This document shows positions 1 through 64,000 of a stretch of 64,000 bases of DNA, in pieces; the first letter of the stretch is position 1; every line of letters begins with the position of its first letter. A program made the translations under genes and the position numbers. The notes under the pieces are model-generated. The model saw only the letters and a list, made by a program, of their open reading frames with translations. It was not told where the DNA came from and ran no database searches. Source of the stretch: Paraphotobacterium marinum (GTDB taxonomy: Bacteria; Pseudomonadota; Gammaproteobacteria; Enterobacterales; Vibrionaceae); NCBI RefSeq assembly GCF_002216855.1, contig NZ_CP022356.1, positions 744,001-808,000 of the forward strand. The letters are read 5' to 3'.

Positions 1-1
1 G

Positions 2-844
2 TTTATTGGTCTGGGTACAATGGGATACCACTTAGCAGGATACCTTTCAAAAAGTACACATAACATAACAGTTTATAATAGAAATGAGAATAAAGCTCAA
101 AAGTGGCTCAGTGAATACACAGGCTCTAAAGCTTTAACAATTTCTGACTTAGCAAAGGAATGTGAAGTCATATTTACTTGCGTAGGGAATGATAATGATT
201 TAAACGAAGTAATTTTAGAAGTTTTAAAAACAGCAAGACCAAACACTATAATTGTTGATCATACCACCACATCTTTTCAAATGGCCAAGCATGCCAATAA
301 TTTATGCAATAAAAATAATTGTTCTTTTATTGATGCCCCTATATCAGGAGGTGAACAAGGTGCAATCAATGGGAATGTCACAATCATGGCTGGTGGAAAA
401 GATAAAATTTTTGAACAAATAAAACCTTTACTATCTTTTTATTCCAATAGCATTGTGCTTATGGGAGACAATGGTTATGGTCAACTGACTAAAATGGTAA
501 ATCAAATATGTATTGCTGGTATCCTTCAGGGTTTATCTGAAGGACTTTCACTTGCAAAAAAAGCAAATCTAGACATAGATAAACTCGTGAATACGCTCAA
601 AAATGGTGCGGCAGGTTCATGGCAATTAGAAAATAGAGCCAAAACCATGTCAAAAAATCAATTTGATTTCGGTTTCAAAATTGACTGGATGAGAAAAGAT
701 TTAGGTTTTTGTTTGGACTATGCAAAACAAAATAATCTAGAATTACCTCTGACCAAACAAGTCGATGAACATTACGAGCTATTACAAAACGAAGGCTTTA
801 ATCTCATGGATACATCTGTTCTAATTAAACAATTTGATAAATAA
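2..844 (+). CDS. 3-hydroxyisobutyrate dehydrogenase family NAD(P) oxidoreductase (5' partial)
   Basis: This is a cytoplasmic beta-hydroxyacid dehydrogenase that would oxidise a short 3-hydroxyacid (for example 3-hydroxyisobutyrate, tartronate semialdehyde or a similar substrate) with NAD(P). The reading frame is open to the left edge, and the residues FIGLGTMG before the first Met are the Rossmann dinucleotide-binding loop, so the true start lies just outside the window and the Met at position 20 is internal. The substrate-binding motif DAPISGG and the catalytic-lysine segment GYGQLTKMVNQ are both present. Only a few N-terminal residues should be missing. The family is clear, but the exact substrate cannot be read from the sequence. 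No partner gene is visible. Confidence 0.85.
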   Translation, partial: FIGLGTMGYHLAGYLSKSTHNITVYNRNENKAQKWLSEYTGSKALTISDLAKECEVIFTCVGNDNDLNEVILEVLKTARPNTIIVDHTTTSFQMAKHANNLCNKNNCSFIDAPISGGEQGAINGNVTIMAGGKDKIFEQIKPLLSFYSNSIVLMGDNGYGQLTKMVNQICIAGILQGLSEGLSLAKKANLDIDKLVNTLKNGAAGSWQLENRAKTMSKNQFDFGFKIDWMRKDLGFCLDYAKQNNLELPLTKQVDEHYELLQNEGFNLMDTSVLIKQFDK

Positions 845-1058
845 ATACATGTCAAATACTTGGTCTTTATATGTAAAGATATAACATTTTAGTAAGATCA
901 AGTATTGATAATTGTTGCATGCAAAGAGTCTAAAACTTAGGATTATCCTTTTTATACATAAAGTCTCTAAAATTTTTTCATTTCGCTGACCTTAAATTTA
1001 CACTTCATTTACATAACTAACTCTTTTGATAAAAATATGTAAATAAATGTAAATCTAA

Positions 1059-1086
1059 TTGATAAATTTTCTTTTCAAAATAGAAT
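1059..1086 (+). promoter_or_regulatory. Candidate sigma-70 promoter for the His-rich gene cluster
   Basis: TTGATA (1059-1064) and TAGAAT (1081-1086) are separated by 16 bases and lie about 50 bases before the first His-rich gene. The 290-base gap 845-1134 contains no gene that I can see. The assignment is by consensus match only, in an AT-rich background where chance matches are common. Confidence 0.35.
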
Positions 1087-1134
1087 AAAACCATGTTTTA
1101 AATATCAATAAAAAATAAGTATAGGAAAGTACAA

Positions 1135-1383
1135 ATGAAAAAATCTATTGTTTTGATAAGTTTACTGTCAGTATTTGCAGTTTCTTCTGTTGCAAATGCT
1201 GAAAAAATCAAGTTAGCCGGACCTAATGGCAAAATCGTAATAGGAAATCATGGCGTAAAAATTGTTGGAAATGATTATGATAGACATCACCATCACCATA
1301 GAGAACATGGAAAAACTGTAATAAAAAAAGAACATTGTAATCATCATAAATGTGTAACAAAAAAAGTTGTTAAAAAATATTAA
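1135..1383 (+). CDS. Small secreted His-rich protein with C-terminal CNHHKC motif
   Basis: An 82-residue protein with a clean Sec signal peptide (MKKSIVLISLL... ending VANA, about residues 1-22). The mature part holds a five-histidine run near residues 51-55, and a basic tail with the motif CNHHKC followed by VTKKVVKKY. That tail is nearly identical to the tail of the protein encoded at 1728-1985. Cys and His in this spacing suggest binding of a transition metal in the periplasm, which is inference. An AGGA ribosome site sits about 9 bases before the ATG. It is the first gene of a run of five small secreted genes and ends 15 bases before the next start. I do not recognise a named family. Confidence 0.8.
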   Translation: MKKSIVLISLLSVFAVSSVANAEKIKLAGPNGKIVIGNHGVKIVGNDYDRHHHHHREHGKTVIKKEHCNHHKCVTKKVVKKY

Positions 1384-1398
1384 TTGAGGATAATAAAA

Positions 1399-1626
1399 AT
1401 GAAAAAACTATTAATTTCTTTGGCTGTTATTTCAGCATCAATAATAAGTGCAAATGCTTCTGCAAAACATGTTACTGAGCATGTAAAATATAGATGGCAC
1501 CATGGTGTTCACGAAAGAATTATCGTAAAAAATGTATGTAAGCATCACTATCATCAATGCAAGAAAGTAAAGCGAACTCAATACCTTAATCGTAATTGGC
1601 CAGATAAAGTTGTTGTCATTAAATAA
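1399..1626 (+). CDS. Small secreted Cys/His-rich basic protein
   Basis: A 75-residue protein with a signal peptide (MKKLLISLAVISASIISANA, then SA). The frame is open upstream to a TTG at 1384, but the ATG at 1399 has AGGA 8 bases before it and begins directly with the signal peptide, so I chose it. The mature region carries CKHHYHQC, a longer version of the Cys-x-His-His...Cys motif of its neighbours, and ends in PDKVVVIK, resembling the IVIKN end of the lipoprotein at 2003-2140. It is probably co-transcribed with the gene at 1135. A strong hairpin terminator follows. Metal binding is inferred. Confidence 0.75.
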   Translation: MKKLLISLAVISASIISANASAKHVTEHVKYRWHHGVHERIIVKNVCKHHYHQCKKVKRTQYLNRNWPDKVVVIK

Positions 1627-1646
1627 CTCTTAATCTGAAACCCTAA

Positions 1647-1672
1647 AAAAAGAGCTATGCCAGGCTCTTTTT
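1647..1672 (+). terminator. Rho-independent terminator
   Basis: AAAAAGAGC (1647-1655) pairs with GCTCTTTTT (1664-1672) around an 8-base loop, and the right arm ends in a T run. It closes the first two-gene unit of the His-rich cluster. Confidence 0.8.
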
Positions 1673-1727
1673 AAACCCTAAATTATTTTATTATTCTAGA
1701 CCGTTTTTGCTGTCTTAGGAGGTTCTT

Positions 1728-1985
1728 GTGTTTAAAAAAATTTCAAAAATTATAGTAATTAGCTCGATTTTTGCTGTCATTTCTTCTTCTGCAATGGCTG
1801 ATAGTTTTAAATTTGTATTAAGAGATCATGGAAATAAAATTGCAATTGGTGGTGGTGGACATCATCACAGGCATCATCACAGACATCATCACGATCATTG
1901 GAGACATCACGGCAGAACAGTCGTAAAAAAACAACATTGTAACCACCACAGATGTGTAACTAAAAAAGTCATTAAAAGATACTAA
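1728..1985 (+). CDS. Small secreted His-rich protein, DHGNKIAIG/CNHHRC type
   Basis: An 85-residue protein starting with GTG at 1728; AGGAGG at 1717-1722, five bases upstream, makes this start convincing. The signal peptide ends at SSSAMA, residue 24. The mature protein begins DSFKFVLRDHGNKIAIG, a segment shared with the gene at 2155 and, in its first part, with the gene at 50238-50561 on the other strand. A histidine block (HHHRHHHRHHHDH) and the tail CNHHRCVTKKVIKRY follow; the tail matches the 82-residue protein at 1135. A periplasmic metal-binding or metal-buffering role is inferred from composition. No named family recognised. Confidence 0.8.
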   Translation: MFKKISKIIVISSIFAVISSSAMADSFKFVLRDHGNKIAIGGGGHHHRHHHRHHHDHWRHHGRTVVKKQHCNHHRCVTKKVIKRY

Positions 1986-2002
1986 ATTAGGAATTAGACA
2001 CA

Positions 2003-2140
2003 ATGAAAAATAATTTAATTAAGGGAATCCTTATTTTCGTAGGTATATCTTTTTTGAGCGGTTGTGTGGTTGTGGATAAACGTAATTGTAAACATCATCG
2101 TTGTCACTATCCTCATGGAAAAATTGTTATTAAAAACTAA
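2003..2140 (+). CDS. Tiny lipoprotein (45 residues) with CKHHRC motif
   Basis: A 45-codon gene starting with ATG at 2003. It reads MKNNLIKGILIFVGISFLSG-C, a lipoprotein signal with lipobox LSGC, so the mature lipoprotein is only about 25 residues. The mature part contains NCKHHRCHY and ends in GKIVIKN, echoing the CxHHxC and VVVIK elements of the neighbouring secreted proteins. A weak AGGA site lies about 12 bases upstream. It fills the gap between two clear family members on the same strand, 17 bases after one stop and 14 bases before the next start. That location and the shared motif make it very likely real despite its size. Confidence 0.7.
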   Translation: MKNNLIKGILIFVGISFLSGCVVVDKRNCKHHRCHYPHGKIVIKN

Positions 2141-2154
2141 GTGTAGGAGGTATT

Positions 2155-2721
2155 ATGAAAAAGTTATGTTTAAGTGCAGCCGCAGTTGTTGCTTTATCTA
2201 TCACATTTATAGCGCCTTCTTATGCCGATGGATTTAGATTTGTCTTTCGAGACCATGGTAATAAAATAGCAATTGGTGCTGGTGGCTTTGGTAGGCACCA
2301 CCACGATCATGGGAGACATCACAACGATCATTGGAGACACCATCATGATGATTGGAGATGGCACCACAGGCATCATTGGCATCATGGTGGACATGGTGGA
2401 CATGGCGGACATGGTGGACATGGTGGACATGGTGGACATGGTGGACATGGTGGACATGGTGGACATGGTGGACATGGTGGACATGGTGGACATGGTGGAC
2501 ATAACGGTGGCGGACACAATGGCGGACACAATGGCGGACACAATGGCGGACACAATGGCGGACACAATGGCGGACACAATGGCGGACACAATGGCGGACA
2601 CAATGGCGGACATAATGGTGGACACAATGGCGGACATAATGGTGGACACAATGGAGGACATAACGGTGGACACAACGGCGGCCATGACGGGAAAAAGCCA
2701 AAAAAAATAGTCCAAAATTAA
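2155..2721 (+). CDS. Secreted Gly/His repeat protein
   Basis: A 188-residue protein with a strong ribosome site (TAGGAGG, six bases before ATG) and a signal peptide ending PSYA, residue 24. The mature start DGFRFVFRDHGNKIAIG is shared with the gene at 1728. A His/Asp/Trp-rich stretch (residues about 46-78) follows, then about a dozen HGG triplets and about fourteen HNGG tetrads, and a basic end KKPKKIVQN. Unlike its neighbours it has no CxHxxC motif. Composition suggests polyvalent Zn, Cu or Ni binding outside the cytoplasm, which is inference. The repeats are nearly identical at DNA level, so the array length may vary between isolates. It is the last gene of the cluster. Confidence 0.8.
   Translation: MKKLCLSAAAVVALSITFIAPSYADGFRFVFRDHGNKIAIGAGGFGRHHHDHGRHHNDHWRHHHDDWRWHHRHHWHHGGHGGHGGHGGHGGHGGHGGHGGHGGHGGHGGHGGHGGHNGGGHNGGHNGGHNGGHNGGHNGGHNGGHNGGHNGGHNGGHNGGHNGGHNGGHNGGHNGGHDGKKPKKIVQN
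2385..2682 (+). repeat. Tandem 9-bp and 12-bp repeats within the Gly/His gene
   Basis: Positions 2385-2502 are tandem copies of the 9-mer GGACATGGT (encoding HGG units) with one variant. Positions 2511-2682 are tandem copies of the 12-mer GGCGGACACAAT and close variants (encoding HNGG). Both unit sizes are multiples of three, so copy-number changes would keep the frame. Confidence 0.9.
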
Positions 2722-2731
2722 AAATTTAAAA

Positions 2732-2766
2732 AAACCTCTTCTTAAATGAATGAGGTTTCATTTAAG
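2732..2766 (+). terminator. Overlapping hairpins after the His-rich cluster (probable terminator)
   Basis: AAACCTC (2732-2738) can pair with GAGGTTT (2752-2758). Alternatively CTTAAATGAA (2741-2750) pairs perfectly with TTCATTTAAG (2757-2766) around a 6-base loop. The two stems share bases and cannot form together. The position just after the last His-rich gene suggests a terminator, although neither stem is followed by a good T run. Confidence 0.45.
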
Positions 2767-2817
2767 TAATTTATAAATTATATTAATATATAATTTATAA
2801 TTTTAAAAATTGAGAAC

Positions 2818-4299
2818 ATGAAAAATTACTTCAAATTAAAGTCTATCTATAAAAAAATCAGCAAATTTAAAAATATTGAGGCTATAATGCACTGGGATCA
2901 AGCAACAATGATGCCTTCCGGTAGCAGTGAAGCAAGAGCTGAGGATATGGCTGAATTATCACTTCATATTCATCAATTATCAAAAAATCCAATCATTCCT
3001 GAACTAATTGATCTAGCATATAATGAAATCAGCACTTCTGAAGAACAATCTTGTTTGAATGAAATTAAAAGATCGTGGAGTAATTCCAATATCTTAACAG
3101 ATGATCTTGTTCAAGCTAAAGCTCTTGCTGGTGCAAAGTGTGAACATGCTTGGCGTACTCAACGAGAAGAAAATGACTGGATTAGCTTTAGTCAAAACTT
3201 TAAAACTGTTGTTGAACTATCTCAAGAAGAGGCACAAATTAGAGCTGAAGCACTGCAAACAACTCCATATAACGCTATGTTAAATCTCTATGAACCAGGC
3301 ATGTCCACAAATGAACTTGATAATATTTTTAACAATATCAAATGTTGGCTTCCAAATCTTATTAATCAAGTACAACAAAAACAGCAAAACGAACCCTATA
3401 TCAAGCCAGAAGGCACCTTTCCCATTAAACAACAAAAAGAAATGGGATTAAAAGTTATGAAAACACTTGGGTTTGATTTTAATTCAGGCCGACTCGATAT
3501 TAGCCTTCACCCTTTTTGTGGTGGAACGTCTCAAGATATTAGAATTACAACAAGATATGATGAAAATGATTTTATTCAATCCTTAATGGGTATTATTCAC
3601 GAAACTGGTCATGCAAGATATGAACAAGGACTACCACAAAAGTATCGAGGTCTTCCCGCTGGACAAGCAAGATCAATGGGCATTCATGAGTCTCAATCTT
3701 TATTTTTTGAGATGCAAATAGGTCGTAGTAGTGAATTTATCAGTTATTTAGCACCATTGGCACAAAATATTTTTAAGCAGAATAAACAAAAAATTTTTAC
3801 TAAGGATAATCTAAAAAAAATCTATACGCGGGTCCAACCAGATTATATTCGTGTAGATGCTGATGAAGTCACATATCCTGCTCATATTATACTCAGATAT
3901 GAAATTGAAAAAGATTTAATGAATAAGAAAGTTTCCTATAAAGATATACCAGAGATCTGGGATTTGAAAATGAAAAAATATCTTAATTTAAGTACCAAGG
4001 GAAACTACAAAAATGGTTGTATGCAAGATATACATTGGACGGATGGATCTTTTGGTTATTTTCCAAGTTACACTTTAGGAGCAATGTATGCAGCACAATT
4101 TATGGCTACTATAAAAAATCAAATCGATGTCAATGAATGTCTATCTCAAAAAAATTTAGCACCAATTTTTAAATGGCTTTCAAAAAATATATGGGAAAAA
4201 GGAAGTTTATTGGAGACAAATGATGTAATTATGCAAGCTACCAATGAATCTTTAAACCCTCAATATTTTAAAGAGCATCTAGAGAGCAGATATTTATGA
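2818..4299 (+). CDS. M32 family metallocarboxypeptidase
   Basis: A 493-residue cytoplasmic carboxypeptidase of the thermostable carboxypeptidase 1 (Taq) family, which removes C-terminal residues from peptides. The zinc site is intact: HETGH at residues 261-265, and HESQS at 290-294, whose Glu is the third ligand. The family segment DEVTYPAHIILRYEIE near residue 346 is also present, and the length is typical. It stands alone, with a short AT-rich leader after the His-rich cluster's terminator. The start has only a weak TGAGA ribosome site. The call is firm. Confidence 0.95.
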   Translation: MKNYFKLKSIYKKISKFKNIEAIMHWDQATMMPSGSSEARAEDMAELSLHIHQLSKNPIIPELIDLAYNEISTSEEQSCLNEIKRSWSNSNILTDDLVQAKALAGAKCEHAWRTQREENDWISFSQNFKTVVELSQEEAQIRAEALQTTPYNAMLNLYEPGMSTNELDNIFNNIKCWLPNLINQVQQKQQNEPYIKPEGTFPIKQQKEMGLKVMKTLGFDFNSGRLDISLHPFCGGTSQDIRITTRYDENDFIQSLMGIIHETGHARYEQGLPQKYRGLPAGQARSMGIHESQSLFFEMQIGRSSEFISYLAPLAQNIFKQNKQKIFTKDNLKKIYTRVQPDYIRVDADEVTYPAHIILRYEIEKDLMNKKVSYKDIPEIWDLKMKKYLNLSTKGNYKNGCMQDIHWTDGSFGYFPSYTLGAMYAAQFMATIKNQIDVNECLSQKNLAPIFKWLSKNIWEKGSLLETNDVIMQATNESLNPQYFKEHLESRYL

Positions 4300-4389
4300 T
4301 ATAATTATCGAATATTTATAGAGTATGTAAGAAAATTATAAACATAATGATATGATAAAATTCAAATGAATAATTATTAAGGTATAAAC

Positions 4390-5223
4390 TTGGTCACCGG
4401 TAAAGTTAAAAAATTACAGTCTATTCTAAAAAACACTCAAATAAATTATTTTATGCCTTTAAATGACGAGTCTATAGATTTAAAACAATATTTTGATAAA
4501 AAAATTCGCCTGTCTTTTACTGGTAAGATATTTTGTGCTAAATGTAATCGACTCACTAAAAAAAGTTATTCTCAAGGTTTTTGTTTTCCTTGTATGAAAA
4601 AACTAGCTTGTTGTGACATATGTATAGTCAAACCTGAATTGTGTCATTATGATAAAGGTACCTGCAGAGAGCCTCATTGGGGTGAAAAAAACTGTATGAC
4701 AAATCATATTGTTTATTTGTCTAACACTTCTGGATTAAAAGTTGGTATTACTAGAGGCACGCAGATACCCACACGTTGGGTTGACCAAGGCGCAATTCAA
4801 GCATTGCCTATCATTGAAGTAGCAAATAGACAGCTATCTGGCTTGATTGAAGTGGAAATTTCAAAGTTCATTTCTGATAAAACAAATTGGAGAGTGATGT
4901 TAAAAGAGGAGCCAGAAAAACTTAACTTAAAACAAATTTCAAAAGAAATTATTTTAAAAATCCAACCTAAACTTGATGAGTTAAGGCAAAGTTTTGGTGA
5001 TAGTACAATTAAGATTTTAAGTGAAGAAATTGTAAACCTTGATTTTCCCGTAAACCAGCATCCAAAAAAAATTAACTCGCTTAACTTTGACAAAACACCT
5101 ATAATTGAAGGGGTTTTAAAAGGAATTAAAGGTCAATATCTTATTTTTGATAATGGCGTATTGAATATTAGAAAATTTTCTTCATATGAAGTTAATTTTG
5201 AAGAATTAAAGCCAAGTGATTAA
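4390..5223 (+). CDS. DUF2797 family zinc-finger protein
   Basis: A 277-residue cytoplasmic protein beginning with a TTG codon (AAGG at 4379-4382 upstream; the residues VTGKVKK match the usual family start). The N-terminal half contains paired cysteines (FCAKC, CFPC, CCDIC and further single Cys) that look like a structural zinc ribbon. Next comes the conserved segment VYLSNTSGLKVGITR and a stretch resembling a GIY-YIG-like fold (LKVGIT...RW). The family is conserved in many gammaproteobacteria but has no established function that I know of. It sits 48 bases before a membrane glycosyltransferase with no evident functional link. Confidence 0.8.
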   Translation: MVTGKVKKLQSILKNTQINYFMPLNDESIDLKQYFDKKIRLSFTGKIFCAKCNRLTKKSYSQGFCFPCMKKLACCDICIVKPELCHYDKGTCREPHWGEKNCMTNHIVYLSNTSGLKVGITRGTQIPTRWVDQGAIQALPIIEVANRQLSGLIEVEISKFISDKTNWRVMLKEEPEKLNLKQISKEIILKIQPKLDELRQSFGDSTIKILSEEIVNLDFPVNQHPKKINSLNFDKTPIIEGVLKGIKGQYLIFDNGVLNIRKFSSYEVNFEELKPSD

Positions 5224-5271
5224 TAACTTCCTTTCAAATAATCTCAATTAAATAGAGAAATATTTAAAACT

Positions 5272-6939
5272 ATGAATAAAGACTTTAAAACTAATCAAAT
5301 CTATTTGATTGCCTTTTTTGCCATAATTTTTTTTACCTTAATCGGAAATTTAACTCGAGGACTATGGAATCCAGATGAAGCTAGAGTAGCTGGTATCATC
5401 CAACATATGATTTCATCAAATAATTTCGTAGTCCCAATTTTAGGTACTGAACCTTTTATGGAAAAACCCCCTTTTTATGGGATTCTAGCAGCATTTTTTA
5501 TGAAATATTTTAATTTTGGTGCTTTAGAAACATTACGTCTTTTTAACAGCTTTTTGATTTTGTTAACACTATACTTCTTGTTTAAATTAGCTGAAATCTT
5601 AATGGATTCAAAAAGAGCATTATTAACCATCATAATTATGGGTACATTTGAAGGATTTGTAATGCAATCCTCTTGGATTCGAGCTGATATAGGTCTTTCA
5701 CTTTTTATTATGATTGCTTTTTGGGCTATAGCATACAGCTTCTTAAAGAAGAAACTGTATTATTTATTTATTGCAAGTATGGCGTCTAGTTTTGCATTTA
5801 TGTGTAAGGGTCCTATAGCATTCGTTTTTATTTTTAGTTTTTGGTTAATTTTTTTAATCAACTATATTTTAAAAAATAAAGGACAAATATTAAAATTAAT
5901 TTTTATACATATCTTTTCCATAATATTTATTCTTACTCCCATATTAATATGGATATTTTTACTACTAAAAGAACCTAATGGCCAGCATTTATTTAATATT
6001 TGGTTTTGGGAAAATCAAGTTGGGAGACTTTCAGGAAGCTCAACTTCATTGGGACATATCAATAAAAGTTATATTTATTATCTTGGCCCAATATTAGAGT
6101 ATACTCTTCCATGGACACCATTATTTATAGTTGGATTAATTCAATCTTTTAAGAAATTTGATTGGTTAAAGTTTACAGTTTCACTTAGCTTTATTATAAG
6201 TATGATTATACTAAGTATTGCTTCAACAAAAAGAGGAATGTATTTACAACCACTTCTTCCATTAATGGCAATTATAACAGCTTTTTATCTATCTAAATTT
6301 TTAGAAACAAAGTGGTTGAAAGTTTATTCATATATTCTACTATTCATTTTTACAGTTGTTGTAATTATTTTAAATTTAGCACCCTTTTTTATTCATTTTT
6401 TGCAAGAAAAACTGCCTCATGATGTTTACAATGATTTGTCCACAATTAGTTTCAAACAACTGATACCTTTTGTTTCTCTTGCTGCTTTATTGGTTATTTT
6501 TTTAAAAAGAAAAAGTCTAAATGCTGTCCATTTAATTTTATATACAACACTATCCTTATATTTTTCAATGTACTTTTATGTATACCCAATTCTAGATAAA
6601 TCCAGAAATCTTGAAGGAGTAGCAACAAAGGTTTATCAATTCATACCACCAAGCGATCATATTAATACCGTCGGTGTAAATTTGAAAGAAACCACAAGAG
6701 GACTATTCGATTTTTATTATAAATGGTCTATCAAAAATTATTCCTACAAAAAATTTTCAACCCTGGAACAACTAAATTTAAAAAAAGTTAAATATATCAT
6801 TTTAAGAAGCGAAGATACTCAAAAAACTATTAAACTTAATAACCCGAGGAAAGAGTTCAAAGTTGTACAAAAAATTGACTTTCCATCTAATAAACCTGGT
6901 GAGCACGAAGGATGGGTTATTCTAAAAGGAAAAGAATGA
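5272..6939 (+). CDS. ArnT/PMT-like membrane glycosyltransferase
   Basis: A 555-residue inner-membrane protein with about a dozen hydrophobic segments. The first periplasmic loop carries WNPDEARVAG and EPFMEKPPFYG, the acidic catalytic loop and EKPP motif typical of ArnT and related GT-C (GT83/GT39) enzymes. These use undecaprenyl-phosphate-linked sugars to modify lipid A or other envelope glycans. A C-terminal soluble part of about 100 residues follows. No arn operon partners are visible, so the sugar and acceptor are unknown. It is convergent with the next gene, two bases apart. I am sure of the fold family but not of the substrate. Confidence 0.85.
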   Translation: MNKDFKTNQIYLIAFFAIIFFTLIGNLTRGLWNPDEARVAGIIQHMISSNNFVVPILGTEPFMEKPPFYGILAAFFMKYFNFGALETLRLFNSFLILLTLYFLFKLAEILMDSKRALLTIIIMGTFEGFVMQSSWIRADIGLSLFIMIAFWAIAYSFLKKKLYYLFIASMASSFAFMCKGPIAFVFIFSFWLIFLINYILKNKGQILKLIFIHIFSIIFILTPILIWIFLLLKEPNGQHLFNIWFWENQVGRLSGSSTSLGHINKSYIYYLGPILEYTLPWTPLFIVGLIQSFKKFDWLKFTVSLSFIISMIILSIASTKRGMYLQPLLPLMAIITAFYLSKFLETKWLKVYSYILLFIFTVVVIILNLAPFFIHFLQEKLPHDVYNDLSTISFKQLIPFVSLAALLVIFLKRKSLNAVHLILYTTLSLYFSMYFYVYPILDKSRNLEGVATKVYQFIPPSDHINTVGVNLKETTRGLFDFYYKWSIKNYSYKKFSTLEQLNLKKVKYIILRSEDTQKTIKLNNPRKEFKVVQKIDFPSNKPGEHEGWVILKGKE

Positions 6940-6941
6940 AA

Positions 6942-7289
6942 TTAATCTTGCATCAGCCAATCTGATGCATCCTTCTCATTATCATATGTTTTAATTTCTG
7001 AGGCTACTATCTGTTTGATGAGATCAACAAGAAAAATCATCCAAGATTTATTTGTGACGATAGCTAGCTTTGCAATTTTTTTTCTTTTTGTAACCCCTAA
7101 TTTTAGATCGTCAAGAACTGCCCTTGGTTGCATTCCTGAAAATTCTAACGCATTAATCATCAACTTCATATTACCTAATTCTGATAATTTATTGATCTCA
7201 GGAATTAAAGTTTCAATGTAATCCTTATGAGTTAGCCTTCCATGAACGATTATTTTTGTGTAATAATCACGATGAACAATAGTAAACAT
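6942..7289 (-). CDS. SpoIIAA/STAS-like protein
   Basis: A 115-residue soluble protein resembling the SpoIIAA-like (DUF3478, STAS-fold) family. Features are an opening beta hairpin ending in GRLTHKDYIETLIPEI, a central LMINALEFSGM, and a C-terminal helix rich in acidic residues. Such proteins are small cytoplasmic ligand-binding or regulatory modules of unknown role. It is a single gene convergent with the glycosyltransferase, and its promoter would lie in the AT-rich 7290-7370 region. Confidence 0.7.
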   Translation of the reverse strand: MFTIVHRDYYTKIIVHGRLTHKDYIETLIPEINKLSELGNMKLMINALEFSGMQPRAVLDDLKLGVTKRKKIAKLAIVTNKSWMIFLVDLIKQIVASEIKTYDNEKDASDWLMQD

Positions 7290-7370
7290 AAGGCAATAAA
7301 ATACTAAAAATATTAATATATGTTTAGTATATAATTATTAAGTTTTCAAGACTATTTTCAATAAGGTTAA

Positions 7371-8309
7371 TCATAGAGTTTGAAGATAAAGCTTAGGAGT
7401 GATATTCATATTTCTTTTAAATGCGCGACTAAAAGAGATTGAGGAAGCAAAACCACATTTATAAGCAACTTGCTCAAGTGATAAATGTTTATTTTGGTTA
7501 AACAATTCCTTGCTTTTTTCTATTCTAATTATTTCTAAATATTTTTTTGGCGTTACGCCAAATTCTTTTTTAAATTGTCTGTTAAAATTTCTCAAACTCA
7601 TATGACAAGTATCAGCCAAGTGCTCAACTGAATATGTTATATTAAGATTTTCATGGAAAAGCTTTAGCAATTTTTGAAATCTTGAATTTTTTAGATTAAT
7701 GTAACTTAAACTTTTATTAGTTGAAGTATTTAATTCATCCGACAATATTATCAAGTGTTTCGCAGTTTTATCCGCTAAGATTTTCCCAAAATCATATTTT
7801 ACAATGTAAATTGCCAAATCAATACCTGAAATACCCCCAGCTGAAGATAAAATATTGCCATCATGAATATATAACGATTTATCAGATATATTAATCTTAG
7901 GAAATTTTTTTTTAAATTGAGGCATACAGGTCCAATGTGTTGTCACAGTTTTATTTCGTAAAATGCCTGCATAAGCTAGTAAAAATATCCCACTACAAAT
8001 TGCAACAATTCTTATATTTTTATTTAACGAACTTATCCTGTCAATTAAAGTTTTATCCTGCGAAGCTTTTTCATAACCCACTCCTCCCATAACTATAATG
8101 GTTTGATAAGAATTCAAGGAAACATTATTCTGCAAACTTAATGTGTATATTGAAAGACCATCTTCAGATACACACTTTCCCCCTTCAGATGAGTAAATAC
8201 TTACCGAATACTTTGGACTATTTCTATTAACAGAATTAAAAACTTCTGTCATACAAGACAAATCTAATAAAGAAAATTTTGGATACACGACAATTGCAAT
8301 TTTATGCAT
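7371..8309 (-). CDS. GlxA-type regulator: DJ-1/PfpI domain plus AraC helix-turn-helix
   Basis: A 312-residue cytoplasmic transcription regulator. The N-terminal half (about residues 1-180) is a DJ-1/PfpI-like domain with the nucleophile-elbow segment AICSGIFLLAYAG, Cys at 105. The C-terminal third is a double helix-turn-helix AraC domain (HLADTCHMSLRNFNRQFKKE, then LEQVAYKCGFASSISFSRAF). Homologues sense small molecules through the amidase-like domain, but the ligand is unknown here. Its target could be the divergent small gene at 8429 or the MsrA gene, which is only a guess from position. Confidence 0.9.
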   Translation of the reverse strand: MHKIAIVVYPKFSLLDLSCMTEVFNSVNRNSPKYSVSIYSSEGGKCVSEDGLSIYTLSLQNNVSLNSYQTIIVMGGVGYEKASQDKTLIDRISSLNKNIRIVAICSGIFLLAYAGILRNKTVTTHWTCMPQFKKKFPKINISDKSLYIHDGNILSSAGGISGIDLAIYIVKYDFGKILADKTAKHLIILSDELNTSTNKSLSYINLKNSRFQKLLKLFHENLNITYSVEHLADTCHMSLRNFNRQFKKEFGVTPKKYLEIIRIEKSKELFNQNKHLSLEQVAYKCGFASSISFSRAFKRNMNITPKLYLQTL

Positions 8310-8428
8310 AAAAAACCTATCTTAGGACAAGAATCTTTTGAAACTGATCTAATATAAAATTAAAAATAAACATATTTTATAAATCACTTGCTATGTTAAT
8401 ACATATACTGAAAATTATGGAGTGTTAT

Positions 8429-8767
8429 ATGCAACAATTTAATATAGAACCTCATATAATTGATAAGTATATACGTTCATTAGCATACTATCATTATGAT
8501 TTACTGAAATATTTAAAACAGTCTTCTCAAAGTGAATCTATTAGAGAATCATATTATCATGTGAAAATCATAATTGATTTGATGAACTTTACAGAATCAA
8601 GCATTAATTTTCTTGAAAAAATAAAATCCAAACCGGTAACTAGTGTGATTGGATTTAATTTCAAACTCTCAAATATAGTTTATCTTGTTGATGAAATTGA
8701 GAAACAAAAATCAAATTCTGCTTTTGCTATCATAGATATTAAAAGACATGAAAAAGTAATTCATTAA
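8429..8767 (+). CDS. Small protein of unknown function
   Basis: A protein of 112 residues if it starts at ATG 8429, which has GGAG at 8419-8422 six bases upstream. Earlier in-frame ATGs at 8393 and 8417 lack a ribosome site. It is predicted soluble and mainly helical, with many Ile, Lys and Ser and no signal peptide, Cys cluster or motif that I recognise. It is divergent from the GlxA-type regulator, with about 120 bases between them, so it may be a target of it. It could be lineage-specific. Confidence 0.55.
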   Translation: MQQFNIEPHIIDKYIRSLAYYHYDLLKYLKQSSQSESIRESYYHVKIIIDLMNFTESSINFLEKIKSKPVTSVIGFNFKLSNIVYLVDEIEKQKSNSAFAIIDIKRHEKVIH

Positions 8768-8877
8768 AAGAATTATTTGCATAAAAAGTATTTAAAATAC
8801 CCTTGTACATTTGTTAAGAAGAAAAATCAAATATTCCAAGCCTATAACTGACAAAAAATCACATTTATAATATATAT

Positions 8878-9465
8878 TTATTTTAAAGGACTGTTTCCCC
8901 AAATATCTTTAAGCTTATCATCTCGTCCGCATTTCCATCGATAAAACTGATATTTAACTGGATTTTTTTTATAATATTTCTGGTGATAACTTTCTGCTGG
9001 ATAAAACGTTGTTGATTTCAAAATTTTAGTTTTAATAATTTGTGATTCATTCAATTTATCAGTCTCAGCTAATATTTTCTTAGCTAATTTATATTGTTGG
9101 TTATTTAAATAGAATATAGCGCTCGTATATTGTAACCCCTTATCACAGAATTGGCCTCTATCATCATAAGGATCTATCTGTCTGAAAAAAAAATTCAGTA
9201 ACTTCTCGTACCCAACAATATTTGAATCATATTTTATTTTAACAACTTCTAAGTATTTTGTTTTTCCACTTGATACATCTTCATAAGTTGGATACTGTTT
9301 TATTCCGCCATCATAACCTACAGTTGAATTAATTATGCCCTTTTTAAAGTTTTGATCAAAATCTTTTTGGATACACCAAAAACATCCTCCAGCAAAAATT
9401 GCTGTTTCAATTTTTGCCTTTACCGCAAAACTAAATAATAAAACAATTAAGCTAAAATATCTCAT
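8878..9465 (-). CDS. msrA: Exported peptide methionine sulfoxide reductase MsrA
   Basis: A 195-residue protein with a short Sec signal (MRYFSLIVLLFSFAVKA) followed by the MsrA catalytic start ETAIFAGGCFWC; the nucleophile is Cys28. Downstream motifs of the family are present: GYDGG, TYEDVSSGKT, EKLLNFFFRQIDPYDDRGQFCDKG and YHQKYYKKNP. It would reduce the S-epimer of methionine sulfoxide in envelope proteins. No MsrB partner lies next to it. It is followed upstream on the same strand by the SIMPL-domain gene, about 25 bases away, so the two may be co-transcribed. The call is firm; a periplasmic location is inferred from the signal. Confidence 0.92.
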   Translation of the reverse strand: MRYFSLIVLLFSFAVKAKIETAIFAGGCFWCIQKDFDQNFKKGIINSTVGYDGGIKQYPTYEDVSSGKTKYLEVVKIKYDSNIVGYEKLLNFFFRQIDPYDDRGQFCDKGLQYTSAIFYLNNQQYKLAKKILAETDKLNESQIIKTKILKSTTFYPAESYHQKYYKKNPVKYQFYRWKCGRDDKLKDIWGNSPLK

Positions 9466-9490
9466 AATAAAGTAATAAATTTTAAATTTA

Positions 9491-10212
9491 TTACTTTATT
9501 ATATTGTATATAACTGAAACAGAGTCCTTAAAGATTATATAATTTGGAATATAACTCAAATTAATGTCTCTATTAGACGCCCTTCCAGCGTATTGAACAA
9601 GGTTTAAATCAGAACTTGTTTTATAAAAATTATTAACATTATATTTTATAGATTTTATCGAACCAAGCTTATAACCAAAATCTGTTGAAATATTTGTTGC
9701 ATTTGTAATTGCATTTTTGACTGCTAATTTTTGAACTTTTCTTTTATAAATTTCAGGTTTTAAAATGTCATAATCTAACCTATTTATTTGGATATCTTTT
9801 GAACTCACTAAAGAATCCATAACTTGATTGACAAGATTTAGATTATCTAGATTAATTTGATAACTTCTTTTGGCAACATATCCAGAAAATTTCTTTGTAT
9901 TATCTTTTTGAAGATCATATTGAGGTAATAAAGAAAAACTTAATGGTTGAATCTGATTTTTATTAACTCCCAACTCTTTAAGTTTTTGCTGCATATCGAT
10001 TACAATTTGATCTACCATTTTTTTGCATCATCTTTTATGTTTTGATTGGACTCTATCGAGATGAAGATTTTCGCAGTGTTGGGTTTAACTTTTAACTCTG
10101 CGGTCCCTGTAGTCTCTATCAAATTTGAAGACTGAGTTGCATTAGCCTTCATACATAATGAAGAGAATACTAGTAATACTATATATGCACTTCTCGTTAT
10201 TTTGTTATACAT
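9491..10212 (-). CDS. SIMPL-domain (DUF541) secreted protein, split by a -1 frameshift
   Basis: The two halves lie in different frames. The first (start 10212) has a signal peptide and the SIMPL opening TTGTAELKVKPNTAKIFIS, and ends prematurely AKKW-stop. The second restarts at about 10018 with MVDQIVIDMQQKLKELGV and continues with the rest of the domain (SGYVAKRSYQINLDNL, AVKNAITNATNISTDFGYKLG). The junction is seven A residues (coding strand GC-AAAAAAA-TGG). One more A, or a -1 slip on A-AAA-AAA, gives a continuous product of about 240 residues. Periplasmic SIMPL proteins have been linked to stress and outer-membrane roles, but the function is not settled. It may be intact in vivo, phase-variable or a recent pseudogene. 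Confidence 0.75.
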
Positions 10213-10239
10213 TTTTACCTCTATTAAAATTATTAATAA

Positions 10240-10977
10240 TCATCTTCCACCAGAAACGTCAATAAACGTTCCAGTAACATACGCTGACTTTTCGGATAGT
10301 AACCAACATATAGCCTCTGATACTTCGCGAACTGAGCCGCCTCTTTTCAATGGAATTGTTTGCTCCAACCGTTTTACTCGCTCAGGCTCTCCACTATCTG
10401 CATGCATATCTGTTTTAATTAAACCTGGTCTCACTGCATTTATTCTAATGCCCTGTTCAGCAAATTCTTTTGCTGTTCCAATTGTCATAGTATCGATAGC
10501 TCCTTTTGTGGATGCATAATCCACATATTCATTGGGAGAGCCCAGAACACTTGCACGAGAAGAAACATTAACAATAGAACCTCCAGCCCCACCTAAACTA
10601 GTTGACATTCTTCTACAAGCCTCCCTTATACAGAGAAAATTAGCAAAAACATTAATGTTATAAATATCTTTTAATCTGTCCAATGAAATATCTAATATTG
10701 AGGACTGTTTCTTTACTATACCAACATTGTTAACAACCCCAATTAAAGGTTGTTTGTATTTATCCAATTCATTAAATAATGCCATGATTTCATCTTCTTC
10801 AGAGAAATCAACTTTTATGGCAATAGCTGTGCCTTTTAATTGTTCAGCTTCATTCAAAACTTCTTTAGCTTTCTCTAAATTATGATTGTAAGTAAAAACA
10901 ACTAACTTTCCTAATTTAACGAGATCTAAAACAGTTGATTTACCAATACCTCTTGATCCACCCGTAACTAAATACAT
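10240..10977 (-). CDS. Short-chain dehydrogenase/reductase (FabG-like)
   Basis: A 245-residue cytoplasmic oxidoreductase. The start at ATG 10977 has GGAG eight bases upstream; the frame extends only to a TTG two codons earlier. The nucleotide-binding TGGSRGIG, the NNVG segment, the catalytic Ser region VNVSSRAS, the catalytic pair in YASTK and the C-terminal VTGTFIDVSGGR are all present. It probably uses NADP, but the substrate is unknown. Two other enzymes on the same strand (dienelactone-hydrolase-like and sulfurtransferase) precede it within about 50 bases, suggesting a three-gene unit. Confidence 0.9.
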   Translation of the reverse strand: MYLVTGGSRGIGKSTVLDLVKLGKLVVFTYNHNLEKAKEVLNEAEQLKGTAIAIKVDFSEEDEIMALFNELDKYKQPLIGVVNNVGIVKKQSSILDISLDRLKDIYNINVFANFLCIREACRRMSTSLGGAGGSIVNVSSRASVLGSPNEYVDYASTKGAIDTMTIGTAKEFAEQGIRINAVRPGLIKTDMHADSGEPERVKRLEQTIPLKRGGSVREVSEAICWLLSEKSAYVTGTFIDVSGGR

Positions 10978-11025
10978 TATCAAATCTCCATTAGTTTACC
11001 GAATTACAAATGACTCGAATTAAAT

Positions 11026-11763
11026 TCAACCAAAACAATCGGTTAGAAATAAGTGAGTAGCATCCCATGAACGCTTGGATATTAAAGCATCATACACGGT
11101 TCCTGAATTCATATCGTTTGCATTTGGATTAGTAAAAGCGTGATAGCCATCTCCATAAGAAATAAATTGCCAATCACAATTTCTTAGAGATAATTCTTCC
11201 TGAATAAGAACTACCTGTTGCTGCGTACTTGTTCCTGACATGACACCAATCAAAGGATCTTTATAACCATGTAAAATTAATACTTTAGAATTAATCTCTG
11301 TATTTGTTTCATTGGGCTTTGAGTATAATCCATGAAATGACACTACTCCTTTGAGGTTTAATCCGGCTCTAGCCATATCTAAAACACATAATCCACCAAA
11401 ACAAAATCCAAGTGCTACAACTTTATCTACATTTACTTGTTTAAGTTGGATTGCCTTTTCATAACCACCCTTTAATCTTTTTAGGAGTTCTTCTCTATTT
11501 TGGACTAAAGGTTTCATTAAAGATTCATTCTCTTCTGGATTTTTCCCAACCCTCCCATTTCCATAAACATCTAAAACAAAGCAGGTATAACCCTGTTGTG
11601 CTAATTTTACTGCATGTTTGCAACTAAGTTCACTTCTACCATCCCAGGCTGAAGCAATTAAAATAGTGTTCAGAGCCTCGGCTTCTTGAGGATGAGCAAC
11701 ATAGCCCTTATAATTTTTGTTATCAATTTTATAATCTAAGTCATAAGTTTCTATTTCTATCAT
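11026..11763 (-). CDS. Dienelactone hydrolase family protein
   Basis: A 245-residue alpha/beta hydrolase. I place the start at ATG 11763 (MIEIETYDL), which has AAGGAT seven bases upstream; a longer frame would overlap the preceding gene. The nucleophile elbow is GFCFGG with a Cys nucleophile. The acid and histidine are likely Asp in LHGYKDPLIG and His in GDGYHAFTN, completing a Cys-Asp-His triad. Members hydrolyse lactones or small esters, and the substrate is not predictable. It lies 11 bases after the sulfurtransferase gene and 48 bases before the SDR gene. Confidence 0.88.
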   Translation of the reverse strand: MIEIETYDLDYKIDNKNYKGYVAHPQEAEALNTILIASAWDGRSELSCKHAVKLAQQGYTCFVLDVYGNGRVGKNPEENESLMKPLVQNREELLKRLKGGYEKAIQLKQVNVDKVVALGFCFGGLCVLDMARAGLNLKGVVSFHGLYSKPNETNTEINSKVLILHGYKDPLIGVMSGTSTQQQVVLIQEELSLRNCDWQFISYGDGYHAFTNPNANDMNSGTVYDALISKRSWDATHLFLTDCFG

Positions 11764-11774
11764 AAATTTATCCT

Positions 11775-12602
11775 TTAATTTATTTGACTCCACTCTGACC
11801 ATGAGCCGTCATATATTGAAAAGTTTTCAGCCCCTATACAATAACCACAGAAAGCTAAAATACATGCTGTAACCCCTGAGCCACAAGTATAAATGATATG
11901 TTCATTTAATTGCTCGGGTGTAATCACATTCATAAAATTTTTATAAATATTCTTATGAGATGGAAATTCATTGCTTTTCACTAGATTACGATAATATAAG
12001 TTTTTGGAATGAGGAATGTGGTCTACCCGATTATTGTTGCTCTGCGCATTAAATCTATCAGGGGAACGAGCATCAATGATTAAATCTTTATTCATTGAAG
12101 CTGACATTACATCATCATAATTAGCGAGAAGGTTTGATTGAAAACTTGCATTATATTGAGCCGGAACTATGTTTAAATGTGGTGGACTTTCTTCAATTGG
12201 ATACCCTAATTCGATCCACCCTTTGAGACCCTCATCTAATATAGAGATCTTTTGATGACCCATGATCTTAAACATCCACCAAACTCTTGGGGCAGAAAAA
12301 AAATCACAATTATCATATATTATGATGTGTGTATTATTCGAAATACCCATTAAACCAACTTGCTCGGAAAAGTATTCCGGACTGGGAAGCATATTTGGTA
12401 ATAGACTATTGTGCTCTTTAATTTTTTTATTAAAATCAAAATAAAGAGAAGTAGGTATTCTTTTCGAATTCCATTCAAAAAAACCATCCCTTTTATCATT
12501 TTTTAAAAAAAAAGAAGCATCTAAGATACATATATTTTCATTGTATAAATTATCTTTTAACCATTCACAGGAAACGAGAAAATTACTATTCATCATCAAC
12601 AT
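11775..12602 (-). CDS. sseA: Thiosulfate/3-mercaptopyruvate sulfurtransferase (SseA-like)
   Basis: A 275-residue two-domain rhodanese. The N-terminal inactive domain includes GLMGISNNTHIIIYD and WWMFKIMGH. The C-terminal domain holds the active-site loop CGSGVTA with its persulfide-forming Cys and ends in YDGSWSEW, as in 3-mercaptopyruvate sulfurtransferases; the CG(S/T)GVTA loop is typical of the mercaptopyruvate-using subgroup. The product stops four residues after SEWS, slightly shorter than usual. There are three possible Met starts within four codons; the ATGs at 12596 or 12593 fit the GAG ribosome site better than the first. It leads the putative sseA-dienelactone hydrolase-SDR unit. 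Confidence 0.9.
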   Translation of the reverse strand: MLMMNSNFLVSCEWLKDNLYNENICILDASFFLKNDKRDGFFEWNSKRIPTSLYFDFNKKIKEHNSLLPNMLPSPEYFSEQVGLMGISNNTHIIIYDNCDFFSAPRVWWMFKIMGHQKISILDEGLKGWIELGYPIEESPPHLNIVPAQYNASFQSNLLANYDDVMSASMNKDLIIDARSPDRFNAQSNNNRVDHIPHSKNLYYRNLVKSNEFPSHKNIYKNFMNVITPEQLNEHIIYTCGSGVTACILAFCGYCIGAENFSIYDGSWSEWSQIN

Positions 12603-12751
12603 AATCTCAAAATATAAAGCTTGATTTTAAGAAATAAATAATATAAAAACAGTAACATAAAATGAAAAATTACTTTCCATTTTAATCTGGTTATAAAAAA
12701 TATTGCCAATAAAATCGACTCTCAAAAACCGATAAGGATACTCATTAATTT

Positions 12752-13855
12752 ATGAAAAAATCACAATACATAGGAATGATGTCAGGGACAAGCTTAGATG
12801 GCGTAGATATTTGTCATGCAGATTTTAGCCAACCTCAAAACCCCCTAATTCAACAAAAAGAGTATCCATTTCCTCAAGATTTAAAAAAAGAAATTCTTGA
12901 TTTATGTCAAAATAACTCTACCACAATCGAAAAAGTAGGTTTAATCGACCATAAATTAGGACAATTATATGCAAATGTTGTTTTAAAGTTTACAAGTGAA
13001 TTTAAGATTAATACAAAAGAGATTTTAGCTATTGGTTGTCATGGTCAAACTGTTTGGCATTCGCCAGAAGGTCCTTACCCTTTTTCAATTCAGTTAGGGG
13101 ATTTGAACATTATTGCTGTAAAAACTGGCATCAAAACAATCGGGGATTTTCGAAGAAAAGATATAGCTTTAGGTGGTCAGGGTGCTCCTTTAGTTCCTGT
13201 TTTTCACAATCATTTTTTCAAATCTGAAACAGAAAATAGAATTATTTTAAATATTGGTGGTATTTCTAATATTACAAAATTATATATAAACGAGCCTATT
13301 ACCGGGTATGATACTGGCCCTGGTAATATACTTTTAGATGCTTGGATTAGGAAAGTAAAAGGGTTAAATTACGATCAAAATGGACAATGGGCTAGTACCG
13401 GAACGGTCCATAAGAAATTATTAAAGATTTTACTTTCAGATCCATATTTTATTAAACCAGCACCCAAAAGTACTGGAAGAGAAAAATTTAATCTAAATTG
13501 GATAGAAAACATACTTAAAAATCAATTTGATCATATTCCTGAACAAGACGTAATGGCTACCTTAACGGAGTTAACTGCTCAATCTATAACAAATGAAATT
13601 AATAATATTAATAAGTGTAACACAGTTATTGTATGTGGTGGCGGTGCATTAAATAAAGACTTGCTTCATAGACTTAAAAGGAAACTGCACAAAATTAATA
13701 TAGCTACTAGCTTAAAATATAATATTGATCCTCTATGTGTTGAATCCATAGCCTTTGCATGGCTTGCTAAAATAAGAAATGAGGAAATTTCTGGTAATAT
13801 CCCCTCTGTGACCGGTGCTAGAGAGGATACTTTGTTAGGTACAATTGTAAAATAA
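12752..13855 (+). CDS. anmK: Anhydro-N-acetylmuramic acid kinase
   Basis: A 367-residue cytoplasmic kinase that opens the 1,6-anhydro ring of anhydro-MurNAc and phosphorylates it, in peptidoglycan recycling. The opening motif IGMMSGTSLDGVD (residues 7-19), the GCHGQTVWHSP segment, QLGDLNIIA, DFRRKDIALGGQGAPLVP, and the C-terminal VCGGGALN are all present, and the length is standard. Its promoter is in the AT-rich 12603-12751 gap. It is convergent with a small secreted protein gene four bases downstream. The call is firm. Confidence 0.96.
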   Translation: MKKSQYIGMMSGTSLDGVDICHADFSQPQNPLIQQKEYPFPQDLKKEILDLCQNNSTTIEKVGLIDHKLGQLYANVVLKFTSEFKINTKEILAIGCHGQTVWHSPEGPYPFSIQLGDLNIIAVKTGIKTIGDFRRKDIALGGQGAPLVPVFHNHFFKSETENRIILNIGGISNITKLYINEPITGYDTGPGNILLDAWIRKVKGLNYDQNGQWASTGTVHKKLLKILLSDPYFIKPAPKSTGREKFNLNWIENILKNQFDHIPEQDVMATLTELTAQSITNEINNINKCNTVIVCGGGALNKDLLHRLKRKLHKINIATSLKYNIDPLCVESIAFAWLAKIRNEEISGNIPSVTGAREDTLLGTIVK

Positions 13856-13859
13856 GTGT

Positions 13860-14072
13860 TTAATGGGTTTCTTTTTTGACCCAATTTTTAGATTTATGGT
13901 AGCCCTTAGAAAAGGCATGACCCACTTGGTGTAAATCTTTTTTAGCAACATCTTCAGCTTTATGCCAATTTTTTTTTATTTTATGCCCTTCCTCATTCAT
14001 TCCATCTGCATGACTGAGAGTTGGAATCATAAAACATAAAATATATATCGAACTAATTAATAACTTTTTCAT
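13860..14072 (-). CDS. Small secreted basic protein of unknown function
   Basis: A 70-residue protein starting at ATG 14072. An upstream in-frame ATG exists at 14114, but the signal peptide MKKLLISSIYILCFMIPTLSHA begins at 14072 with a GAG ribosome site. The mature part of about 48 residues is lysine- and histidine-rich and helical, with spaced W residues (KKNWHKAEDVAKKDLHQVGH). It has no Cys and no recognised family. It follows the strong terminator at 14131-14166, so it is its own transcription unit. Confidence 0.65.
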   Translation of the reverse strand: MKKLLISSIYILCFMIPTLSHADGMNEEGHKIKKNWHKAEDVAKKDLHQVGHAFSKGYHKSKNWVKKETH

Positions 14073-14130
14073 TTTTATCTCAATTTCTAATAGTTTAATT
14101 ATATGACCAATCATTTTTCATAAGGTTCAA

Positions 14131-14166
14131 AAAAATAAAAGACCAATGCAAAGGTCTTTTATTTTT
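14131..14166 (-). terminator. Bidirectional Rho-independent terminator
   Basis: AAAAATAAAAGACC (14131-14144) pairs perfectly over 14 bases with GGTCTTTTATTTTT (14153-14166) around an 8-base loop. On the minus strand it lies about 50 bases after the ribokinase stop and ends the sugar-salvage operon. Confidence 0.85.
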
Positions 14167-14215
14167 AGAGCTATAATTTGCAATATAAAGATCTTATTTA
14201 ATATATCACAAAATA

Positions 14216-15151
14216 TTACACTAACACTTCATCACTTTTAAAAGAAGCCATTACAGTCCCTAGATCTGGAATAGAAGGCTGTGCTCCATTTTTTGTTACA
14301 GAAATGGCAGCTGCGATATTTGCAAACCTTATAGACTCTTTCATGGTCATATTTTGACTTAATGCCACTGTTAATGCACCATTAAAAGTATCCCCTGCAG
14401 CTACAGTATCAACCGTTTTAACTTTCATAGTAGGGACACAATATCGCTCATTTTTATCAGCAAAAAATGCTCCGTTTTCACCCAAAGTAATTATTACATT
14501 ATCAACACCCTTTTCTAATAAAATATTAGCTGCTTCGTTTGCCGTTTCTTCATTGATGACTTTAATACCAGTTAATATTTCAGCTTCAGTCTCATTGGGT
14601 GTAATTAAATACAAACTATTTAAAATATCATCCGATAAAGTTTTGGCTGGTGCTGGATTCAAAATTATTTTAGTATTAGACTTATTTGCAATATCAATTG
14701 CTTTTTCAATACCATCCATAGGTGTTTCTAATTGCATTAAAAGCAAGTCAGAATTTTGAATAGCAACATGATTTTTTTCAACAATATCTTTTGTCAATAG
14801 TGCATTAGCATTCGCAGATATAGATATAATATTATTACCATTATCATCAACTAATATTAATGCTATGCCGGTATTCTGACCGTTACAGACTTCAATGTGC
14901 TTTGTATCCATACCATCTTCAATAAATTGATGAATAGCATCTCTTCCAAATGAGTCTGTTCCAACACAAGCTATAAATTTCACATTTCCTTTTAGCCTAG
15001 AGGCACTCACTGCTTGATTTGCACCCTTCCCTCCAAATGCTAATAAATGACTATGGCCCTCAATTGTTTCTCCAATTTTAGGAATATATTTAGATTGAAT
15101 CGAATGATCCTGATTAACACTTCCTAAGACTACAATGTTTTTATTTTTCAT
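14216..15151 (-). CDS. rbsK: Ribokinase
   Basis: A 311-residue PfkB-family kinase converting ribose to ribose 5-phosphate. It has the substrate-binding motif [15 protein letters not shown] (about residues 39-53), [11 protein letters not shown], and the catalytic [14 protein letters not shown] with the base Asp at about residue 254, all characteristic of RbsK. It lies 15 bases after a GRP-type transporter and within a four-gene minus-strand run that also holds a DeoR-PfkB fusion and a nicotinamidase-like hydrolase. A ribose or nucleoside-ribose salvage role fits. Expression is probably controlled by the fusion protein encoded just upstream. Confidence 0.93.
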
Positions 15152-15166
15152 ATTAAAAATCTCTTC

Positions 15167-16165
15167 CTATTTAGATGCCAAAATCATAAAAGTTATACCT
15201 ACAATAAAAGTGATAAATACAAATAAAATTAATTTACCCGTTCCTTTGGGTGCTCCTTTAAATTCTTTCCAAACAAATACACCCCAAATTAATGCAACCA
15301 TAGCGGCACATTGACCAAGAGCATAACTTACTGCATAACCAGCTTTATTTCCACATAAATAAACCAGAGCAGTCGCTAAGCACCAAATAGCACCACCAAT
15401 GATACCCACAATATGCTCTTTAAAGCTACCCTTAAAATAAGCTTTTCCATTAATAGGTTTGCCTGAAATCGGTTTCTTCATTACAAAAACATTTAAGATA
15501 AAATTAGATAGAAAAACTCCAATTGCAAAAATAAATATAGCTGTATATGGCGTTAACATTCCAACAGAAATTTGTTCAAGGTTAGGTGAAATGGATTTCA
15601 CAATAAAGGATGCAAACCACCCCATCGTTAAACCTGCTGCAATCGCAGTGATTAACCCCTTTTTCTTATTTAAAACATCTTGCTTCATTCTAGAAGATGC
15701 AACTCCACTTAAAATTATAGCAAGCGTAATGCAAAATAAACCAAGTAAAGTTAATGCTAAATTACCTGAAGGTGAAGAAATATAACTTGTAATTGTACCT
15801 AAAACTAAAGCTAGACCTACCCCAATAGGAAATGCAACTGCCATACCAGCCAAATCAATTGCAGCTACTAAAAGCAAATTACCTATATTAAATACAACAC
15901 CAGCTATGAAAGCGTCTAAAATGAACGAAGTTTCTGCCTGTGTTAGATTTGTAAAAAATGACTGTCCCTGATCACCTGTAGACCCTAATGTTAAGCCTAA
16001 AGCTAAAGAAAATAATACAAGACCTATGGAATAGTCCCAATAAAATAATTGGAAAGGCCACCTCTTATTATCAACTAATTTAGTAGTATTTGCCCAAGAT
16101 CCCCAGCCTATCATAGCCAGGAAGGTAAACATTATTGCCATCATGTGTGTTTGAACGATAAACAT
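15167..16165 (-). CDS. GRP/RbsU-type sugar transporter
   Basis: A 332-residue inner-membrane protein with about ten hydrophobic helices, of the glucose/ribose uptake (GRP, drug/metabolite superfamily) type. The start at ATG 16165 (MFIVQTHMMAI) has GGGGA directly upstream; an ATG four codons earlier is possible. Features are AMIGWGSWANTTKL in the first helix, the FYWDYSIG loop, and repeated GxxxG helices (FPIGVGLALVLGTITSYI). Its place between ribokinase and the DeoR-PfkB regulator makes ribose or a related pentose the likely substrate, by inference. Confidence 0.85.
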   Translation of the reverse strand: MFIVQTHMMAIMFTFLAMIGWGSWANTTKLVDNKRWPFQLFYWDYSIGLVLFSLALGLTLGSTGDQGQSFFTNLTQAETSFILDAFIAGVVFNIGNLLLVAAIDLAGMAVAFPIGVGLALVLGTITSYISSPSGNLALTLLGLFCITLAIILSGVASSRMKQDVLNKKKGLITAIAAGLTMGWFASFIVKSISPNLEQISVGMLTPYTAIFIFAIGVFLSNFILNVFVMKKPISGKPINGKAYFKGSFKEHIVGIIGGAIWCLATALVYLCGNKAGYAVSYALGQCAAMVALIWGVFVWKEFKGAPKGTGKLILFVFITFIVGITFMILASK

Positions 16166-16195
16166 ATTTTTCCCCATATTTAAGTTATTTTTTAA

Positions 16196-17431
16196 TTAAT
16201 TTGTTTTTTCTAATAAACGAGAAATAGCTAATTCTCTTTTTGGCATATTAGATGCTCCTTTTCTTTCAATTTTTAAAGAAGCATATGAATTTGCAAATTT
16301 AATCGATTCTTTTATTGTTTTTCCTCGAGACAATTCCCCAACAAAAGCGCCAGCAAAGGCATCTCCTGCACCACAAGTATCTACAACATACGATTTATAT
16401 GTAGGGAAAATCCAGAATTTTTCACCATTAAAATAGACACAACCATCCTTTGACATCTTGATTATTACATGTTTTGGTCCCATCCCATGAATTTTATAAG
16501 CCGCTTCTTTAGCACTTTCGTAATTAAGTATTTCTATATTAGATAACTTTGAAGCTTCAACTTGATTAGGTAAAATAATGTCAACTTGCTGAAGTAATGG
16601 AATGCAATTTAAGTTTAGTGGTGATGGATCTAATACAACTAAAATATTCTGATTATGAGCTCTTTGAATAAGATGTTTTGTTACATCAAAATTATTTTCA
16701 AGTTGCGTTAATAATATATCACTTTGATCCAAGTGACATAGATCTTGTTCAATTTCATTTAATGTTATGTGAAGATTGGCTCCCAAATTAGCATAAACTT
16801 TGTTATTTCCTGCTTTTTTTGCGCTGACTATAACCGCTTGACCAGTTGAATATTCATTATCCATCAATACAGTTCTCGACATTAATGGGATATTTTTAAT
16901 AAATTCTTGAGCCTTAAAACTCAAAGCATCACTACCTATTTTTACAGTTAAGTGAACTTTATCTGATATACAAGATGCTGCTGTTGCTTGATTTGTACCC
17001 TTGCCACCTGAATAATAATTAATACTTTCCGCTGCAAGTGTCTCACCAATACTTGCAAAATCATCCACTTCAACACAAATATCAATATTAAATGAACCTA
17101 GAATAAATATCTTTTTGTAATCATCTGTATTTGACTGGGAGCTGTTTAAGATTTGTGATTTTGTATCATTTTGAGTTGATAAGTAGTTATTATTAATTTT
17201 TAAATTAAAGTTTTTATTATATACAGAGGTATATAAACTTCCATAATTAATTTTTTTCTTTTTAGCACCGCCACGAAAGATTTCACAACCAATTTTTGTC
17301 TGAAGTTCTTTTAAATCATTTCTTATTGTTCTGATTGTAACGTTAAACTGTTGAGATAAATCAAACAACGAAACTTGGCCCTTAATCCTAATTTGATCGC
17401 TGATAATTTTAATTCTTTCATGTTTTTTCAT
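16196..17431 (-). CDS. DeoR-type helix-turn-helix fused to a PfkB carbohydrate kinase
   Basis: A 411-residue two-domain protein. Residues 1-55 are a DeoR winged helix-turn-helix (KGQVSLFDLSQQFNVTIRTIRNDL). A variable, Asn/Ser-rich linker of about 50 residues follows, and from residue about 108 a ribokinase-like domain (FILGSFNIDICVEVDDF, YYSGGKGTNQATAAS, VVDTCGAGDAFAGAF with the catalytic Asp). Normal DeoR regulators use a sugar-phosphate-isomerase-like sensor domain, so a full kinase domain in that place suggests a regulator that also phosphorylates, or only senses, its sugar. It sits directly before the transporter and ribokinase, which it likely controls. The kinase motifs look intact. Confidence 0.88.
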   Translation of the reverse strand: MKKHERIKIISDQIRIKGQVSLFDLSQQFNVTIRTIRNDLKELQTKIGCEIFRGGAKKKKINYGSLYTSVYNKNFNLKINNNYLSTQNDTKSQILNSSQSNTDDYKKIFILGSFNIDICVEVDDFASIGETLAAESINYYSGGKGTNQATAASCISDKVHLTVKIGSDALSFKAQEFIKNIPLMSRTVLMDNEYSTGQAVIVSAKKAGNNKVYANLGANLHITLNEIEQDLCHLDQSDILLTQLENNFDVTKHLIQRAHNQNILVVLDPSPLNLNCIPLLQQVDIILPNQVEASKLSNIEILNYESAKEAAYKIHGMGPKHVIIKMSKDGCVYFNGEKFWIFPTYKSYVVDTCGAGDAFAGAFVGELSRGKTIKESIKFANSYASLKIERKGASNMPKRELAISRLLEKTN

Positions 17432-17515
17432 AATAACTCCTTCAGTGAGAGATATTATCCAAAAAAATAAAAAAAAATATGAAAGAATTCAAAAATAACA
17501 ACTAAATAGGAAAAT

Positions 17516-18175
17516 TTATTTCAATTCATGATCTTTATCACGAAGTTCAGTTATAAAATTTTCAATTTCCATTCTGTTATAAAAAATTTTAACTCCTAAT
17601 TTATTAAGTTGCTCAATAATATTTTTTTCAGAGTTTAAATCAACTAATTTTGTTGCGTTAAAATTTAAAATGACCTTAACTTGGTTTTTTATTAACTGAT
17701 TTATAGTTGAAAAAACACAGTAATCTAAAGCCAATCCACCACATAACACCCATTTAATATTATGGTATCTTAGAAATTCAATTAACCCAGTAGATTGTGT
17801 TTCTTGTAAGTCATGATATAAAGCGCCATATGGATGTGCATCAATTTCAATTCCTTTGTATACCTGGAAGTCATAATGGAAAGGTTCAATTAAACCATCA
17901 ATTAACTCAAAACCCTTTGTTCCTATAACACAATGACTTGGCCATTTTATATCAAGGTTTGCACCTTCTATTTTCTTAAAGAATTCAGTTTCATTTTTTG
18001 CTATCCACTTTGCATTTGTGGGATGTGCATCTCTAGTTAAAATATGGATATCTGTCATTGAATGATTAAATAATAATTCGTCAGCTATTTTGTGACCATC
18101 AACTACTGGCAATTCATCAGGACATAAAGGCGTAAACCCTTTTTGTGGATCGATATCCAACGAAGCAATTTTCAT
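17516..18175 (-). CDS. pncA: Nicotinamidase/isochorismatase-family cysteine hydrolase
   Basis: A 219-residue cysteine hydrolase. The catalytic triad can be placed as Asp9 (LDIDPQKGF), Lys107 (VYKG) and Cys153 (LALDYCVFST). Metal ligands Asp49 and His51 (TRDAHPTN) and His81 (KWPSHCVIGT) match nicotinamidases, where the WPxHCVxGT segment is diagnostic. It would convert nicotinamide to nicotinate for NAD synthesis and is slightly longer than typical at its C-terminus. It lies upstream of the ribose genes on the same strand, about 85 bases from the fusion regulator. The pairing with ribose uptake could serve salvage of nicotinamide riboside breakdown products, by inference. Confidence 0.82.
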   Translation of the reverse strand: MKIASLDIDPQKGFTPLCPDELPVVDGHKIADELLFNHSMTDIHILTRDAHPTNAKWIAKNETEFFKKIEGANLDIKWPSHCVIGTKGFELIDGLIEPFHYDFQVYKGIEIDAHPYGALYHDLQETQSTGLIEFLRYHNIKWVLCGGLALDYCVFSTINQLIKNQVKVILNFNATKLVDLNSEKNIIEQLNKLGVKIFYNRMEIENFITELRDKDHELK

Positions 18176-18228
18176 TTATATACTCATATTAAAAATATGT
18201 ACTATATCATAAAAGAGTAGCTTTGTGT

Positions 18229-21200
18229 TTAATCTACTAAGTATGGATTTTCATCATCTATATCTGGAATTCCGTCATTATCACTGTCCACATCAAGATG
18301 ATCAGCTAAACCATCTCCATCCGTATCAATTCCTTCACAATAACCAACATCACTCTCATATGATGCCAAAAGCTCAGAATAAGGAACTTGTCCAACAAAA
18401 AATACTGGTGAGCTATGAAGCGTTGAACTATTGGAAGCAGTCCATTCTACTGTATCGCCCTCATTTAAAATCACTGTCGTTGCATAAAACGCATTACCAA
18501 ATCCACTTGTACTATTTGCTAAAACATACAATCTACCAGTTTCGCCCGTTGTAATGTTATTAATTTCAATGTTTCCGTAAGAAAATATTTCATTACCGAT
18601 AAGATTTAATCCTGTAATATCAACAACAGTCTGTTCTCCATCTGTATCTAAAGTTTGAAGGCCACCATTACTTGAGTCAGATAAAATAGGATCATTATCT
18701 TTTATCATAATTGTTGAATAATCTAGATTTTGAATTATCACAGTCTCTGTTGTTCCATTATATCCAAATATATTAGCGCCATTTAAATTTTGTATTAAAT
18801 TGCTTGAGTATATAAGTAGTTCAACTTCACCATCATCATTAAACGACGCATATTTTTTATTAGAGCAACCCTCATCAATATCCAAAATAGTATCATTATC
18901 ATCATCCGTATCTGTATTATCACCAATTCCGTCTCCATCAGTATCTCTAGTTTCACTGGGATCATTCGGGAAATCATCTCCATTATCACCTACACCATCA
19001 CCATCAGTATCAGTTTGTTCCTCAAAATCAAGCGGAAATGCATCACTACTATCTCCTACACCATCTCCATCAGTATCTGAGAACTCAGTGGGATCATAAG
19101 GGAATGCATCCATAAAATCAGGCATACCATCATTATCATCATCATCATCTCCATTATCCCCTATTCCATCATTATCAAAGTCACTACTTTCTGAATTATC
19201 TAACGGAAATAAATCTTCAGCATCTGCTACACCATCATTGTCATCATCTGTATCTGTGTTATTCCCAGTTCCATCACCATCCGTATCGATACTTTCAGAA
19301 TCATCTAATGGGAAGGCATCGTCACTGTCTGCTACGCCATCATCATCATCGTCGCTATCTGCATTATTCCCTGTACCATCGCCATCGGTATCAATACTTT
19401 CTGAGTTATCTAATGGGAAGGCATCGTCATTATCTAATACACCATCATCATCATCGTCGCTATCTGCATTATTCCCTGTACCATCGCCATCGGTATCAAT
19501 ACTTTCTGAATTATCTAATGGGAAAGCATCGTTATTATCTAATACACCATCGTTATCATCATCGGTATCTGCATTATTACCAGTTCCATCACCATCCGTA
19601 TCAATGCTTTCTGAATTATCTAATGGGAAGGCATCGTCATTATCTAGCACACCATCATCATCATCATCGGTGTCTGCATTATTACCAGTTCCATCTCCAT
19701 CCGTATCAATGCTTTCAGCATTATCTAATGGGAAAGCATCCTCGTTATCAGATACACCATCATCATCATCATCGGTGTCTGCATTATTACCAGTTCCATC
19801 TCCATCCGTATCAATGCTTTCAGCATTATCTAATGGGAAAGCATCCTCGTTATCAGACACACCATCATCATCATCATCGGTATCTGCATTATTACCAATA
19901 CCATCACCATCCGTATCAATGCTTTCAGAATTATCTAATGGGAAGGCATCGTCATTATCTAGCACACCATCATTATCATCGTCATTATCTGCGTTATTCC
20001 CAGTTCCATCACCATCGGTGTCTATTGTTTCACTATCATCCAATGGAAGTGCATCTTCGCTATCAAGCACACCATCATCATCATCATCGCTATCTGCATT
20101 ATTACCAATACCATCACCATCCGTATCAATGCTTTCTGAATTATCTAATGGGAAGTCGTCCTCATTGTCTGCTACGCCATCATCATCATCGTCATTATCT
20201 GCGTTATTCCCAGTTCCATCACCATCCGTATCGATACTTTCAGAATCATCTAATGGGAAGGCATCTTCATTATCTAGCACACCATCATCATCATCATCGG
20301 TGTCTGCATTATTCCCTGTACCATCGCCATCGGTATCAATACTTTCTGAATTATCTAATGGGAAAGCATCTTCGCTATCAAGCACACCATCATCATCATC
20401 ATCCGTATCTGCATTATTACCCGTACCATCGCCATCGGTATCAATACTTTCAGAATTATCTAATGGGAAGGCATCGTCATTGTCTGCCACGCCATCATTA
20501 TCATCATCGGTATCTGCATTATTACCAGTTCCATCACCATCCGTATCAATGCTTTCTGAATTATCTAATGGGAAGGCATCGTCATTATCTAGCACACCAT
20601 CATCATCATCATCGGTGTCTGCATTATTACCAGTTCCATCTCCATCCGTATCAATGCTTTCAGCATTATCTAATGGGAAAGCATCCTCGTTATCAGATAC
20701 ACCATCATCATCATCATCGGTGTCTGTATTATTACCAATACCATCAGCATCGGTATCAATGCTTTCAGCATTATCTAATGGGAAAGCATCCTCGTTATCA
20801 GACACACCATCATCATCATCATCGGTATCTGCATTATTACCCGTACCATCGCCATCGGTATCAATGCTTTCTGAATTATCTAATGGGAAGGCATCTTCAT
20901 TGTCTGCCACGCCATCATTATCATCATCGGTATCTGAATTATTACCCGTACCATCACCATCGGTGTCTATTGTTTCACTGTCATCCAATGGAAGCGCATC
21001 TTCGATATCTAGCACACCATCATTATCATCGTCCGTATCTGCATTATTCCCAACACCATCGCCATCGGTATCCGTATTCTCTGAATTATCTAATGGGAAA
21101 GCATCGTTATTATCTAATACACCATCGTTATCATCATCGGTGTCTGTATTATTACCAATACCATCAGCATCGGTATCAATGCTTTCAGAATTATCTAGTG

Positions 21201-24200
21201 GGAAAGCATCCTCATTATCTAGCACACCATCATCATCATCATCATTATCTGCGTTATTCCCAGTTCCATCACCATCGGTGTCGATACTTTCTGAATTATC
21301 TAATGGGAAAGCATCCTCATTATCTAGCACACCATCACCATCATCATCGGTATCTGCATTATTACCAGTTCCATCCCCGTCAGTATCAATGCTTTCAGAA
21401 TTATCTAATGGGAAAGCATCCTCGTTATCAGATACACCATCATCATCATCATCGATGTCTGCATTATTACCAGTTCCATCACCATCCGTATCAATACTTT
21501 CAGCATTATCTAATGGGAAGGCATCGTCATTATCTAGCACACCATCATCATCATCATCGGTGTCTGTATTATTACCTATACCATCTGCATCGGTATCAAT
21601 GCTTTCTGAATTATCTAATGGGAAAGCATCCTCATTATCTAGCACACCATCGTTATCATCGTCCGTATCTGCATTATTCCCAACACCATCACCATCGGTG
21701 TCTATTGTTTCACTATCATCCAATGGAAGCGCATCTTCGATATCTAGCACACCATCATTATCATCATCGGTATCTGCATTATTACCAATACCATCACCAT
21801 CGGTATCAATGCTTTCAGAATTATCTAATGGGAAAGCATCGTCATTATCTAGCACACCATCATTATCATCATCGGTATCTGCAATATTTCCAGTTCCATC
21901 CCCGTCAGTATCAATGCTTTCAGAATTATCCAATGGGAAGGCATCTTCATTATCTAGCACACCATCATCATCATCATCATTATCTGCATTATTACCAACA
22001 CCATCACCATCCGTATCAATACTTTCAGCATTATCTAATGGGAAAGCATCTTCGCTATCAAGCACACCATCATTATCATCATCGGTGTCTGCATTATTAC
22101 CAATACCATCGCCATCGGTATCAATACTTTCAGAATTATCTAATGGGAAAGAATCCTCATTATCGGATATACCATCATCATCATCGTCGGTATCTGCATT
22201 ATTACCAGTTCCATCATTATCTGTATCTGTATCCTCAGTTGCATCTAAAGGAAATGCATCATTATCATCAGCAGTACCATCATTGTCGTCATCGGTATCT
22301 ACATTATTACCAATACCATCACCATCCGTATCAATACTTTCAGAATTATCTAATGGGAAAGCATCGTCATTATCCACTACACCATCATCATCATCGTCAG
22401 TATCTGCATTATTCCCAGTTCCATCATTATCTGTATCTGTATCCTCAGTTGCATCTAAAGGAAATGCATCATTCTCATCAGCAGTACCATCATTGTCATC
22501 ATCGGTATCTGCATTATTACCAGTTCCATCACCATCCGTATCAATGCTTTCAGCATTATCTAATGGGAAAGCATCGTCATTATCTAGCACACCATCATTA
22601 TCATCATCGGTATCTGCATTATTACCCGTACCATCGCCATCGGTATCAATACTTTCTGAATTATCTAATGGGAAGGCATCGTCATTATCTAATACACCAT
22701 CATTATCATCGTCGCTATCTGCATTATTACCTGTACCATCGCCATCGGTATCAATACTTTCTGAATTATCTAATGGGAAAGCATCGTCATTATCTAGCAC
22801 ACCATCATTATCATCATCGGTATCTGCATTATTACCCGTACCATCGCCATCGGTGTCGATACTTTCTGAATTATCTAATGGGAAGGCATCGTCATTATCT
22901 AGCACACCATCATTATCATCATCATTATCTGCGTTATTCCCAGTTCCATCACCATCGGTGTCGATACTTTCTGAATTATCTAATGGGAAGGCATCGTCAT
23001 TATCTAGCACACCATCATCATCATCATCGGTGTCTGTATTATTACCTATACCATCACCATCCGTATCAATGCTTTCTGAATTATCTAATGGGAAGGCATC
23101 GTCATTATCTAGCGCACCATCGTTATCATCGTCCGTATCTGCATTATTCCCAACACCATCACCATCGGTGTCTATTGTTTCACTATCATCCAATGGAAGC
23201 GCATCTTCGATATCTAGCACACCATCATTATCATCATCGGTATCTGCATTATTACCAATACCATCACCATCGGTATCAATGCTTTCAGAATTATCTAATG
23301 GGAAGGCATCGTCATTGTCTGCCACGCCATCACCATCATCATCGGTGTCTGCATTATTACCCGTACCATCGCCATCGGTATCAATACTTTCAGAATTATC
23401 TAATGGGAAGGCATCGTCATTGTCTGCCACGCCATCACCATCATCATCGGTGTCTGCATTATTACCTATACCATCGCCATCGGTATCAATACTTTCAGCA
23501 TTATCTAATGGGAAGGCATCTTCATTATCTAGCACACCATCATCATCATCATCGGTGTCTGCATTATTACCAACACCATCACCATCCGTATCGATACTTT
23601 CAGAATTATCTAATGGGAAGTCATCGTCATTATCTAGCACACCATCACCATCATCATCGGTATCTGCATTATTACCCGTACCATCGCCATCGGTATCAAT
23701 GCTTTCAGAATTATCTAATGGGAAGGCATCGTCATTATCTGCTACGCCATCATCATCATCGTCATTATCTGAGTTATTCCCAGTTCCATCACCATCGGTG
23801 TCGATACTTTCAGAATTATCTAATGGGAAGGCATCTTCATTATCTAGCACGCCATCATTATCATCATCGGTATCTGCATTATTACCCGTACCATCACCAT
23901 CGGTATCAATACTTTCTGAATTATCTAATGGGAAGGCATCTTCATTATCTAGCACGCCATCATTATCATCATCGGTATCTGCATTATTACCCGTACCATC
24001 ACCATCGGTATCAATACTTTCTGAATTATCTAATGGGAAAGCATCTTCATTGTCTGCTACGCCATCACCATCATCATCGGTATCTGCATTATTACCCGTA
24101 CCATCGCCATCGGTATCAATACTTTCAGAATTATCCAAAGGAAATGCATCATCGTCATCGGAGACACCATCATCATCATCGTCCGTATCTGCATTATTAC

Positions 24201-27200
24201 CCGTACCATCGCCATCGGTATCAATACTTTCAGAATTATCTAATGGGAAAGCATCTTCACTATCTGCTACGCCATCATTATCATCATCTGTATCAGCATT
24301 ATTACCAATACCATCACCATCCGTATCAATACTTTCAGTGTTATCTAATCTAAATGCATCATCGTTATCGGAAACACCATCGTTATCATCGTCTGTATCT
24401 GCATTATCCCCTATACCATCACCATCACTATCCAAGGTCTCATTTGCATCAACAGGAAAAAGATCCAATATATCTGAAACTCCATCACCATCATCATCCG
24501 TATCTGCATTATTACCAACACCATCACCATCCGTATCAATGCTTTCAGAATTATCTAATGGGAAGACATCTTCACTGTCAGGTATACCATCATTATCATC
24601 GTCTGTATCTGTATTATTACCAACTCCATCGCCATCGCTATCAATGGATTCATTTGTATCAAGAGGAAATACATCTATACCATCATTAACACCATCATTA
24701 TCACTATCTTCATCTAAATAATTAAATAATCCATCATTGTCTGTATCAATGTCACAACCATTATTATTGTTTTCTTCAGTAGCTATTAAATCCGTGTAAG
24801 GTGCTTGCCCAATATAAAAACTAGGTGATTGAATATCTGGTTTATAATTTGCAGAAGTTAATTTAATACTATCGCCATTTGTAAGAACAATCGTAGAAGC
24901 AAATACATAATTAGATGATGAGGATAAAATATATATACTTCCTGATTCACCTGTTGATAGATTTTCAACCGATGTTCGACCGATACTAGTTATGTAATTA
25001 CCTGAATTTAAATTGGCAATTGTTAAATCATTAACAACATATTGCGTATTAACAATATCATTATCCCTTATTTGCCCATCAGATGTACCACTATCATTAA
25101 GCATGTCATCATCATCGTAAACAACAATAAGCTCTGAAGTCAGAGCACTTAATGTAGTTGTAACTGAACCATTAAAAAATAAAATGTTTGAACCAGTAGT
25201 AATTCCTTGGTAAACAATAAATTCATATTCACCATTTTCATTAGCTGTAGCATATATTGGTCCAGAACTTCCAGTACATTCTTCAGTATCAGTTAAGCCA
25301 TCACCATCATCATCCGTATCGGCATTATCTCCTATTCCATCACTATCTGTATCTGTGTCTTCATTTTGATCTAAAGGAAATGCATCATCAATGTCATTGG
25401 TGCCATCACCATCATCATCGCTATCCGCATTATCACCGGTCCCATCGCTATCGGTATCTGTATCTTCATTTGGATCTAAAGGAAAGACATCATCAGTATC
25501 ATTGGTGCCATCACCATCATCATCATTGTCGGCATTATCACCAGTTCCATCATTATCTGTATCTGTGTCCTCCGTTGGATCTAGTGGGAAAGCATCATCA
25601 CCATCATCTGTCCCATCACCATCATCATCATTGTCGGCATTATCACCAGTACCATCACCATCGGTATCTATATCTTCTGTTGGATCTAAAGGAAATGCGT
25701 CATCTGCATCTGGCGTACCATCATTATCATCATCGGTATCCGTATTATCACCGTCTCCATCATTATCTGTATCTGTGTCCTCCGTTGGATCAAGTGGGAA
25801 TGCATCATTACTATCATCAGTTCCATCTCCATCATCATCGGTATCCGCATTATCACCAGTACCATCACCATCGGTATCTGTGTCCTCCGTTGGATCAAGT
25901 GGGAATGCATCATTACTATCATCAGTTCCATCTCCATCATCATCGGTATCCGCATTATCGCCAGTTCCATCATTATCTGTATCCGTATCTTCATTTGGAT
26001 CTAAAGGAAAGGCATCATTACTATCATTGGTTCCATCACCATCATCATCATTGTCGGCATTATCACCTATTCCGTCGTTATCTGTATCTGTATCTTCAGT
26101 TGGATCTAAAGGAAATGCATCATCATTATCATCTGTTCCATCTCCATCATCATCTGTATCTGTATTATCACCGGTTCCATCGCTATCGGTATCCGTGTCT
26201 TCATTTGGATTTAACGGAAATCCATCTTCAGTATCATCTGTTCCATCTCCATCATCATCGGTATCTGCATTATCACCAGTTCCATCATTATCTGTATCTG
26301 TGTCCTCCGTTGGATCTAGTGGGAAAGCATCATCACTATCATCAGTTCCATCTCCATCATCATCGGTATCCGCATTATCACCAGTACCATCACCATCGGT
26401 ATCGGTATCTTCTGTTGGGTCGAAAGGAAAGACATCATCTCCATCATCTGTTCCATCTCCATCATCATCGGTATCTGCATTATCGCCTGTTCCATCATTA
26501 TCTGTATCCGTATCTTCTGTTGGATCGAAAGGAAATGCATCATCTGTGTCTGGCGTACCATCATTATCATCATCGGTATCTGCATTATCACCAGTTCCAT
26601 CATTATCAGTATCGGTATCTTCATTTGAATCTAAAGGAAATGCATCATCCGCGTCTGGCGTACCGTCATTATCATCATCGGTATCGGCATTATCACCAGC
26701 TCCATCATTATCGGTATCTGTATCTTCATTTGAATCTAAAGGAAATGCGTCATCTGCGTCTGACGTACCATCACCATCAGCATCGGTATCGGCATTATCG
26801 CCCGTGCCATCACCATCGGTATCCGTATCTTCATTTGGATCTAAAGGAAATGCGTCATCTGTATCATCAGTACCATCATTATCATCATCGGTATCGGCAT
26901 TATCGCCTGTTCCATCATTATCCGAATCTGTGTCCTCCGTTGGATCAAGTGGGAATGCATCATTACTATCATCAGTTCCATCTCCATCATCATCGGTATC
27001 TGCATTATCGCCTGTTCCATCATTATCGGTATCCGTATCTTCAGTTGGATCTAGTGGGAAGGCATCATTACTATCATCAGTTCCATCTCCATCATCATCG
27101 GTATCCGCATTATCACCAGTACCATCACCATCGGTATCTGTATCTTCTGTTGGATCGAAAGGAAATGCATCATCCGCATCTGGTGTACCATCATTATCAT

Positions 27201-30200
27201 CATCAGCATCTGCATTATCACCGGTTCCATCATTATCGGTATCCGTATCTTCAGTTAGATCAAGTGGGAATGCATCATCAGTATCGGGCGTACCATCATT
27301 ATCATCATCGGTATCTGCATTATCACCCGTGCCATCACTATCGCTGTCTGTATCTTCTGTTGGATCTAAAGGAAAGGCATCATCTGTATCTTCAGTTCCA
27401 TCACCATCATCATCGGTATCTGCATTATCGCCTGTTCCATCATTATCTGTATCCGTATCTTCTGTTGGATCAAGTGGGAATGCATCGTCTGTATCTGGCG
27501 AACCATCATTATCATCATCGGTATCTGCATTATCACCAGTTCCGTCATTATCGGTATCTGTATCTTCATTTGAATCTAAAGGAAATGCATCATCCGCATC
27601 TGGTGTACTATCATTATCATCATCAGCATCTGCATTATCACCGATTCCATCATTATCCGAATCTGTGTCCTCCGTTGGATCTAGTGGGAAGGCATCATCT
27701 GTATCATCAGTACCATCATTATCATCATCGGTATCTGCATTATCACCGTCTCCATCACTATCGGTATCCGTATCTTCTGTTGGATCGAAAGGAAAGGCAT
27801 CACCCACATCTGGTGTACCATCATTATCATCATCAGCATCTGCATTATCACCGATTCCATCATTATCCGAATCTGTGTCCTCCGTTGGATCTAGTGGGAA
27901 GGCATCATCTGTATCATCATTACCATCATTATCATCATCGGTATCTGCATTATCACCGGTTCCATCATTATCCGTATCTGTATCCTCAGCTGAATCTAAA
28001 GGAAAGGCATCATCAGTATCTGGCGTACCATCATTATCATCATCGGTATCTGCATTATCACCCGTGCCATCACTATCGCTGTCTGTATCTTCTGTTGGAT
28101 CTAAAGGAAATGCATCGTCTGTATCTGGCGAACCATCATTATCATCATCAGTATCTGCATTATCACCGGTTCCATCATTATCGGTATCCGTATCTTCAGT
28201 TGGATCAAGTGGGAATGCATCATCAGTATCGGGCGTACCATCATTATCATCATCGGTATCTGCATTATCACCCGTGCCATCACTATCGCTGTCTGTATCT
28301 TCTGTTGGATCTAAAGGAAAGGCATCATCTGTATCTTCAGTTCCATCACCATCATCATCGGTGTCCGTATTATCACCGGTTCCATCATTATCGGTATCTG
28401 TGTCTTCAGTTGGATCAAGTGGGAATGCATCTTCTGTATCATCTGTTCCATCTCCATCATCATCGGTATCTGCATTATCACCCGTGCCATCACTATCGCT
28501 GTCTGTATCTTCTGTTGGATCGAAAGGAAAGGCATCATCTGTATCTTCAGTTCCATCACCATCATCATCGGTGTCCGTATTATCACCCGTGCCATCACCA
28601 TCGGTATCTGTGTCTTCACTTGGATCAAGTGGGAATGCATCGTCTGTATCTGGCGAACCATCATTATCATCATCGGTATCTGCATTATCACCGTCTCCAT
28701 CATTATCCGTATCTGTATCCTCAGCTGAATCTAAAGGAAATGCATCATCAGTATCGGGCGTACCATCATTATCATCATCGGTATCTGCATTATCACCTGT
28801 TCCATCATTATCAGTGTCGGTGTCTTCACTTGGATCGAAAGGAAAGTCATCTTCAGTATCATCTGTTCCATCTCCATCATCATCGGTGTCCGTATTATCA
28901 CCGGTTCCATCATTATCAGTGTCGGTGTCTTCACTTGGATCAAGTGGGAATGCATCGTCTGTATCTGGCGTACCATCATTATCATCATCGGTATCGGCAT
29001 TATCTCCAGCTCCGTCATTATCGGTATCTGTATCTTCATTTGAATCTAAAGGAAATGCATCATCCGCATCTGGTGTACCATCATTATCATCATCAGTATC
29101 TGCATTATCACCGGTTCCATCATTATCGGTATCCGTATCTTCAGTTGGATCAAGTGGGAATGCATCTTCTGTATCATCTGTTCCATCTCCATCATCATCG
29201 GTATCTGCATTATCACCGGTTCCATCATTATCCGTATCTGTATCCTCAGCTGGATCTAAAGGAAATGCATCATCTGTGTCTGGCGTACCATCATTATCAT
29301 CATCGGTATCTGCATTATCACCCGTGCCATCACTATCGCTGTCTGTATCTTCTGTTGGATCTAGTGGGAAGGCATCGTCTGTATCTGGCGAACCATCATT
29401 ATCATCATCGGTATCTGCATTATCACCTGTTCCATCATTATCGGTATCCGTATCTTCAGTTGGATCTAGTGGGAAGGCATCATTACTATCATCAGTTCCA
29501 TCTCCATCATCATCGGTATCCGCATTATCACCAGTACCATCACTATCGCTGTCTGTATCTTCTGTTGGATCGAAAGGAAAGGCATCATCTGTATCTTCAG
29601 TTCCATCACCATCATCATCGGTATCGGCATTATCACCGATTCCATCATTATCGGTATCCGTGTCTTCACCCGGATTTAAAGGAAATGCATCATCAGTATC
29701 GGGCGTATCATCATTATCATCATCGGTATCTGCATTATCACCCGTGCCATCACCATCGCTGTCTGTATCTTCTGTTGGATCTAAAGGAAAGTCATCTTCA
29801 GTATCATCTGTTCCATCTCCATCATCATCGGTGTCCATATTATCACCGGTTCCATCATTATCAGTGTCGGTGTCTTCACTTGGATCAAGTGGGAATGCAT
29901 CGTCTGTATCTGGCGTACCATCATTATCATCATCGGTATCGGCATTATCACCGATTCCATCATTATCGGTATCTGTATCTTCATTTGAATCTAAAGGAAA
30001 TGCGTCATCTGCGTCTGACGTACCATCACCATCATCATCGGTATCGGCATTATCACCGATTCCGTCATTATCCGAATCTGTGTCTTCACTTGGATCTAAA
30101 GGAAATGCATCATCCGCGTCTGGCGTACCATCATTATCATCATCGGTATCGGCATTATCACCGATTCCGTCATTATCGGTATCCGAGTCTTCACCCGGAT

Positions 30201-33200
30201 TTAAAGGAAATGCATCTTCTGTATCATCAGTACCATCATTATCATCATCGTTGTCGGCATTATCTCCTGTTCCATCATTATCCGTATCTGTGTCTTCACC
30301 CGGATCTAAAGGAAATGCATCTTCTGTATCATCAGTACCGTCATTATCATCATCGGTGTCCGCATTATCGCCTGTTCCATCATTATCCGTGTCGGTGTCT
30401 TCATTTGGATCTAAAGGAAATGCATCATCCGCGTCTGGCGTACCGTCATTATCATCATCGGTATCGGCATTATCACCCGTGCCATCACCATCGGTATCGG
30501 TATCTTCATTTGAATCTAAAGGAAATGCGTCATCTGCATCTGGCATTCCATCACCATCATCATCGGTATCGGCATTATCACCGGTTCCATCATTATCCGT
30601 ATCTGTGTCTTCAGTTGAATCTAAAGGAAAAGCATCATCTGTATCATCAGTACCATCATTATCATCATCGGTATCGCCATTATCACCAGTGCCATCACCA
30701 TCGGTATCTGTATCTTCAGTTGAATCTAAAGGAAATGCGTCATCTGCATCTGGCGTACCGTCATTGTCATCATCGGTATCGGCATTATCTCCTGTTCCAT
30801 CATTATCGGTATCTGTATCTTCAGTTGGATCTAAAGGAAATGTATCATCTGTGTCTATCGTACCATCATTATCATCATCGTTGTCGGCATTATCCCCAGC
30901 TCCATCACCATCAGTATCGGTATCTTCAGTTGAATCTAAAGGAAATGCGTCATCTGCGTCTGGCGTACCATCATTATCATCATCGGTGTCCGCATTATCA
31001 CCGGCTCCATCATTATCGGTATCCGTATCTTCAGTTGAATCTAAAGGAAATGCATCATCTGCGTCTGGCGTACCATCATTATCATCATCGGTATCGGCAT
31101 TATCTCCAGCTCCATCATTATCGGTATCCGTGTCTTCAGTTGAATCTAAAGGGAAGGCATCATCACCATCATCTGTTCCATCCCCATCGTCATCGTTGTC
31201 GGCATCATCACCCGTGCCATCACCATCGGTATCCGTATCTTCAGTTGAATCTAAAGGAAATGCGTCATCTGCGTCTGGCGTACCATCATTATCATCATCG
31301 TTATCCGCATTATCGCCCGTGCCATCACCATCGGTATCCGTATCTTCAGTTGAATCTAAAGGAAATGCGTCATCTGCGTCTGGCGTACCATCATTATCAT
31401 CATCGTTGTCGGCATTATCCCCAGCTCCATCACCATCAGTATCGGTATCTTCAGTTGAATCTAAAGGAAAGGCATCATCTACGTCTGGCGTACCATCATT
31501 ATCATCATCGGTATCGGCATTATCTCCAGCTCCATCATTATCGGTATCCGTGTCTTCAGTTGAATCTAAAGGAAATGCGTCATCTGCGTCTGGCGTTCCG
31601 TCTCCATCATCATCGTTATCCGCATTATCACCGGCTCCATCATTATCCGTATCTGTGTCTTCAGTTGAATCTAAAGGAAATGCATCATCAGCATCTGGGG
31701 TACCATCATTATCATCATCGTTGTCGGTATTATCTCCTGTTCCATCTCCATCGGTATCCGTATCTTCAGTTGAATCTAAAGGAAATGCATCATCAGCATC
31801 TGGGGTACCATCATTGTCATCATCGGTATCGGCATTATCACCGGCTCCATCATTATCGGTATCCGTGTCTTCAGTTGAATCTAAAGGGAAGGCATCATCA
31901 CCATCATCTGTTCCATCCCCATCGTCATCGTTGTCGGCATTATCACCCGTGCCATCACCATCGGTATCCGTATCTTCAGTTGAATCTAAAGGAAATGCGT
32001 CATCTGCGTCTGGCGTTCCGTCTCCATCATCATCGTTGTCGGCATTATCACCCGTGCCATCACCATCGGTATCTGTGTCTTCAGTTGAATCTAAAGGAAA
32101 TCCATCATCAGCATCTGGGGTACCATCATTATCATCATCGTTGTCGGTATTATCTCCTGTTCCATCTCCATCGGTATCTGTGTCTTCAGTTGAATCTAAA
32201 GGAAATGCATCATCAGCATCTGGGGTACCATCATTGTCATCATCGGTATCTGCATTATCACCGGCTCCATCATTATCGGTATCTGTATCTTCAGTTGGAT
32301 CTAAAGGAAATGCATCATCTGTATCATCAGTGCCATCTCCATCATCATCGTTGTCGGTATTATCTCCTGTTCCATCACCATCGGTATCGGTATCTTCATC
32401 CTGATCTAAAGGAAATGCATCATCTGTGTCTGGCGTACCGTCATTGTCATCATCGGTATCTGCATTATCTCCTGTTCCATCATTATCGGTATCTGTATCT
32501 TCAGTTGAATCAAGTGGGAAGGCATCATCTGTATCATCAGTGCCATCATTATCATCATCGTTGTCGGTATTATCTCCTGTTCCATCACCATCGTTATCTG
32601 TGTCTTCAGTTGAATCTAAAGGGAAGGCATCATCACCATCATCTGTTCCATCCCCATCGTCATCGTTGTCGGCATTATCACCCGTGCCATCACCATCGGT
32701 ATCCGTATCTTCAGTTGAATCTAAAGGAAATGCGTCATCTGCGTCTGGCGTTCCGTCTCCATCATCATCGTTATCCGCATTATCACCGGCTCCATCATTA
32801 TCGGTGTCGGTATCTTCATCTGAATTTAATGGAAATGCATCATCTGCGTCTGGTGTTCCATCATTATCATCATCGTTATCCGCATTATCGCCTGTACCAT
32901 CACCATCGGTATCCGTATCTTCAGTTGAATCTAAAGGAAATGCGTCATCTGCGTCTGGCGTTCCGTCTCCATCATCATCGTTATCCGCATTATCACCGGC
33001 TCCATCATTATCCGTATCTGTGTCTTCAGTTGAATCTAAAGGAAATGCATCATCAGCATCTGGGGTACCATCATTATCATCATCGTTGTCGGTATTATCT
33101 CCTGTTCCATCACCATCGGTATCTGTATCTTCATCCGGATCTAAAGGAAATGCATCATCCGCGTCCTGCGTACCATCATTATCATCATCGGTATCTGCAT

Positions 33201-35559
33201 TATCTCCTGTTCCATCATTATCGGTGTCGGTATCTTCATCTGGATCTAAAGGAAAGGCATCATCAGCATCTGGGGTACCATCATTATCAGCATCAGTATC
33301 GCCATTATCACCGATTCCATCACCATCGGTATCCGTATCTTCATCTGGATCTAAAGGAAAGGCATCATCAGCATCTGGGGTACCATCATTATCAGCATCG
33401 GTATCGGCATTATCACCCGTGCCATCACCATCGGTATCTGTATCTTCATCTGGATCTAAAGGAAAGGCATCATCAGCATCTGGGGTACCATCATTATCAG
33501 CATCAGTATCGGCATTATCACCCGTGCCATCACCATCGGTATCTGTATCTTCATCCGGATCTAAAGGAAAGGCATCATCCGCGTCCTGCGTACCATCATT
33601 ATCATCATCGGTATCTGCATTATCTCCTGTTCCATCATTATCCGTGTCGGTGTCTTCATCTGGATCTAAAGGAAAGGCATCATCAGCATCTGGGGTACCA
33701 TCATTATCATCATCGGTATCGGCATTATCACCCGTGCCATCACCATCGGTATCTGTATCTTCATCTGGATCTAAAGGAAAGGCATCATCAGCATCTGGGG
33801 TACCATCATTATCAGCATCAGTATCGCCATTATCACCGATTCCATCACCATCGGTATCTGTATCTTCAGTTGGATCTAAAGGAAAGGCATCATCAGCATC
33901 TGGGGTACCATCATTATCAGCATCAGTATCGCCATTATCACCCGTGCCATCACCATCTGTATCTGTATCTTCATCCGGATCTAAAGGAAATGCATCATCC
34001 GCGTCCTGCGTACCATCATTATCATCATCGGTATCTGCATTATCTCCTGTTCCATCATTATCGGTGTCGGTATCTTCATCTGGATCTAAAGGAAAGGCAT
34101 CATCAGCATCTGGGGTACCATCATTATCAGCATCAGTATCGCCATTATCACCCGTGCCATCACCATCGGTATCTGTATCTTCATCTGGTTCTAAAGGAAA
34201 GGCATCATCAGCATCTGGGGTACCATCATTATCATCATCGGTATCTGCATTATCTCCTGTTCCATCATTATCCGTGTCGGTGTCTTCATCTGGATCTAAA
34301 GGAAAGGCATCATCAGCATCTGGGGTACCATCATTATCATCATCGGTATCGGCATTATCACCCGTGCCATCACCATCGGTATCTGTATCTTCATCTGGAT
34401 CTAAAGGAAAGGCATCATCAGCATCTGGGGTACCATCATTATCAGCATCAGTATCGCCATTATCACCGATTCCATCACCATCGGTATCTGTATCTTCAGT
34501 TGGATCTAAAGGAAAGGCATCATCAGCATCTGGGGTACCATCATTATCAGCATCAGTATCGCCATTATCACCCGTGCCATCACCATCTGTATCTGTATCT
34601 TCATCCGGATCTAAAGGAAATGCATCATCCGCGTCCTGCGTACCATCATTATCATCATCGGTATCTGCATTATCTCCTGTTCCATCATTATCGGTGTCGG
34701 TATCTTCATCTGGATCTAAAGGAAAGGCATCATCAGCATCTGGGGTACCATCATTATCAGCATCAGTATCGCCATTATCACCCGTGCCATCACCATCGGT
34801 ATCTGTATCTTCATCTGGTTCTAAAGGAAAGGCATCATCAGCATCTGGGGTACCATCATTATCATCATCGGTATCGGCATTATCACCCGTGCCATCACCA
34901 TCGGTATCTGTATCTTCATCTGGATCTAAAGGAAAGGCATCATCAGCATCTGGGGTACCATCATTATCAGCATCAGTATCGCCATTATCACCCTTGCCAT
35001 CACCATCGGTATCTGTATCTTCATCTGGTTCTAAAGGAAAGGCATCATCAGCATCTGGGGTACCATCATTGTCATCATCGGTATCCTTATTATCGCCTGT
35101 ACCATCACCATCGGTGTCGGTGTCTTCATCTGGATCTAAAGGAAAGGCATCATCCGAGTCTGGCGTACCATCATTATCATCATCGGTATCAGCATTATCA
35201 ACTGTTCCATCATTATCGGTATCTGTATCTTTATTTGGATTTAAAAGAAGTGCATTATCTGTATCATCGGTTCCATCATTGTAATCATCAGTATCCTTAT
35301 TATCGCCTGTTCCATCACTATCCGTATCTTCATCATCAACCTTGTCATCATTATCGACATCTTTCTTTACAGGTTTGACAATATTATTATCGTCTGTGTT
35401 AGTGACAACTTTATCTTCAGTATTATTCTTAGTTGGATTATCTAATTGGCTAGTTTGTTTGTTATCATTAAAGGAGTTGCTATCCTCACAACTTGTTAAA
35501 AAAAACAAAGAAGTAAATATAGTAATTAACAGTAATCTTAAAGGTAGCTTTCTATCCAT
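18229..35559 (-). CDS. Giant lipoprotein of about 150 thrombospondin-type-3-like Ca-binding repeats
   Basis: A single uninterrupted 5776-residue reading frame. It starts with a lipoprotein signal (lipobox LTSC, Cys24, then Glu-Asp) and an Asn/Thr-rich linker. From about residue 78 to 3427 there are about 96 repeats of 35 residues built on DTDGDGTGDNADTDDDNDG plus DADDAFPLDP. A globular module (3428-3602) follows, then about 56 repeats of a second type (DNSESIDTDGDG, TGNNADTDDDNDGV, LDNDDAFPL; about 3603-5564), a second paralogous module (5565-5741) and a short repeat tail ending NPYLVD. The only cysteines I see are Cys24 and one pair bracketing each module. DxDxDG loops should bind Ca and give a long, stiff, very acidic surface fibre, perhaps an adhesin or stalk. 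That function is inference. Confidence 0.9.
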   Translation of the reverse strand: MDRKLPLRLLLITIFTSLFFLTSCEDSNSFNDNKQTSQLDNPTKNNTEDKVVTNTDDNNIVKPVKKDVDNDDKVDDEDTDSDGTGDNKDTDDYNDGTDDTDNALLLNPNKDTDTDNDGTVDNADTDDDNDGTPDSDDAFPLDPDEDTDTDGDGTGDNKDTDDDNDGTPDADDAFPLEPDEDTDTDGDGKGDNGDTDADNDGTPDADDAFPLDPDEDTDTDGDGTGDNADTDDDNDGTPDADDAFPLEPDEDTDTDGDGTGDNGDTDADNDGTPDADDAFPLDPDEDTDTDNDGTGDNADTDDDNDGTQDADDAFPLDPDEDTDTDGDGTGDNGDTDADNDGTPDADDAFPLDPTEDTDTDGDGIGDNGDTDADNDGTPDADDAFPLDPDEDTDTDGDGTGDNADTDDDNDGTPDADDAFPLDPDEDTDTDNDGTGDNADTDDDNDGTPDADDAFPLEPDEDTDTDGDGTGDNGDTDADNDGTPDADDAFPLDPDEDTDTDNDGTGDNADTDDDNDGTQDADDAFPLDPDEDTDTDGDGTGDNGDTDADNDGTPDADDAFPLDPTEDTDTDGDGIGDNGDTDADNDGTPDADDAFPLDPDEDTDTDGDGTGDNADTDDDNDGTPDADDAFPLDPDEDTDTDNDGTGDNADTDDDNDGTQDADDAFPLDPDEDTDTDGDGTGDNADTDADNDGTPDADDAFPLDPDEDTDTDGDGTGDNADTDADNDGTPDADDAFPLDPDEDTDTDGDGIGDNGDTDADNDGTPDADDAFPLDPDEDTDTDNDGTGDNADTDDDNDGTQDADDAFPLDPDEDTDTDGDGTGDNTDNDDDNDGTPDADDAFPLDSTEDTDTDNDGAGDNADNDDDGDGTPDADDAFPLDSTEDTDTDGDGTGDNADNDDDNDGTPDADDAFPLNSDEDTDTDNDGAGDNADNDDDGDGTPDADDAFPLDSTEDTDTDGDGTGDNADNDDDGDGTDDGDDAFPLDSTEDTDNDGDGTGDNTDNDDDNDGTDDTDDAFPLDSTEDTDTDNDGTGDNADTDDDNDGTPDTDDAFPLDQDEDTDTDGDGTGDNTDNDDDGDGTDDTDDAFPLDPTEDTDTDNDGAGDNADTDDDNDGTPDADDAFPLDSTEDTDTDGDGTGDNTDNDDDNDGTPDADDGFPLDSTEDTDTDGDGTGDNADNDDDGDGTPDADDAFPLDSTEDTDTDGDGTGDNADNDDDGDGTDDGDDAFPLDSTEDTDTDNDGAGDNADTDDDNDGTPDADDAFPLDSTEDTDTDGDGTGDNTDNDDDNDGTPDADDAFPLDSTEDTDTDNDGAGDNADNDDDGDGTPDADDAFPLDSTEDTDTDNDGAGDNADTDDDNDGTPDVDDAFPLDSTEDTDTDGDGAGDNADNDDDNDGTPDADDAFPLDSTEDTDTDGDGTGDNADNDDDNDGTPDADDAFPLDSTEDTDTDGDGTGDDADNDDDGDGTDDGDDAFPLDSTEDTDTDNDGAGDNADTDDDNDGTPDADDAFPLDSTEDTDTDNDGAGDNADTDDDNDGTPDADDAFPLDSTEDTDTDGDGAGDNADNDDDNDGTIDTDDTFPLDPTEDTDTDNDGTGDNADTDDDNDGTPDADDAFPLDSTEDTDTDGDGTGDNGDTDDDNDGTDDTDDAFPLDSTEDTDTDNDGTGDNADTDDDGDGMPDADDAFPLDSNEDTDTDGDGTGDNADTDDDNDGTPDADDAFPLDPNEDTDTDNDGTGDNADTDDDNDGTDDTEDAFPLDPGEDTDTDNDGTGDNADNDDDNDGTDDTEDAFPLNPGEDSDTDNDGIGDNADTDDDNDGTPDADDAFPLDPSEDTDSDNDGIGDNADTDDDGDGTSDADDAFPLDSNEDTDTDNDGIGDNADTDDDNDGTPDTDDAFPLDPSEDTDTDNDGTGDNMDTDDDGDGTDDTEDDFPLDPTEDTDSDGDGTGDNADTDDDNDDTPDTDDAFPLNPGEDTDTDNDGIGDNADTDDDGDGTEDTDDAFPFDPTEDTDSDSDGTGDNADTDDDGDGTDDSNDAFPLDPTEDTDTDNDGTGDNADTDDDNDGSPDTDDAFPLDPTEDTDSDSDGTGDNADTDDDNDGTPDTDDAFPLDPAEDTDTDNDGTGDNADTDDDGDGTDDTEDAFPLDPTEDTDTDNDGTGDNADTDDDNDGTPDADDAFPLDSNEDTDTDNDGAGDNADTDDDNDGTPDTDDAFPLDPSEDTDTDNDGTGDNTDTDDDGDGTDDTEDDFPFDPSEDTDTDNDGTGDNADTDDDNDGTPDTDDAFPLDSAEDTDTDNDGDGDNADTDDDNDGSPDTDDAFPLDPSEDTDTDGDGTGDNTDTDDDGDGTEDTDDAFPFDPTEDTDSDSDGTGDNADTDDDGDGTDDTEDAFPLDPTEDTDTDNDGTGDNTDTDDDGDGTEDTDDAFPLDPTEDTDSDSDGTGDNADTDDDNDGTPDTDDAFPLDPTEDTDTDNDGTGDNADTDDDNDGSPDTDDAFPLDPTEDTDSDSDGTGDNADTDDDNDGTPDTDDAFPLDSAEDTDTDNDGTGDNADTDDDNDGNDDTDDAFPLDPTEDTDSDNDGIGDNADADDDNDGTPDVGDAFPFDPTEDTDTDSDGDGDNADTDDDNDGTDDTDDAFPLDPTEDTDSDNDGIGDNADADDDNDSTPDADDAFPLDSNEDTDTDNDGTGDNADTDDDNDGSPDTDDAFPLDPTEDTDTDNDGTGDNADTDDDGDGTEDTDDAFPLDPTEDTDSDSDGTGDNADTDDDNDGTPDTDDAFPLDLTEDTDTDNDGTGDNADADDDNDGTPDADDAFPFDPTEDTDTDGDGTGDNADTDDDGDGTDDSNDAFPLDPTEDTDTDNDGTGDNADTDDDGDGTDDSNDAFPLDPTEDTDSDNDGTGDNADTDDDNDGTDDTDDAFPLDPNEDTDTDGDGTGDNADTDADGDGTSDADDAFPLDSNEDTDTDNDGAGDNADTDDDNDGTPDADDAFPLDSNEDTDTDNDGTGDNADTDDDNDGTPDTDDAFPFDPTEDTDTDNDGTGDNADTDDDGDGTDDGDDVFPFDPTEDTDTDGDGTGDNADTDDDGDGTDDSDDAFPLDPTEDTDTDNDGTGDNADTDDDGDGTDDTEDGFPLNPNEDTDTDSDGTGDNTDTDDDGDGTDDNDDAFPLDPTEDTDTDNDGIGDNADNDDDGDGTNDSNDAFPLDPNEDTDTDNDGTGDNADTDDDGDGTDDSNDAFPLDPTEDTDTDGDGTGDNADTDDDGDGTDDSNDAFPLDPTEDTDTDNDGDGDNTDTDDDNDGTPDADDAFPLDPTEDIDTDGDGTGDNADNDDDGDGTDDGDDAFPLDPTEDTDTDNDGTGDNADNDDDGDGTNDTDDVFPLDPNEDTDTDSDGTGDNADSDDDGDGTNDIDDAFPLDQNEDTDTDSDGIGDNADTDDDGDGLTDTEECTGSSGPIYATANENGEYEFIVYQGITTGSNILFFNGSVTTTLSALTSELIVVYDDDDMLNDSGTSDGQIRDNDIVNTQYVVNDLTIANLNSGNYITSIGRTSVENLSTGESGSIYILSSSSNYVFASTIVLTNGDSIKLTSANYKPDIQSPSFYIGQAPYTDLIATEENNNNGCDIDTDNDGLFNYLDEDSDNDGVNDGIDVFPLDTNESIDSDGDGVGNNTDTDDDNDGIPDSEDVFPLDNSESIDTDGDGVGNNADTDDDGDGVSDILDLFPVDANETLDSDGDGIGDNADTDDDNDGVSDNDDAFRLDNTESIDTDGDGIGNNADTDDDNDGVADSEDAFPLDNSESIDTDGDGTGNNADTDDDDDGVSDDDDAFPLDNSESIDTDGDGTGNNADTDDDGDGVADNEDAFPLDNSESIDTDGDGTGNNADTDDDNDGVLDNEDAFPLDNSESIDTDGDGTGNNADTDDDNDGVLDNEDAFPLDNSESIDTDGDGTGNNSDNDDDDDGVADNDDAFPLDNSESIDTDGDGTGNNADTDDDGDGVLDNDDDFPLDNSESIDTDGDGVGNNADTDDDDDGVLDNEDAFPLDNAESIDTDGDGIGNNADTDDDGDGVADNDDAFPLDNSESIDTDGDGTGNNADTDDDGDGVADNDDAFPLDNSESIDTDGDGIGNNADTDDDNDGVLDIEDALPLDDSETIDTDGDGVGNNADTDDDNDGALDNDDAFPLDNSESIDTDGDGIGNNTDTDDDDDGVLDNDDAFPLDNSESIDTDGDGTGNNADNDDDNDGVLDNDDAFPLDNSESIDTDGDGTGNNADTDDDNDGVLDNDDAFPLDNSESIDTDGDGTGNNADSDDDNDGVLDNDDAFPLDNSESIDTDGDGTGNNADTDDDNDGVLDNDDAFPLDNAESIDTDGDGTGNNADTDDDNDGTADENDAFPLDATEDTDTDNDGTGNNADTDDDDDGVVDNDDAFPLDNSESIDTDGDGIGNNVDTDDDNDGTADDNDAFPLDATEDTDTDNDGTGNNADTDDDDDGISDNEDSFPLDNSESIDTDGDGIGNNADTDDDNDGVLDSEDAFPLDNAESIDTDGDGVGNNADNDDDDDGVLDNEDAFPLDNSESIDTDGDGTGNIADTDDDNDGVLDNDDAFPLDNSESIDTDGDGIGNNADTDDDNDGVLDIEDALPLDDSETIDTDGDGVGNNADTDDDNDGVLDNEDAFPLDNSESIDTDADGIGNNTDTDDDDDGVLDNDDAFPLDNAESIDTDGDGTGNNADIDDDDDGVSDNEDAFPLDNSESIDTDGDGTGNNADTDDDGDGVLDNEDAFPLDNSESIDTDGDGTGNNADNDDDDDGVLDNEDAFPLDNSESIDTDADGIGNNTDTDDDNDGVLDNNDAFPLDNSENTDTDGDGVGNNADTDDDNDGVLDIEDALPLDDSETIDTDGDGTGNNSDTDDDNDGVADNEDAFPLDNSESIDTDGDGTGNNADTDDDDDGVSDNEDAFPLDNAESIDTDADGIGNNTDTDDDDDGVSDNEDAFPLDNAESIDTDGDGTGNNADTDDDDDGVLDNDDAFPLDNSESIDTDGDGTGNNADTDDDNDGVADNDDAFPLDNSESIDTDGDGTGNNADTDDDDDGVLDSEDAFPLDNSESIDTDGDGTGNNADTDDDDDGVLDNEDAFPLDDSESIDTDGDGTGNNADNDDDDDGVADNEDDFPLDNSESIDTDGDGIGNNADSDDDDDGVLDSEDALPLDDSETIDTDGDGTGNNADNDDDNDGVLDNDDAFPLDNSESIDTDGDGIGNNADTDDDDDGVSDNEDAFPLDNAESIDTDGDGTGNNADTDDDDDGVSDNEDAFPLDNAESIDTDGDGTGNNADTDDDDDGVLDNDDAFPLDNSESIDTDGDGTGNNADTDDDNDGVLDNNDAFPLDNSESIDTDGDGTGNNADSDDDDDGVLDNDDAFPLDNSESIDTDGDGTGNNADSDDDDDGVADSDDAFPLDDSESIDTDGDGTGNNTDTDDDNDGVADAEDLFPLDNSESSDFDNDGIGDNGDDDDDNDGMPDFMDAFPYDPTEFSDTDGDGVGDSSDAFPLDFEEQTDTDGDGVGDNGDDFPNDPSETRDTDGDGIGDNTDTDDDNDTILDIDEGCSNKKYASFNDDGEVELLIYSSNLIQNLNGANIFGYNGTTETVIIQNLDYSTIMIKDNDPILSDSSNGGLQTLDTDGEQTVVDITGLNLIGNEIFSYGNIEINNITTGETGRLYVLANSTSGFGNAFYATTVILNEGDTVEWTASNSSTLHSSPVFFVGQVPYSELLASYESDVGYCEGIDTDGDGLADHLDVDSDNDGIPDIDDENPYLVD
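18336..18867 (-). other. Globular module 2 of the giant lipoprotein
   Basis: This stretch encodes residues 5565-5741, a non-repeat, beta-rich domain starting GCSNKKYASFNDDGEVELL and ending FFVGQVPYSELLASYE...GYC. It is a paralogue of module 1 (24754-25278): shared elements include an IYxL/LYVL strand after a TTGETG or STGESG turn, ATTVILNEGDTV versus ASTIVLTNGDSI, and VGQVPYSELLA versus IGQAPYTDLIA. The bounding cysteines are 176 residues apart. I do not recognise a named domain. Confidence 0.75.
18900..24720 (-). repeat. 105-bp repeat block B (NSESIDTDGDGTGNN type)
   Basis: About 56 tandem copies of a 105-bp unit encode the DNSESIDTDGDG, TGNNADTDDDNDG, VLDNDDAFPL repeat family. Units differ by a few synonymous or conservative changes. 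Segments of more than one unit recur, for example about 190 bases around 21645-21832 match 23115-23302, an offset of 14 units. Confidence 0.9.
24754..25278 (-). other. Globular module 1 of the giant lipoprotein
   Basis: This stretch encodes residues 3428-3602, starting CTGSSGPIYATANENGEYEF and ending IGQAPYTDLIATEEN...GC. The Cys residues at both ends are 174 residues apart, as in module 2, and could form a disulfide. The module separates the two repeat families, which change type exactly across it. It is predicted to be mainly beta strand. The family is unknown to me. Confidence 0.75.
25290..35330 (-). repeat. 105-bp repeat block A (DADDAFPLDPDEDTDTDGDG type)
   Basis: About 96 tandem 105-bp units encode the DADDAFPLDP(D/T/N/S)EDTDTD(G/N)DG, TGDNADTDDDNDGTP repeat family. 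Copies nearest the gene start, after two degenerate units, are the most alike and include a perfect duplication (33590-34875). Copies towards module 1 are more diverged, suggesting expansion mainly near the 5' end of the gene. Confidence 0.92.
33590..34875 (-). repeat. Perfect 630-bp tandem duplication inside block A
   Basis: Positions 33590-34245 and 34220-34875 are identical over 656 bases by line-by-line comparison, at an offset of 630 bases, exactly six 105-bp units. The identity exceeds the offset by 26 bases, as expected for a tandem duplication by unequal exchange between repeat units. The absence of any difference implies a very recent event or conversion. Confidence 0.88.
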
Positions 35560-35703
35560 AAACTTAAGCCTAATAAAAACCTAAGTAAATTTATGCAAAT
35601 TTCAAGCCACAAAGTTTAAAGAATAACTTATTGATTTTAATGTTTAAATAAACTTAATATGAATGTTTTTCCGAAATGCAACAAATGAAATTTTTATTTT
35701 GAC

Positions 35704-35750
35704 AAAAATCTTGGAAACAAAACTAATTATTGAATCCAAGATTATTTTTT
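35704..35750 (-). terminator. Terminator of the downstream oppA-like gene
   Basis: AATCTTGGA (35707-35715) pairs with TCCAAGATT (35735-35743) around a 19-base loop. Read on the minus strand the stem is followed by TTTTG, and it lies about 15 bases after the stop of the gene at 35758. The 198-base gap 35560-35757 shows no gene; it must also hold the giant gene's promoter. Confidence 0.6.
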
Positions 35751-35757
35751 TAGCGAA

Positions 35758-37389
35758 TTAATATTCAATGAGATATAAGTTTTTAGAATAGATATAATTT
35801 AGTGCATCATTCATTGGGAAACCTTTTACATATGGTTTTACAATTGTTGTTGCAGAAGTTTGAAACCATGTTACAGCAGGATAATCCTTATCTAAAATTT
35901 CCTGCATTTTTTGAAAAAATACAATTCGTTTTGTCAAATCTTCTTCCATAAATGATTTTTCGATCAATTGATCGAAATCTTTATTGGAATAACCACCTGA
36001 ATTTTGAGAGCCTCCTGTTTTTAAGTTTCCATAAAACGCCATAGGATCGTTAAAATCTGCAACCCATCCTTGACGTGCCATCTCCCAGTTTCCTGTATCG
36101 AGGGTATTCAAATATGTCTTAAACTCTTGATTAGTGATGGTTACTTGTACCATTGGTAATGCCTGCTGAATCATGGCTGCAATTGCGGACATTTGTTTTT
36201 GTCTTTCATCACTTGTTGGATAAAGTAAACTAAATTTTAGTGGCTTATCTTGACTGTAACCTGCTTTTTTAAGAAGTTCTAATGCCTTTTCTTTTCTTTG
36301 CTCGGGATTCATCGATTGATATGGTGACTTAATACTTTTAAAATTAGCTGTACCCTCAACAGCAAAATTATACAAGGGCTTTGTTGCTCCTCCCATTACA
36401 AATTTTGACAATGCTTCTTTATCAATAACCAAAGAAATAGCTTGTCTCACATCTACATCGTTAAAAGGTGGTTTTTTAACATTAAAAATTGCATACTCAC
36501 TTGTTAAAAAAGGGGTTATTTTCAATTGATCTCCATATTCTTTTTGAAGACTTTTAAAAAAATCACCTCCAGGCAACTGCCAACCAGTCATGTCTTCACC
36601 ATTTGATTTATAGCGATTAACGTCAGCAACTCTATCATTTATAACAAGATACGTCACTTTTGTAATTATTGTATTTTTATTGTCCCAATAAAATTTATTT
36701 TTCTCGGTTACAATTTTTTCATTTATAACGTGATTAGTTAATTTATAAGCTCCATTACTAACTATATTTTTGGGATCTGTCCACTTATCTCCCCATTTTT
36801 CAATAACTTGTTTAGGTAATGGAAACATAACTGTTTGACCAAGCATACCTACAAAATATGGCGTTGGCTTAACTAAAGAAACCTCTAAAGTATGAGCATC
36901 CTTAGCTTTAACACCAAGGTCAGTCGATTTTAATTTACCATCAATAATTTCTTTTGCATTTTTAATGTTTGCAACTTCAAGATAGAATGAATATGGTGAA
37001 GCTGTCTGAGGATCTACGGCCCTTTGCCACGAATAAACAAAATTGTCAGCAGTTACTGGTGATCCATCGCTCCATTTTGCGTCATCTCTCAAGTAAAAGG
37101 TATAAGTTAAGCCATCTTTACTCATTTCCCATTTTTTAGCAACACCTTCTGACGGTTCTCCATTATCATTAATGGTAATTAAACCCTCAAAACAATCTAT
37201 AGCTACCCTTGCTCCATAAGTATCTTCAATTAATGTAGGATCTAGGGAGCCCGGTTCTGCTTGATTATTAAATGTTATTTGCTGATTTTTTGCTAATTTT
37301 GCACCTTCTGGAACCTCAGCAGCAAAAGAAGTTGAAGTAAAAATAAATAAAAAGAACCAATAAAACAAATGTTGAATTAATTTATTCAT
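35758..37389 (-). CDS. oppA: OppA-type peptide ABC transporter substrate-binding protein
   Basis: A 543-residue periplasmic solute-binding protein of family 5, with a signal peptide ending FTSTSFAA (about residue 24). Conserved elements include FNNQAEPGSLDPTL, WSDGSPVTADNFVYSWQRAVDP, and AVTWFQTSATTIVKPYVKGF at the end. It is a close paralogue of the next gene upstream (37560-39197) along its whole length. No oppBCDF permease genes are in the window, so it must work with a transporter encoded elsewhere. A terminator separates the two paralogues, so each probably has its own promoter. Confidence 0.92.
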   Translation of the reverse strand: MNKLIQHLFYWFFLFIFTSTSFAAEVPEGAKLAKNQQITFNNQAEPGSLDPTLIEDTYGARVAIDCFEGLITINDNGEPSEGVAKKWEMSKDGLTYTFYLRDDAKWSDGSPVTADNFVYSWQRAVDPQTASPYSFYLEVANIKNAKEIIDGKLKSTDLGVKAKDAHTLEVSLVKPTPYFVGMLGQTVMFPLPKQVIEKWGDKWTDPKNIVSNGAYKLTNHVINEKIVTEKNKFYWDNKNTIITKVTYLVINDRVADVNRYKSNGEDMTGWQLPGGDFFKSLQKEYGDQLKITPFLTSEYAIFNVKKPPFNDVDVRQAISLVIDKEALSKFVMGGATKPLYNFAVEGTANFKSIKSPYQSMNPEQRKEKALELLKKAGYSQDKPLKFSLLYPTSDERQKQMSAIAAMIQQALPMVQVTITNQEFKTYLNTLDTGNWEMARQGWVADFNDPMAFYGNLKTGGSQNSGGYSNKDFDQLIEKSFMEEDLTKRIVFFQKMQEILDKDYPAVTWFQTSATTIVKPYVKGFPMNDALNYIYSKNLYLIEY

Positions 37390-37509
37390 AATAGTAACCA
37401 GTCAATTTAAATATTAATTAAAGTATTAATGAGAACTGGAATTTTTCAAAAAAATAATACAAAAAAAATGAGAATTGAGGCTTTTTAAACTTATATAAAA
37501 ATAATAAAA

Positions 37510-37537
37510 AAAAACCTCAATCAGAATTGAGGTTTTT
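37510..37537 (-). terminator. Rho-independent terminator between the two oppA paralogues
   Basis: AAAACCTCAAT (37511-37521) and ATTGAGGTTTT (37526-37536) form a perfect 11-base stem with a 4-base loop, with A/T runs on both sides. It lies just after the stop of the gene at 37560 on the minus strand. Confidence 0.85.
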
Positions 37538-37559
37538 ATGAGCTTATATTAAAAATTAA

Positions 37560-39197
37560 TTAGTGTTTAACTAAATATAAATCTTTAGAATAAACATAAT
37601 TTAAAGCATTATTCATTGGATACCCCTTAACATAAGGTTTAACTAAAGTTGTAGCTTTAGTTTGGAACCAAGTAACCGCAGGGTATTCTGTTGATAAGAT
37701 TTCTTGCATTTGATTAAAATATTTTTTACGTTTATTTAAATCTTGCTCTAAATATGAAGCTTGAATAAGGTCATCATATTTTTTGTTTGAAAAACTACCA
37801 TAGTTAGATGGTGAACCAGACACCAAGTTTCCGTAGAAAGTCATTGGATCATTGTAATCTCCAACCCAACCATTTCGAGACATTTGCCAATCATTAGTAT
37901 GAAGTGTTGATAAGTATGTTTTCCATTCTTGAACTTCAATTGAAGGTTTAACAAATGGAACAGCCTGGGAAATCATCGCTGCTACAGCTTCGATTTCTTT
38001 TTTACGCTCATCACTCGTAGAATATAAAATACTAAATTTCAATGGATTACTTGCATTATACCCTGCTTCATTCAACAGTTTTGTTGCCATTGCGATGCGT
38101 TGTTCTTGTGTCATCGTCTGATACGGTGTTTTAATAGGTGAGAAGTTTGCTGTTCCAGCTGGTGCAAAATTATATTGAGGAGCCGTCGCACCACCCATCA
38201 CATATTTTGACAATGCTTCTTTATTAATTACTAAGGAAATCGCCTTTCTTACTTTCACATTATTAAATGGTGCAACTTTAGTATTAAAAAGAGCGTATTC
38301 ATCAGATAAAAATGGAGTAATTTTAAGTTGTGAACCGAAGTTAGCTTGTATTTGTTTAAATACTTCTCCACCTGGTAATTGCCATGCACTAATATCTTCG
38401 CCACCAGATTTATAACGATTTAAATCTTGATTTCTATCTGGAATTACTAAATATACAACCTTATTAATAACTGTATTTTTATTATCCCAATATTTTGGAT
38501 TTCTAACAGAAACTATTTTTTCATTTACAACATGTTTTGAAAGCTTATATGCGCCATTTCCGACGAAATGTTCTGGTTTAGTCCATTTGTCACCCCACTT
38601 CTCAACAGTAGCTTTTTGGACTGGGAACATACATGCGTTTGATAGCATACCAATGAAGAATGGAGTGGGTTTTTCAAGTTTTACAACTAAGGTATAGTCA
38701 TCTTTAGCAACAACTCCTAACTTACTTGCAGGCATTTTTCCATCAACAATTTGAGCAGCATTCACAATATTACCCATTTGTGGATAATAGGCATAAGGTG
38801 CTCCAGTTTTTGGATCAACTAATCTTTCCCAACTATAAACAAAATCTTTTGCAGTAACAGGAGAACCATCAGACCACTTCGAATCTTTTCTTAAATGAAA
38901 AGTATATGTTAGTCCATCTTTACTTTCTTCCCATGATTTTGCAACTCCAGGAACAGGGTTACCATTACCATCAACGTTGACCAATCCCTCAAGTAAATCA
39001 TCTAAAATTCTATTGGCGTAAGCACCTTCATTTAACTGTGGATCTAGGGTTTGAGGTTCAGCTTGGTTATTAAATGTTAGGGTTTGATCTTTAGCTAACT
39101 CAGTTCCAGCAGGCACATTCGCAGCGAAAGAAGATGTAGACAACATACCCAACAGAGCTGTTGCAATAAGGGTTTTTCTTAAACTTTTATTGTTCAT
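37560..39197 (-). CDS. oppA: OppA-type peptide ABC transporter substrate-binding protein (paralogue)
   Basis: A 545-residue family-5 binding protein with a signal peptide ending STSSFAA. It shares the sequence plan of the gene at 35758: FNNQAEPQTLDPQLNEGAY, WSDGSPVTAKDFVYSWERLVDP, GGEDISAWQLPGGEVFKQI and a C-terminus AVTWFQTKATTLVKPYVKGY. The tandem arrangement indicates gene duplication. Differences are concentrated in the middle of the protein, compatible with different peptide preferences, which is inference. No transporter membrane genes are adjacent. Confidence 0.92.
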   Translation of the reverse strand: MNNKSLRKTLIATALLGMLSTSSFAANVPAGTELAKDQTLTFNNQAEPQTLDPQLNEGAYANRILDDLLEGLVNVDGNGNPVPGVAKSWEESKDGLTYTFHLRKDSKWSDGSPVTAKDFVYSWERLVDPKTGAPYAYYPQMGNIVNAAQIVDGKMPASKLGVVAKDDYTLVVKLEKPTPFFIGMLSNACMFPVQKATVEKWGDKWTKPEHFVGNGAYKLSKHVVNEKIVSVRNPKYWDNKNTVINKVVYLVIPDRNQDLNRYKSGGEDISAWQLPGGEVFKQIQANFGSQLKITPFLSDEYALFNTKVAPFNNVKVRKAISLVINKEALSKYVMGGATAPQYNFAPAGTANFSPIKTPYQTMTQEQRIAMATKLLNEAGYNASNPLKFSILYSTSDERKKEIEAVAAMISQAVPFVKPSIEVQEWKTYLSTLHTNDWQMSRNGWVGDYNDPMTFYGNLVSGSPSNYGSFSNKKYDDLIQASYLEQDLNKRKKYFNQMQEILSTEYPAVTWFQTKATTLVKPYVKGYPMNNALNYVYSKDLYLVKH

Positions 39198-39369
39198 TTT
39201 TAGTCCTTGTGTGTTTGTAAAAATATTTTTTTTTTATTTTTTTAACACAAATGAACAATAATTTAAAGAAAAAAGTTAAAATTTATATAAGTTTTATTTA
39301 TTAATAGTAGAAAAAAAATAAATCTAAAGGCACAAAGTCCTTAAAAAACTTAGCTTTATTGAAGTTATT

Positions 39370-39534
39370 TTAATCAATTTTTTTGATACCTTTATATAAT
39401 GCCTGCATAGGTTTTTGATTATCACATAAATCCATAAAATATTGCTCGGCTTCAACATCCGAGTTAGCTTCAAATTCTACTTGAACCTCTTCACTAAAGC
39501 CAAAACATTGTACAGCGTATCCAACGTATTTCAT
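39370..39534 (-). CDS. Small protein (54 residues), unknown
   Basis: A 54-codon gene within the 418-base gap between the oppA paralogue and znuB. It starts ATG 39534 with a strong AGGTGG site about seven bases upstream and stops at 39370. The product, MKYVGYAVQCFGFSEEVQVE and onward, is acidic, with two Cys (residues 10 and 36) and no signal peptide. It ends LYKGIKKID. The good ribosome site and balanced amino-acid composition argue for a real gene. I do not recognise a family. The remaining 39198-39369 stretch is AT-rich and shows nothing else. Confidence 0.55.
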   Translation of the reverse strand: MKYVGYAVQCFGFSEEVQVEFEANSDVEAEQYFMDLCDNQKPMQALYKGIKKID

Positions 39535-39615
39535 GCCTACCACCTATCAGTAGATTAATATTAACAATTTAATTATAGCTAAAAAATGTTAAAAATTGAC
39601 TTTATTTTTTAAAAT

Positions 39616-40416
39616 TTATTCAGTGCGTCGAAAAATTTTAAAAATGTAACCGACTAAATAAATAGAACATAAAATCATAGTGATTAAAAAGCTTGTTGGT
39701 ATATTAAAGTAAAATGTAATTACAAGTGATAACCAGATTGATATTAAAGAAATAATAATACTTGTAAATATCATTTTAAATACATTATCACACCACTGAG
39801 TTGCTATTGCACCTGGAATAATCATAAGTGCAAAAATTAAAAGAGCTCCAACAATTTGACAGCCCATTGAGACTGAAATTGATAACAAAAGCGTAAAATA
39901 AACATTTATATTTTTCATTGGAAACTGATAGGCTCTTGCTAACTCCGGATCAATAGTTGTGAAAATAAAAACTCTATATAAAATAGAGATACCTATAAAA
40001 ACGATGACACATGAACCCAGTAGAATCCAAATCTGTTCCAAACTAATGGACAAAATATTTCCAAATAATATACTCATCACACTTCCAGAATAATTATTTT
40101 GAAAAATAAATAGAAAATAGGCACCTAAACCAAGAAAAAAAGATAGAATTACACCCACAGAAAGATCATTTTTTTTAATTTTATCTCCAAATAATCCAAT
40201 TAAAATAGCAACAATTGCATTAATAACCAGTTGTCCCACAACACCTGGAAGCCCTACTAAAGCCGAACCAGCAGCACCTGTCAAACTTGTATGGCCAAGT
40301 GCATGAGCTGCAAAAGAGCTTCTTCTTAAAATTACAAAAACACTCATTAAACCACATAAAATACCAATCATGGTCCCTGCTATAAAAGCATACTTCATAA
40401 ATTCGTAGTTAAACAT
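39616..40416 (-). CDS. znuB: Zinc ABC transporter permease
   Basis: A 266-residue inner-membrane protein with about eight helices, of the ABC-3 metal permease family. Motifs include FVILRRSSFAAHALGHTSLTGAAG near the N-terminus and the cytoplasmic coupling region DPELARAYQFP. I start it at ATG 40416, which overlaps the znuC stop by 8 bases and has GGAGAG upstream; the longer open frame would run deep into znuC. It forms an operon with znuC. The binding protein gene znuA is 4 kb away. Manganese or iron cannot be excluded, but the nearby zur and candidate Zur sites favour zinc. Confidence 0.9.
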   Translation of the reverse strand: MFNYEFMKYAFIAGTMIGILCGLMSVFVILRRSSFAAHALGHTSLTGAAGSALVGLPGVVGQLVINAIVAILIGLFGDKIKKNDLSVGVILSFFLGLGAYFLFIFQNNYSGSVMSILFGNILSISLEQIWILLGSCVIVFIGISILYRVFIFTTIDPELARAYQFPMKNINVYFTLLLSISVSMGCQIVGALLIFALMIIPGAIATQWCDNVFKMIFTSIIISLISIWLSLVITFYFNIPTSFLITMILCSIYLVGYIFKIFRRTE

Positions 40417-41086
40417 AAAGACAGCTCTCCAGATTTTCAATAGTTTTGTGATAATGTAACTGCTGTTCACTAAAATGCATGAAACCATCTAATTCTTGGT
40501 ATACTTCTCTCATTTCATGTGAAATCATCAAAACATTTAACTCTCTTTGTTCTCGAATACGGTGAAGGGATGCAATAAAAGCTCTTTTAGATTTAGGATC
40601 AAGATCTGCAAGTGGTTCATCTAGTAAAAGTAATTTAGGTTGACTGATTAAAGATTGGACTAGAAATATCCTTTTTTTTTGTCCTCCTGATAAAGTTAAA
40701 AACGGTTGATGAATATAGCTTCCAACATCTACCAAATCTATTAAATTATTCAGAAAATTACGATCAATTTTTTTTTGCTGTTTAATCTGGGGAGAGCTTA
40801 AAGTATATTTCACTAGGGAGTAACCCGTCATTTTATCTGGCAAATTTAGCTCTCTTTCTTGAGGGATATAACTAATGAGATTATTTGAGTTCTCTGGCTT
40901 TTGATTAAAAATTAATATCTCACCTCTCAGAGGTTTAATAATACCTAAAAAAGTTTTAAATAAGGTTGTTTTTCCAATACCATTTTTCCCAACAACTCCT
41001 AACCATTTGTTATCAGAAATTTTAAGGTTTATGGGATTAGTTATGGGTTTGTGATAACCCAAAACCAGATCTTTCATTTCTATCAT
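40409..41086 (-). CDS. znuC: Zinc ABC transporter ATP-binding protein
   Basis: A 225-residue ABC ATPase, with Walker A GVVGKNGIGKTTLF, signature LSGGQKKRIFL, Walker B LLLLDEPLADLD and switch His in MISHEMREVYQ. It energises uptake through ZnuB. Its stop overlaps the znuB start, indicating translational coupling. A pair of inverted 15-base elements resembling Zur boxes lies 25-61 bases upstream of its start, between it and the convergently arranged end of the MFS gene, so zinc-responsive control is likely. Confidence 0.9.
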   Translation of the reverse strand: MIEMKDLVLGYHKPITNPINLKISDNKWLGVVGKNGIGKTTLFKTFLGIIKPLRGEILIFNQKPENSNNLISYIPQERELNLPDKMTGYSLVKYTLSSPQIKQQKKIDRNFLNNLIDLVDVGSYIHQPFLTLSGGQKKRIFLVQSLISQPKLLLLDEPLADLDPKSKRAFIASLHRIREQRELNVLMISHEMREVYQELDGFMHFSEQQLHYHKTIENLESCLYV

Positions 41087-41110
41087 AGAGAATATAAGAA
41101 TATTTTAAAA

Positions 41111-41147
41111 TGATACAATATACCAAATCGAATGGTATAATGCATCA
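41111..41147 (-). promoter_or_regulatory. Candidate double Zur operator upstream of znuCB
   Basis: TGATACAATATACCA (41111-41125) and the inverted copy TGGTATAATGCATCA (41133-41147) form an imperfect inverted repeat with matching flanks (15 of 17 positions over 41108-41124 and 41134-41150). Each fits TGnTn-N5-TAnCA, close to the known gammaproteobacterial Zur core TGTTATA-n-TATAACA. Similar elements precede znuA and zur in this window. Confidence 0.4.
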
Positions 41148-41158
41148 TTTAAAATTTA

Positions 41159-42355
41159 TTAATTCTTTATAATATCTTTTGCCTCATATCTATTGGAAAA
41201 AAGTTTTCTTAATGATAACAGTGAAATTAATAGAAAAAATGACACAAAAACCACTGTAAATTGTAAGATACTGCTTAAAGGAATAAGGCCCATCAAAGAT
41301 ACGATTAAAGTTGCTGCGCCCACATTTATAAAGGACATAACGCCACTCCCAATGGCTTTATCTGCTAGGGATTTAGTGGCTAAATAACTCCCTGGACCCA
41401 TAATAGCACCTAAAAAAAGATAGAAGAACATTGCCATTACAAAAAATAGTGATGTACTCACAATATATCCTAGAGCAATTAAAACCCATACAAAAAGTAG
41501 TGGAATCATCATAATCAATAGTAAAAATATCGTCCTTTCAGGAGATGTTTTTTTCATCAAATAATTAGATAAAAAACTACCCCCAATCATCCCTATTGTA
41601 TTTATAAAACTATATGATCCATACTCTTGTGGAGAAAGAGTTAAAACTTGAGAGCAATATATAGGTGAAAAAGCTGTATATCCATAGGAGAAAATAGCTA
41701 ACAAACTAATTATAAAAGCATAAAAAATTAAATTTTTATCTTTAAAAGCATTACTATAATCTTGAAAAATATTTTTAATATTTATACTTTTTTGTTCTGT
41801 AAGTGTTTCCTTAAATTGCCAAGTTAGGAAGAACATTACTATACCGTGGAACAATAAAAGCCAAAAAATACTATACCAACTAAAATATTGAGTAATTAAA
41901 CCACTTATAAAAATTATAAGGCTAATCCCAACGCTAAATGCAAAAACTGAGAAAGAAAGAGCTTGTTTAGCTTTTTCTTTACTTAAACTTTCATGAATTA
42001 AAGTATATGTTATTGCTAAGCCAGCTGAAGCACCGAGAGCACTTAAAAACCTCCCTAGTATAATTATCCCAAATAAATTTAAATAACCGGCTATTAAACA
42101 AATGATTGAACCTATAATGTATATTAACAATCCCGCTCTCAGGGTATTGAGACGTCCAAACCTATTGGCAAATGGTCCATATACCAATTGTCCGATTAAG
42201 TAACCTACTAAAAAAACAGATACAATAGCATTCGTCATCACATCTGAAAGATGCATAGATATTTTAATATCATGTAATCCTGGTGAAATTGCAGCTGCTG
42301 CTAAGGAAGCAATACTTATATAGGTCAATAACAAGCCTATTTTTAGATTGTTCAT
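41159..42355 (-). CDS. Bcr/CflA-like MFS exporter
   Basis: A 398-residue inner-membrane protein with twelve predicted helices. It has the major-facilitator motif A between helices 2 and 3 in the form GPFANRFGRLNTLRAG, and the helix-5 ALGASAGLA segment typical of 12-TM multidrug exporters of the Bcr/CflA group. The substrate is unknown. It is transcribed in the same direction as znuCB, 72 bases upstream, but candidate Zur operators lie between them, so co-transcription is uncertain. Confidence 0.85.
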   Translation of the reverse strand: MNNLKIGLLLTYISIASLAAAAISPGLHDIKISMHLSDVMTNAIVSVFLVGYLIGQLVYGPFANRFGRLNTLRAGLLIYIIGSIICLIAGYLNLFGIIILGRFLSALGASAGLAITYTLIHESLSKEKAKQALSFSVFAFSVGISLIIFISGLITQYFSWYSIFWLLLFHGIVMFFLTWQFKETLTEQKSINIKNIFQDYSNAFKDKNLIFYAFIISLLAIFSYGYTAFSPIYCSQVLTLSPQEYGSYSFINTIGMIGGSFLSNYLMKKTSPERTIFLLLIMMIPLLFVWVLIALGYIVSTSLFFVMAMFFYLFLGAIMGPGSYLATKSLADKAIGSGVMSFINVGAATLIVSLMGLIPLSSILQFTVVFVSFFLLISLLSLRKLFSNRYEAKDIIKN

Positions 42356-42458
42356 TTCGTTACTCCAAATAATTATAAATTGGAGTCATTTTACAAAACA
42401 TGGAGGTTTCAAATTATAATTATTAAGACGAAGTATTGTTCAATTCGGACATGTTTAT

Positions 42459-43462
42459 TTATGGAACCAGCCATCTTGTCATTTGGAATTTTGACAAAAA
42501 ATGAACAGTGGCAAAGGATAGAGTAAAACTAATGATCCCCCAAAGTAAAATATTAAAAATAGTTGGACCAATATAAATATCATAATTTCTTGTTGGCCAC
42601 AAAAATATGGGATGTATTAAGTAAATACCCAAGCTGTATTTGCTAATTAATGATAATTTTTTTTGTATTTTAATAGAAATATAACCACTAAGCTGCCTGA
42701 CAATTAAAAAAATCATAGTCGCAATCAAGACTGTATTGAGTGTCTTGTATGAAAACCATAATCCAATATCATATGTTTGAGATATGAAACTGTCTTTTAA
42801 AACAAAATAGTTAGATATGATTAAAGATACCAAACCCAATAAACAAAAAATAAAATATTTAAGTTTTTATTTAAATATAAATAATACCCTAGTAATAGAA
42901 ATCCACCATACATAAACAAATCATTAGTCCAGAACCCTTGAATAGAAAGCAAATACATTAAAGTTAAAACTAACCAAATCAAGATAATAAACTCCACAGA
43001 GTTATTTTCTGTATTTGTTTGAACCATGTACCTAAGAAAAGGAATAATAAAATAAAGAGGAATAAAATAATAAAAAAAACCCAAATGATAATAAGCCTCA
43101 TGATGATAAAGGTTTTTGAGTGTACTTAAAAATATATCATACTCAAAACCAGCACTTGTGAGACCCGATAAAACTGTAAAAAAAAGTGACCAAACTAAAA
43201 ATGGAATAAATACTTTAAAAACTCTTCTTTTGATAAAGTAATTCAAATCAAATTTTCTAGTGTCACTCAACATTAGTGCACCTGTAATCATAATAAAAAC
43301 TGGTACAGCCCAACGAAGAGAACCATTCAACCCAATTGCCATTGCCCATTCATAATCAGGTATTTTTCCAATTTGTTCTCTATAAGGTCCTATTGAATGG
43401 ATTAATACAACAGCGACGCAGCCAACTACACGCAAATTATCAAAAAAAGTAATTTTTTTCAT
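42459..43462 (-). CDS. Acyltransferase 3 family membrane protein, split by a -1 frameshift
   Basis: The first 213 codons (start 43462) carry FFDNLRVVGCVAVVLIHSIGPY, with the His of the acyltransferase-3 active site in the first helix, then several helices. They end NILFFVYWVWYL-stop at 42821. The remaining helices continue in the -1 frame (GLVSLIISNYFVLKDS... YSLGIYLIHPIFLWP... RWLVP) to 42459. The junction is a run of six T on the coding strand; a seventh restores one product of about 335 residues. WecH/OafA-like enzymes O-acetylate surface glycans. It is divergent from the AraC regulator, its likely controller. Either a base is missing from the sequence or the gene is broken or phase-variable. 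Confidence 0.8.
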
Positions 43463-43640
43463 TGTAACTCAAACTTTTTACACATAATAAAAATGTAGAA
43501 CAACTTGAAAAAAAATGCTTACTTTCTTGTCGTTAAACGAGTTTATCTAATTAATTTGAAATGACATACAAAAAACCTTTATTATCTTGCAGTGAATATT
43601 ATATATTAATTGATATACAATAAAGTTTAAAAAGTACGCT

Positions 43641-44411
43641 ATGAAACAAATAGAAGTAGCCCCTGAAGAACATATTAAATTTATTGATGAATCAAAACTT
43701 CCTTTGATAACAAACCCATTTAATGAAGAGTGGAATCATTATGAACATTCACACAATAAAACACAAATTACCTTCGTGGATAATGGACTCTTAAAAGTTA
43801 ATATTGATAATCAGATATATTTAATTACTTCAGGTTTTTTGATTTTGATACCACCAAAGTTCAATCACTCTGTCGAAATTCAAAAAAACTCAAAATTACT
43901 GACTGTTTTCACAGAGACACAACTAATGATTAAACCAAATTGTATAATGGCCACTCCTTTCTTAAAATCACTGCTAATTAAGCTTGATAATACATTCCCA
44001 AATGAACAATTACCAAAACAATTAGCCAATTCTTTTTCAGAAATACTAAAACATGAAATAAAAGATATTAGCTCAGAAACAAATTATAAAATGCTTGTGC
44101 CAAAAAATAAAAAGCTTGTTTCAATAATTTCTTATATTGACGCCCATCTATCTGAAAAATTATCCTTATCAGACATATCTTCTCGCTTTTTCATATCAGA
44201 TAGACATTTAAGTCGCTTATTTAAGAATGAAACAGGGCTTTCTTTTTCAGACTGGATTCAAAAATATAAGTTCTTAATATCAGTGAATAGGTTATCAGTT
44301 GCAAAAAGTACTACTGTCGTTGCAAAAGAGTTAGGTTATGATAGTGATAGTTCTTTTATTAAAATGTTCAAAAAGTTTACAAATGGAAAAACACCATCCA
44401 AATTTTTTTAA
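43641..44411 (+). CDS. AraC family transcription regulator
   Basis: A 256-residue regulator. The N-terminal part is a cupin-like effector domain (HYEHSHNKTQITFVDNGLL, a metal-cupin-like histidine pair, and PPKFNHSVEIQ). The C-terminal 100 residues are the AraC double helix-turn-helix (LSLSDISSRFFISDRHLSRL, then TTVVAKELGYDSDSSFIKMF). It is divergent from the acyltransferase gene and convergent with znuA. The closest families control exporters or catabolic genes in response to small molecules, but the effector is unknown. Start and length are typical. Confidence 0.88.
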   Translation: MKQIEVAPEEHIKFIDESKLPLITNPFNEEWNHYEHSHNKTQITFVDNGLLKVNIDNQIYLITSGFLILIPPKFNHSVEIQKNSKLLTVFTETQLMIKPNCIMATPFLKSLLIKLDNTFPNEQLPKQLANSFSEILKHEIKDISSETNYKMLVPKNKKLVSIISYIDAHLSEKLSLSDISSRFFISDRHLSRLFKNETGLSFSDWIQKYKFLISVNRLSVAKSTTVVAKELGYDSDSSFIKMFKKFTNGKTPSKFF

Positions 44412-44420
44412 AAAAATGGA

Positions 44421-44451
44421 AACCCAAAGTACGTATTTTGCACTATGGGTT
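44421..44451 (+). terminator. Possible bidirectional terminator between araC-type gene and znuA
   Basis: AACCCA (44421-44426) pairs with TGGGTT (44446-44451), with partial further pairing (AGTAC region to GCACT) inside the loop. It lies between two convergent stops. The stem is short and imperfect. Confidence 0.3.
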
Positions 44452-44474
44452 GAGAGAATTATTCAATTCTAAAG

Positions 44475-45341
44475 TTACTTTAAAACTTTATCAATTGCGT
44501 CTAACTCTGATAAAAACCATGTATTAACATCAGTAACACCCTTTGGAAGAGTTTCAGTTACACCGACAACAGGTACATTATTTTTCTTAGCTAAGTCTTG
44601 AATATTAGTCGTTACTGGATCCGTTACTTGGCTATTGTAAAATAAAACCTTAACCTTTCCATCTTTGATATTGTTTTGATATTCTGCTAATGCTTTTGCA
44701 GATGGATCTGCATCATTCATTATTGTCCACTGAACATCTTTCCCAACCATATCAAATCCTAGTGCGTCTGCCATGTAGCCAAAAACTGGTTCAGTTGCAG
44801 TAACTGTTACGCCTTTTGTTTTAGATTTAAGTTGCTCTATTTTAGCTAATACCTTTTGATGTTCTTTTAAGAAATTTTGAAGATTAGATTCAAAATAAGC
44901 TTTTTCTGCTGGCATTATTTCGGTAAAAGTTACAACTAACTTCTTGGCTAAAGTTGGGAAAGTTTGAGGATTATACCATAAGTGAGGGTTCGCATCTTTA
45001 CTCGTAATATTCATCAATTGGCTTACTTCAATCACAGATCTTTTACCATCTTTATTTTTAGTATTTAGTAGTGTCTTACTCCATGGATCATAATCAACAC
45101 CATTAAAGATAAAAACTTGAGCATTCGTCATAGCTTTACTTGTTTTTGCGGAAGTTGTAAATAAATGTGGATCTGCATCAGGGTTATTCAAAATACTTTC
45201 AACATGAACATATTTGCCACCAATGACATTTGCTACAGAGCCATAAAAGTTTTCAGCAGCAACAACATTAATTTCGTTAGATTTTGCAAGTGCTAAACTT
45301 GAACACACTAATAGGACTAGACCTAAAATATACTTTTTCAT
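44475..45341 (-). CDS. znuA: Zinc ABC transporter substrate-binding protein
   Basis: A 288-residue periplasmic metal-binding protein with a signal peptide ending SLALA (residue 19). Probable ligands are His59 (NPDADPHLF) and His120 (DANPHLWYNP). At the third ligand position the sequence is TATEPVFGYMADALG, with Glu184 where classical ZnuA has His. The histidine-rich loop of E. coli ZnuA is absent. This matches a subgroup of cluster-9 binding proteins, so zinc is likely but manganese is possible. The gene is separate from znuCB, 3.4 kb away, and has its own candidate Zur site immediately upstream. Confidence 0.88.
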   Translation of the reverse strand: MKKYILGLVLLVCSSLALAKSNEINVVAAENFYGSVANVIGGKYVHVESILNNPDADPHLFTTSAKTSKAMTNAQVFIFNGVDYDPWSKTLLNTKNKDGKRSVIEVSQLMNITSKDANPHLWYNPQTFPTLAKKLVVTFTEIMPAEKAYFESNLQNFLKEHQKVLAKIEQLKSKTKGVTVTATEPVFGYMADALGFDMVGKDVQWTIMNDADPSAKALAEYQNNIKDGKVKVLFYNSQVTDPVTTNIQDLAKKNNVPVVGVTETLPKGVTDVNTWFLSELDAIDKVLK

Positions 45342-45352
45342 TTAAATTCCTT

Positions 45353-45367
45353 AGATATGATATAACA
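45353..45367 (-). promoter_or_regulatory. Candidate Zur site upstream of znuA
   Basis: AGATATGATATAACA; its complement TGTTATATCATATCT shares 12 of 15 bases with the element before zur (46096-46110) and contains the near-palindrome ATGATATAACAT. It ends 12 bases before the znuA start codon, where a bound repressor would block expression. Assigned by comparison within the window only. Confidence 0.4.
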
Positions 45368-45480
45368 TCACGGTAATTCTATAATATATATTTTTTTTTC
45401 AATATAATTTATATTGGCATTGAACTAATTAATAAAATTACACTCAAAATTATGTCTTATTTATTTAGAAGGAATCTAGA

Positions 45481-46062
45481 ATGAAAACAAAAAATATAAT
45501 AATGTCAGTAGTATTTCTTGGTATTGTTTCAACTGGTGTTTATGCCGTTACTGCAAACAAATCAAGTCAACAAAGTAATTTAACAAAAAAAAATCAAGAA
45601 ATTCACTTATATACATCTGCATCGACAAGTTCAAAAGTTATACAAGACTACCCTCTTACTAAAAGTTTTGTTGTAATTTATCAAGATCCTAAAAACAAGG
45701 ATTGGTTTAAAGTCGGTGACCAAAGAAATGGTCAAGTAGGCTGGATTAGCAACACACAATATAATCAAGCAGTAAGCAATTATCAAAAATCTTTATATAA
45801 CGAAGATCATTTTAAAACACAATCCGTTTATATTACAGAGACGCGTACGAAGGATAACAAGCCAAAAATGAATATTGAGGTTTACCAAAATGGTAAAAAA
45901 TTATCTGAAAAAGAGGCTCAGAAGGTCTACCAAAATATAAAAATAAACGAACAGAAATCGTCAAGAGAGTTTATGCAAGAACAAAAAGCCATTAATTACC
46001 AAGTCCACCTAATGAATCAACAAATGGATGAATTAGATAATCATAATATGATGTTTAATTAA
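45481..46062 (+). CDS. Secreted bacterial SH3-domain protein
   Basis: A 193-residue protein with a signal peptide (MKTKNIIMSVVFLGIVSTGVYA). Residues about 38-100 form an SH3b-like domain (LYTSASTSSKVIQDYPLTKS, KDWFKVGDQRNGQVGWISN). The C-terminal half is charged and probably coiled coil, rich in Gln and Lys. SH3b proteins bind peptidoglycan or envelope partners. A strong AGAAGGA site lies six bases upstream of the ATG. It is divergent from znuA and lies directly before zur on the same strand, so its envelope role may be zinc-responsive, which is only an inference. Confidence 0.8.
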   Translation: MKTKNIIMSVVFLGIVSTGVYAVTANKSSQQSNLTKKNQEIHLYTSASTSSKVIQDYPLTKSFVVIYQDPKNKDWFKVGDQRNGQVGWISNTQYNQAVSNYQKSLYNEDHFKTQSVYITETRTKDNKPKMNIEVYQNGKKLSEKEAQKVYQNIKINEQKSSREFMQEQKAINYQVHLMNQQMDELDNHNMMFN

Positions 46063-46095
46063 TACATAATAAAGCCCTTAAATTTATTTGATTTT

Positions 46096-46110
46096 TGTTA
46101 TAAAATATCA
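46096..46110 (+). promoter_or_regulatory. Candidate Zur (autoregulatory) site before zur
   Basis: TGTTATAAAATATCA is a near-palindrome (5 of 6 arm positions) resembling the Zur core TGTTATA-n-TATAACA. It lies 28 bases before the zur ATG and matches the znuA-upstream element at 12 of 15 bases. Confidence 0.4.
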
Positions 46111-46137
46111 TTAACCAATTTTTTTAAGGGTAGCAAT

Positions 46138-46601
46138 ATGACTAATCAGCAAAAAACATTTTCCACTATTGAAACTCATTGTTTGCGTGAGGATGTCAAA
46201 TTAACTCCCAAGAGAAAAAAATTCTTGATATTTTATATAAATCAGAAGCGCCTTTATCCGCTTATGAAATAGCCGATTTATATAATCATGATGAAAAAAA
46301 ACCAATGCATGCCATGTCAATTTATAGAATATTAAACTTATTTCTTGGAATAAATATTATTCATAAATTAGCATCACAAAATAAATACATCTTTTGCTCA
46401 CACATAACTTGTGATCACAACCATGTTGCTCAACAATTCCTTATTTGTAAAAAGTGCAAAAAAGTAAAAGAGATTGAGTTAAATCCAGCTCTAATAAATG
46501 AGCTGAATGCAAATATCAAAAAATCTGGATTTCAAATCGATGGTCCTCAACTGGAAATCGACTGCATATGTGAAAAGTGTGCTAGAGATGACATTTTGTA
46601 A
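46138..46601 (+). CDS. zur: Fur-family zinc regulator Zur, split by a -1 frameshift
   Basis: The gene starts at ATG 46138 (AAGGG upstream) with TNQQKTFSTIETHC...VKLTPKRKK, then hits a stop. The continuation in the -1 frame reads ILDILYKSEAPLSAYEIADL and IYRILNLF, the Fur DNA-binding domain. The dimerisation domain follows, with HITCDHNHVAQQFLICKKC, a histidine/cysteine metal site, and a C-terminal CICEKC pair for structural zinc. The junction is seven A after GAG; one more A restores a protein of about 154 residues. Proximity to znuA and znuCB identifies it as Zur rather than Fur. It is either a sequence error, slippage or a disrupted regulator. Confidence 0.82.
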
Positions 46602-46647
46602 TATCATTTTTTGGAATTTAAATTTAACCCTTTTTCATAAATTTCAT

Positions 46648-47304
46648 TCATTTTTTTGTGCTTATCCCTATTGCAAAACATAATTTTAAAATAAAATTCA
46701 TACATGATTGAAAAACTATTCCATTTTTTTCAAATCTTATGGCTGATGTTTGAGAAACAAATTCTATTCGAATAGGCTTATAAACCTTTTTTAATAGATT
46801 ACAAAGTACTGTGTCTTCAAAAATCTCATGAGGTGGCATGTGATTAATTTCATCTAAAATATGTTTTTTAACAAAAATACAATGATCCAAGTAGTAAATT
46901 TTTCTTATATCTCCACGAATATAATTTGAATACCATGATGTAAATTTATAAAACCATCGTTTTTCAATAAAATTATGAGTTAGTGCTCCCCAATGAAAAC
47001 TTTGATGATGTTCTTTTAAAAAATCAATTGCACGAATATCTATCAGCGAACGGGGATGATGATACAGAATTATATCCCCATTAGCTCTTTTGGAACCATA
47101 TGATAGCCGTTTGCCACGAGATTGAAGTGGAACAGAATAATATGTAATTGAATAATTTTTAATTTTACCTAAAAAATCACTCTTACTGTCAAGATCTACC
47201 ACAATAACTTCAATATTTTTCAAGCTTCTTAGGTTCTCTAGAGTTTGAAAAAAAATATTATTTTCACCATCGTTATGGGTTGGAATAATTATACTGATTA
47301 ACAT
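46648..47304 (-). CDS. Family 2 glycosyltransferase
   Basis: A 218-residue GT-A fold enzyme. The N-terminus MLISIIIPTHND, the DLDSKSD sugar-nucleotide-binding loop, QSRGKRLSYGSKRANGDIILYHHPR, and EDTVLCNLLKK with a probable catalytic acidic residue fit the small-GT2 subfamily (TIGR04283-like), which has no transmembrane domain. A hydrophobic C-terminal segment may touch the membrane. It lies four bases after the MtnK-like kinase gene on the same strand. Acceptor and donor are unknown. Confidence 0.8.
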   Translation of the reverse strand: MLISIIIPTHNDGENNIFFQTLENLRSLKNIEVIVVDLDSKSDFLGKIKNYSITYYSVPLQSRGKRLSYGSKRANGDIILYHHPRSLIDIRAIDFLKEHHQSFHWGALTHNFIEKRWFYKFTSWYSNYIRGDIRKIYYLDHCIFVKKHILDEINHMPPHEIFEDTVLCNLLKKVYKPIRIEFVSQTSAIRFEKNGIVFQSCMNFILKLCFAIGISTKK

Positions 47305-47307
47305 TTA

Positions 47308-48450
47308 TTAAAACTTTACTCCATTAACCAAATCAAGAGGTAATTGGTAGGATTTGGTATTTTGAACCAAGTCTTGTCCGAACTTAATTAGAAGCAATTC
47401 TGATTCATCCATCTTAATATCTGTAAAATTAAATACAGGAAAATTTGATGCTCCAATTATACGCCGCATAATTTCACATCCACAAAACTTGATAGATTCA
47501 AACCATAATTTATCAAAATATTGCTGGAGTTCTGAACTAGTTTTCAAGTTATCTTCTAAAATAGAAAATTGGTCTTTAAAACCATTCCAAAAATCATTCA
47601 AAAATTCTAACACCTTCAATCGATCCTGGCCTGGCACAACTAAAATAACTATAATATGGGCTATAAAAACACCAATATCAAAAGAAGAAGGGCCAAAGCA
47701 ACAGAACTCATGATCAATTATTTTGATACTATCATTTAAATTTGACATCACGCTACCAAGATGAAAGTCGCCATGAATTAAAGACTCTGTATCATTTATA
47801 TATTTAACTTTTAATTTTTTTATTTCATCTAATAAATATTTATTATTTTGTATCAATTCAACTTCTTTAACTAAATGTAAACCATAGTTGTTAGTTTCAT
47901 GCTCTTCATATGGATAATTAAAGATATAATCAATATGTAGATTTTTTAGATTGTTATCTTGAAAAATCTTTTGTTGATGACCCATCAATTTACTTTTACC
48001 GTATTTGTCCTGAGTTAAGAAAATCATATGAGCCAAAAACTGTCCTATCTTACCAAAGTTAATATGATCCGTTTTTAAAGAAAGCCTTGTTAAAGTTTCA
48101 TGCTCATGTAAATATTCCATGATAATGAATTTATTTAATTTAGAATATTTGAAAATTTTAGGAGAAAACATTTGTAAATGTTTATTTAGAAAATTATAAA
48201 ACTCAATTTCAACTAAGATCCGATCACTCGATAAATAATAATTTTTCCCCAAACAAGGAATATAGTTAACTGACTTTTTGATGATCATAGAATTTTTAAT
48301 TTCGTCAGAGCAAAACTTAAAAACATAATTCATGTTGCCATCATTAATTCGATTTGCATTAATATTTTCAGGAGGTATTTTAAAAATTTCAGAAACAGTA
48401 AAAGTTAAGTCTTCCTTAATATCTAATAGATCTTCCATAAATGTTGTCAT
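47308..48450 (-). CDS. mtnK: S-methyl-5-thioribose kinase-like phosphotransferase
   Basis: A 380-residue kinase of the APH/choline-kinase fold. The catalytic loop is LIHGDFHLGSVM and the metal-binding segment IIDHEFCCFGPSSFDIG. The later motif CEIMRRIIG is characteristic of methylthioribose kinases (HGDLHTGS and DPEFAFYGP in classical MtnK), and the length fits MtnK. It would phosphorylate methylthioribose from polyamine or quorum-signal metabolism. No mtnA or other salvage genes are adjacent, so the pathway context is missing and a different sugar substrate is possible. The start may be ATG 48450 or 48438; neither has a strong ribosome site. Confidence 0.72.
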   Translation of the reverse strand: MTTFMEDLLDIKEDLTFTVSEIFKIPPENINANRINDGNMNYVFKFCSDEIKNSMIIKKSVNYIPCLGKNYYLSSDRILVEIEFYNFLNKHLQMFSPKIFKYSKLNKFIIMEYLHEHETLTRLSLKTDHINFGKIGQFLAHMIFLTQDKYGKSKLMGHQQKIFQDNNLKNLHIDYIFNYPYEEHETNNYGLHLVKEVELIQNNKYLLDEIKKLKVKYINDTESLIHGDFHLGSVMSNLNDSIKIIDHEFCCFGPSSFDIGVFIAHIIVILVVPGQDRLKVLEFLNDFWNGFKDQFSILEDNLKTSSELQQYFDKLWFESIKFCGCEIMRRIIGASNFPVFNFTDIKMDESELLLIKFGQDLVQNTKSYQLPLDLVNGVKF

Positions 48451-48528
48451 TATTCAAATTTGTAACTTAAATTATCATACTTTCAGACAATCTAATATAA
48501 GTTTTTTAAATAAATACACACTCTTAAC

Positions 48529-48830
48529 TCAATAAAAAAGCTCTTTTTTATTTAATATTACATCAATATGTCTACTCTCTCGAGGAGATGAAATCATTTC
48601 GTCATATACATTGGAGTGTCGTAAAATGTAATATTTTGTCTCTATTGAACCAATCAAAGTTAGAAGTTCTTGAACAGAATTTTTCGTAACTAGTTTATCT
48701 TTACTATCTAAAATAACATGTTCTTCGCCATCAATTTCAACAATTAGATTATAGAAACAGTTTTCATTACTAGAGAATATAATTTTATCCAAAAAGTAAT
48801 GTTTTTAAACTCCGATAAATGAATAGACAT
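48529..48830 (-). CDS. DUF6482-like small protein, N-terminus in a shifted frame
   Basis: The main frame gives 87 residues from 48792: DKIIFSSNENCFYNLIVEID... and a C-terminal part with YYILRHSNVYDEMISSPRES, resembling DUF6482 proteins, whose conserved end reads YDEMIG. Upstream, in another frame, ATG 48830 has GGAG eight bases before it and encodes MSIHLSEFKNITF. Adding one T to the five-T run at about 48791-48795 joins the two into about 100 residues, the usual family size. It is cytoplasmic and of unknown function. The family call rests on memory of the pattern. Confidence 0.6.
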
Positions 48831-48931
48831 TTTATTTTCTCCGCAAAAGCAATGTATTAAAATAACTTTAATTTAACATATTTTAAATTACAAATTTGTA
48901 TAATAAGCATTTTTAATCAACTAGGAATAAA

Positions 48932-49744
48932 ATGCTTAATTTCCCCAATATAGATCCTGTTGCTCTCTCCATAGGGCCAATACATATTTACTGGTATGCC
49001 ATAATGTACATATCAGGGTATGGTCTTGCATCTATGTTTTTAAAAATGCGTATAAAAAAGTATAATTTACCTTGGAAAAAAGACCAACTTGAAAATTTAA
49101 CTTTATTTATTGGTATTGGCTGTATACTTGGTGGTAGGCTTGGCTATGTTTTATTTTATAACTTACCTTTTTATTCAAATAACCCATTACAAATTTTCCA
49201 AATATGGCATGGAGGAATGTCTTATCATGGAGGTATGATAGGAGTTTTATTGGCTATATTTATTTATGGAAAAAAATATAATAGAAGTTTTTTTTCAATA
49301 TCTGACTTTATTGCACCTGCTATTCCAATCGGGTTAGCTCTCGGAAGAATAGGAAATTTTCTAGGTGCGCAATTGTATGGCAAAACGACTTCATTACCCT
49401 GGGGAATGATCTTTCCAAATGCAGGGCCATTACCTAGACACCCAAGCCAAATTTATGAATTTTTACTGGAAGGTGTTTTACTTTTTATTATTTTAGCATC
49501 CTTATCCCGTAAGAGTCGAGCTCCTATGTATCTTTCTGGTATGTTTATGGTTTTTTATTCAATATTTAGATTTATAAGCGAATTTTTTAGAGAACCTGAT
49601 CCACAGATTGGTTATCTCGCATGGAATTGGTTGACAATGGGACAAGTGCTATCAATACCAATGTTCATAATTGGAATAGTATTAATTTTTAAATCATATA
49701 CCTTTGAAAAAAAAGATGTAGTTTTAGATCTAAGCAGAAATTAA
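48932..49744 (+). CDS. lgt: Phosphatidylglycerol:prolipoprotein diacylglyceryl transferase
   Basis: A 270-residue inner-membrane enzyme that attaches diacylglycerol to the lipobox Cys of prolipoproteins. It has seven predicted helices. Signature segments are IHIYWYAIMYISGY, the H in WHGGMSYHGGMIG, the Lgt signature LGRIGNFLGAQLYGKTTSLPWGMIF, and HPSQIYEFLLEGV. It would process the lipoproteins encoded in this window, including the giant repeat protein, the DsbA-like protein and the cystatin-like protein. A single gene, with a start having AGGA upstream. The call is firm. Confidence 0.96.
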   Translation: MLNFPNIDPVALSIGPIHIYWYAIMYISGYGLASMFLKMRIKKYNLPWKKDQLENLTLFIGIGCILGGRLGYVLFYNLPFYSNNPLQIFQIWHGGMSYHGGMIGVLLAIFIYGKKYNRSFFSISDFIAPAIPIGLALGRIGNFLGAQLYGKTTSLPWGMIFPNAGPLPRHPSQIYEFLLEGVLLFIILASLSRKSRAPMYLSGMFMVFYSIFRFISEFFREPDPQIGYLAWNWLTMGQVLSIPMFIIGIVLIFKSYTFEKKDVVLDLSRN

Positions 49745-49751
49745 GTGCTCC

Positions 49752-50147
49752 TTAATTTTTTGCAGCCAAATATAATTTTTGTAAAATGGGACAATCTTTA
49801 GTCTCCATTTTACCATCACAAGCCCTATCAAGCTCGGAAAGAACGTACTCTAAACTTTTTAATTTTGAAATCTTTTCTTTAATTTTATGTTGTTGCTTTT
49901 GAATTTTATTTTTAATTTGGTAACTACCCGACTCTAAAAGTTCTAAATTAAAAAAATCTCTAATCTCTTTTAAATCAAAACCTAAGTTTTGGGCATTCTT
50001 AATAAAAATAATTCTTTGTTTAGCTTCTTCATTAAAATACCTGTAACCATTTCCTTGACGTATAGATTGAATTAAATTCATATTTTCATAATATCTTATA
50101 GCCACCTTAGATACATTTGTTTGCTTTGATAATTCGCCTATATTCAT
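49752..50147 (-). CDS. MerR-family metal-responsive regulator (ZntR/CadR-like)
   Basis: A 131-residue regulator with the MerR helix-turn-helix at the start (MNIGELSKQTNVSKVAIRYY, then GNGYRYFNEEA), a long dimerisation helix, and a C-terminal metal-binding loop CDGKMETKDCPIL with two Cys. This C-terminal pattern is typical of Zn/Cd/Pb-responsive MerR proteins rather than CueR. It is transcribed in the same direction as the His-rich gene just upstream (50238-50561) and could control it or act on a distant exporter. It is convergent with lgt. Confidence 0.85.
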   Translation of the reverse strand: MNIGELSKQTNVSKVAIRYYENMNLIQSIRQGNGYRYFNEEAKQRIIFIKNAQNLGFDLKEIRDFFNLELLESGSYQIKNKIQKQQHKIKEKISKLKSLEYVLSELDRACDGKMETKDCPILQKLYLAAKN

Positions 50148-50237
50148 AATTACAATATTACTCTTAAGTACTAAAATTATATTTTAAAATAAGAATAATA
50201 TTTTCTAGGCAAACTATCAAATAATAAACTTTATTTA

Positions 50238-50561
50238 TTAATATCTTGGACAATACCCATGTCTGCAATGAGGATGTCTCCAACGCCAACGCCAATGAGG
50301 GTGACTTCTATTCCAATGTGCCCTTCTCCAGTGACGGTGTTCCCAACGATTATAGTGTCTCCAACCACCATGATGTCTCCAACCACCATGATGTCTCCAA
50401 CCACTATGATGTCTCCAACCACCATGATGCCTCCAACCACCATGGTAATGGCCATGATCTTTTATTACAAACCTAAAACTATCTGCATTTGCATTAGTAA
50501 CAGAAAGAAACAAAATACAACTTGAAATAACTCCAAGAAAAATCATTTTATATTTCTTCAT
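50238..50561 (-). CDS. Secreted His/Trp-rich repeat protein with CRHGYC motif
   Basis: A 107-residue protein with a signal peptide ending TNANA (residue 26). The mature start DSFRFVIKDHG matches the His-rich proteins at 1728 and 2155. Five copies of WRHHGG-type hexapeptides (18-bp DNA repeats) follow, then Trp/Arg/His-rich sequence and a C-terminus CRHGYCPRY, with Cys-x-His-x-x-Cys like the cluster at 1.1-2.1 kb. It is therefore a dispersed member of the same family, almost 48 kb away. Periplasmic metal binding is inferred. A MerR-type metal regulator follows on the same strand. Confidence 0.8.
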   Translation of the reverse strand: MKKYKMIFLGVISSCILFLSVTNANADSFRFVIKDHGHYHGGWRHHGGWRHHSGWRHHGGWRHHGGWRHYNRWEHRHWRRAHWNRSHPHWRWRWRHPHCRHGYCPRY

Positions 50562-50746
50562 TTTTATTTTCCTTCGTCAAAAATAATTATGACCATCGTA
50601 ATAGCAATGAAAGATTGTCACAAAACCTATTTGATGAACGGTATTATTTTGTTATGAGTTGAAATTTAATATTTCTATAACAGGTATTTGGGATGAGTTT
50701 TGTGAAAATTATTTAATGAAGCAGAAAAAATGGAAGACTATAAATG

Positions 50747-50788
50747 ATTTGTACTATACAGATACAAGCTTGTTTGTACAATACAAAT
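50747..50788. repeat. Imperfect inverted repeat between permease and His-rich gene
   Basis: ATTTGTACTATACA (50747-50760) and TTGTACAATACAAAT (50774-50788) match at about 12 of 15 inverted positions. It lies 16 bases after the permease stop on the minus strand and may be a weak terminator or a regulatory dyad. The rest of 50562-50803 holds no gene that I can see. Confidence 0.35.
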
Positions 50789-50803
50789 CTTAATTAAATG
50801 TAA

Positions 50804-52171
50804 TTATCTTTTGGAAAATATTTTATGAATAATAATTAAGGCTATAAAAATAATCAAAGCTCCATAATTTTCTAAAATATTTATAAGGTTTAGATCAAAT
50901 TGAGTTATTTGTCCTGCTATGATTATTACGATAAAAATCATAGCTAATAAAGGAGCAATTGGATAAAATTTTGATTTATATTTTAAGTTATTAACCTTAT
51001 CCTCCCCAATACTTTTTCGAAACTTAAAGTGACTAAGAGCAATACCAAACCAAGCTATAAATCCACACAACGCAGATATAGTCAATAATGTTGAAAAAAT
51101 ATTTTCATTTTTAGAAAATGCAGATAATAAAAATGCTGAACCAACTAAAGCTGTCGCAATAAGAGCATAAATAGGTAATCCATATTTATTGGTCTTAGCG
51201 AATATTTTTGGTGCTTGAGATTTTTGTCCCATCGAAAATAACGTTCTGGTTGAAGCATACATACTTGCATTAGCCGCTGATATCACCGCAATTAAAATAA
51301 CCAAGTTAATAAAGTTTGTTGCCAAACCCTGACCAAAAAACTTCATAAAAATTAAAGTAAACGGACTTGACTCCACACTATCTTGTATAAATAGCTTTGG
51401 ATCGTTAAAAGGAATTAATAAACCAATAAGAGCTGTTGCTAATATATAAAATAAAATCAATCTCCAAAACACAGAACGAACAGCTTTTGGAATTGATTTT
51501 TGTGGATCTTTTGTTTCACCTGCACTAATTCCAATTAATTCACATCCTTGAAAAGAAAAACCAGCAATCAGAAAAACGGACATAAATCCATAAAAACCTT
51601 GATGAAAGGGGCCGTCTGCAGTAAATATATTTTGAGATGCAAGTGAAGGTTTCGATACGACTAAAGCAAAAGCTAATATAATAAATGTTATGATGACCGC
51701 AACTTTTATAAAGGATAAAATATACTCAGTCTCACCAAATATTTTCACAGAAAAAACATTAAAAAATAATACCAATAAAAAAATTAAACTTGAAATTAGT
51801 ATAGGTGAGATATCTGGAAACCAAAATTTCATTATGATCGCAGCAGCAGATATTTCAGCTGCTATAGTGATAGCCCAATTAAACCAATAGTTTATACCCA
51901 TAGCAAACCCAAATGATGGGCCAACATAATCAGTAGAATACTCGCAAAAAGACCCTGAGGTTGGTCTAAAAGTAGCCATTTCCCCTAAGCTTGTGATCAA
52001 AAAATAAACCATTATTGATAATAAAGCATACGCAAGAACGGCTCCAGCAGGTCCTGCAACATGAAGTGCGTAACCGCTTCCTAAAAATATTCCAGTACCA
52101 ATTGAACCACCTAAAGCTATCATATTTAAATGTCTAGCTTTTAAATTTCTTTTTAACCCTATATTTTCCAT
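50804..52171 (-). CDS. APC-family amino-acid permease
   Basis: A 455-residue inner-membrane permease with twelve hydrophobic segments, of the amino-acid transporter (AAT/LysP-AroP) subgroup. The N-terminus NLKARHLNMIALGGSIGTGIFLGSG carries the substrate-binding GTGIF motif of helix 1. Helix 2-3 GEMATFRPTSGSFCEYSTDYVGP and helix 6 GFSFQGCELIGISAGE also match this group. It imports an amino acid with protons, probably a basic, aromatic or branched one; the subtype is not certain. A single gene preceded by a strong upstream terminator of the dsbA-like gene. Confidence 0.88.
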   Translation of the reverse strand: MENIGLKRNLKARHLNMIALGGSIGTGIFLGSGYALHVAGPAGAVLAYALLSIMVYFLITSLGEMATFRPTSGSFCEYSTDYVGPSFGFAMGINYWFNWAITIAAEISAAAIIMKFWFPDISPILISSLIFLLVLFFNVFSVKIFGETEYILSFIKVAVIITFIILAFALVVSKPSLASQNIFTADGPFHQGFYGFMSVFLIAGFSFQGCELIGISAGETKDPQKSIPKAVRSVFWRLILFYILATALIGLLIPFNDPKLFIQDSVESSPFTLIFMKFFGQGLATNFINLVILIAVISAANASMYASTRTLFSMGQKSQAPKIFAKTNKYGLPIYALIATALVGSAFLLSAFSKNENIFSTLLTISALCGFIAWFGIALSHFKFRKSIGEDKVNNLKYKSKFYPIAPLLAMIFIVIIIAGQITQFDLNLINILENYGALIIFIALIIIHKIFSKR

Positions 52172-52316
52172 TTTTTATCATATTCAAAAAAAAACAATAA
52201 TGTACATGAATAAAACTCATATATCAATGACTATTTGGAATATTATTTGAAATATAAACAATTTAACTTAGGTAAAAGTATAATTTGGTTAGATATCTGA
52301 ATAGTATTATTTAAAA

Positions 52317-52347
52317 AAAATGATAACAATAGAATTGTTATCATTTT
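52317..52347 (-). terminator. Strong Rho-independent terminator after the DsbA-like gene
   Basis: AAAATGATAACAA (52317-52329) pairs perfectly over 13 bases with TTGTTATCATTTT (52335-52347), with a 5-base loop. On the minus strand it is followed by a run of eight T. Confidence 0.88.
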
Positions 52348-52401
52348 CAAGCAAGAAGTTCATTCCAACAAAAAATCAATATACCAGATTTTAGGCGTAT
52401 A

Positions 52402-53199
52402 TTAGTTAGTTTGTTTCTGTACTTTCTCTATTGCAGTTACAATGGAGTTCGGATCTGCCCCTGGTATGACAAATGTATTATTTTCATTGGCATTTTTCAC
52501 TGGCATTACTATAAATGATGGAGTACCTTGGAATCCTAGGTCCTTAAACAAAGAAATATCAACAGATGTATTTTCTTTATCATCAAATTTACTTATATCT
52601 GCACCTATTTTCTTTGCCACTGCATTAATATCACTTTTTTGAAGTTGTCCTTCCATTTTATTAGTAGCAAATAGGTCATTATGATAATTATTATAAGCTT
52701 TACTTCCGTAATTTTTATAAATCCAAAGCCCTACTTTTGCCGCATAATCTGATGCTTCCCATTGACTTCCGAAAATTGGCGTTTCTTTAAATACAAATTT
52801 GACCTTAGGGTATTTTTCTTCAATTTGTTTCATATATGGTGCCATTTTTGAACAATATGCACATTGATAATCAAAAAACTCAATTAAAGCAACTTTAGCA
52901 TCTTGAGGTCCGTAAACTGGTGTTGCAGGATCAGACAATAATTTTTCTTTGTTTGCAAGTACCGCCTTCACCATTTTTTTTGCTTCTGCTTTTTGCTGTT
53001 CTTCTTGCTGACTCTGTAATTTATTAGAAGCTTTAATTAATACATCTGGATGATCAATTATATAATCAGAGGCAATTTTTCCAATTTGATCTTTATCGCT
53101 TTGAGACAAATTGTCAAAGTTTGTTTTTTCTGCTTGTGCATTACATCCTGCTAGAGCAAGAGCAGAAAAAAGCACTGACGAAATAATTTTATTTTTCAT
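52402..53199 (-). CDS. DsbA/Com1-type thiol-disulfide lipoprotein
   Basis: A 265-residue envelope oxidoreductase. The start at ATG 53199 has GGAAAA upstream; an earlier ATG four codons before is less good. A lipobox LAGC (Cys19) anchors it to the membrane. An N-terminal helical segment of about 80 residues precedes the thioredoxin fold with the active site CAYC (residues 113-116, in FFDYQCAYCSKMAPYM) and the cis-Pro loop in GFQGTPSFIV. Lipoprotein DsbA homologues of this layout occur in Legionella, Coxiella (Com1) and Francisella and may be oxidase and isomerase. No dsbB is adjacent. Confidence 0.88.
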   Translation of the reverse strand: MKNKIISSVLFSALALAGCNAQAEKTNFDNLSQSDKDQIGKIASDYIIDHPDVLIKASNKLQSQQEEQQKAEAKKMVKAVLANKEKLLSDPATPVYGPQDAKVALIEFFDYQCAYCSKMAPYMKQIEEKYPKVKFVFKETPIFGSQWEASDYAAKVGLWIYKNYGSKAYNNYHNDLFATNKMEGQLQKSDINAVAKKIGADISKFDDKENTSVDISLFKDLGFQGTPSFIVMPVKNANENNTFVIPGADPNSIVTAIEKVQKQTN

Positions 53200-53297
53200 A
53201 ATTTTTTCCATTTAATAAAAATATATAAATATTATAAATAATTTTCTAAAATTACAATAGGACAAATGTGCTATTCATATTCTTTAATTTGAAATTA

Positions 53298-53687
53298 TCA
53301 AATTTTCTTTAGATAAGTCAAAGATAATTTTCCTTTTAGATCTTTATAAACTTGGGCTTTATATTTTTTATTACCATGTGTTAAAAAAGTTACTTTATAA
53401 TTCATTCCTGCAACAACTTGCTGTTGAGCATTAAGTATACTTTTAATTTCATTGTGTTTAGTTTTTACATGTGATGCAGCAAATTTAGTTACTTGTTTTA
53501 CATCCTTAGAATTGGTACTTACGTTACTCCAACCACCTGCAAAATTTTGATTCTTATTATTTGAATGGTGGTTATCGTGACTATGATGATGTCCCTCATG
53601 ATGATTAGAGTTTGCATTATTAGGATTATAAACACAACCAGTAAGAGTAAATGTAAGTAAAGCACATAAATAAATTATTTTTTTCAT
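53298..53687 (-). CDS. Cystatin-like lipoprotein with His-rich linker
   Basis: A 129-residue lipoprotein (lipobox LTGC, Cys18). Residues 29-41 are a His-rich linker (HHEGHHHSHDNHH). Residues about 50-129 look like a cystatin domain: the N-terminal Gly51-Gly52 in AGGW, a long helix (VKQVTKFAASHVKTKHNEIK), the first hairpin QVVAG at residues 90-94, and a strand MNYKVTFLTHGNKKYKAQVY. QxVxG is the protease-binding loop of family-1/2 cystatins, so it could inhibit C1 cysteine proteases at the cell surface, which is inference. It is a single gene between two other small lipoprotein genes. Confidence 0.72.
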   Translation of the reverse strand: MKKIIYLCALLTFTLTGCVYNPNNANSNHHEGHHHSHDNHHSNNKNQNFAGGWSNVSTNSKDVKQVTKFAASHVKTKHNEIKSILNAQQQVVAGMNYKVTFLTHGNKKYKAQVYKDLKGKLSLTYLKKI

Positions 53688-53707
53688 ACCTTATCTCCAC
53701 ATAAAAA

Positions 53708-53733
53708 AAAAGCAACTAATAAAAGTTGCTTTT
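53708..53733 (-). terminator. Rho-independent terminator
   Basis: AAAAGCAACT (53708-53717) pairs with AGTTGCTTTT (53724-53733) around a 6-base loop and is followed on the minus strand by a T run. It ends the DSAASTD-repeat lipoprotein gene. Confidence 0.85.
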
Positions 53734-53748
53734 CTCTAAAGTCAACTT

Positions 53749-54066
53749 TTATTGACTTGAGCTATCTGAGCTATCACCAGCTGAATCGTCTGCGCTTGCT
53801 GCTGAATCATCTGTGCTTGCTGCTGAATCATCTGAGCTTGCTGCTGAATCATCTGAGCTTGCTGCTGAATCATCTGTGCTTGCTGCTGAATCATCTGTGC
53901 TTGCTGCTGAATCATCTGTACTTGTTGCTGAGTTATCAGCAGAAGAATCAGTTGTTTGTGAAGAATCAGTTGAACTGCTTGAATCAGAAGAATCATTACA
54001 ACCAGTCAATGCTACCGCACCACCCAATAAAACAACAAGAGGAATAATTTTTATATATTTGTTCAT
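53749..54066 (-). CDS. Ser/Asp-rich repeat lipoprotein
   Basis: A 105-residue lipoprotein with lipobox LTGC (Cys23, followed by Asn-Asp). The mature chain is almost only Ser, Asp, Ala and Thr, with about seven heptads of DDSAAS(T/S) coded by near-identical 21-bp units. It is low-complexity and probably disordered, like an acidic spacer or coat on the envelope. No catalytic or known domain is present. The opposite-strand frames are repeat artefacts. It is its own transcription unit, with a terminator downstream. Confidence 0.7.
   Translation of the reverse strand: MNKYIKIIPLVVLLGGAVALTGCNDSSDSSSSTDSSQTTDSSADNSATSTDDSAASTDDSAASTDDSAASSDDSAASSDDSAASTDDSAASADDSAGDSSDSSSQ
53799..53935 (-). repeat. 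21-bp tandem repeats within the Ser/Asp-rich lipoprotein gene
   Basis: On the plus strand the unit is GCTGCTGAATCATCTGTGCTT with single-base variants, repeated six to seven times. Each encodes one seven-residue repeat, so copy-number change keeps the frame. Confidence 0.85.
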
Positions 54067-54266
54067 AATTACCTGCCTTTATATTTATACTTATATTTAT
54101 ATACAAATAAATACGTTTGAAGTTAGAAAAAGTATAGCAAACTAATAAATTAATTCATTAATTTTTATTACAATTTACATTCAAATTACTTTCAATGCAA
54201 CAAATCACAATATAAGTCAATTTTTTAACAGTTTATTGACATAAAAAAGCCTTTTATTAACAAAAG

Positions 54267-54515
54267 TTAATTTTCTTCGTTTACTTTATCCTTTATATCA
54301 TCAATACTTTCTTTTGTTGAATCAGCAGCATTATTAATAGCTTCTTTTGTTCTGTCTTTACCCGTTTGTGCTGCTTCAGCCACATTGTCAATACCTTTAT
54401 CAACTGACTCCTTAACATTATCTTTCATTTCTTCAATTTTATCTTTATGTGAATCGTTGCAAGCAGCTAAACCTAATATTGAAGCAATTGTTAAAATATA
54501 TATAAAAAGTTTCAT
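54267..54515 (-). CDS. Small lipoprotein with amphipathic helical repeats
   Basis: An 82-residue lipoprotein (lipobox LAAC, Cys19). The mature part repeats an 11-residue amphipathic pattern (KDKIEEMKDNVKESVDKG, AAQTGKDRTKEAINNAADST), like YtxH/apolipoprotein-type or LEA-like helical proteins, and is rich in Lys, Asp and Glu. It could lie along the membrane surface or respond to stress; this is inference. It is third in a series of small lipoprotein genes on this strand, each apparently separately expressed. No enzymatic motif. Confidence 0.75.
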   Translation of the reverse strand: MKLFIYILTIASILGLAACNDSHKDKIEEMKDNVKESVDKGIDNVAEAAQTGKDRTKEAINNAADSTKESIDDIKDKVNEEN

Positions 54516-54728
54516 ATTTAATCCTTAACTATTGTTTAAATTAATTTTTATTATAACAAACTTTAAATTTGTTCGAGTTATTAATCATTTTTTAACCTTT
54601 AAAAATACTTGATAACATATTTTTCATCGTTAATTGCAAATTCTAATTTAAAGAATGCATAAAATATAGGGCTATCTCAACTACATTATTAAATTAATGG
54701 TTTTATTATATATAAACTTTTTGGGAAT

Positions 54729-54757
54729 ATTCTTAATTTTTTAAAATTATTAAGAAT
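54729..54757 (-). terminator. Weak hairpin downstream of the acyltransferase gene
   Basis: ATTCTTAAT (54729-54737) and ATTAAGAAT (54749-54757) form a 9-base A/T stem about 50 bases after the stop of the gene at 54806. There is no clear T run, so the terminator call is weak. The rest of the 290-base gap 54516-54805 is AT-rich without any gene I can support. Confidence 0.3.
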
Positions 54758-54805
54758 CAATTATTTATTAAAAAAGAAAAATAGCTCTTATAGGTGATGT
54801 TTTAT

Positions 54806-55921
54806 TTATAATATTTTTTTATTATGAACTGGCTTTGCATACATATTCTTGACAATTAACCTTATTTCAGGTGAAAGACTTTCTAGCTTTTGATTCCATT
54901 TTTCCTTTAACTCTAATATATCATCTTCATCTTTGGTTTGTTCAGCTGCTATCAAATTATATGGAAATAAATAGTATGATTTATGAATTACAGCATCAAT
55001 GGCGGCACTTACCTCTTCTGGTGTTGTAAATTCACCTTTTAGAGGACTTCCAAAAGACACATTAACTTTACCTTTTTTTCCTAAAATTCCTTTGATGATC
55101 GTATCAATATCTTCAAATTCAGTTTTTTCATATGAACCATTAATGTTCAATTTATGTATTTCATTGGCCATCATAATATCACATGGATCATTTTCATATG
55201 AAATTGAAACAGGCACTATATTCATTTGATTAACAATATCTGAAAAAGAAAGTTTATCTTTCTTAAAATCTAAACTTAACATTTTTATCATTGCAGGATC
55301 AGTTTGATCATTTCCGTCTTTAGCCCGTCCAGACTTTTGAGCAATCCAAATCGAATTACCTTCTTTCAATGAAAGTCTTATATATTTAGACAAGTTTTTT
55401 AATGATTTTAGCAGCTCTCTACCTGTAGAAGATCTGTCAACAATGAAAGTTTTATTTAATTTCATTAATATAGTCGAGCAATCTTTTTTAAGTAAGTTAT
55501 CTCCCATAGCTATTCTTACAGTAGGAAAGCCTTCCATATGAAGACACCAGTTAATCAAAGCTGAGTCCATAGCAATATTTCTATGATTAGAAATAAATAA
55601 GTATGGTTTATTTTTTTCTAATTTTTCTAAACCTTCATAGTTCAACTTTTCAATAGTATTAGGGATTAATTTATGCATGTAATTAGCAATTTGATCTTGT
55701 ACTTGCTTAACAGTTTTAATATTTCTAAATTTAACTTTCAAAAAAAACTTGAGTAAAGGTGTAATTATTTTAATTAATTTTTTATTATGTATAGAGAATT
55801 TTGCATGCATAATCAAATCTAGGAACTCTTGATCATTAATTAGGTTTTTTATAGCCCCATTTACTTCATCATCATGGTAAGGCCTAATTTCTTTAAAAAT
55901 ATCAGAGTTACTATCAAGCAT
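54806..55921 (-). CDS. PlsC-like 1-acylglycerol-3-phosphate acyltransferase
   Basis: A 371-residue protein with the acyltransferase signature SNHRNIAMDSALINW, where NHxxxxD is the catalytic core, followed by FIVDRSSTGRELL and IWIAQKSGRAKDGND, the phosphate-binding block. The N-terminal 90 residues and C-terminal 60 residues are helical extensions. There is no strong transmembrane segment, so it is probably peripheral. It would acylate lysophosphatidate or a related lysolipid. It is upstream of an unknown protein and nadD on the same strand, but separated by 80 bases. Confidence 0.85.
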   Translation of the reverse strand: MLDSNSDIFKEIRPYHDDEVNGAIKNLINDQEFLDLIMHAKFSIHNKKLIKIITPLLKFFLKVKFRNIKTVKQVQDQIANYMHKLIPNTIEKLNYEGLEKLEKNKPYLFISNHRNIAMDSALINWCLHMEGFPTVRIAMGDNLLKKDCSTILMKLNKTFIVDRSSTGRELLKSLKNLSKYIRLSLKEGNSIWIAQKSGRAKDGNDQTDPAMIKMLSLDFKKDKLSFSDIVNQMNIVPVSISYENDPCDIMMANEIHKLNINGSYEKTEFEDIDTIIKGILGKKGKVNVSFGSPLKGEFTTPEEVSAAIDAVIHKSYYLFPYNLIAAEQTKDEDDILELKEKWNQKLESLSPEIRLIVKNMYAKPVHNKKIL

Positions 55922-56002
55922 CGTTCACATTATCACTATTGAAATAAACAAGAAATTATAACTTAAAGTATTAAATAATCAAATATAATTCTTAAAATTA
56001 CT

Positions 56003-56656
56003 TTAGTCGTCACTATCATATAAATCATAATTAAAATTTAGAAATAACGTATTATTTTCCCTATTTTTCCAATAATAATCTAAATTTATATATGGTGTAT
56101 CTTCAGTTTCTGGAAAGTTAATGCTCACCTGATGTCCATAAAAACTTTTTCTAGCTTCATCATTTATTTGTTGAAAAAATGGTAGCTGATGATAACTTGA
56201 TTGATAATATCCATTTGTATCACTAAATAAAATAGTGTTTTTATCACCTTCCCATAAATTTAAGTAATAATGTTCGAAATTATTACTATTATATAAATCA
56301 AAGTTTAGTTTTTGATCTGGCACCAAAAAACTGTCATCCTCTTCAAAAAATAATTTATTTTTTTTTACACTCAAATTATCTTTACCATCACCATCCTCAA
56401 TAGAGTTTATGGTTGAAAAATCATGAGATTTTAGGTTATAAAATTGATTGCCCAGTTGGGGATACCCTAATTGATTGGATATCATATCATCTGTGTCTTT
56501 AAACTGTTGATTATTAACTATGACAGATTGTACAGAATCATTTGAAATTAACGCAGGCATATCAAGTTTATTTTTAAATAGAAAACCATAAACTATTGTT
56601 GAAGCCAATAATAACAAAAAGATAGAATGCCCAAATGTCCTTTGTTTCAATTTCAT
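56003..56656 (-). CDS. Membrane-anchored protein of unknown function
   Basis: A 217-residue protein with one N-terminal membrane helix (GHSIFLLLLASTIVYGFLF) and a soluble domain of about 180 residues rich in Asn, Asp, Tyr and Phe with no Cys. Aromatic-acidic repeats such as LNFDLYNSNNFEHYYLNLW and FNYDLYDSDD may form beta strands. It has no signal cleavage site that I can see, so it is likely anchored facing the periplasm. Its ATG overlaps the nadD stop by four bases (ATGA), indicating translational coupling. I do not recognise a family. Confidence 0.7.
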   Translation of the reverse strand: MKLKQRTFGHSIFLLLLASTIVYGFLFKNKLDMPALISNDSVQSVIVNNQQFKDTDDMISNQLGYPQLGNQFYNLKSHDFSTINSIEDGDGKDNLSVKKNKLFFEEDDSFLVPDQKLNFDLYNSNNFEHYYLNLWEGDKNTILFSDTNGYYQSSYHQLPFFQQINDEARKSFYGHQVSINFPETEDTPYINLDYYWKNRENNTLFLNFNYDLYDSDD

Positions 56657-57183
56657 TCTGTTGTCCTAAAAAGATTTTTACTCTTGATATATTTCAATAC
56701 ATTATTAGTAGTTAAGTCATCAATAGATTTTTTTTCATTTATTTTTGTTCTTATTAGAGTACTTCGAATTTTAATAATTTCTGGTATCACTAATATTGAC
56801 CACTTTTCTAAAATACTAGTATGTTTATAAAACTTATTAAAATTATAAAAGTTATCTGGCCCTATAACAAAGGTCAAATCATCTTTGACATATTTGTTTT
56901 GTAACGCAGTCAAAACATCATAAGTTGTAACAACATTATTATGAATTGAGAAAATAGATTCTTCTATCAGCGAAATTCTCAAATTATCTATATCTAAATC
57001 ATCAATGAATAATTGCAACATTTCAACTCTTTGTTGGAAGGAAATAACTTGTTTGCCCCATGCATGTTTATATGAAGGAACAAGAATGATTTCTTCAAAA
57101 TTAGACAGTTTTTTTATCACTTCTTTATGTCCATTTGTTGGAGGATTAAAAGAGCCTCCATAAATCGCTATTTTCCTAGTCAT
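56653..57183 (-). CDS. nadD: Nicotinate-nucleotide adenylyltransferase
   Basis: A 176-residue nucleotidyltransferase that adenylates nicotinate mononucleotide in NAD synthesis. The N-terminal phosphate-binding motif GGSFNPPTNGH (residues 9-19), the ISFQQRVEML segment and the C-terminal RSTLIRTKI (the ISSTxIR-like motif) identify the family. It is shorter than E. coli NadD (213). It is divergent from nadE over an 83-base gap with likely opposed promoters, which strengthens the assignment. In Francisella a different adenylyltransferase (NadM) works with NadE, so a NadD/NadE pair here would be the classical route. Confidence 0.88.
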   Translation of the reverse strand: MTRKIAIYGGSFNPPTNGHKEVIKKLSNFEEIILVPSYKHAWGKQVISFQQRVEMLQLFIDDLDIDNLRISLIEESIFSIHNNVVTTYDVLTALQNKYVKDDLTFVIGPDNFYNFNKFYKHTSILEKWSILVIPEIIKIRSTLIRTKINEKKSIDDLTTNNVLKYIKSKNLFRTTE

Positions 57184-57266
57184 TAGATATCATTTGATGT
57201 AAAATAATAATTATATATTTTGTAAATCAATTTGTCTTTATAATAATTATTTAAGAGCCTAAAATT

Positions 57267-58093
57267 ATGACTATTCAAACCACTATAATTAATGAAATGA
57301 AAGTACTACCTAATATTGATCCCAAATTTGAGATTAATAGAAGAATTCAATTCATAAAAAATATGATGTTAAAGAGTCATTCAGAGGCATTAATACTTGG
57401 AATTAGTGGTGGCGTCGACTCTAGTACATGTGGTAGAATTGCTCAATTAGCAATTGAACAATTAAACCTCGAACAAAATACAAATAAATACAAATTTATT
57501 GCTGTAAGACTTCCTTATGCTGAGCAAAAAGACGAATCTGATGCTCAACAAGCGTTAGATTTTATTCAACCCTCAGTTATACATACTGTAAACATCCATA
57601 ATGCAACTGATGCTCTTCACGCAGAAGTTTTAAATAATTTTGCCAATCAGCAATTAGATTGCTCAAAAGTTGATTTTGTAAAAGGTAATTTAAAAGCACG
57701 ATTAAGAATGTGTGCTCAATATGAAATCGCCGCATTATACAATGGACTTGTTCTAGGTACAGATCATTCTGCAGAAAACATTACAGGTTTTTATACTAAA
57801 TTTGGTGATGGTGCCTGTGACCTTGCACCTTTATTTGGCTTGAATAAAAGGCAAGTTAGACTTCTGGCATCTCACTTGGGAGCTCCTAGTCTTCTTATAC
57901 ATAAAACACCTACCGCGGATCTTGAATCTTTAGACCCTCAGAAATCAGATGAATCTGTCCTTGGCTTATCATACGATGATATTGACGATTACTTAGAAGG
58001 AAAAGTAATTAGTTCTGAAAATCTGAAAAGTTAGAAGGAATTTATTGTAGAACTATGCATAAACGTGAAGAAATACCGACTATTTATAACTAA
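57267..58093 (+). CDS. nadE: NAD synthetase, C-terminus displaced by a -1 frameshift
   Basis: An ammonia-dependent NadE of the N-type ATP pyrophosphatase family. ATP loop SGGVDSST (47-54), [19 protein letters not shown], and [29 protein letters not shown] are all present. In the first frame translation ends at a TAG after SSENLKS (58034). The -1 frame from about 58015 continues [20 protein letters not shown] and ends at 58093, the normal NadE C-terminus with its HKR segment. One extra A in the run GAAAATC restores a 275-residue protein. Because NAD synthesis is essential, a sequence error is the likely reason. The alternative is a truncated enzyme missing a conserved C-terminal helix. In Francisella, a paralogue makes NMN instead of NAD. 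Confidence 0.88.
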
Positions 58094-58111
58094 TTACTTT
58101 GCCAATACGTT

Positions 58112-59002
58112 TTAATTTTGGTTATAATCATAATGATCAAACTCTGAAGGATTAGAGTACATAAACGGTTCTGAAATATTTTGCTCATTTTCAATTTTAA
58201 TTTTTCCTTGAAATCTCGTGAAGGTTAACCCTACTTCCACTCTGTACTGTTTTGAAGGAATCATTAATTCTGGAATTTTTCTGTCGACTAAACTCAATGG
58301 GATAACTTTTAAATCTTTATCGTCATCAATATTTATATTTTTCACTGTAAGTTGTAGAGTTGGTTCTGGACATATTGATTCTTGAAGAGTTATATTCTGT
58401 AAAAACCATGTATCATCACTGATCCACCCCAAATGAAAACTTAACCTGGGCTTTCTAAGAACAACCCAGCTTGTCCAGGACTTATCTCCGTTTGAAATCT
58501 TTATCAAATACAATCCAGATGAGATTGAACTATCAAGGTTTTTTTTTGTTACAAACTTACCATCTGTTTGTACTTTTACATTTGCATTTATGATCTGATT
58601 ATTGGGCCACTTAATAAAACTAACTTTCATCTCATCAGATGTTGAAACCCCTAATATCTCAAGAGAATAAGAAGAATTTATACCTTGTGAGTATACTCTT
58701 TTAATAGATAAAGATTTCAACCAAGTTGGATAATTTAAATTAGATAACGATCGTCCACAATCTAAATTAATTGCACTATGAAGAAGACTTATCAAGTTGT
58801 TTTTTTCAACTATATCTACTTTATGCTGTAAAAGATTTACGATTTTATCAAAAGAGGCCGATTCATTTCCTTGTAACAAGTTTCTATGAGCAGCAGAAAG
58901 TTGATTTTTATATAAAAACCAGTTTGGATCCTTAGCCAATAAATTTAAAGTGGTAAGGAGCAAAATAATTGGCAAGAAATAATTAAATCGCATAAATTTC
59001 AT
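58112..59002 (-). CDS. vxrC: VxrC-like DUF2861 secreted protein
   Basis: A 296-residue protein with a signal peptide (MKFMRFNYFLPIILLLTTLNLLA, residues 1-23). The domain resembles DUF2861: an N-terminal helical region (YKNQLSAAHRNLLQGNESAS), a Cys in LDCGRSLSNLNYPTWL, and a beta-rich C-terminal half ending FTRFQGKIKIENEQN. In Vibrio the homologous VxrC is the third gene of the vxrABCDE envelope-stress operon, and here it directly follows the response regulator and kinase. Its function is not settled. Family assignment is by recall and gene order; convergent with nadE. Confidence 0.72.
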   Translation of the reverse strand: MKFMRFNYFLPIILLLTTLNLLAKDPNWFLYKNQLSAAHRNLLQGNESASFDKIVNLLQHKVDIVEKNNLISLLHSAINLDCGRSLSNLNYPTWLKSLSIKRVYSQGINSSYSLEILGVSTSDEMKVSFIKWPNNQIINANVKVQTDGKFVTKKNLDSSISSGLYLIKISNGDKSWTSWVVLRKPRLSFHLGWISDDTWFLQNITLQESICPEPTLQLTVKNINIDDDKDLKVIPLSLVDRKIPELMIPSKQYRVEVGLTFTRFQGKIKIENEQNISEPFMYSNPSEFDHYDYNQN

Positions 59003-59006
59003 ATAA

Positions 59007-59666
59007 TTAAGGCTTCATTCGATAACCTACACCTCTTAAAGTTTCTATTTCAATACCAGGTAGTTTTTGTCTCAATTGTAGTATGTGTGTATCTACTGTT
59101 CTAGTCGTCGGATAATGGTTGTACCCCCAAACTTGATCAAGTAATTCATCTCTAGTAAAAACTCTACCAATACTTTTTGATAAGAAAACTAATAAATCAA
59201 ATTCAGTTCGAGTTAATATTATTAACTTTCCATCAATTTCAACCTCTCTACTTTCAAGCAGAATGGTTATATTATCATTAATTTTTATATTATTTTTAAC
59301 TTCTTGATCTTGATTAGTACGAAGTTGTGCCCTAATCCTAGCTAAGAGTTCTTCTTCAACAAAAGGCTTTGTTAAATAATCATTTGCTCCACTATCAAGT
59401 CCTTCTATTTTATTTCCAACAGAAACCATTGCTGTGAGCATAATAATTGGAATTTGTTTAATTTTTTTCCAATTTTTAATAAATTCTTTCGAATCACCTT
59501 CTGGCAGTTGTCTGTCTAACACAACCAAATCTGCATTTTTCCATTTAGATTCTACTTGAGATGCACAATTCGCGTATAAACAATCATATCCAGAGGATGT
59601 TAAAATGTTTTTTAAACCTTCAGCAAGATTTTGATCATCTTCTACCAACAGTATCGTTTGATTCAC
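59007..59666 (-). CDS. vxrB: VxrB-like OmpR-family response regulator
   Basis: A 219-residue response regulator. The receiver has acidic pocket LVEDDQ, phosphoacceptor Asp51 (VVLDRQLPEGD) and conserved Lys in YLTKPF. The C-terminal OmpR winged helix includes LTRTEFDLLVFLSKSIGRVF and VDTHILQLRQKLPG. The start is a GTG at 59666 with GGAG seven bases upstream; it overlaps the end of vxrA by 32 bases, indicating translational coupling. It would activate an envelope-stress or cell-wall regulon, as VxrB does in Vibrio. Confidence 0.88.
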   Translation of the reverse strand: MNQTILLVEDDQNLAEGLKNILTSSGYDCLYANCASQVESKWKNADLVVLDRQLPEGDSKEFIKNWKKIKQIPIIMLTAMVSVGNKIEGLDSGANDYLTKPFVEEELLARIRAQLRTNQDQEVKNNIKINDNITILLESREVEIDGKLIILTRTEFDLLVFLSKSIGRVFTRDELLDQVWGYNHYPTTRTVDTHILQLRQKLPGIEIETLRGVGYRMKP

Positions 59667-61094
59667 AAGGTATCTCCATTATAAACGTTGTAGGTGGCCC
59701 TTCTAATCTCAAAGTGCCCCCCATTTTTTTTATCATTGACTCAACAATAGTTAAGCCTAAACCTAAACCACTTTTACTTTCAAATGGCTTTTTTAGTCTG
59801 CTCCAATCAGATGACTTCAAATTTCCCTGATCGATAATTTTAATTACAAGCTGTCCAGACTCAACACTAGAATATAGCTCAATAGGAGCCACTCCATATT
59901 TAGTTGCATTTGATAATAAGTTATCAATACAAGTGCCCAACCAGTAAACATTTAAAAAGACTTTAGTATCTTTATTGGTGTGCATATTAACATTATATGA
60001 CTCACAAATATAGGATAACCAAGAATTTAAAGATTCAAGTTCGCTAACTTTCATTTGTCCTTGATTTGCTAACAAATAGTCTTTACTTGCTTCTGCAAGC
60101 TGCCTCAGACGCCTACTATCCTCACATAAACGTCTAAACTCATCATAAAGAGAGTCAGGCAGCTTATCAAATGATTTCCTAAATCCTTCAACTGTCATAC
60201 CTAAACTTGCTATCGGTGTTCTAAGTTCATGAGTCAAGATTTGTAGTATGAGCATCCTTTCATTAAGAATTTTTCTATGCTCTATCCATCTTGAAATAAT
60301 CCAAGCAAAAATGATAGTGAAATTTAAAATGATTAATATTATGAATAAATACCAAGTAAATTTATCTTTGTTTTCGACTTTATTTATACATACATTTCCT
60401 AATTTCTCTAAACAAAATACATTGTTTTTTCTCGTAGAGATATTTAAACCAAGTTCATCAGCTATTTTTTTCCATGAATTCTTTGGGTAAACAGAATAAA
60501 ATTGATTGCTTTTAAACCATAAGTATTGTCCCGATAATATCAAAGGTGTTCCTGTAACCAAATTTTCAATGGCTGTTTCATTCATTCTTTGTAGCTGGCC
60601 TAGTTCTGTTAATATACCTGACTTACTTCTTTCACGAATATGCAAAAATCTTTCATACTTTTTCTTTTCTTTAGGATATTTTTCAATATATCGTTTTGCA
60701 TATGAACCTCCACCTGGATGAATATAGTTTGCGCGAGAAAACCAACTTGGAGGTAATTTAAGATTAAGACACATCGCTCGTGTAAACACTAAGGGTTGTA
60801 ATAGCCTGGGATCTACAGTTTTATCACCTTTACAATCACTTTTATAAAATTTATATAATTTTTGTAATTCTTTAATATTATAACTTGATGTTTGTGGTAG
60901 GAGTTTTGAAGGCAATAAAAGCTGTTCTGGGTAGCGGGATAAAATATGTTGTAATGAAAATTTTCTAACTGGTTTAACAATTAATAATTTTTCTCTAAAG
61001 GCAATAATCTTTTGAGATATATCTTCCGAAATAGCTTTAAAAGTAAAAAAAATTAAAAAAAAACAAGACTTTTTAATAAAAAATTATGTCTCAC
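59635..61094 (-). CDS. vxrA: VxrA-like sensor histidine kinase, start displaced by a -1 frameshift
   Basis: The conserved coding begins well before the first usable start of the continuous frame (TTG at 60915): upstream residues KAISEDISQKIIAFREKLL...LSRYPEQLLLPSKLL belong to the DUF3404-like sensor. Adding one T to the nine-T run at 61055-61063 connects this to a GTG at 61094 and creates a signal peptide MRHNFLLKSLVFFLIFFTFKA, giving about 486 residues. The order is signal, periplasmic sensor (to about 250), one membrane helix (WYLFIILIILNFTIIFAWII), and HisKA with LTHELRTPIASLG, then an ATPase with N box (NLLSNATKYG) and GLGLGLTIV. In Vibrio, VxrA senses cell-wall damage and controls wall repair and T6SS. 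Confidence 0.82.
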
Positions 61095-61107
61095 AAATAA
61101 AACCAAA

Positions 61108-61136
61108 GTTAGTATGAACACATAGTTCATACTAAC
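61108..61136 (-). terminator. Perfect hairpin after pntB (terminator or operator for vxrABC)
   Basis: GTTAGTATGAAC (61108-61119) and GTTCATACTAAC (61125-61136) form a perfect 12-base stem with a 5-base loop, 30 bases after the pntB stop. On the minus strand it is followed by TTTGGTTTTATTT, a fair T tract. Because it also lies only about 14 bases upstream of the reconstructed vxrA start, an operator function is possible. Confidence 0.6.
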
Positions 61137-61166
61137 ATATTAAAAGTATTTAACAAAATTTAAACC

Positions 61167-62546
61167 TTAAAGATTTTCTAAGATCTTAAGACATGATTCT
61201 TTTGCATCACCAAAAAGCATTGATGAGTTTTCTTTAAAGAACAAAGGATTTTGAACACCTGCATAACCAGTATTCATCGATCTTTTGAAAACAACAACAT
61301 TTTTAGCATTCCATACTTTTAAAACAGGCATTCCAGCGATTGGACTTGTTGGATTCTCTGCCGCAGCTGGGTTGACGGTATCATTAGCGCCAATAACTAA
61401 TACAACATCTGTTTCTTCAAAATCGTCGTTGATTTCATCCATTTCCAAAACAATATCATAGGGAACTTTTGCTTCAGCTAACAAAACATTCATATGTCCT
61501 GGCAGTCTTCCTGCAACTGGATGAATCCCAAATCTAACATTTACACCTTTAGCTCTCAATTTTTCCGTTATTTCATAAACTGGGTACTGAGCTTGTGCGA
61601 CAGCCATTCCATAACCTGGAGTAATAATAACTGACTTTGCATCTTTTAACAGTTCAGCAACTTCTTCGGCGCTGCTTTCGTGATATTCACCATACTCTTC
61701 ATCTGAATCAATTTGAACATCAGTTCCAAAACCACCTGCAATTACACTGATAAAAGATCTATTCATAGCTTTACACATGATATATGAGAGTATAGCTCCT
61801 GAAGAACCAACTAAAGCACCAGTTACAATTAATAAATCATTATTTAACATAAAACCAGCAGCTGCAGCCGCCCATCCTGAGTATGAATTTAGCATGGAAA
61901 TTACAACCGGCATATCAGCACCACCAATAGATGCAACAAGATGATAGCCAAATATTAAAGCAATTATTGTTACTAATACTAATGTAAACACATTACCATT
62001 CGATTCAACGAAATAATATAGTAAATAGAGAGATATTAACAACGCAACTAAATTTAGTTTATGTCTATGTGGCAGCATCAAAGGTTTCGATGAGATCAAA
62101 CCTCTTAGTTTTCCAAAAGCAACAATTGAACCAGTAAAAGTTACAGCACCTATAAATACTCCCAAGAATATTTCCACAAGATGAATGTTTAGCATAACTT
62201 GATTGAATTGAGTAGAATCTAGTTCAATGAAAGTATTAAACCCAACAAGAACGGCAGCTAACCCCACAAAACTATGAAGTATTGCAACCAACTCAGGCAT
62301 ACCCGTCATTTCGACTCTTTTGGCTAGAATAATACCAATAACTGCACCTATAACCATAGCTAAAATGATCCAAGAATACCCTTCAGCATGAGGTCCTAAA
62401 ATAGTCGCCAATAAAGCAATAGTCATACCGGCAATACCGTAATAGTTACCAGATCTTGCAGACTCTTGCTTTGAAAGACCCGCTAAAGATAAGATAAAAC
62501 ATATTGCTGCAACTACATAAGCTGCTTGCACTAATCCTAATGACAT
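61167..62546 (-). CDS. pntB: NAD(P) transhydrogenase subunit beta
   Basis: A 459-residue inner-membrane subunit of the proton-translocating transhydrogenase that makes NADPH from NADH. The N-terminal half has about nine helices ([42 protein letters not shown]). The C-terminal NADP-binding domain III has [48 protein letters not shown], and the end [20 protein letters not shown] upstream and a 13-base gap from pntA show a pntAB operon. The call is firm. Confidence 0.97.
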
Positions 62547-62559
62547 TTAAAAATTCTCC

Positions 62560-64000
62560 TTACTTATCTTTACGAAACATTTCAAGCATACGTTTGGTTA
62601 CTGTAAATCCACCAAAAATATTAATACTTGCGACTAAGATGGCAATAAATGCAAAAAATGTGGCTAATGCGGATCCATGACCTATTTGTAAAATAGCACC
62701 AACAACAATTATTCCAGAAATTGCATTTGTTACTGACATTAAAGGAGTATGAAGTGCATGCGTAACATTCCAAATAACGTAATAACCTATAACACATGAC
62801 AGCACAAAAACTGTAAAATGTGATAAAAACTCTGGAGGAGCGGATTGTGCAATCCATCCAAACCCAATTAATCCTAGAGCAAGTAAACCTACTTTCTTAT
62901 AGACACAAGGCTTTTTTTCTTCAACCACAATTTCAGTTTCTTTAACTTCTACTTTTGGCTGAGCTGAAACTTGAATTGGTGGAGCAGGCCAAGTTACTTC
63001 ACCACTTTTAGTTACGGTTAAACCTCTTATGACTTGATCATCAAAATCAATATCTATCTGACCATCTTTATTTTTACAAAGTAATTTCAACAAATTTACG
63101 AGATTATTCGCATAAAGCTGAGAGGATTGAGTAGGCAACCGACTAACCATGTCTGTATAACCAACTATTTTCACACCATTTGAAGTAGTTATAACTTTAT
63201 CTTTTTCAGTATAATCGCAGTTTCCACCGTTTGCGGCAGCTAAATCGACAATGACACTTCCTGGTTTCATTGAATCAACCATAGATTTTGTGATTAATTT
63301 AGGCGCAGGCTTACCAGGTATTAATGCTGTTGTGATAATAATATCTACATCTTTTGCCTGTTCTGCATAAACAGCTTCTGCTGCTTTATTAAAATCATCA
63401 GACATTTCTTTAGCATAACCATCATTAGATTCAATGGTTTCTTCAAATTTGATTTCTAAAATTCAGCGCCCATACTCTGAACTTGCTCTTTAACTTCCGG
63501 TCTAACATCAAAAGCTCGAACAATGGCTCCCAAGCTACCAGCAGCACCAATAGCAGCTAAACCTGCAACACCAGCACCTGCAACTAAAACTTTAGCTGGA
63601 GGAACTTTACCCGCAGCTGTAATCTGTCCAGTAAAAAAACGACCAAATTCATGCGCAGCTTCGACAACAGCTCTGTAACCAGCAATATTAGCCATTGAGC
63701 TTAATGCGTCTAATGATTGAGCTCTTGAGATTCTGGGTACAGAATCCATTGCCATGACGTTTATATTTTTGCTGGCCAGTGTTTTAAGTAATGTTTCATT
63801 TTGTGCAGGCCAAATAAAACTAATTAAATTTGAACCTTCTTTAAGCAAGTCAATTTCACTTTCAGTATTGGGTGCATTTACCTTTAAAGTTATATCTTTA
63901 GACCAAGATTCTGCTTTATCAACAATCTCAGCGCCAGCTTTAATATATGCTTCGTTATCGAAGCTTGCCAATAAACCTGCATTTGTTTCAATAAAAACCT
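62560..64000 (-). CDS. pntA: NAD(P) transhydrogenase subunit alpha (5' partial, -1 frameshift)
   Basis: This gene runs off the right edge; the first visible residues ([19 protein letters not shown]) are internal. Domain I contains [31 protein letters not shown], the NAD loop [18 protein letters not shown] and [12 protein letters not shown]. The frame then stops (63456), but [20 protein letters not shown] continues in the -1 frame through [40 protein letters not shown] and four C-terminal helices ending [14 protein letters not shown] fifth T in GAATTTTAGAA restores the whole. The break is inside domain I, not at the natural split seen in species with PntAA/PntAB, so it is a lost base. Confidence 0.92.

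Follow-up and report, generated by a model that had tools for sequence, protein, structure and literature searches.

In the genome of Paraphotobacterium marinum, no fewer than 15 genes at eight places make up a set that encodes very small proteins, and by its export signal every member of the set is a short secreted protein or a lipoprotein. On balance, we favour the reading that these are lineage-restricted, duplicated cationic envelope proteins, which belong to a Cpx-type stress regulon and contain a disulfide-stapled hairpin. CpxR-type control of the set, taken alone, is the part of this reading that we consider likely, while the molecular function of the proteins is inferred.

P. marinum NSCS20N07D has a genome of 2,593,992 bp, at publication the smallest complete one of the Vibrionaceae and available as a PacBio assembly (PMC5649133). 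It includes contigs of 1,426,504 and 1,161,949 bp. The window, meaning the whole stretch of 64,000 bp that was analysed, corresponds to positions 744001-808000 of chromosome II (C2) and holds six of the genes; its cluster at 1135-2721 is the largest locus of the P. marinum set. The nine additional genes are related to the six of the window or look like them (Table 1).

Table 1. Features of the gene set; positions refer to the window unless preceded by C1 or C2 (chromosome I or II)
Feature	Position	Strand	Description
CpxR-type box	1039..1053	+	GTAAATAAATGTAAA; starts 96 bp 5' of the first ATG and ends 5 bp 5' of the predicted -35
Promoter-like hexamers	1059-1064 and 1081-1086		Predicted; such hexamers are not above shuffled background
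P0001	1135..1383	+	82 aa, Sec signal peptide, His run, basic hairpin, CNHHKC; subfamily C
P0002	1399..1626	+	75 aa from ATG, Sec signal peptide, CKHHYHQC, tail YLNRNWPDKVV; subfamily A
Stem-loop	1647..1672	+	Lies between P0002 and P0003; probably a terminator or an attenuator; -11.3 kcal/mol, z -3.7
P0003	1728..1985	+	85 aa, GTG start, AGGAGG ribosome-binding site 5', head DSFKFVLRDHGNKIAIG, His-rich middle, CNHHRC hairpin; subfamily C
P0004	2003..2140	+	45 aa lipoprotein, LSGC lipobox, CKHHRC
P0005	2155..2721	+	188 aa, head DGFRFVFRDHGNKIAIG, GGH/NGGH repeats, mature part without Cys
P0006	50238..50561	-	107 aa, signal peptide, head DSFRFVIKDHG, GGWRHH repeats, CRHGYC
P0007 and lipoprotein P0008	C2:292501-292991		Subfamily A, relatives of P0002
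P0009 and lipoprotein P0010	C1:1353426-1353910		Subfamily A, relatives of P0002; P0009 frameshifted at an A-rich run (L013 7427-7640)
P0013	C2:294473-294709	-	Subfamily B
P0014	C2:590.9 kb		Subfamily B; located via the promoter box; frameshift in an A-run at its start (L031 1577-1838)
P0012	C2:594.8 kb		Subfamily B; located via the promoter box
P0018 and P0019	C2:1151.2-1151.6 kb		Tandem pair, subfamily D; recovered by the hairpin profile

Organization of the window cluster

The cluster is made up of two tight gene groups, P0001-P0002 (15 bp gap) and P0003-P0004-P0005 (gaps of 17 and 14 bp), separated by 101 bp that hold the stem-loop, which a simple terminator scan did not list. The open reading frames that the first-pass annotation had named at 1135, 1399, 1728, 2003 and 50238 all exist and have signal peptides, and the 45-residue lipoprotein reported among them is P0004, as its lipobox confirms. 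P0001 and P0003 are 49% identical, and P0002 has paralogues on both chromosomes. The head DSF(K/R)FVxxDHGNKIAIG, described as shared by three of the proteins, is exact in P0003 alone; P0005 has one change and the head of P0006 is shortened. P0005 and P0006 are tied to subfamily C through this head and not through the hairpin, and the Cys segments of P0004 and P0006 are only weakly similar to the rest (z 1.8-2.4 for P0004 against subfamily C).

In P0005, tandem repeats occupy 2383-2681 (9 bp x 13.3, encoding GGH; 12 bp x 14.5, encoding NGGH) and are likely to vary in length among strains. As for the surroundings, an ACR3 arsenite pump is encoded some 1.3 kb ahead of P0001, immediately beyond the window edge (L014 5021-5821). 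A MerR-family regulator gene follows P0006 directly on the same strand (49752-50147, minus strand; its best NCBIfam model is CueR, below cut-off), with lgt (48932-49744) on its far side. An open reading frame of 5776 aa at 18229-35559 (minus strand), with a G+C content of about 0.40-0.44 against about 0.29 around it, probably encodes a giant surface protein.

Paralogues and subfamilies

A profile of the hairpin alone (A6), run against the genome, recovered all ten known hairpins at E<=6.4e-7 plus one new place, that of P0018/P0019. In the paralogue alignments the two Cys are the sole invariant residues, and similarity between subfamilies was expressed as z-scores from shuffles in which the Cys were held fixed. 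By this measure subfamily D resembles subfamily C (z 3.3-4.7) and subfamily A (z 2.7-4.6), while A against C and B against C are not clearly above the shuffles. Profile comparison gave E-values of 1.8e-6 for A-D and 2.6e-5 for C-D. Since the Cys-fixed shuffles and the profile comparisons agree, homology via the hairpin is probable for subfamilies A, C and D. Subfamily B (P0012, P0013 and P0014) is only weakly linked to D in the profile comparison (hhalign probability 27%), and has its layout and promoter box in common with the others. The interval between P0014 and P0012 (C2:591332-594702; L042 7333-10703) encodes an ArsC-ArsH fusion, a thioredoxin reductase (trxB) and ArsR.

None of the set members searched matched a Pfam or NCBIfam model above the curated cut-off, and profile searches thus assigned them to no described family there. 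Together with the several tandem gene pairs and the profiles that join three subfamilies, this upholds the proposal of an undescribed envelope family that diversified by duplication. The surface attachment protein Sap1 (NF046013) was rejected as a relative of P0001: the likeness is a weak score over most of the protein (19.7 bits against a cut-off of 125), without support from parts of P0001 or from its paralogues.

The Cys pair and the predicted hairpin

A Cys pair is present in 14 of the 15 members, mostly within a basic segment, with 4, 5 or 6 residues between the two Cys, and the Cys-bearing mature parts contain 6-18 Lys plus Arg versus 1-8 Asp plus Glu. The proteins had been described as short, secreted and His-rich, with Cys-x-His-x-x-Cys as their common trait. 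Secretion holds throughout, but His residues do not define the set, as five of the 14 Cys loops are His-free (CSPDGYC, CWDDYC, CWKGKC, CTRGNGC and CSYGNC). Specifically, His makes up 8-27% of the mature part in nine or ten members and 2-8% in subfamily A with the exception of P0002 (14%), and it falls to just 2-3% in P0007, P0008 and P0010. The motif itself recurs above chance in its carriers (composition alone yields it in about 0.6-0.8% of shuffles per carrier, and in 3.6% for the 45-mer P0004) but is absent from P0002, whose longer loop departs from it.

AlphaFold, given P0003 with P0001 as a second row, predicted strands at residues 63-71 and 76-84, whose inner ends, flanking the turn, are Cys71 and Cys76; the block that holds the turn has a mean pLDDT of 86 and the remainder is low. 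The model of P0002 alone has strands at 24-34, 37-48 and 53-64, and its turn at 49-52 is bracketed by Cys47 and Cys54. These models were built from one- or two-sequence input (mean pLDDT 69 and 58), and therefore count as support only. Foldseek found no PDB structure that matched the P0002 model at E<=0.001, and searching the PDB sequences with the hairpin profile yielded no useful match.

Because AlphaFold puts the Cys across a beta-hairpin turn, the models agree better with a disulfide hairpin than with a C-x-H-x-x-C metal site, and the simplest reading of two Cys paired across a turn in an exported protein is a disulfide. The earlier proposal, by which the set would consist of envelope metal binders or metallochaperones chelating Cu, Zn or Ni through the Cys-x-His-x-x-Cys site and the His runs, is in our judgement unlikely. 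It would account for the high His content of nine or ten members, and two neighbourhoods are suggestive in its favour, namely the MerR-family regulator gene after P0006 and the arsenic operon (arsR, ArsC-ArsH fusion, trxB) flanked by P0012 and P0014; moreover, Cpx answers to metals in other species. Against it, the His of the loop is not conserved among paralogues, in which Cys alone rather than Cys plus His ligands is invariant; the loop varies in length from 4 to 6 and its Cys flank a predicted beta-turn; three members have just 2-3% His; and no model of a metal-protein family was matched above cut-off. Metal binding through the Cys motif is thus not supported. The metal idea survives mainly as an extra property of the His-rich members, in that the His-rich segments of about half of the proteins could bind metal apart from the Cys motif.

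A CpxR-type box upstream of five units

The CpxR consensus is GTAAA-N5-GTAAA (PMC9600279, PMC12802237), and the box upstream of P0001, GTAAATAAATGTAAA, matches it exactly. Five units, those of P0001, P0009, P0012, P0013 and P0014, have a perfect copy on the coding strand at a near-fixed promoter distance, 76-96 bp from the start codon; the positions of the copies in the five units are -96, -80, -80, -81 and -76. The pattern occurs at 23 sites genome-wide versus 29 for the reversed control, and therefore it is not enriched overall. By our reading, all but one of the sites located at promoter distance in apparently non-coding DNA are these five, the other one preceding a gene of the enolase superfamily (L040). 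Six units had been known ahead of the scan, and three of them carry the box; at the genome-wide rate this has a P value of about 3e-8 or less, a value that covers only these three previously known units, as P0012 and P0014 were found because of the box. A perfect box is absent from four of the nine presumed units, P0003 (if separate), P0006, P0007 and P0018.

A CpxR orthologue is encoded at C1:501574-502269. It shares 52% identity with E. coli CpxR, from which its recognition helix hardly differs; its top NCBIfam model is NF008199, which it matches at 283 bits, below the curated cut-off of 341, and its gene adjoins fieF, as in E. coli. The next gene, cpxA, is split over two frames in the assembly (L056 3149-4176); slippage or errors of the PacBio assembly may explain the frameshifts in cpxA, P0009 and P0014, two of which fall at A-runs. 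The search found cpxR itself to lack an upstream box, and tblastn with E. coli CpxP gave no match in the cpx stretch examined.

The GTAAA repeats might instead be read by another OmpR-family regulator, which we regard as quite unlikely. Eight more response-regulator-like loci did emerge from the CpxR search, including vxrB in the window (59007-59666), yet the repeat matches what is known as the CpxR consensus, and P. marinum CpxR has nearly the recognition helix of its E. coli orthologue. VxrB was judged an unlikely reader of the box, given that its reported motif, TTGACAAAA-N2-TTGAC (PMC7695739), differs. The vxrB gene is part of a VxrA/VxrB-like two-component system at 59007-60915 (minus strand), where the VxrA model scores 600 bits against a cut-off of 750.

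Distribution among other genomes

Among 369 Gammaproteobacteria no relative of subfamily C was found, and for subfamily A just one marginal match (genome G271), which was rejected as not being a clear family member; P0003 had no convincing relative in the 60 related genomes searched. Subfamily B gave only marginal matches outside P. marinum in 247 Vibrionaceae, of which two covered no more than the profile's signal-peptide end, and subfamily D was found in no other genome of a 395-genome sample of the order. Likewise, the GTDB genome collection searched held no relatives of subfamilies A and C, viral contigs none of A, C and D, plasmids none of P0003, P0007 and P0021, and phages none of P0019.

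With a combined C+D profile, two other Vibrionaceae genomes, both of one genus, proved to encode a lipoprotein with about 70% identity to P0019; degraded tandem hairpin copies adjoin it and the CpxR box is absent at the gene. In these genomes (L082, L083), the relatives of P0018/P0019 lie near a gene for an outer-membrane beta-barrel-like protein. Since the sample searches gave close relatives in just these two genomes, the set appears nearly confined to P. marinum within the samples searched, which are not exhaustive.

Proposed role in the envelope

According to the reading that we favour, envelope stress would lead CpxR, or a response regulator of equal specificity, to switch the genes on. 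The Cpx response of Gammaproteobacteria has salinity, low iron and aberrant disulfides among its signals (PMC10225521). In the oxidising periplasm the Cys pair would form a disulfide and staple the hairpin, and the cationic hairpins would then sit at an anionic envelope surface, be it LPS, peptidoglycan or the outer membrane. There the proteins, some of them lipid-anchored, would protect or stabilise that surface, and the His-rich segments of some members would add metal buffering.

We consider it improbable, and hold it to be the weakest of the readings discussed here, that the proteins serve as secreted antimicrobial or adhesive peptides of the cationic beta-hairpin kind, acting on competitors or surfaces instead of the cell's own envelope. 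The members are indeed small and cationic, with one Cys pair across a predicted turn, a layout that recalls known disulfide-closed beta-hairpin antimicrobial peptides (a lead only), and their genes are lineage-restricted and duplicated. However, P0004, P0008 and P0010, at the least, look like lipoproteins and would for that reason remain in the envelope, and no obvious immunity or dedicated export genes stand beside the loci read. Nor do the database comparisons speak for such peptides, as the Sap1 match vanishes with parts of P0001 and the hairpin profile retrieved no PDB sequence.

A bolder version of the envelope-protein reading, which we offer as a tentative one, is that one of the smallest Vibrionaceae genomes has a Cpx response wired mainly, as far as promoters with a perfect box are concerned, to duplicated, disulfide-stapled cationic hairpin proteins. 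These would represent a new type of envelope-stress effector, with metal-buffering His arms gained or lost as modules.

In conclusion, a family without a Pfam or NCBIfam model gains a candidate regulator, by which 15 small proteins of unknown function become a testable regulon. In addition, the case illustrates how a Cys/His motif that looks conserved can have the structural role of a staple, and how a pelagic species of the Vibrionaceae, for all its streamlining, devotes many genes to small envelope proteins that are near-absent from its sampled relatives.

Comparison with known systems

The proposed regulon resembles the Cpx regulon (CpxRA of E. coli and Vibrio) in the CpxR orthologue encoded beside fieF, the promoter box and the small envelope products; it differs in that the P. 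marinum genes match no searched family and that cpxR is without a box of its own. Proteins of the CpxP/Spy/ZraP, RcnB and SilE/PcoE types are, like this set, small, exported, linked to stress or metals and often His-rich. The set is distinguished from them by its predicted beta-hairpin, in contrast to the helical CpxP/Spy fold, as well as by the Cys pair, the high Lys plus Arg content and the lack of a Pfam or NCBIfam match. Thanatin-like disulfide-closed cationic beta-hairpin peptides combine basic strands with a single Cys pair at a short turn, as the set does. Unlike these peptides, the P. marinum proteins have no sequence relative in the PDB, include some lipid-anchored members and carry the hairpin inside a larger exported protein.
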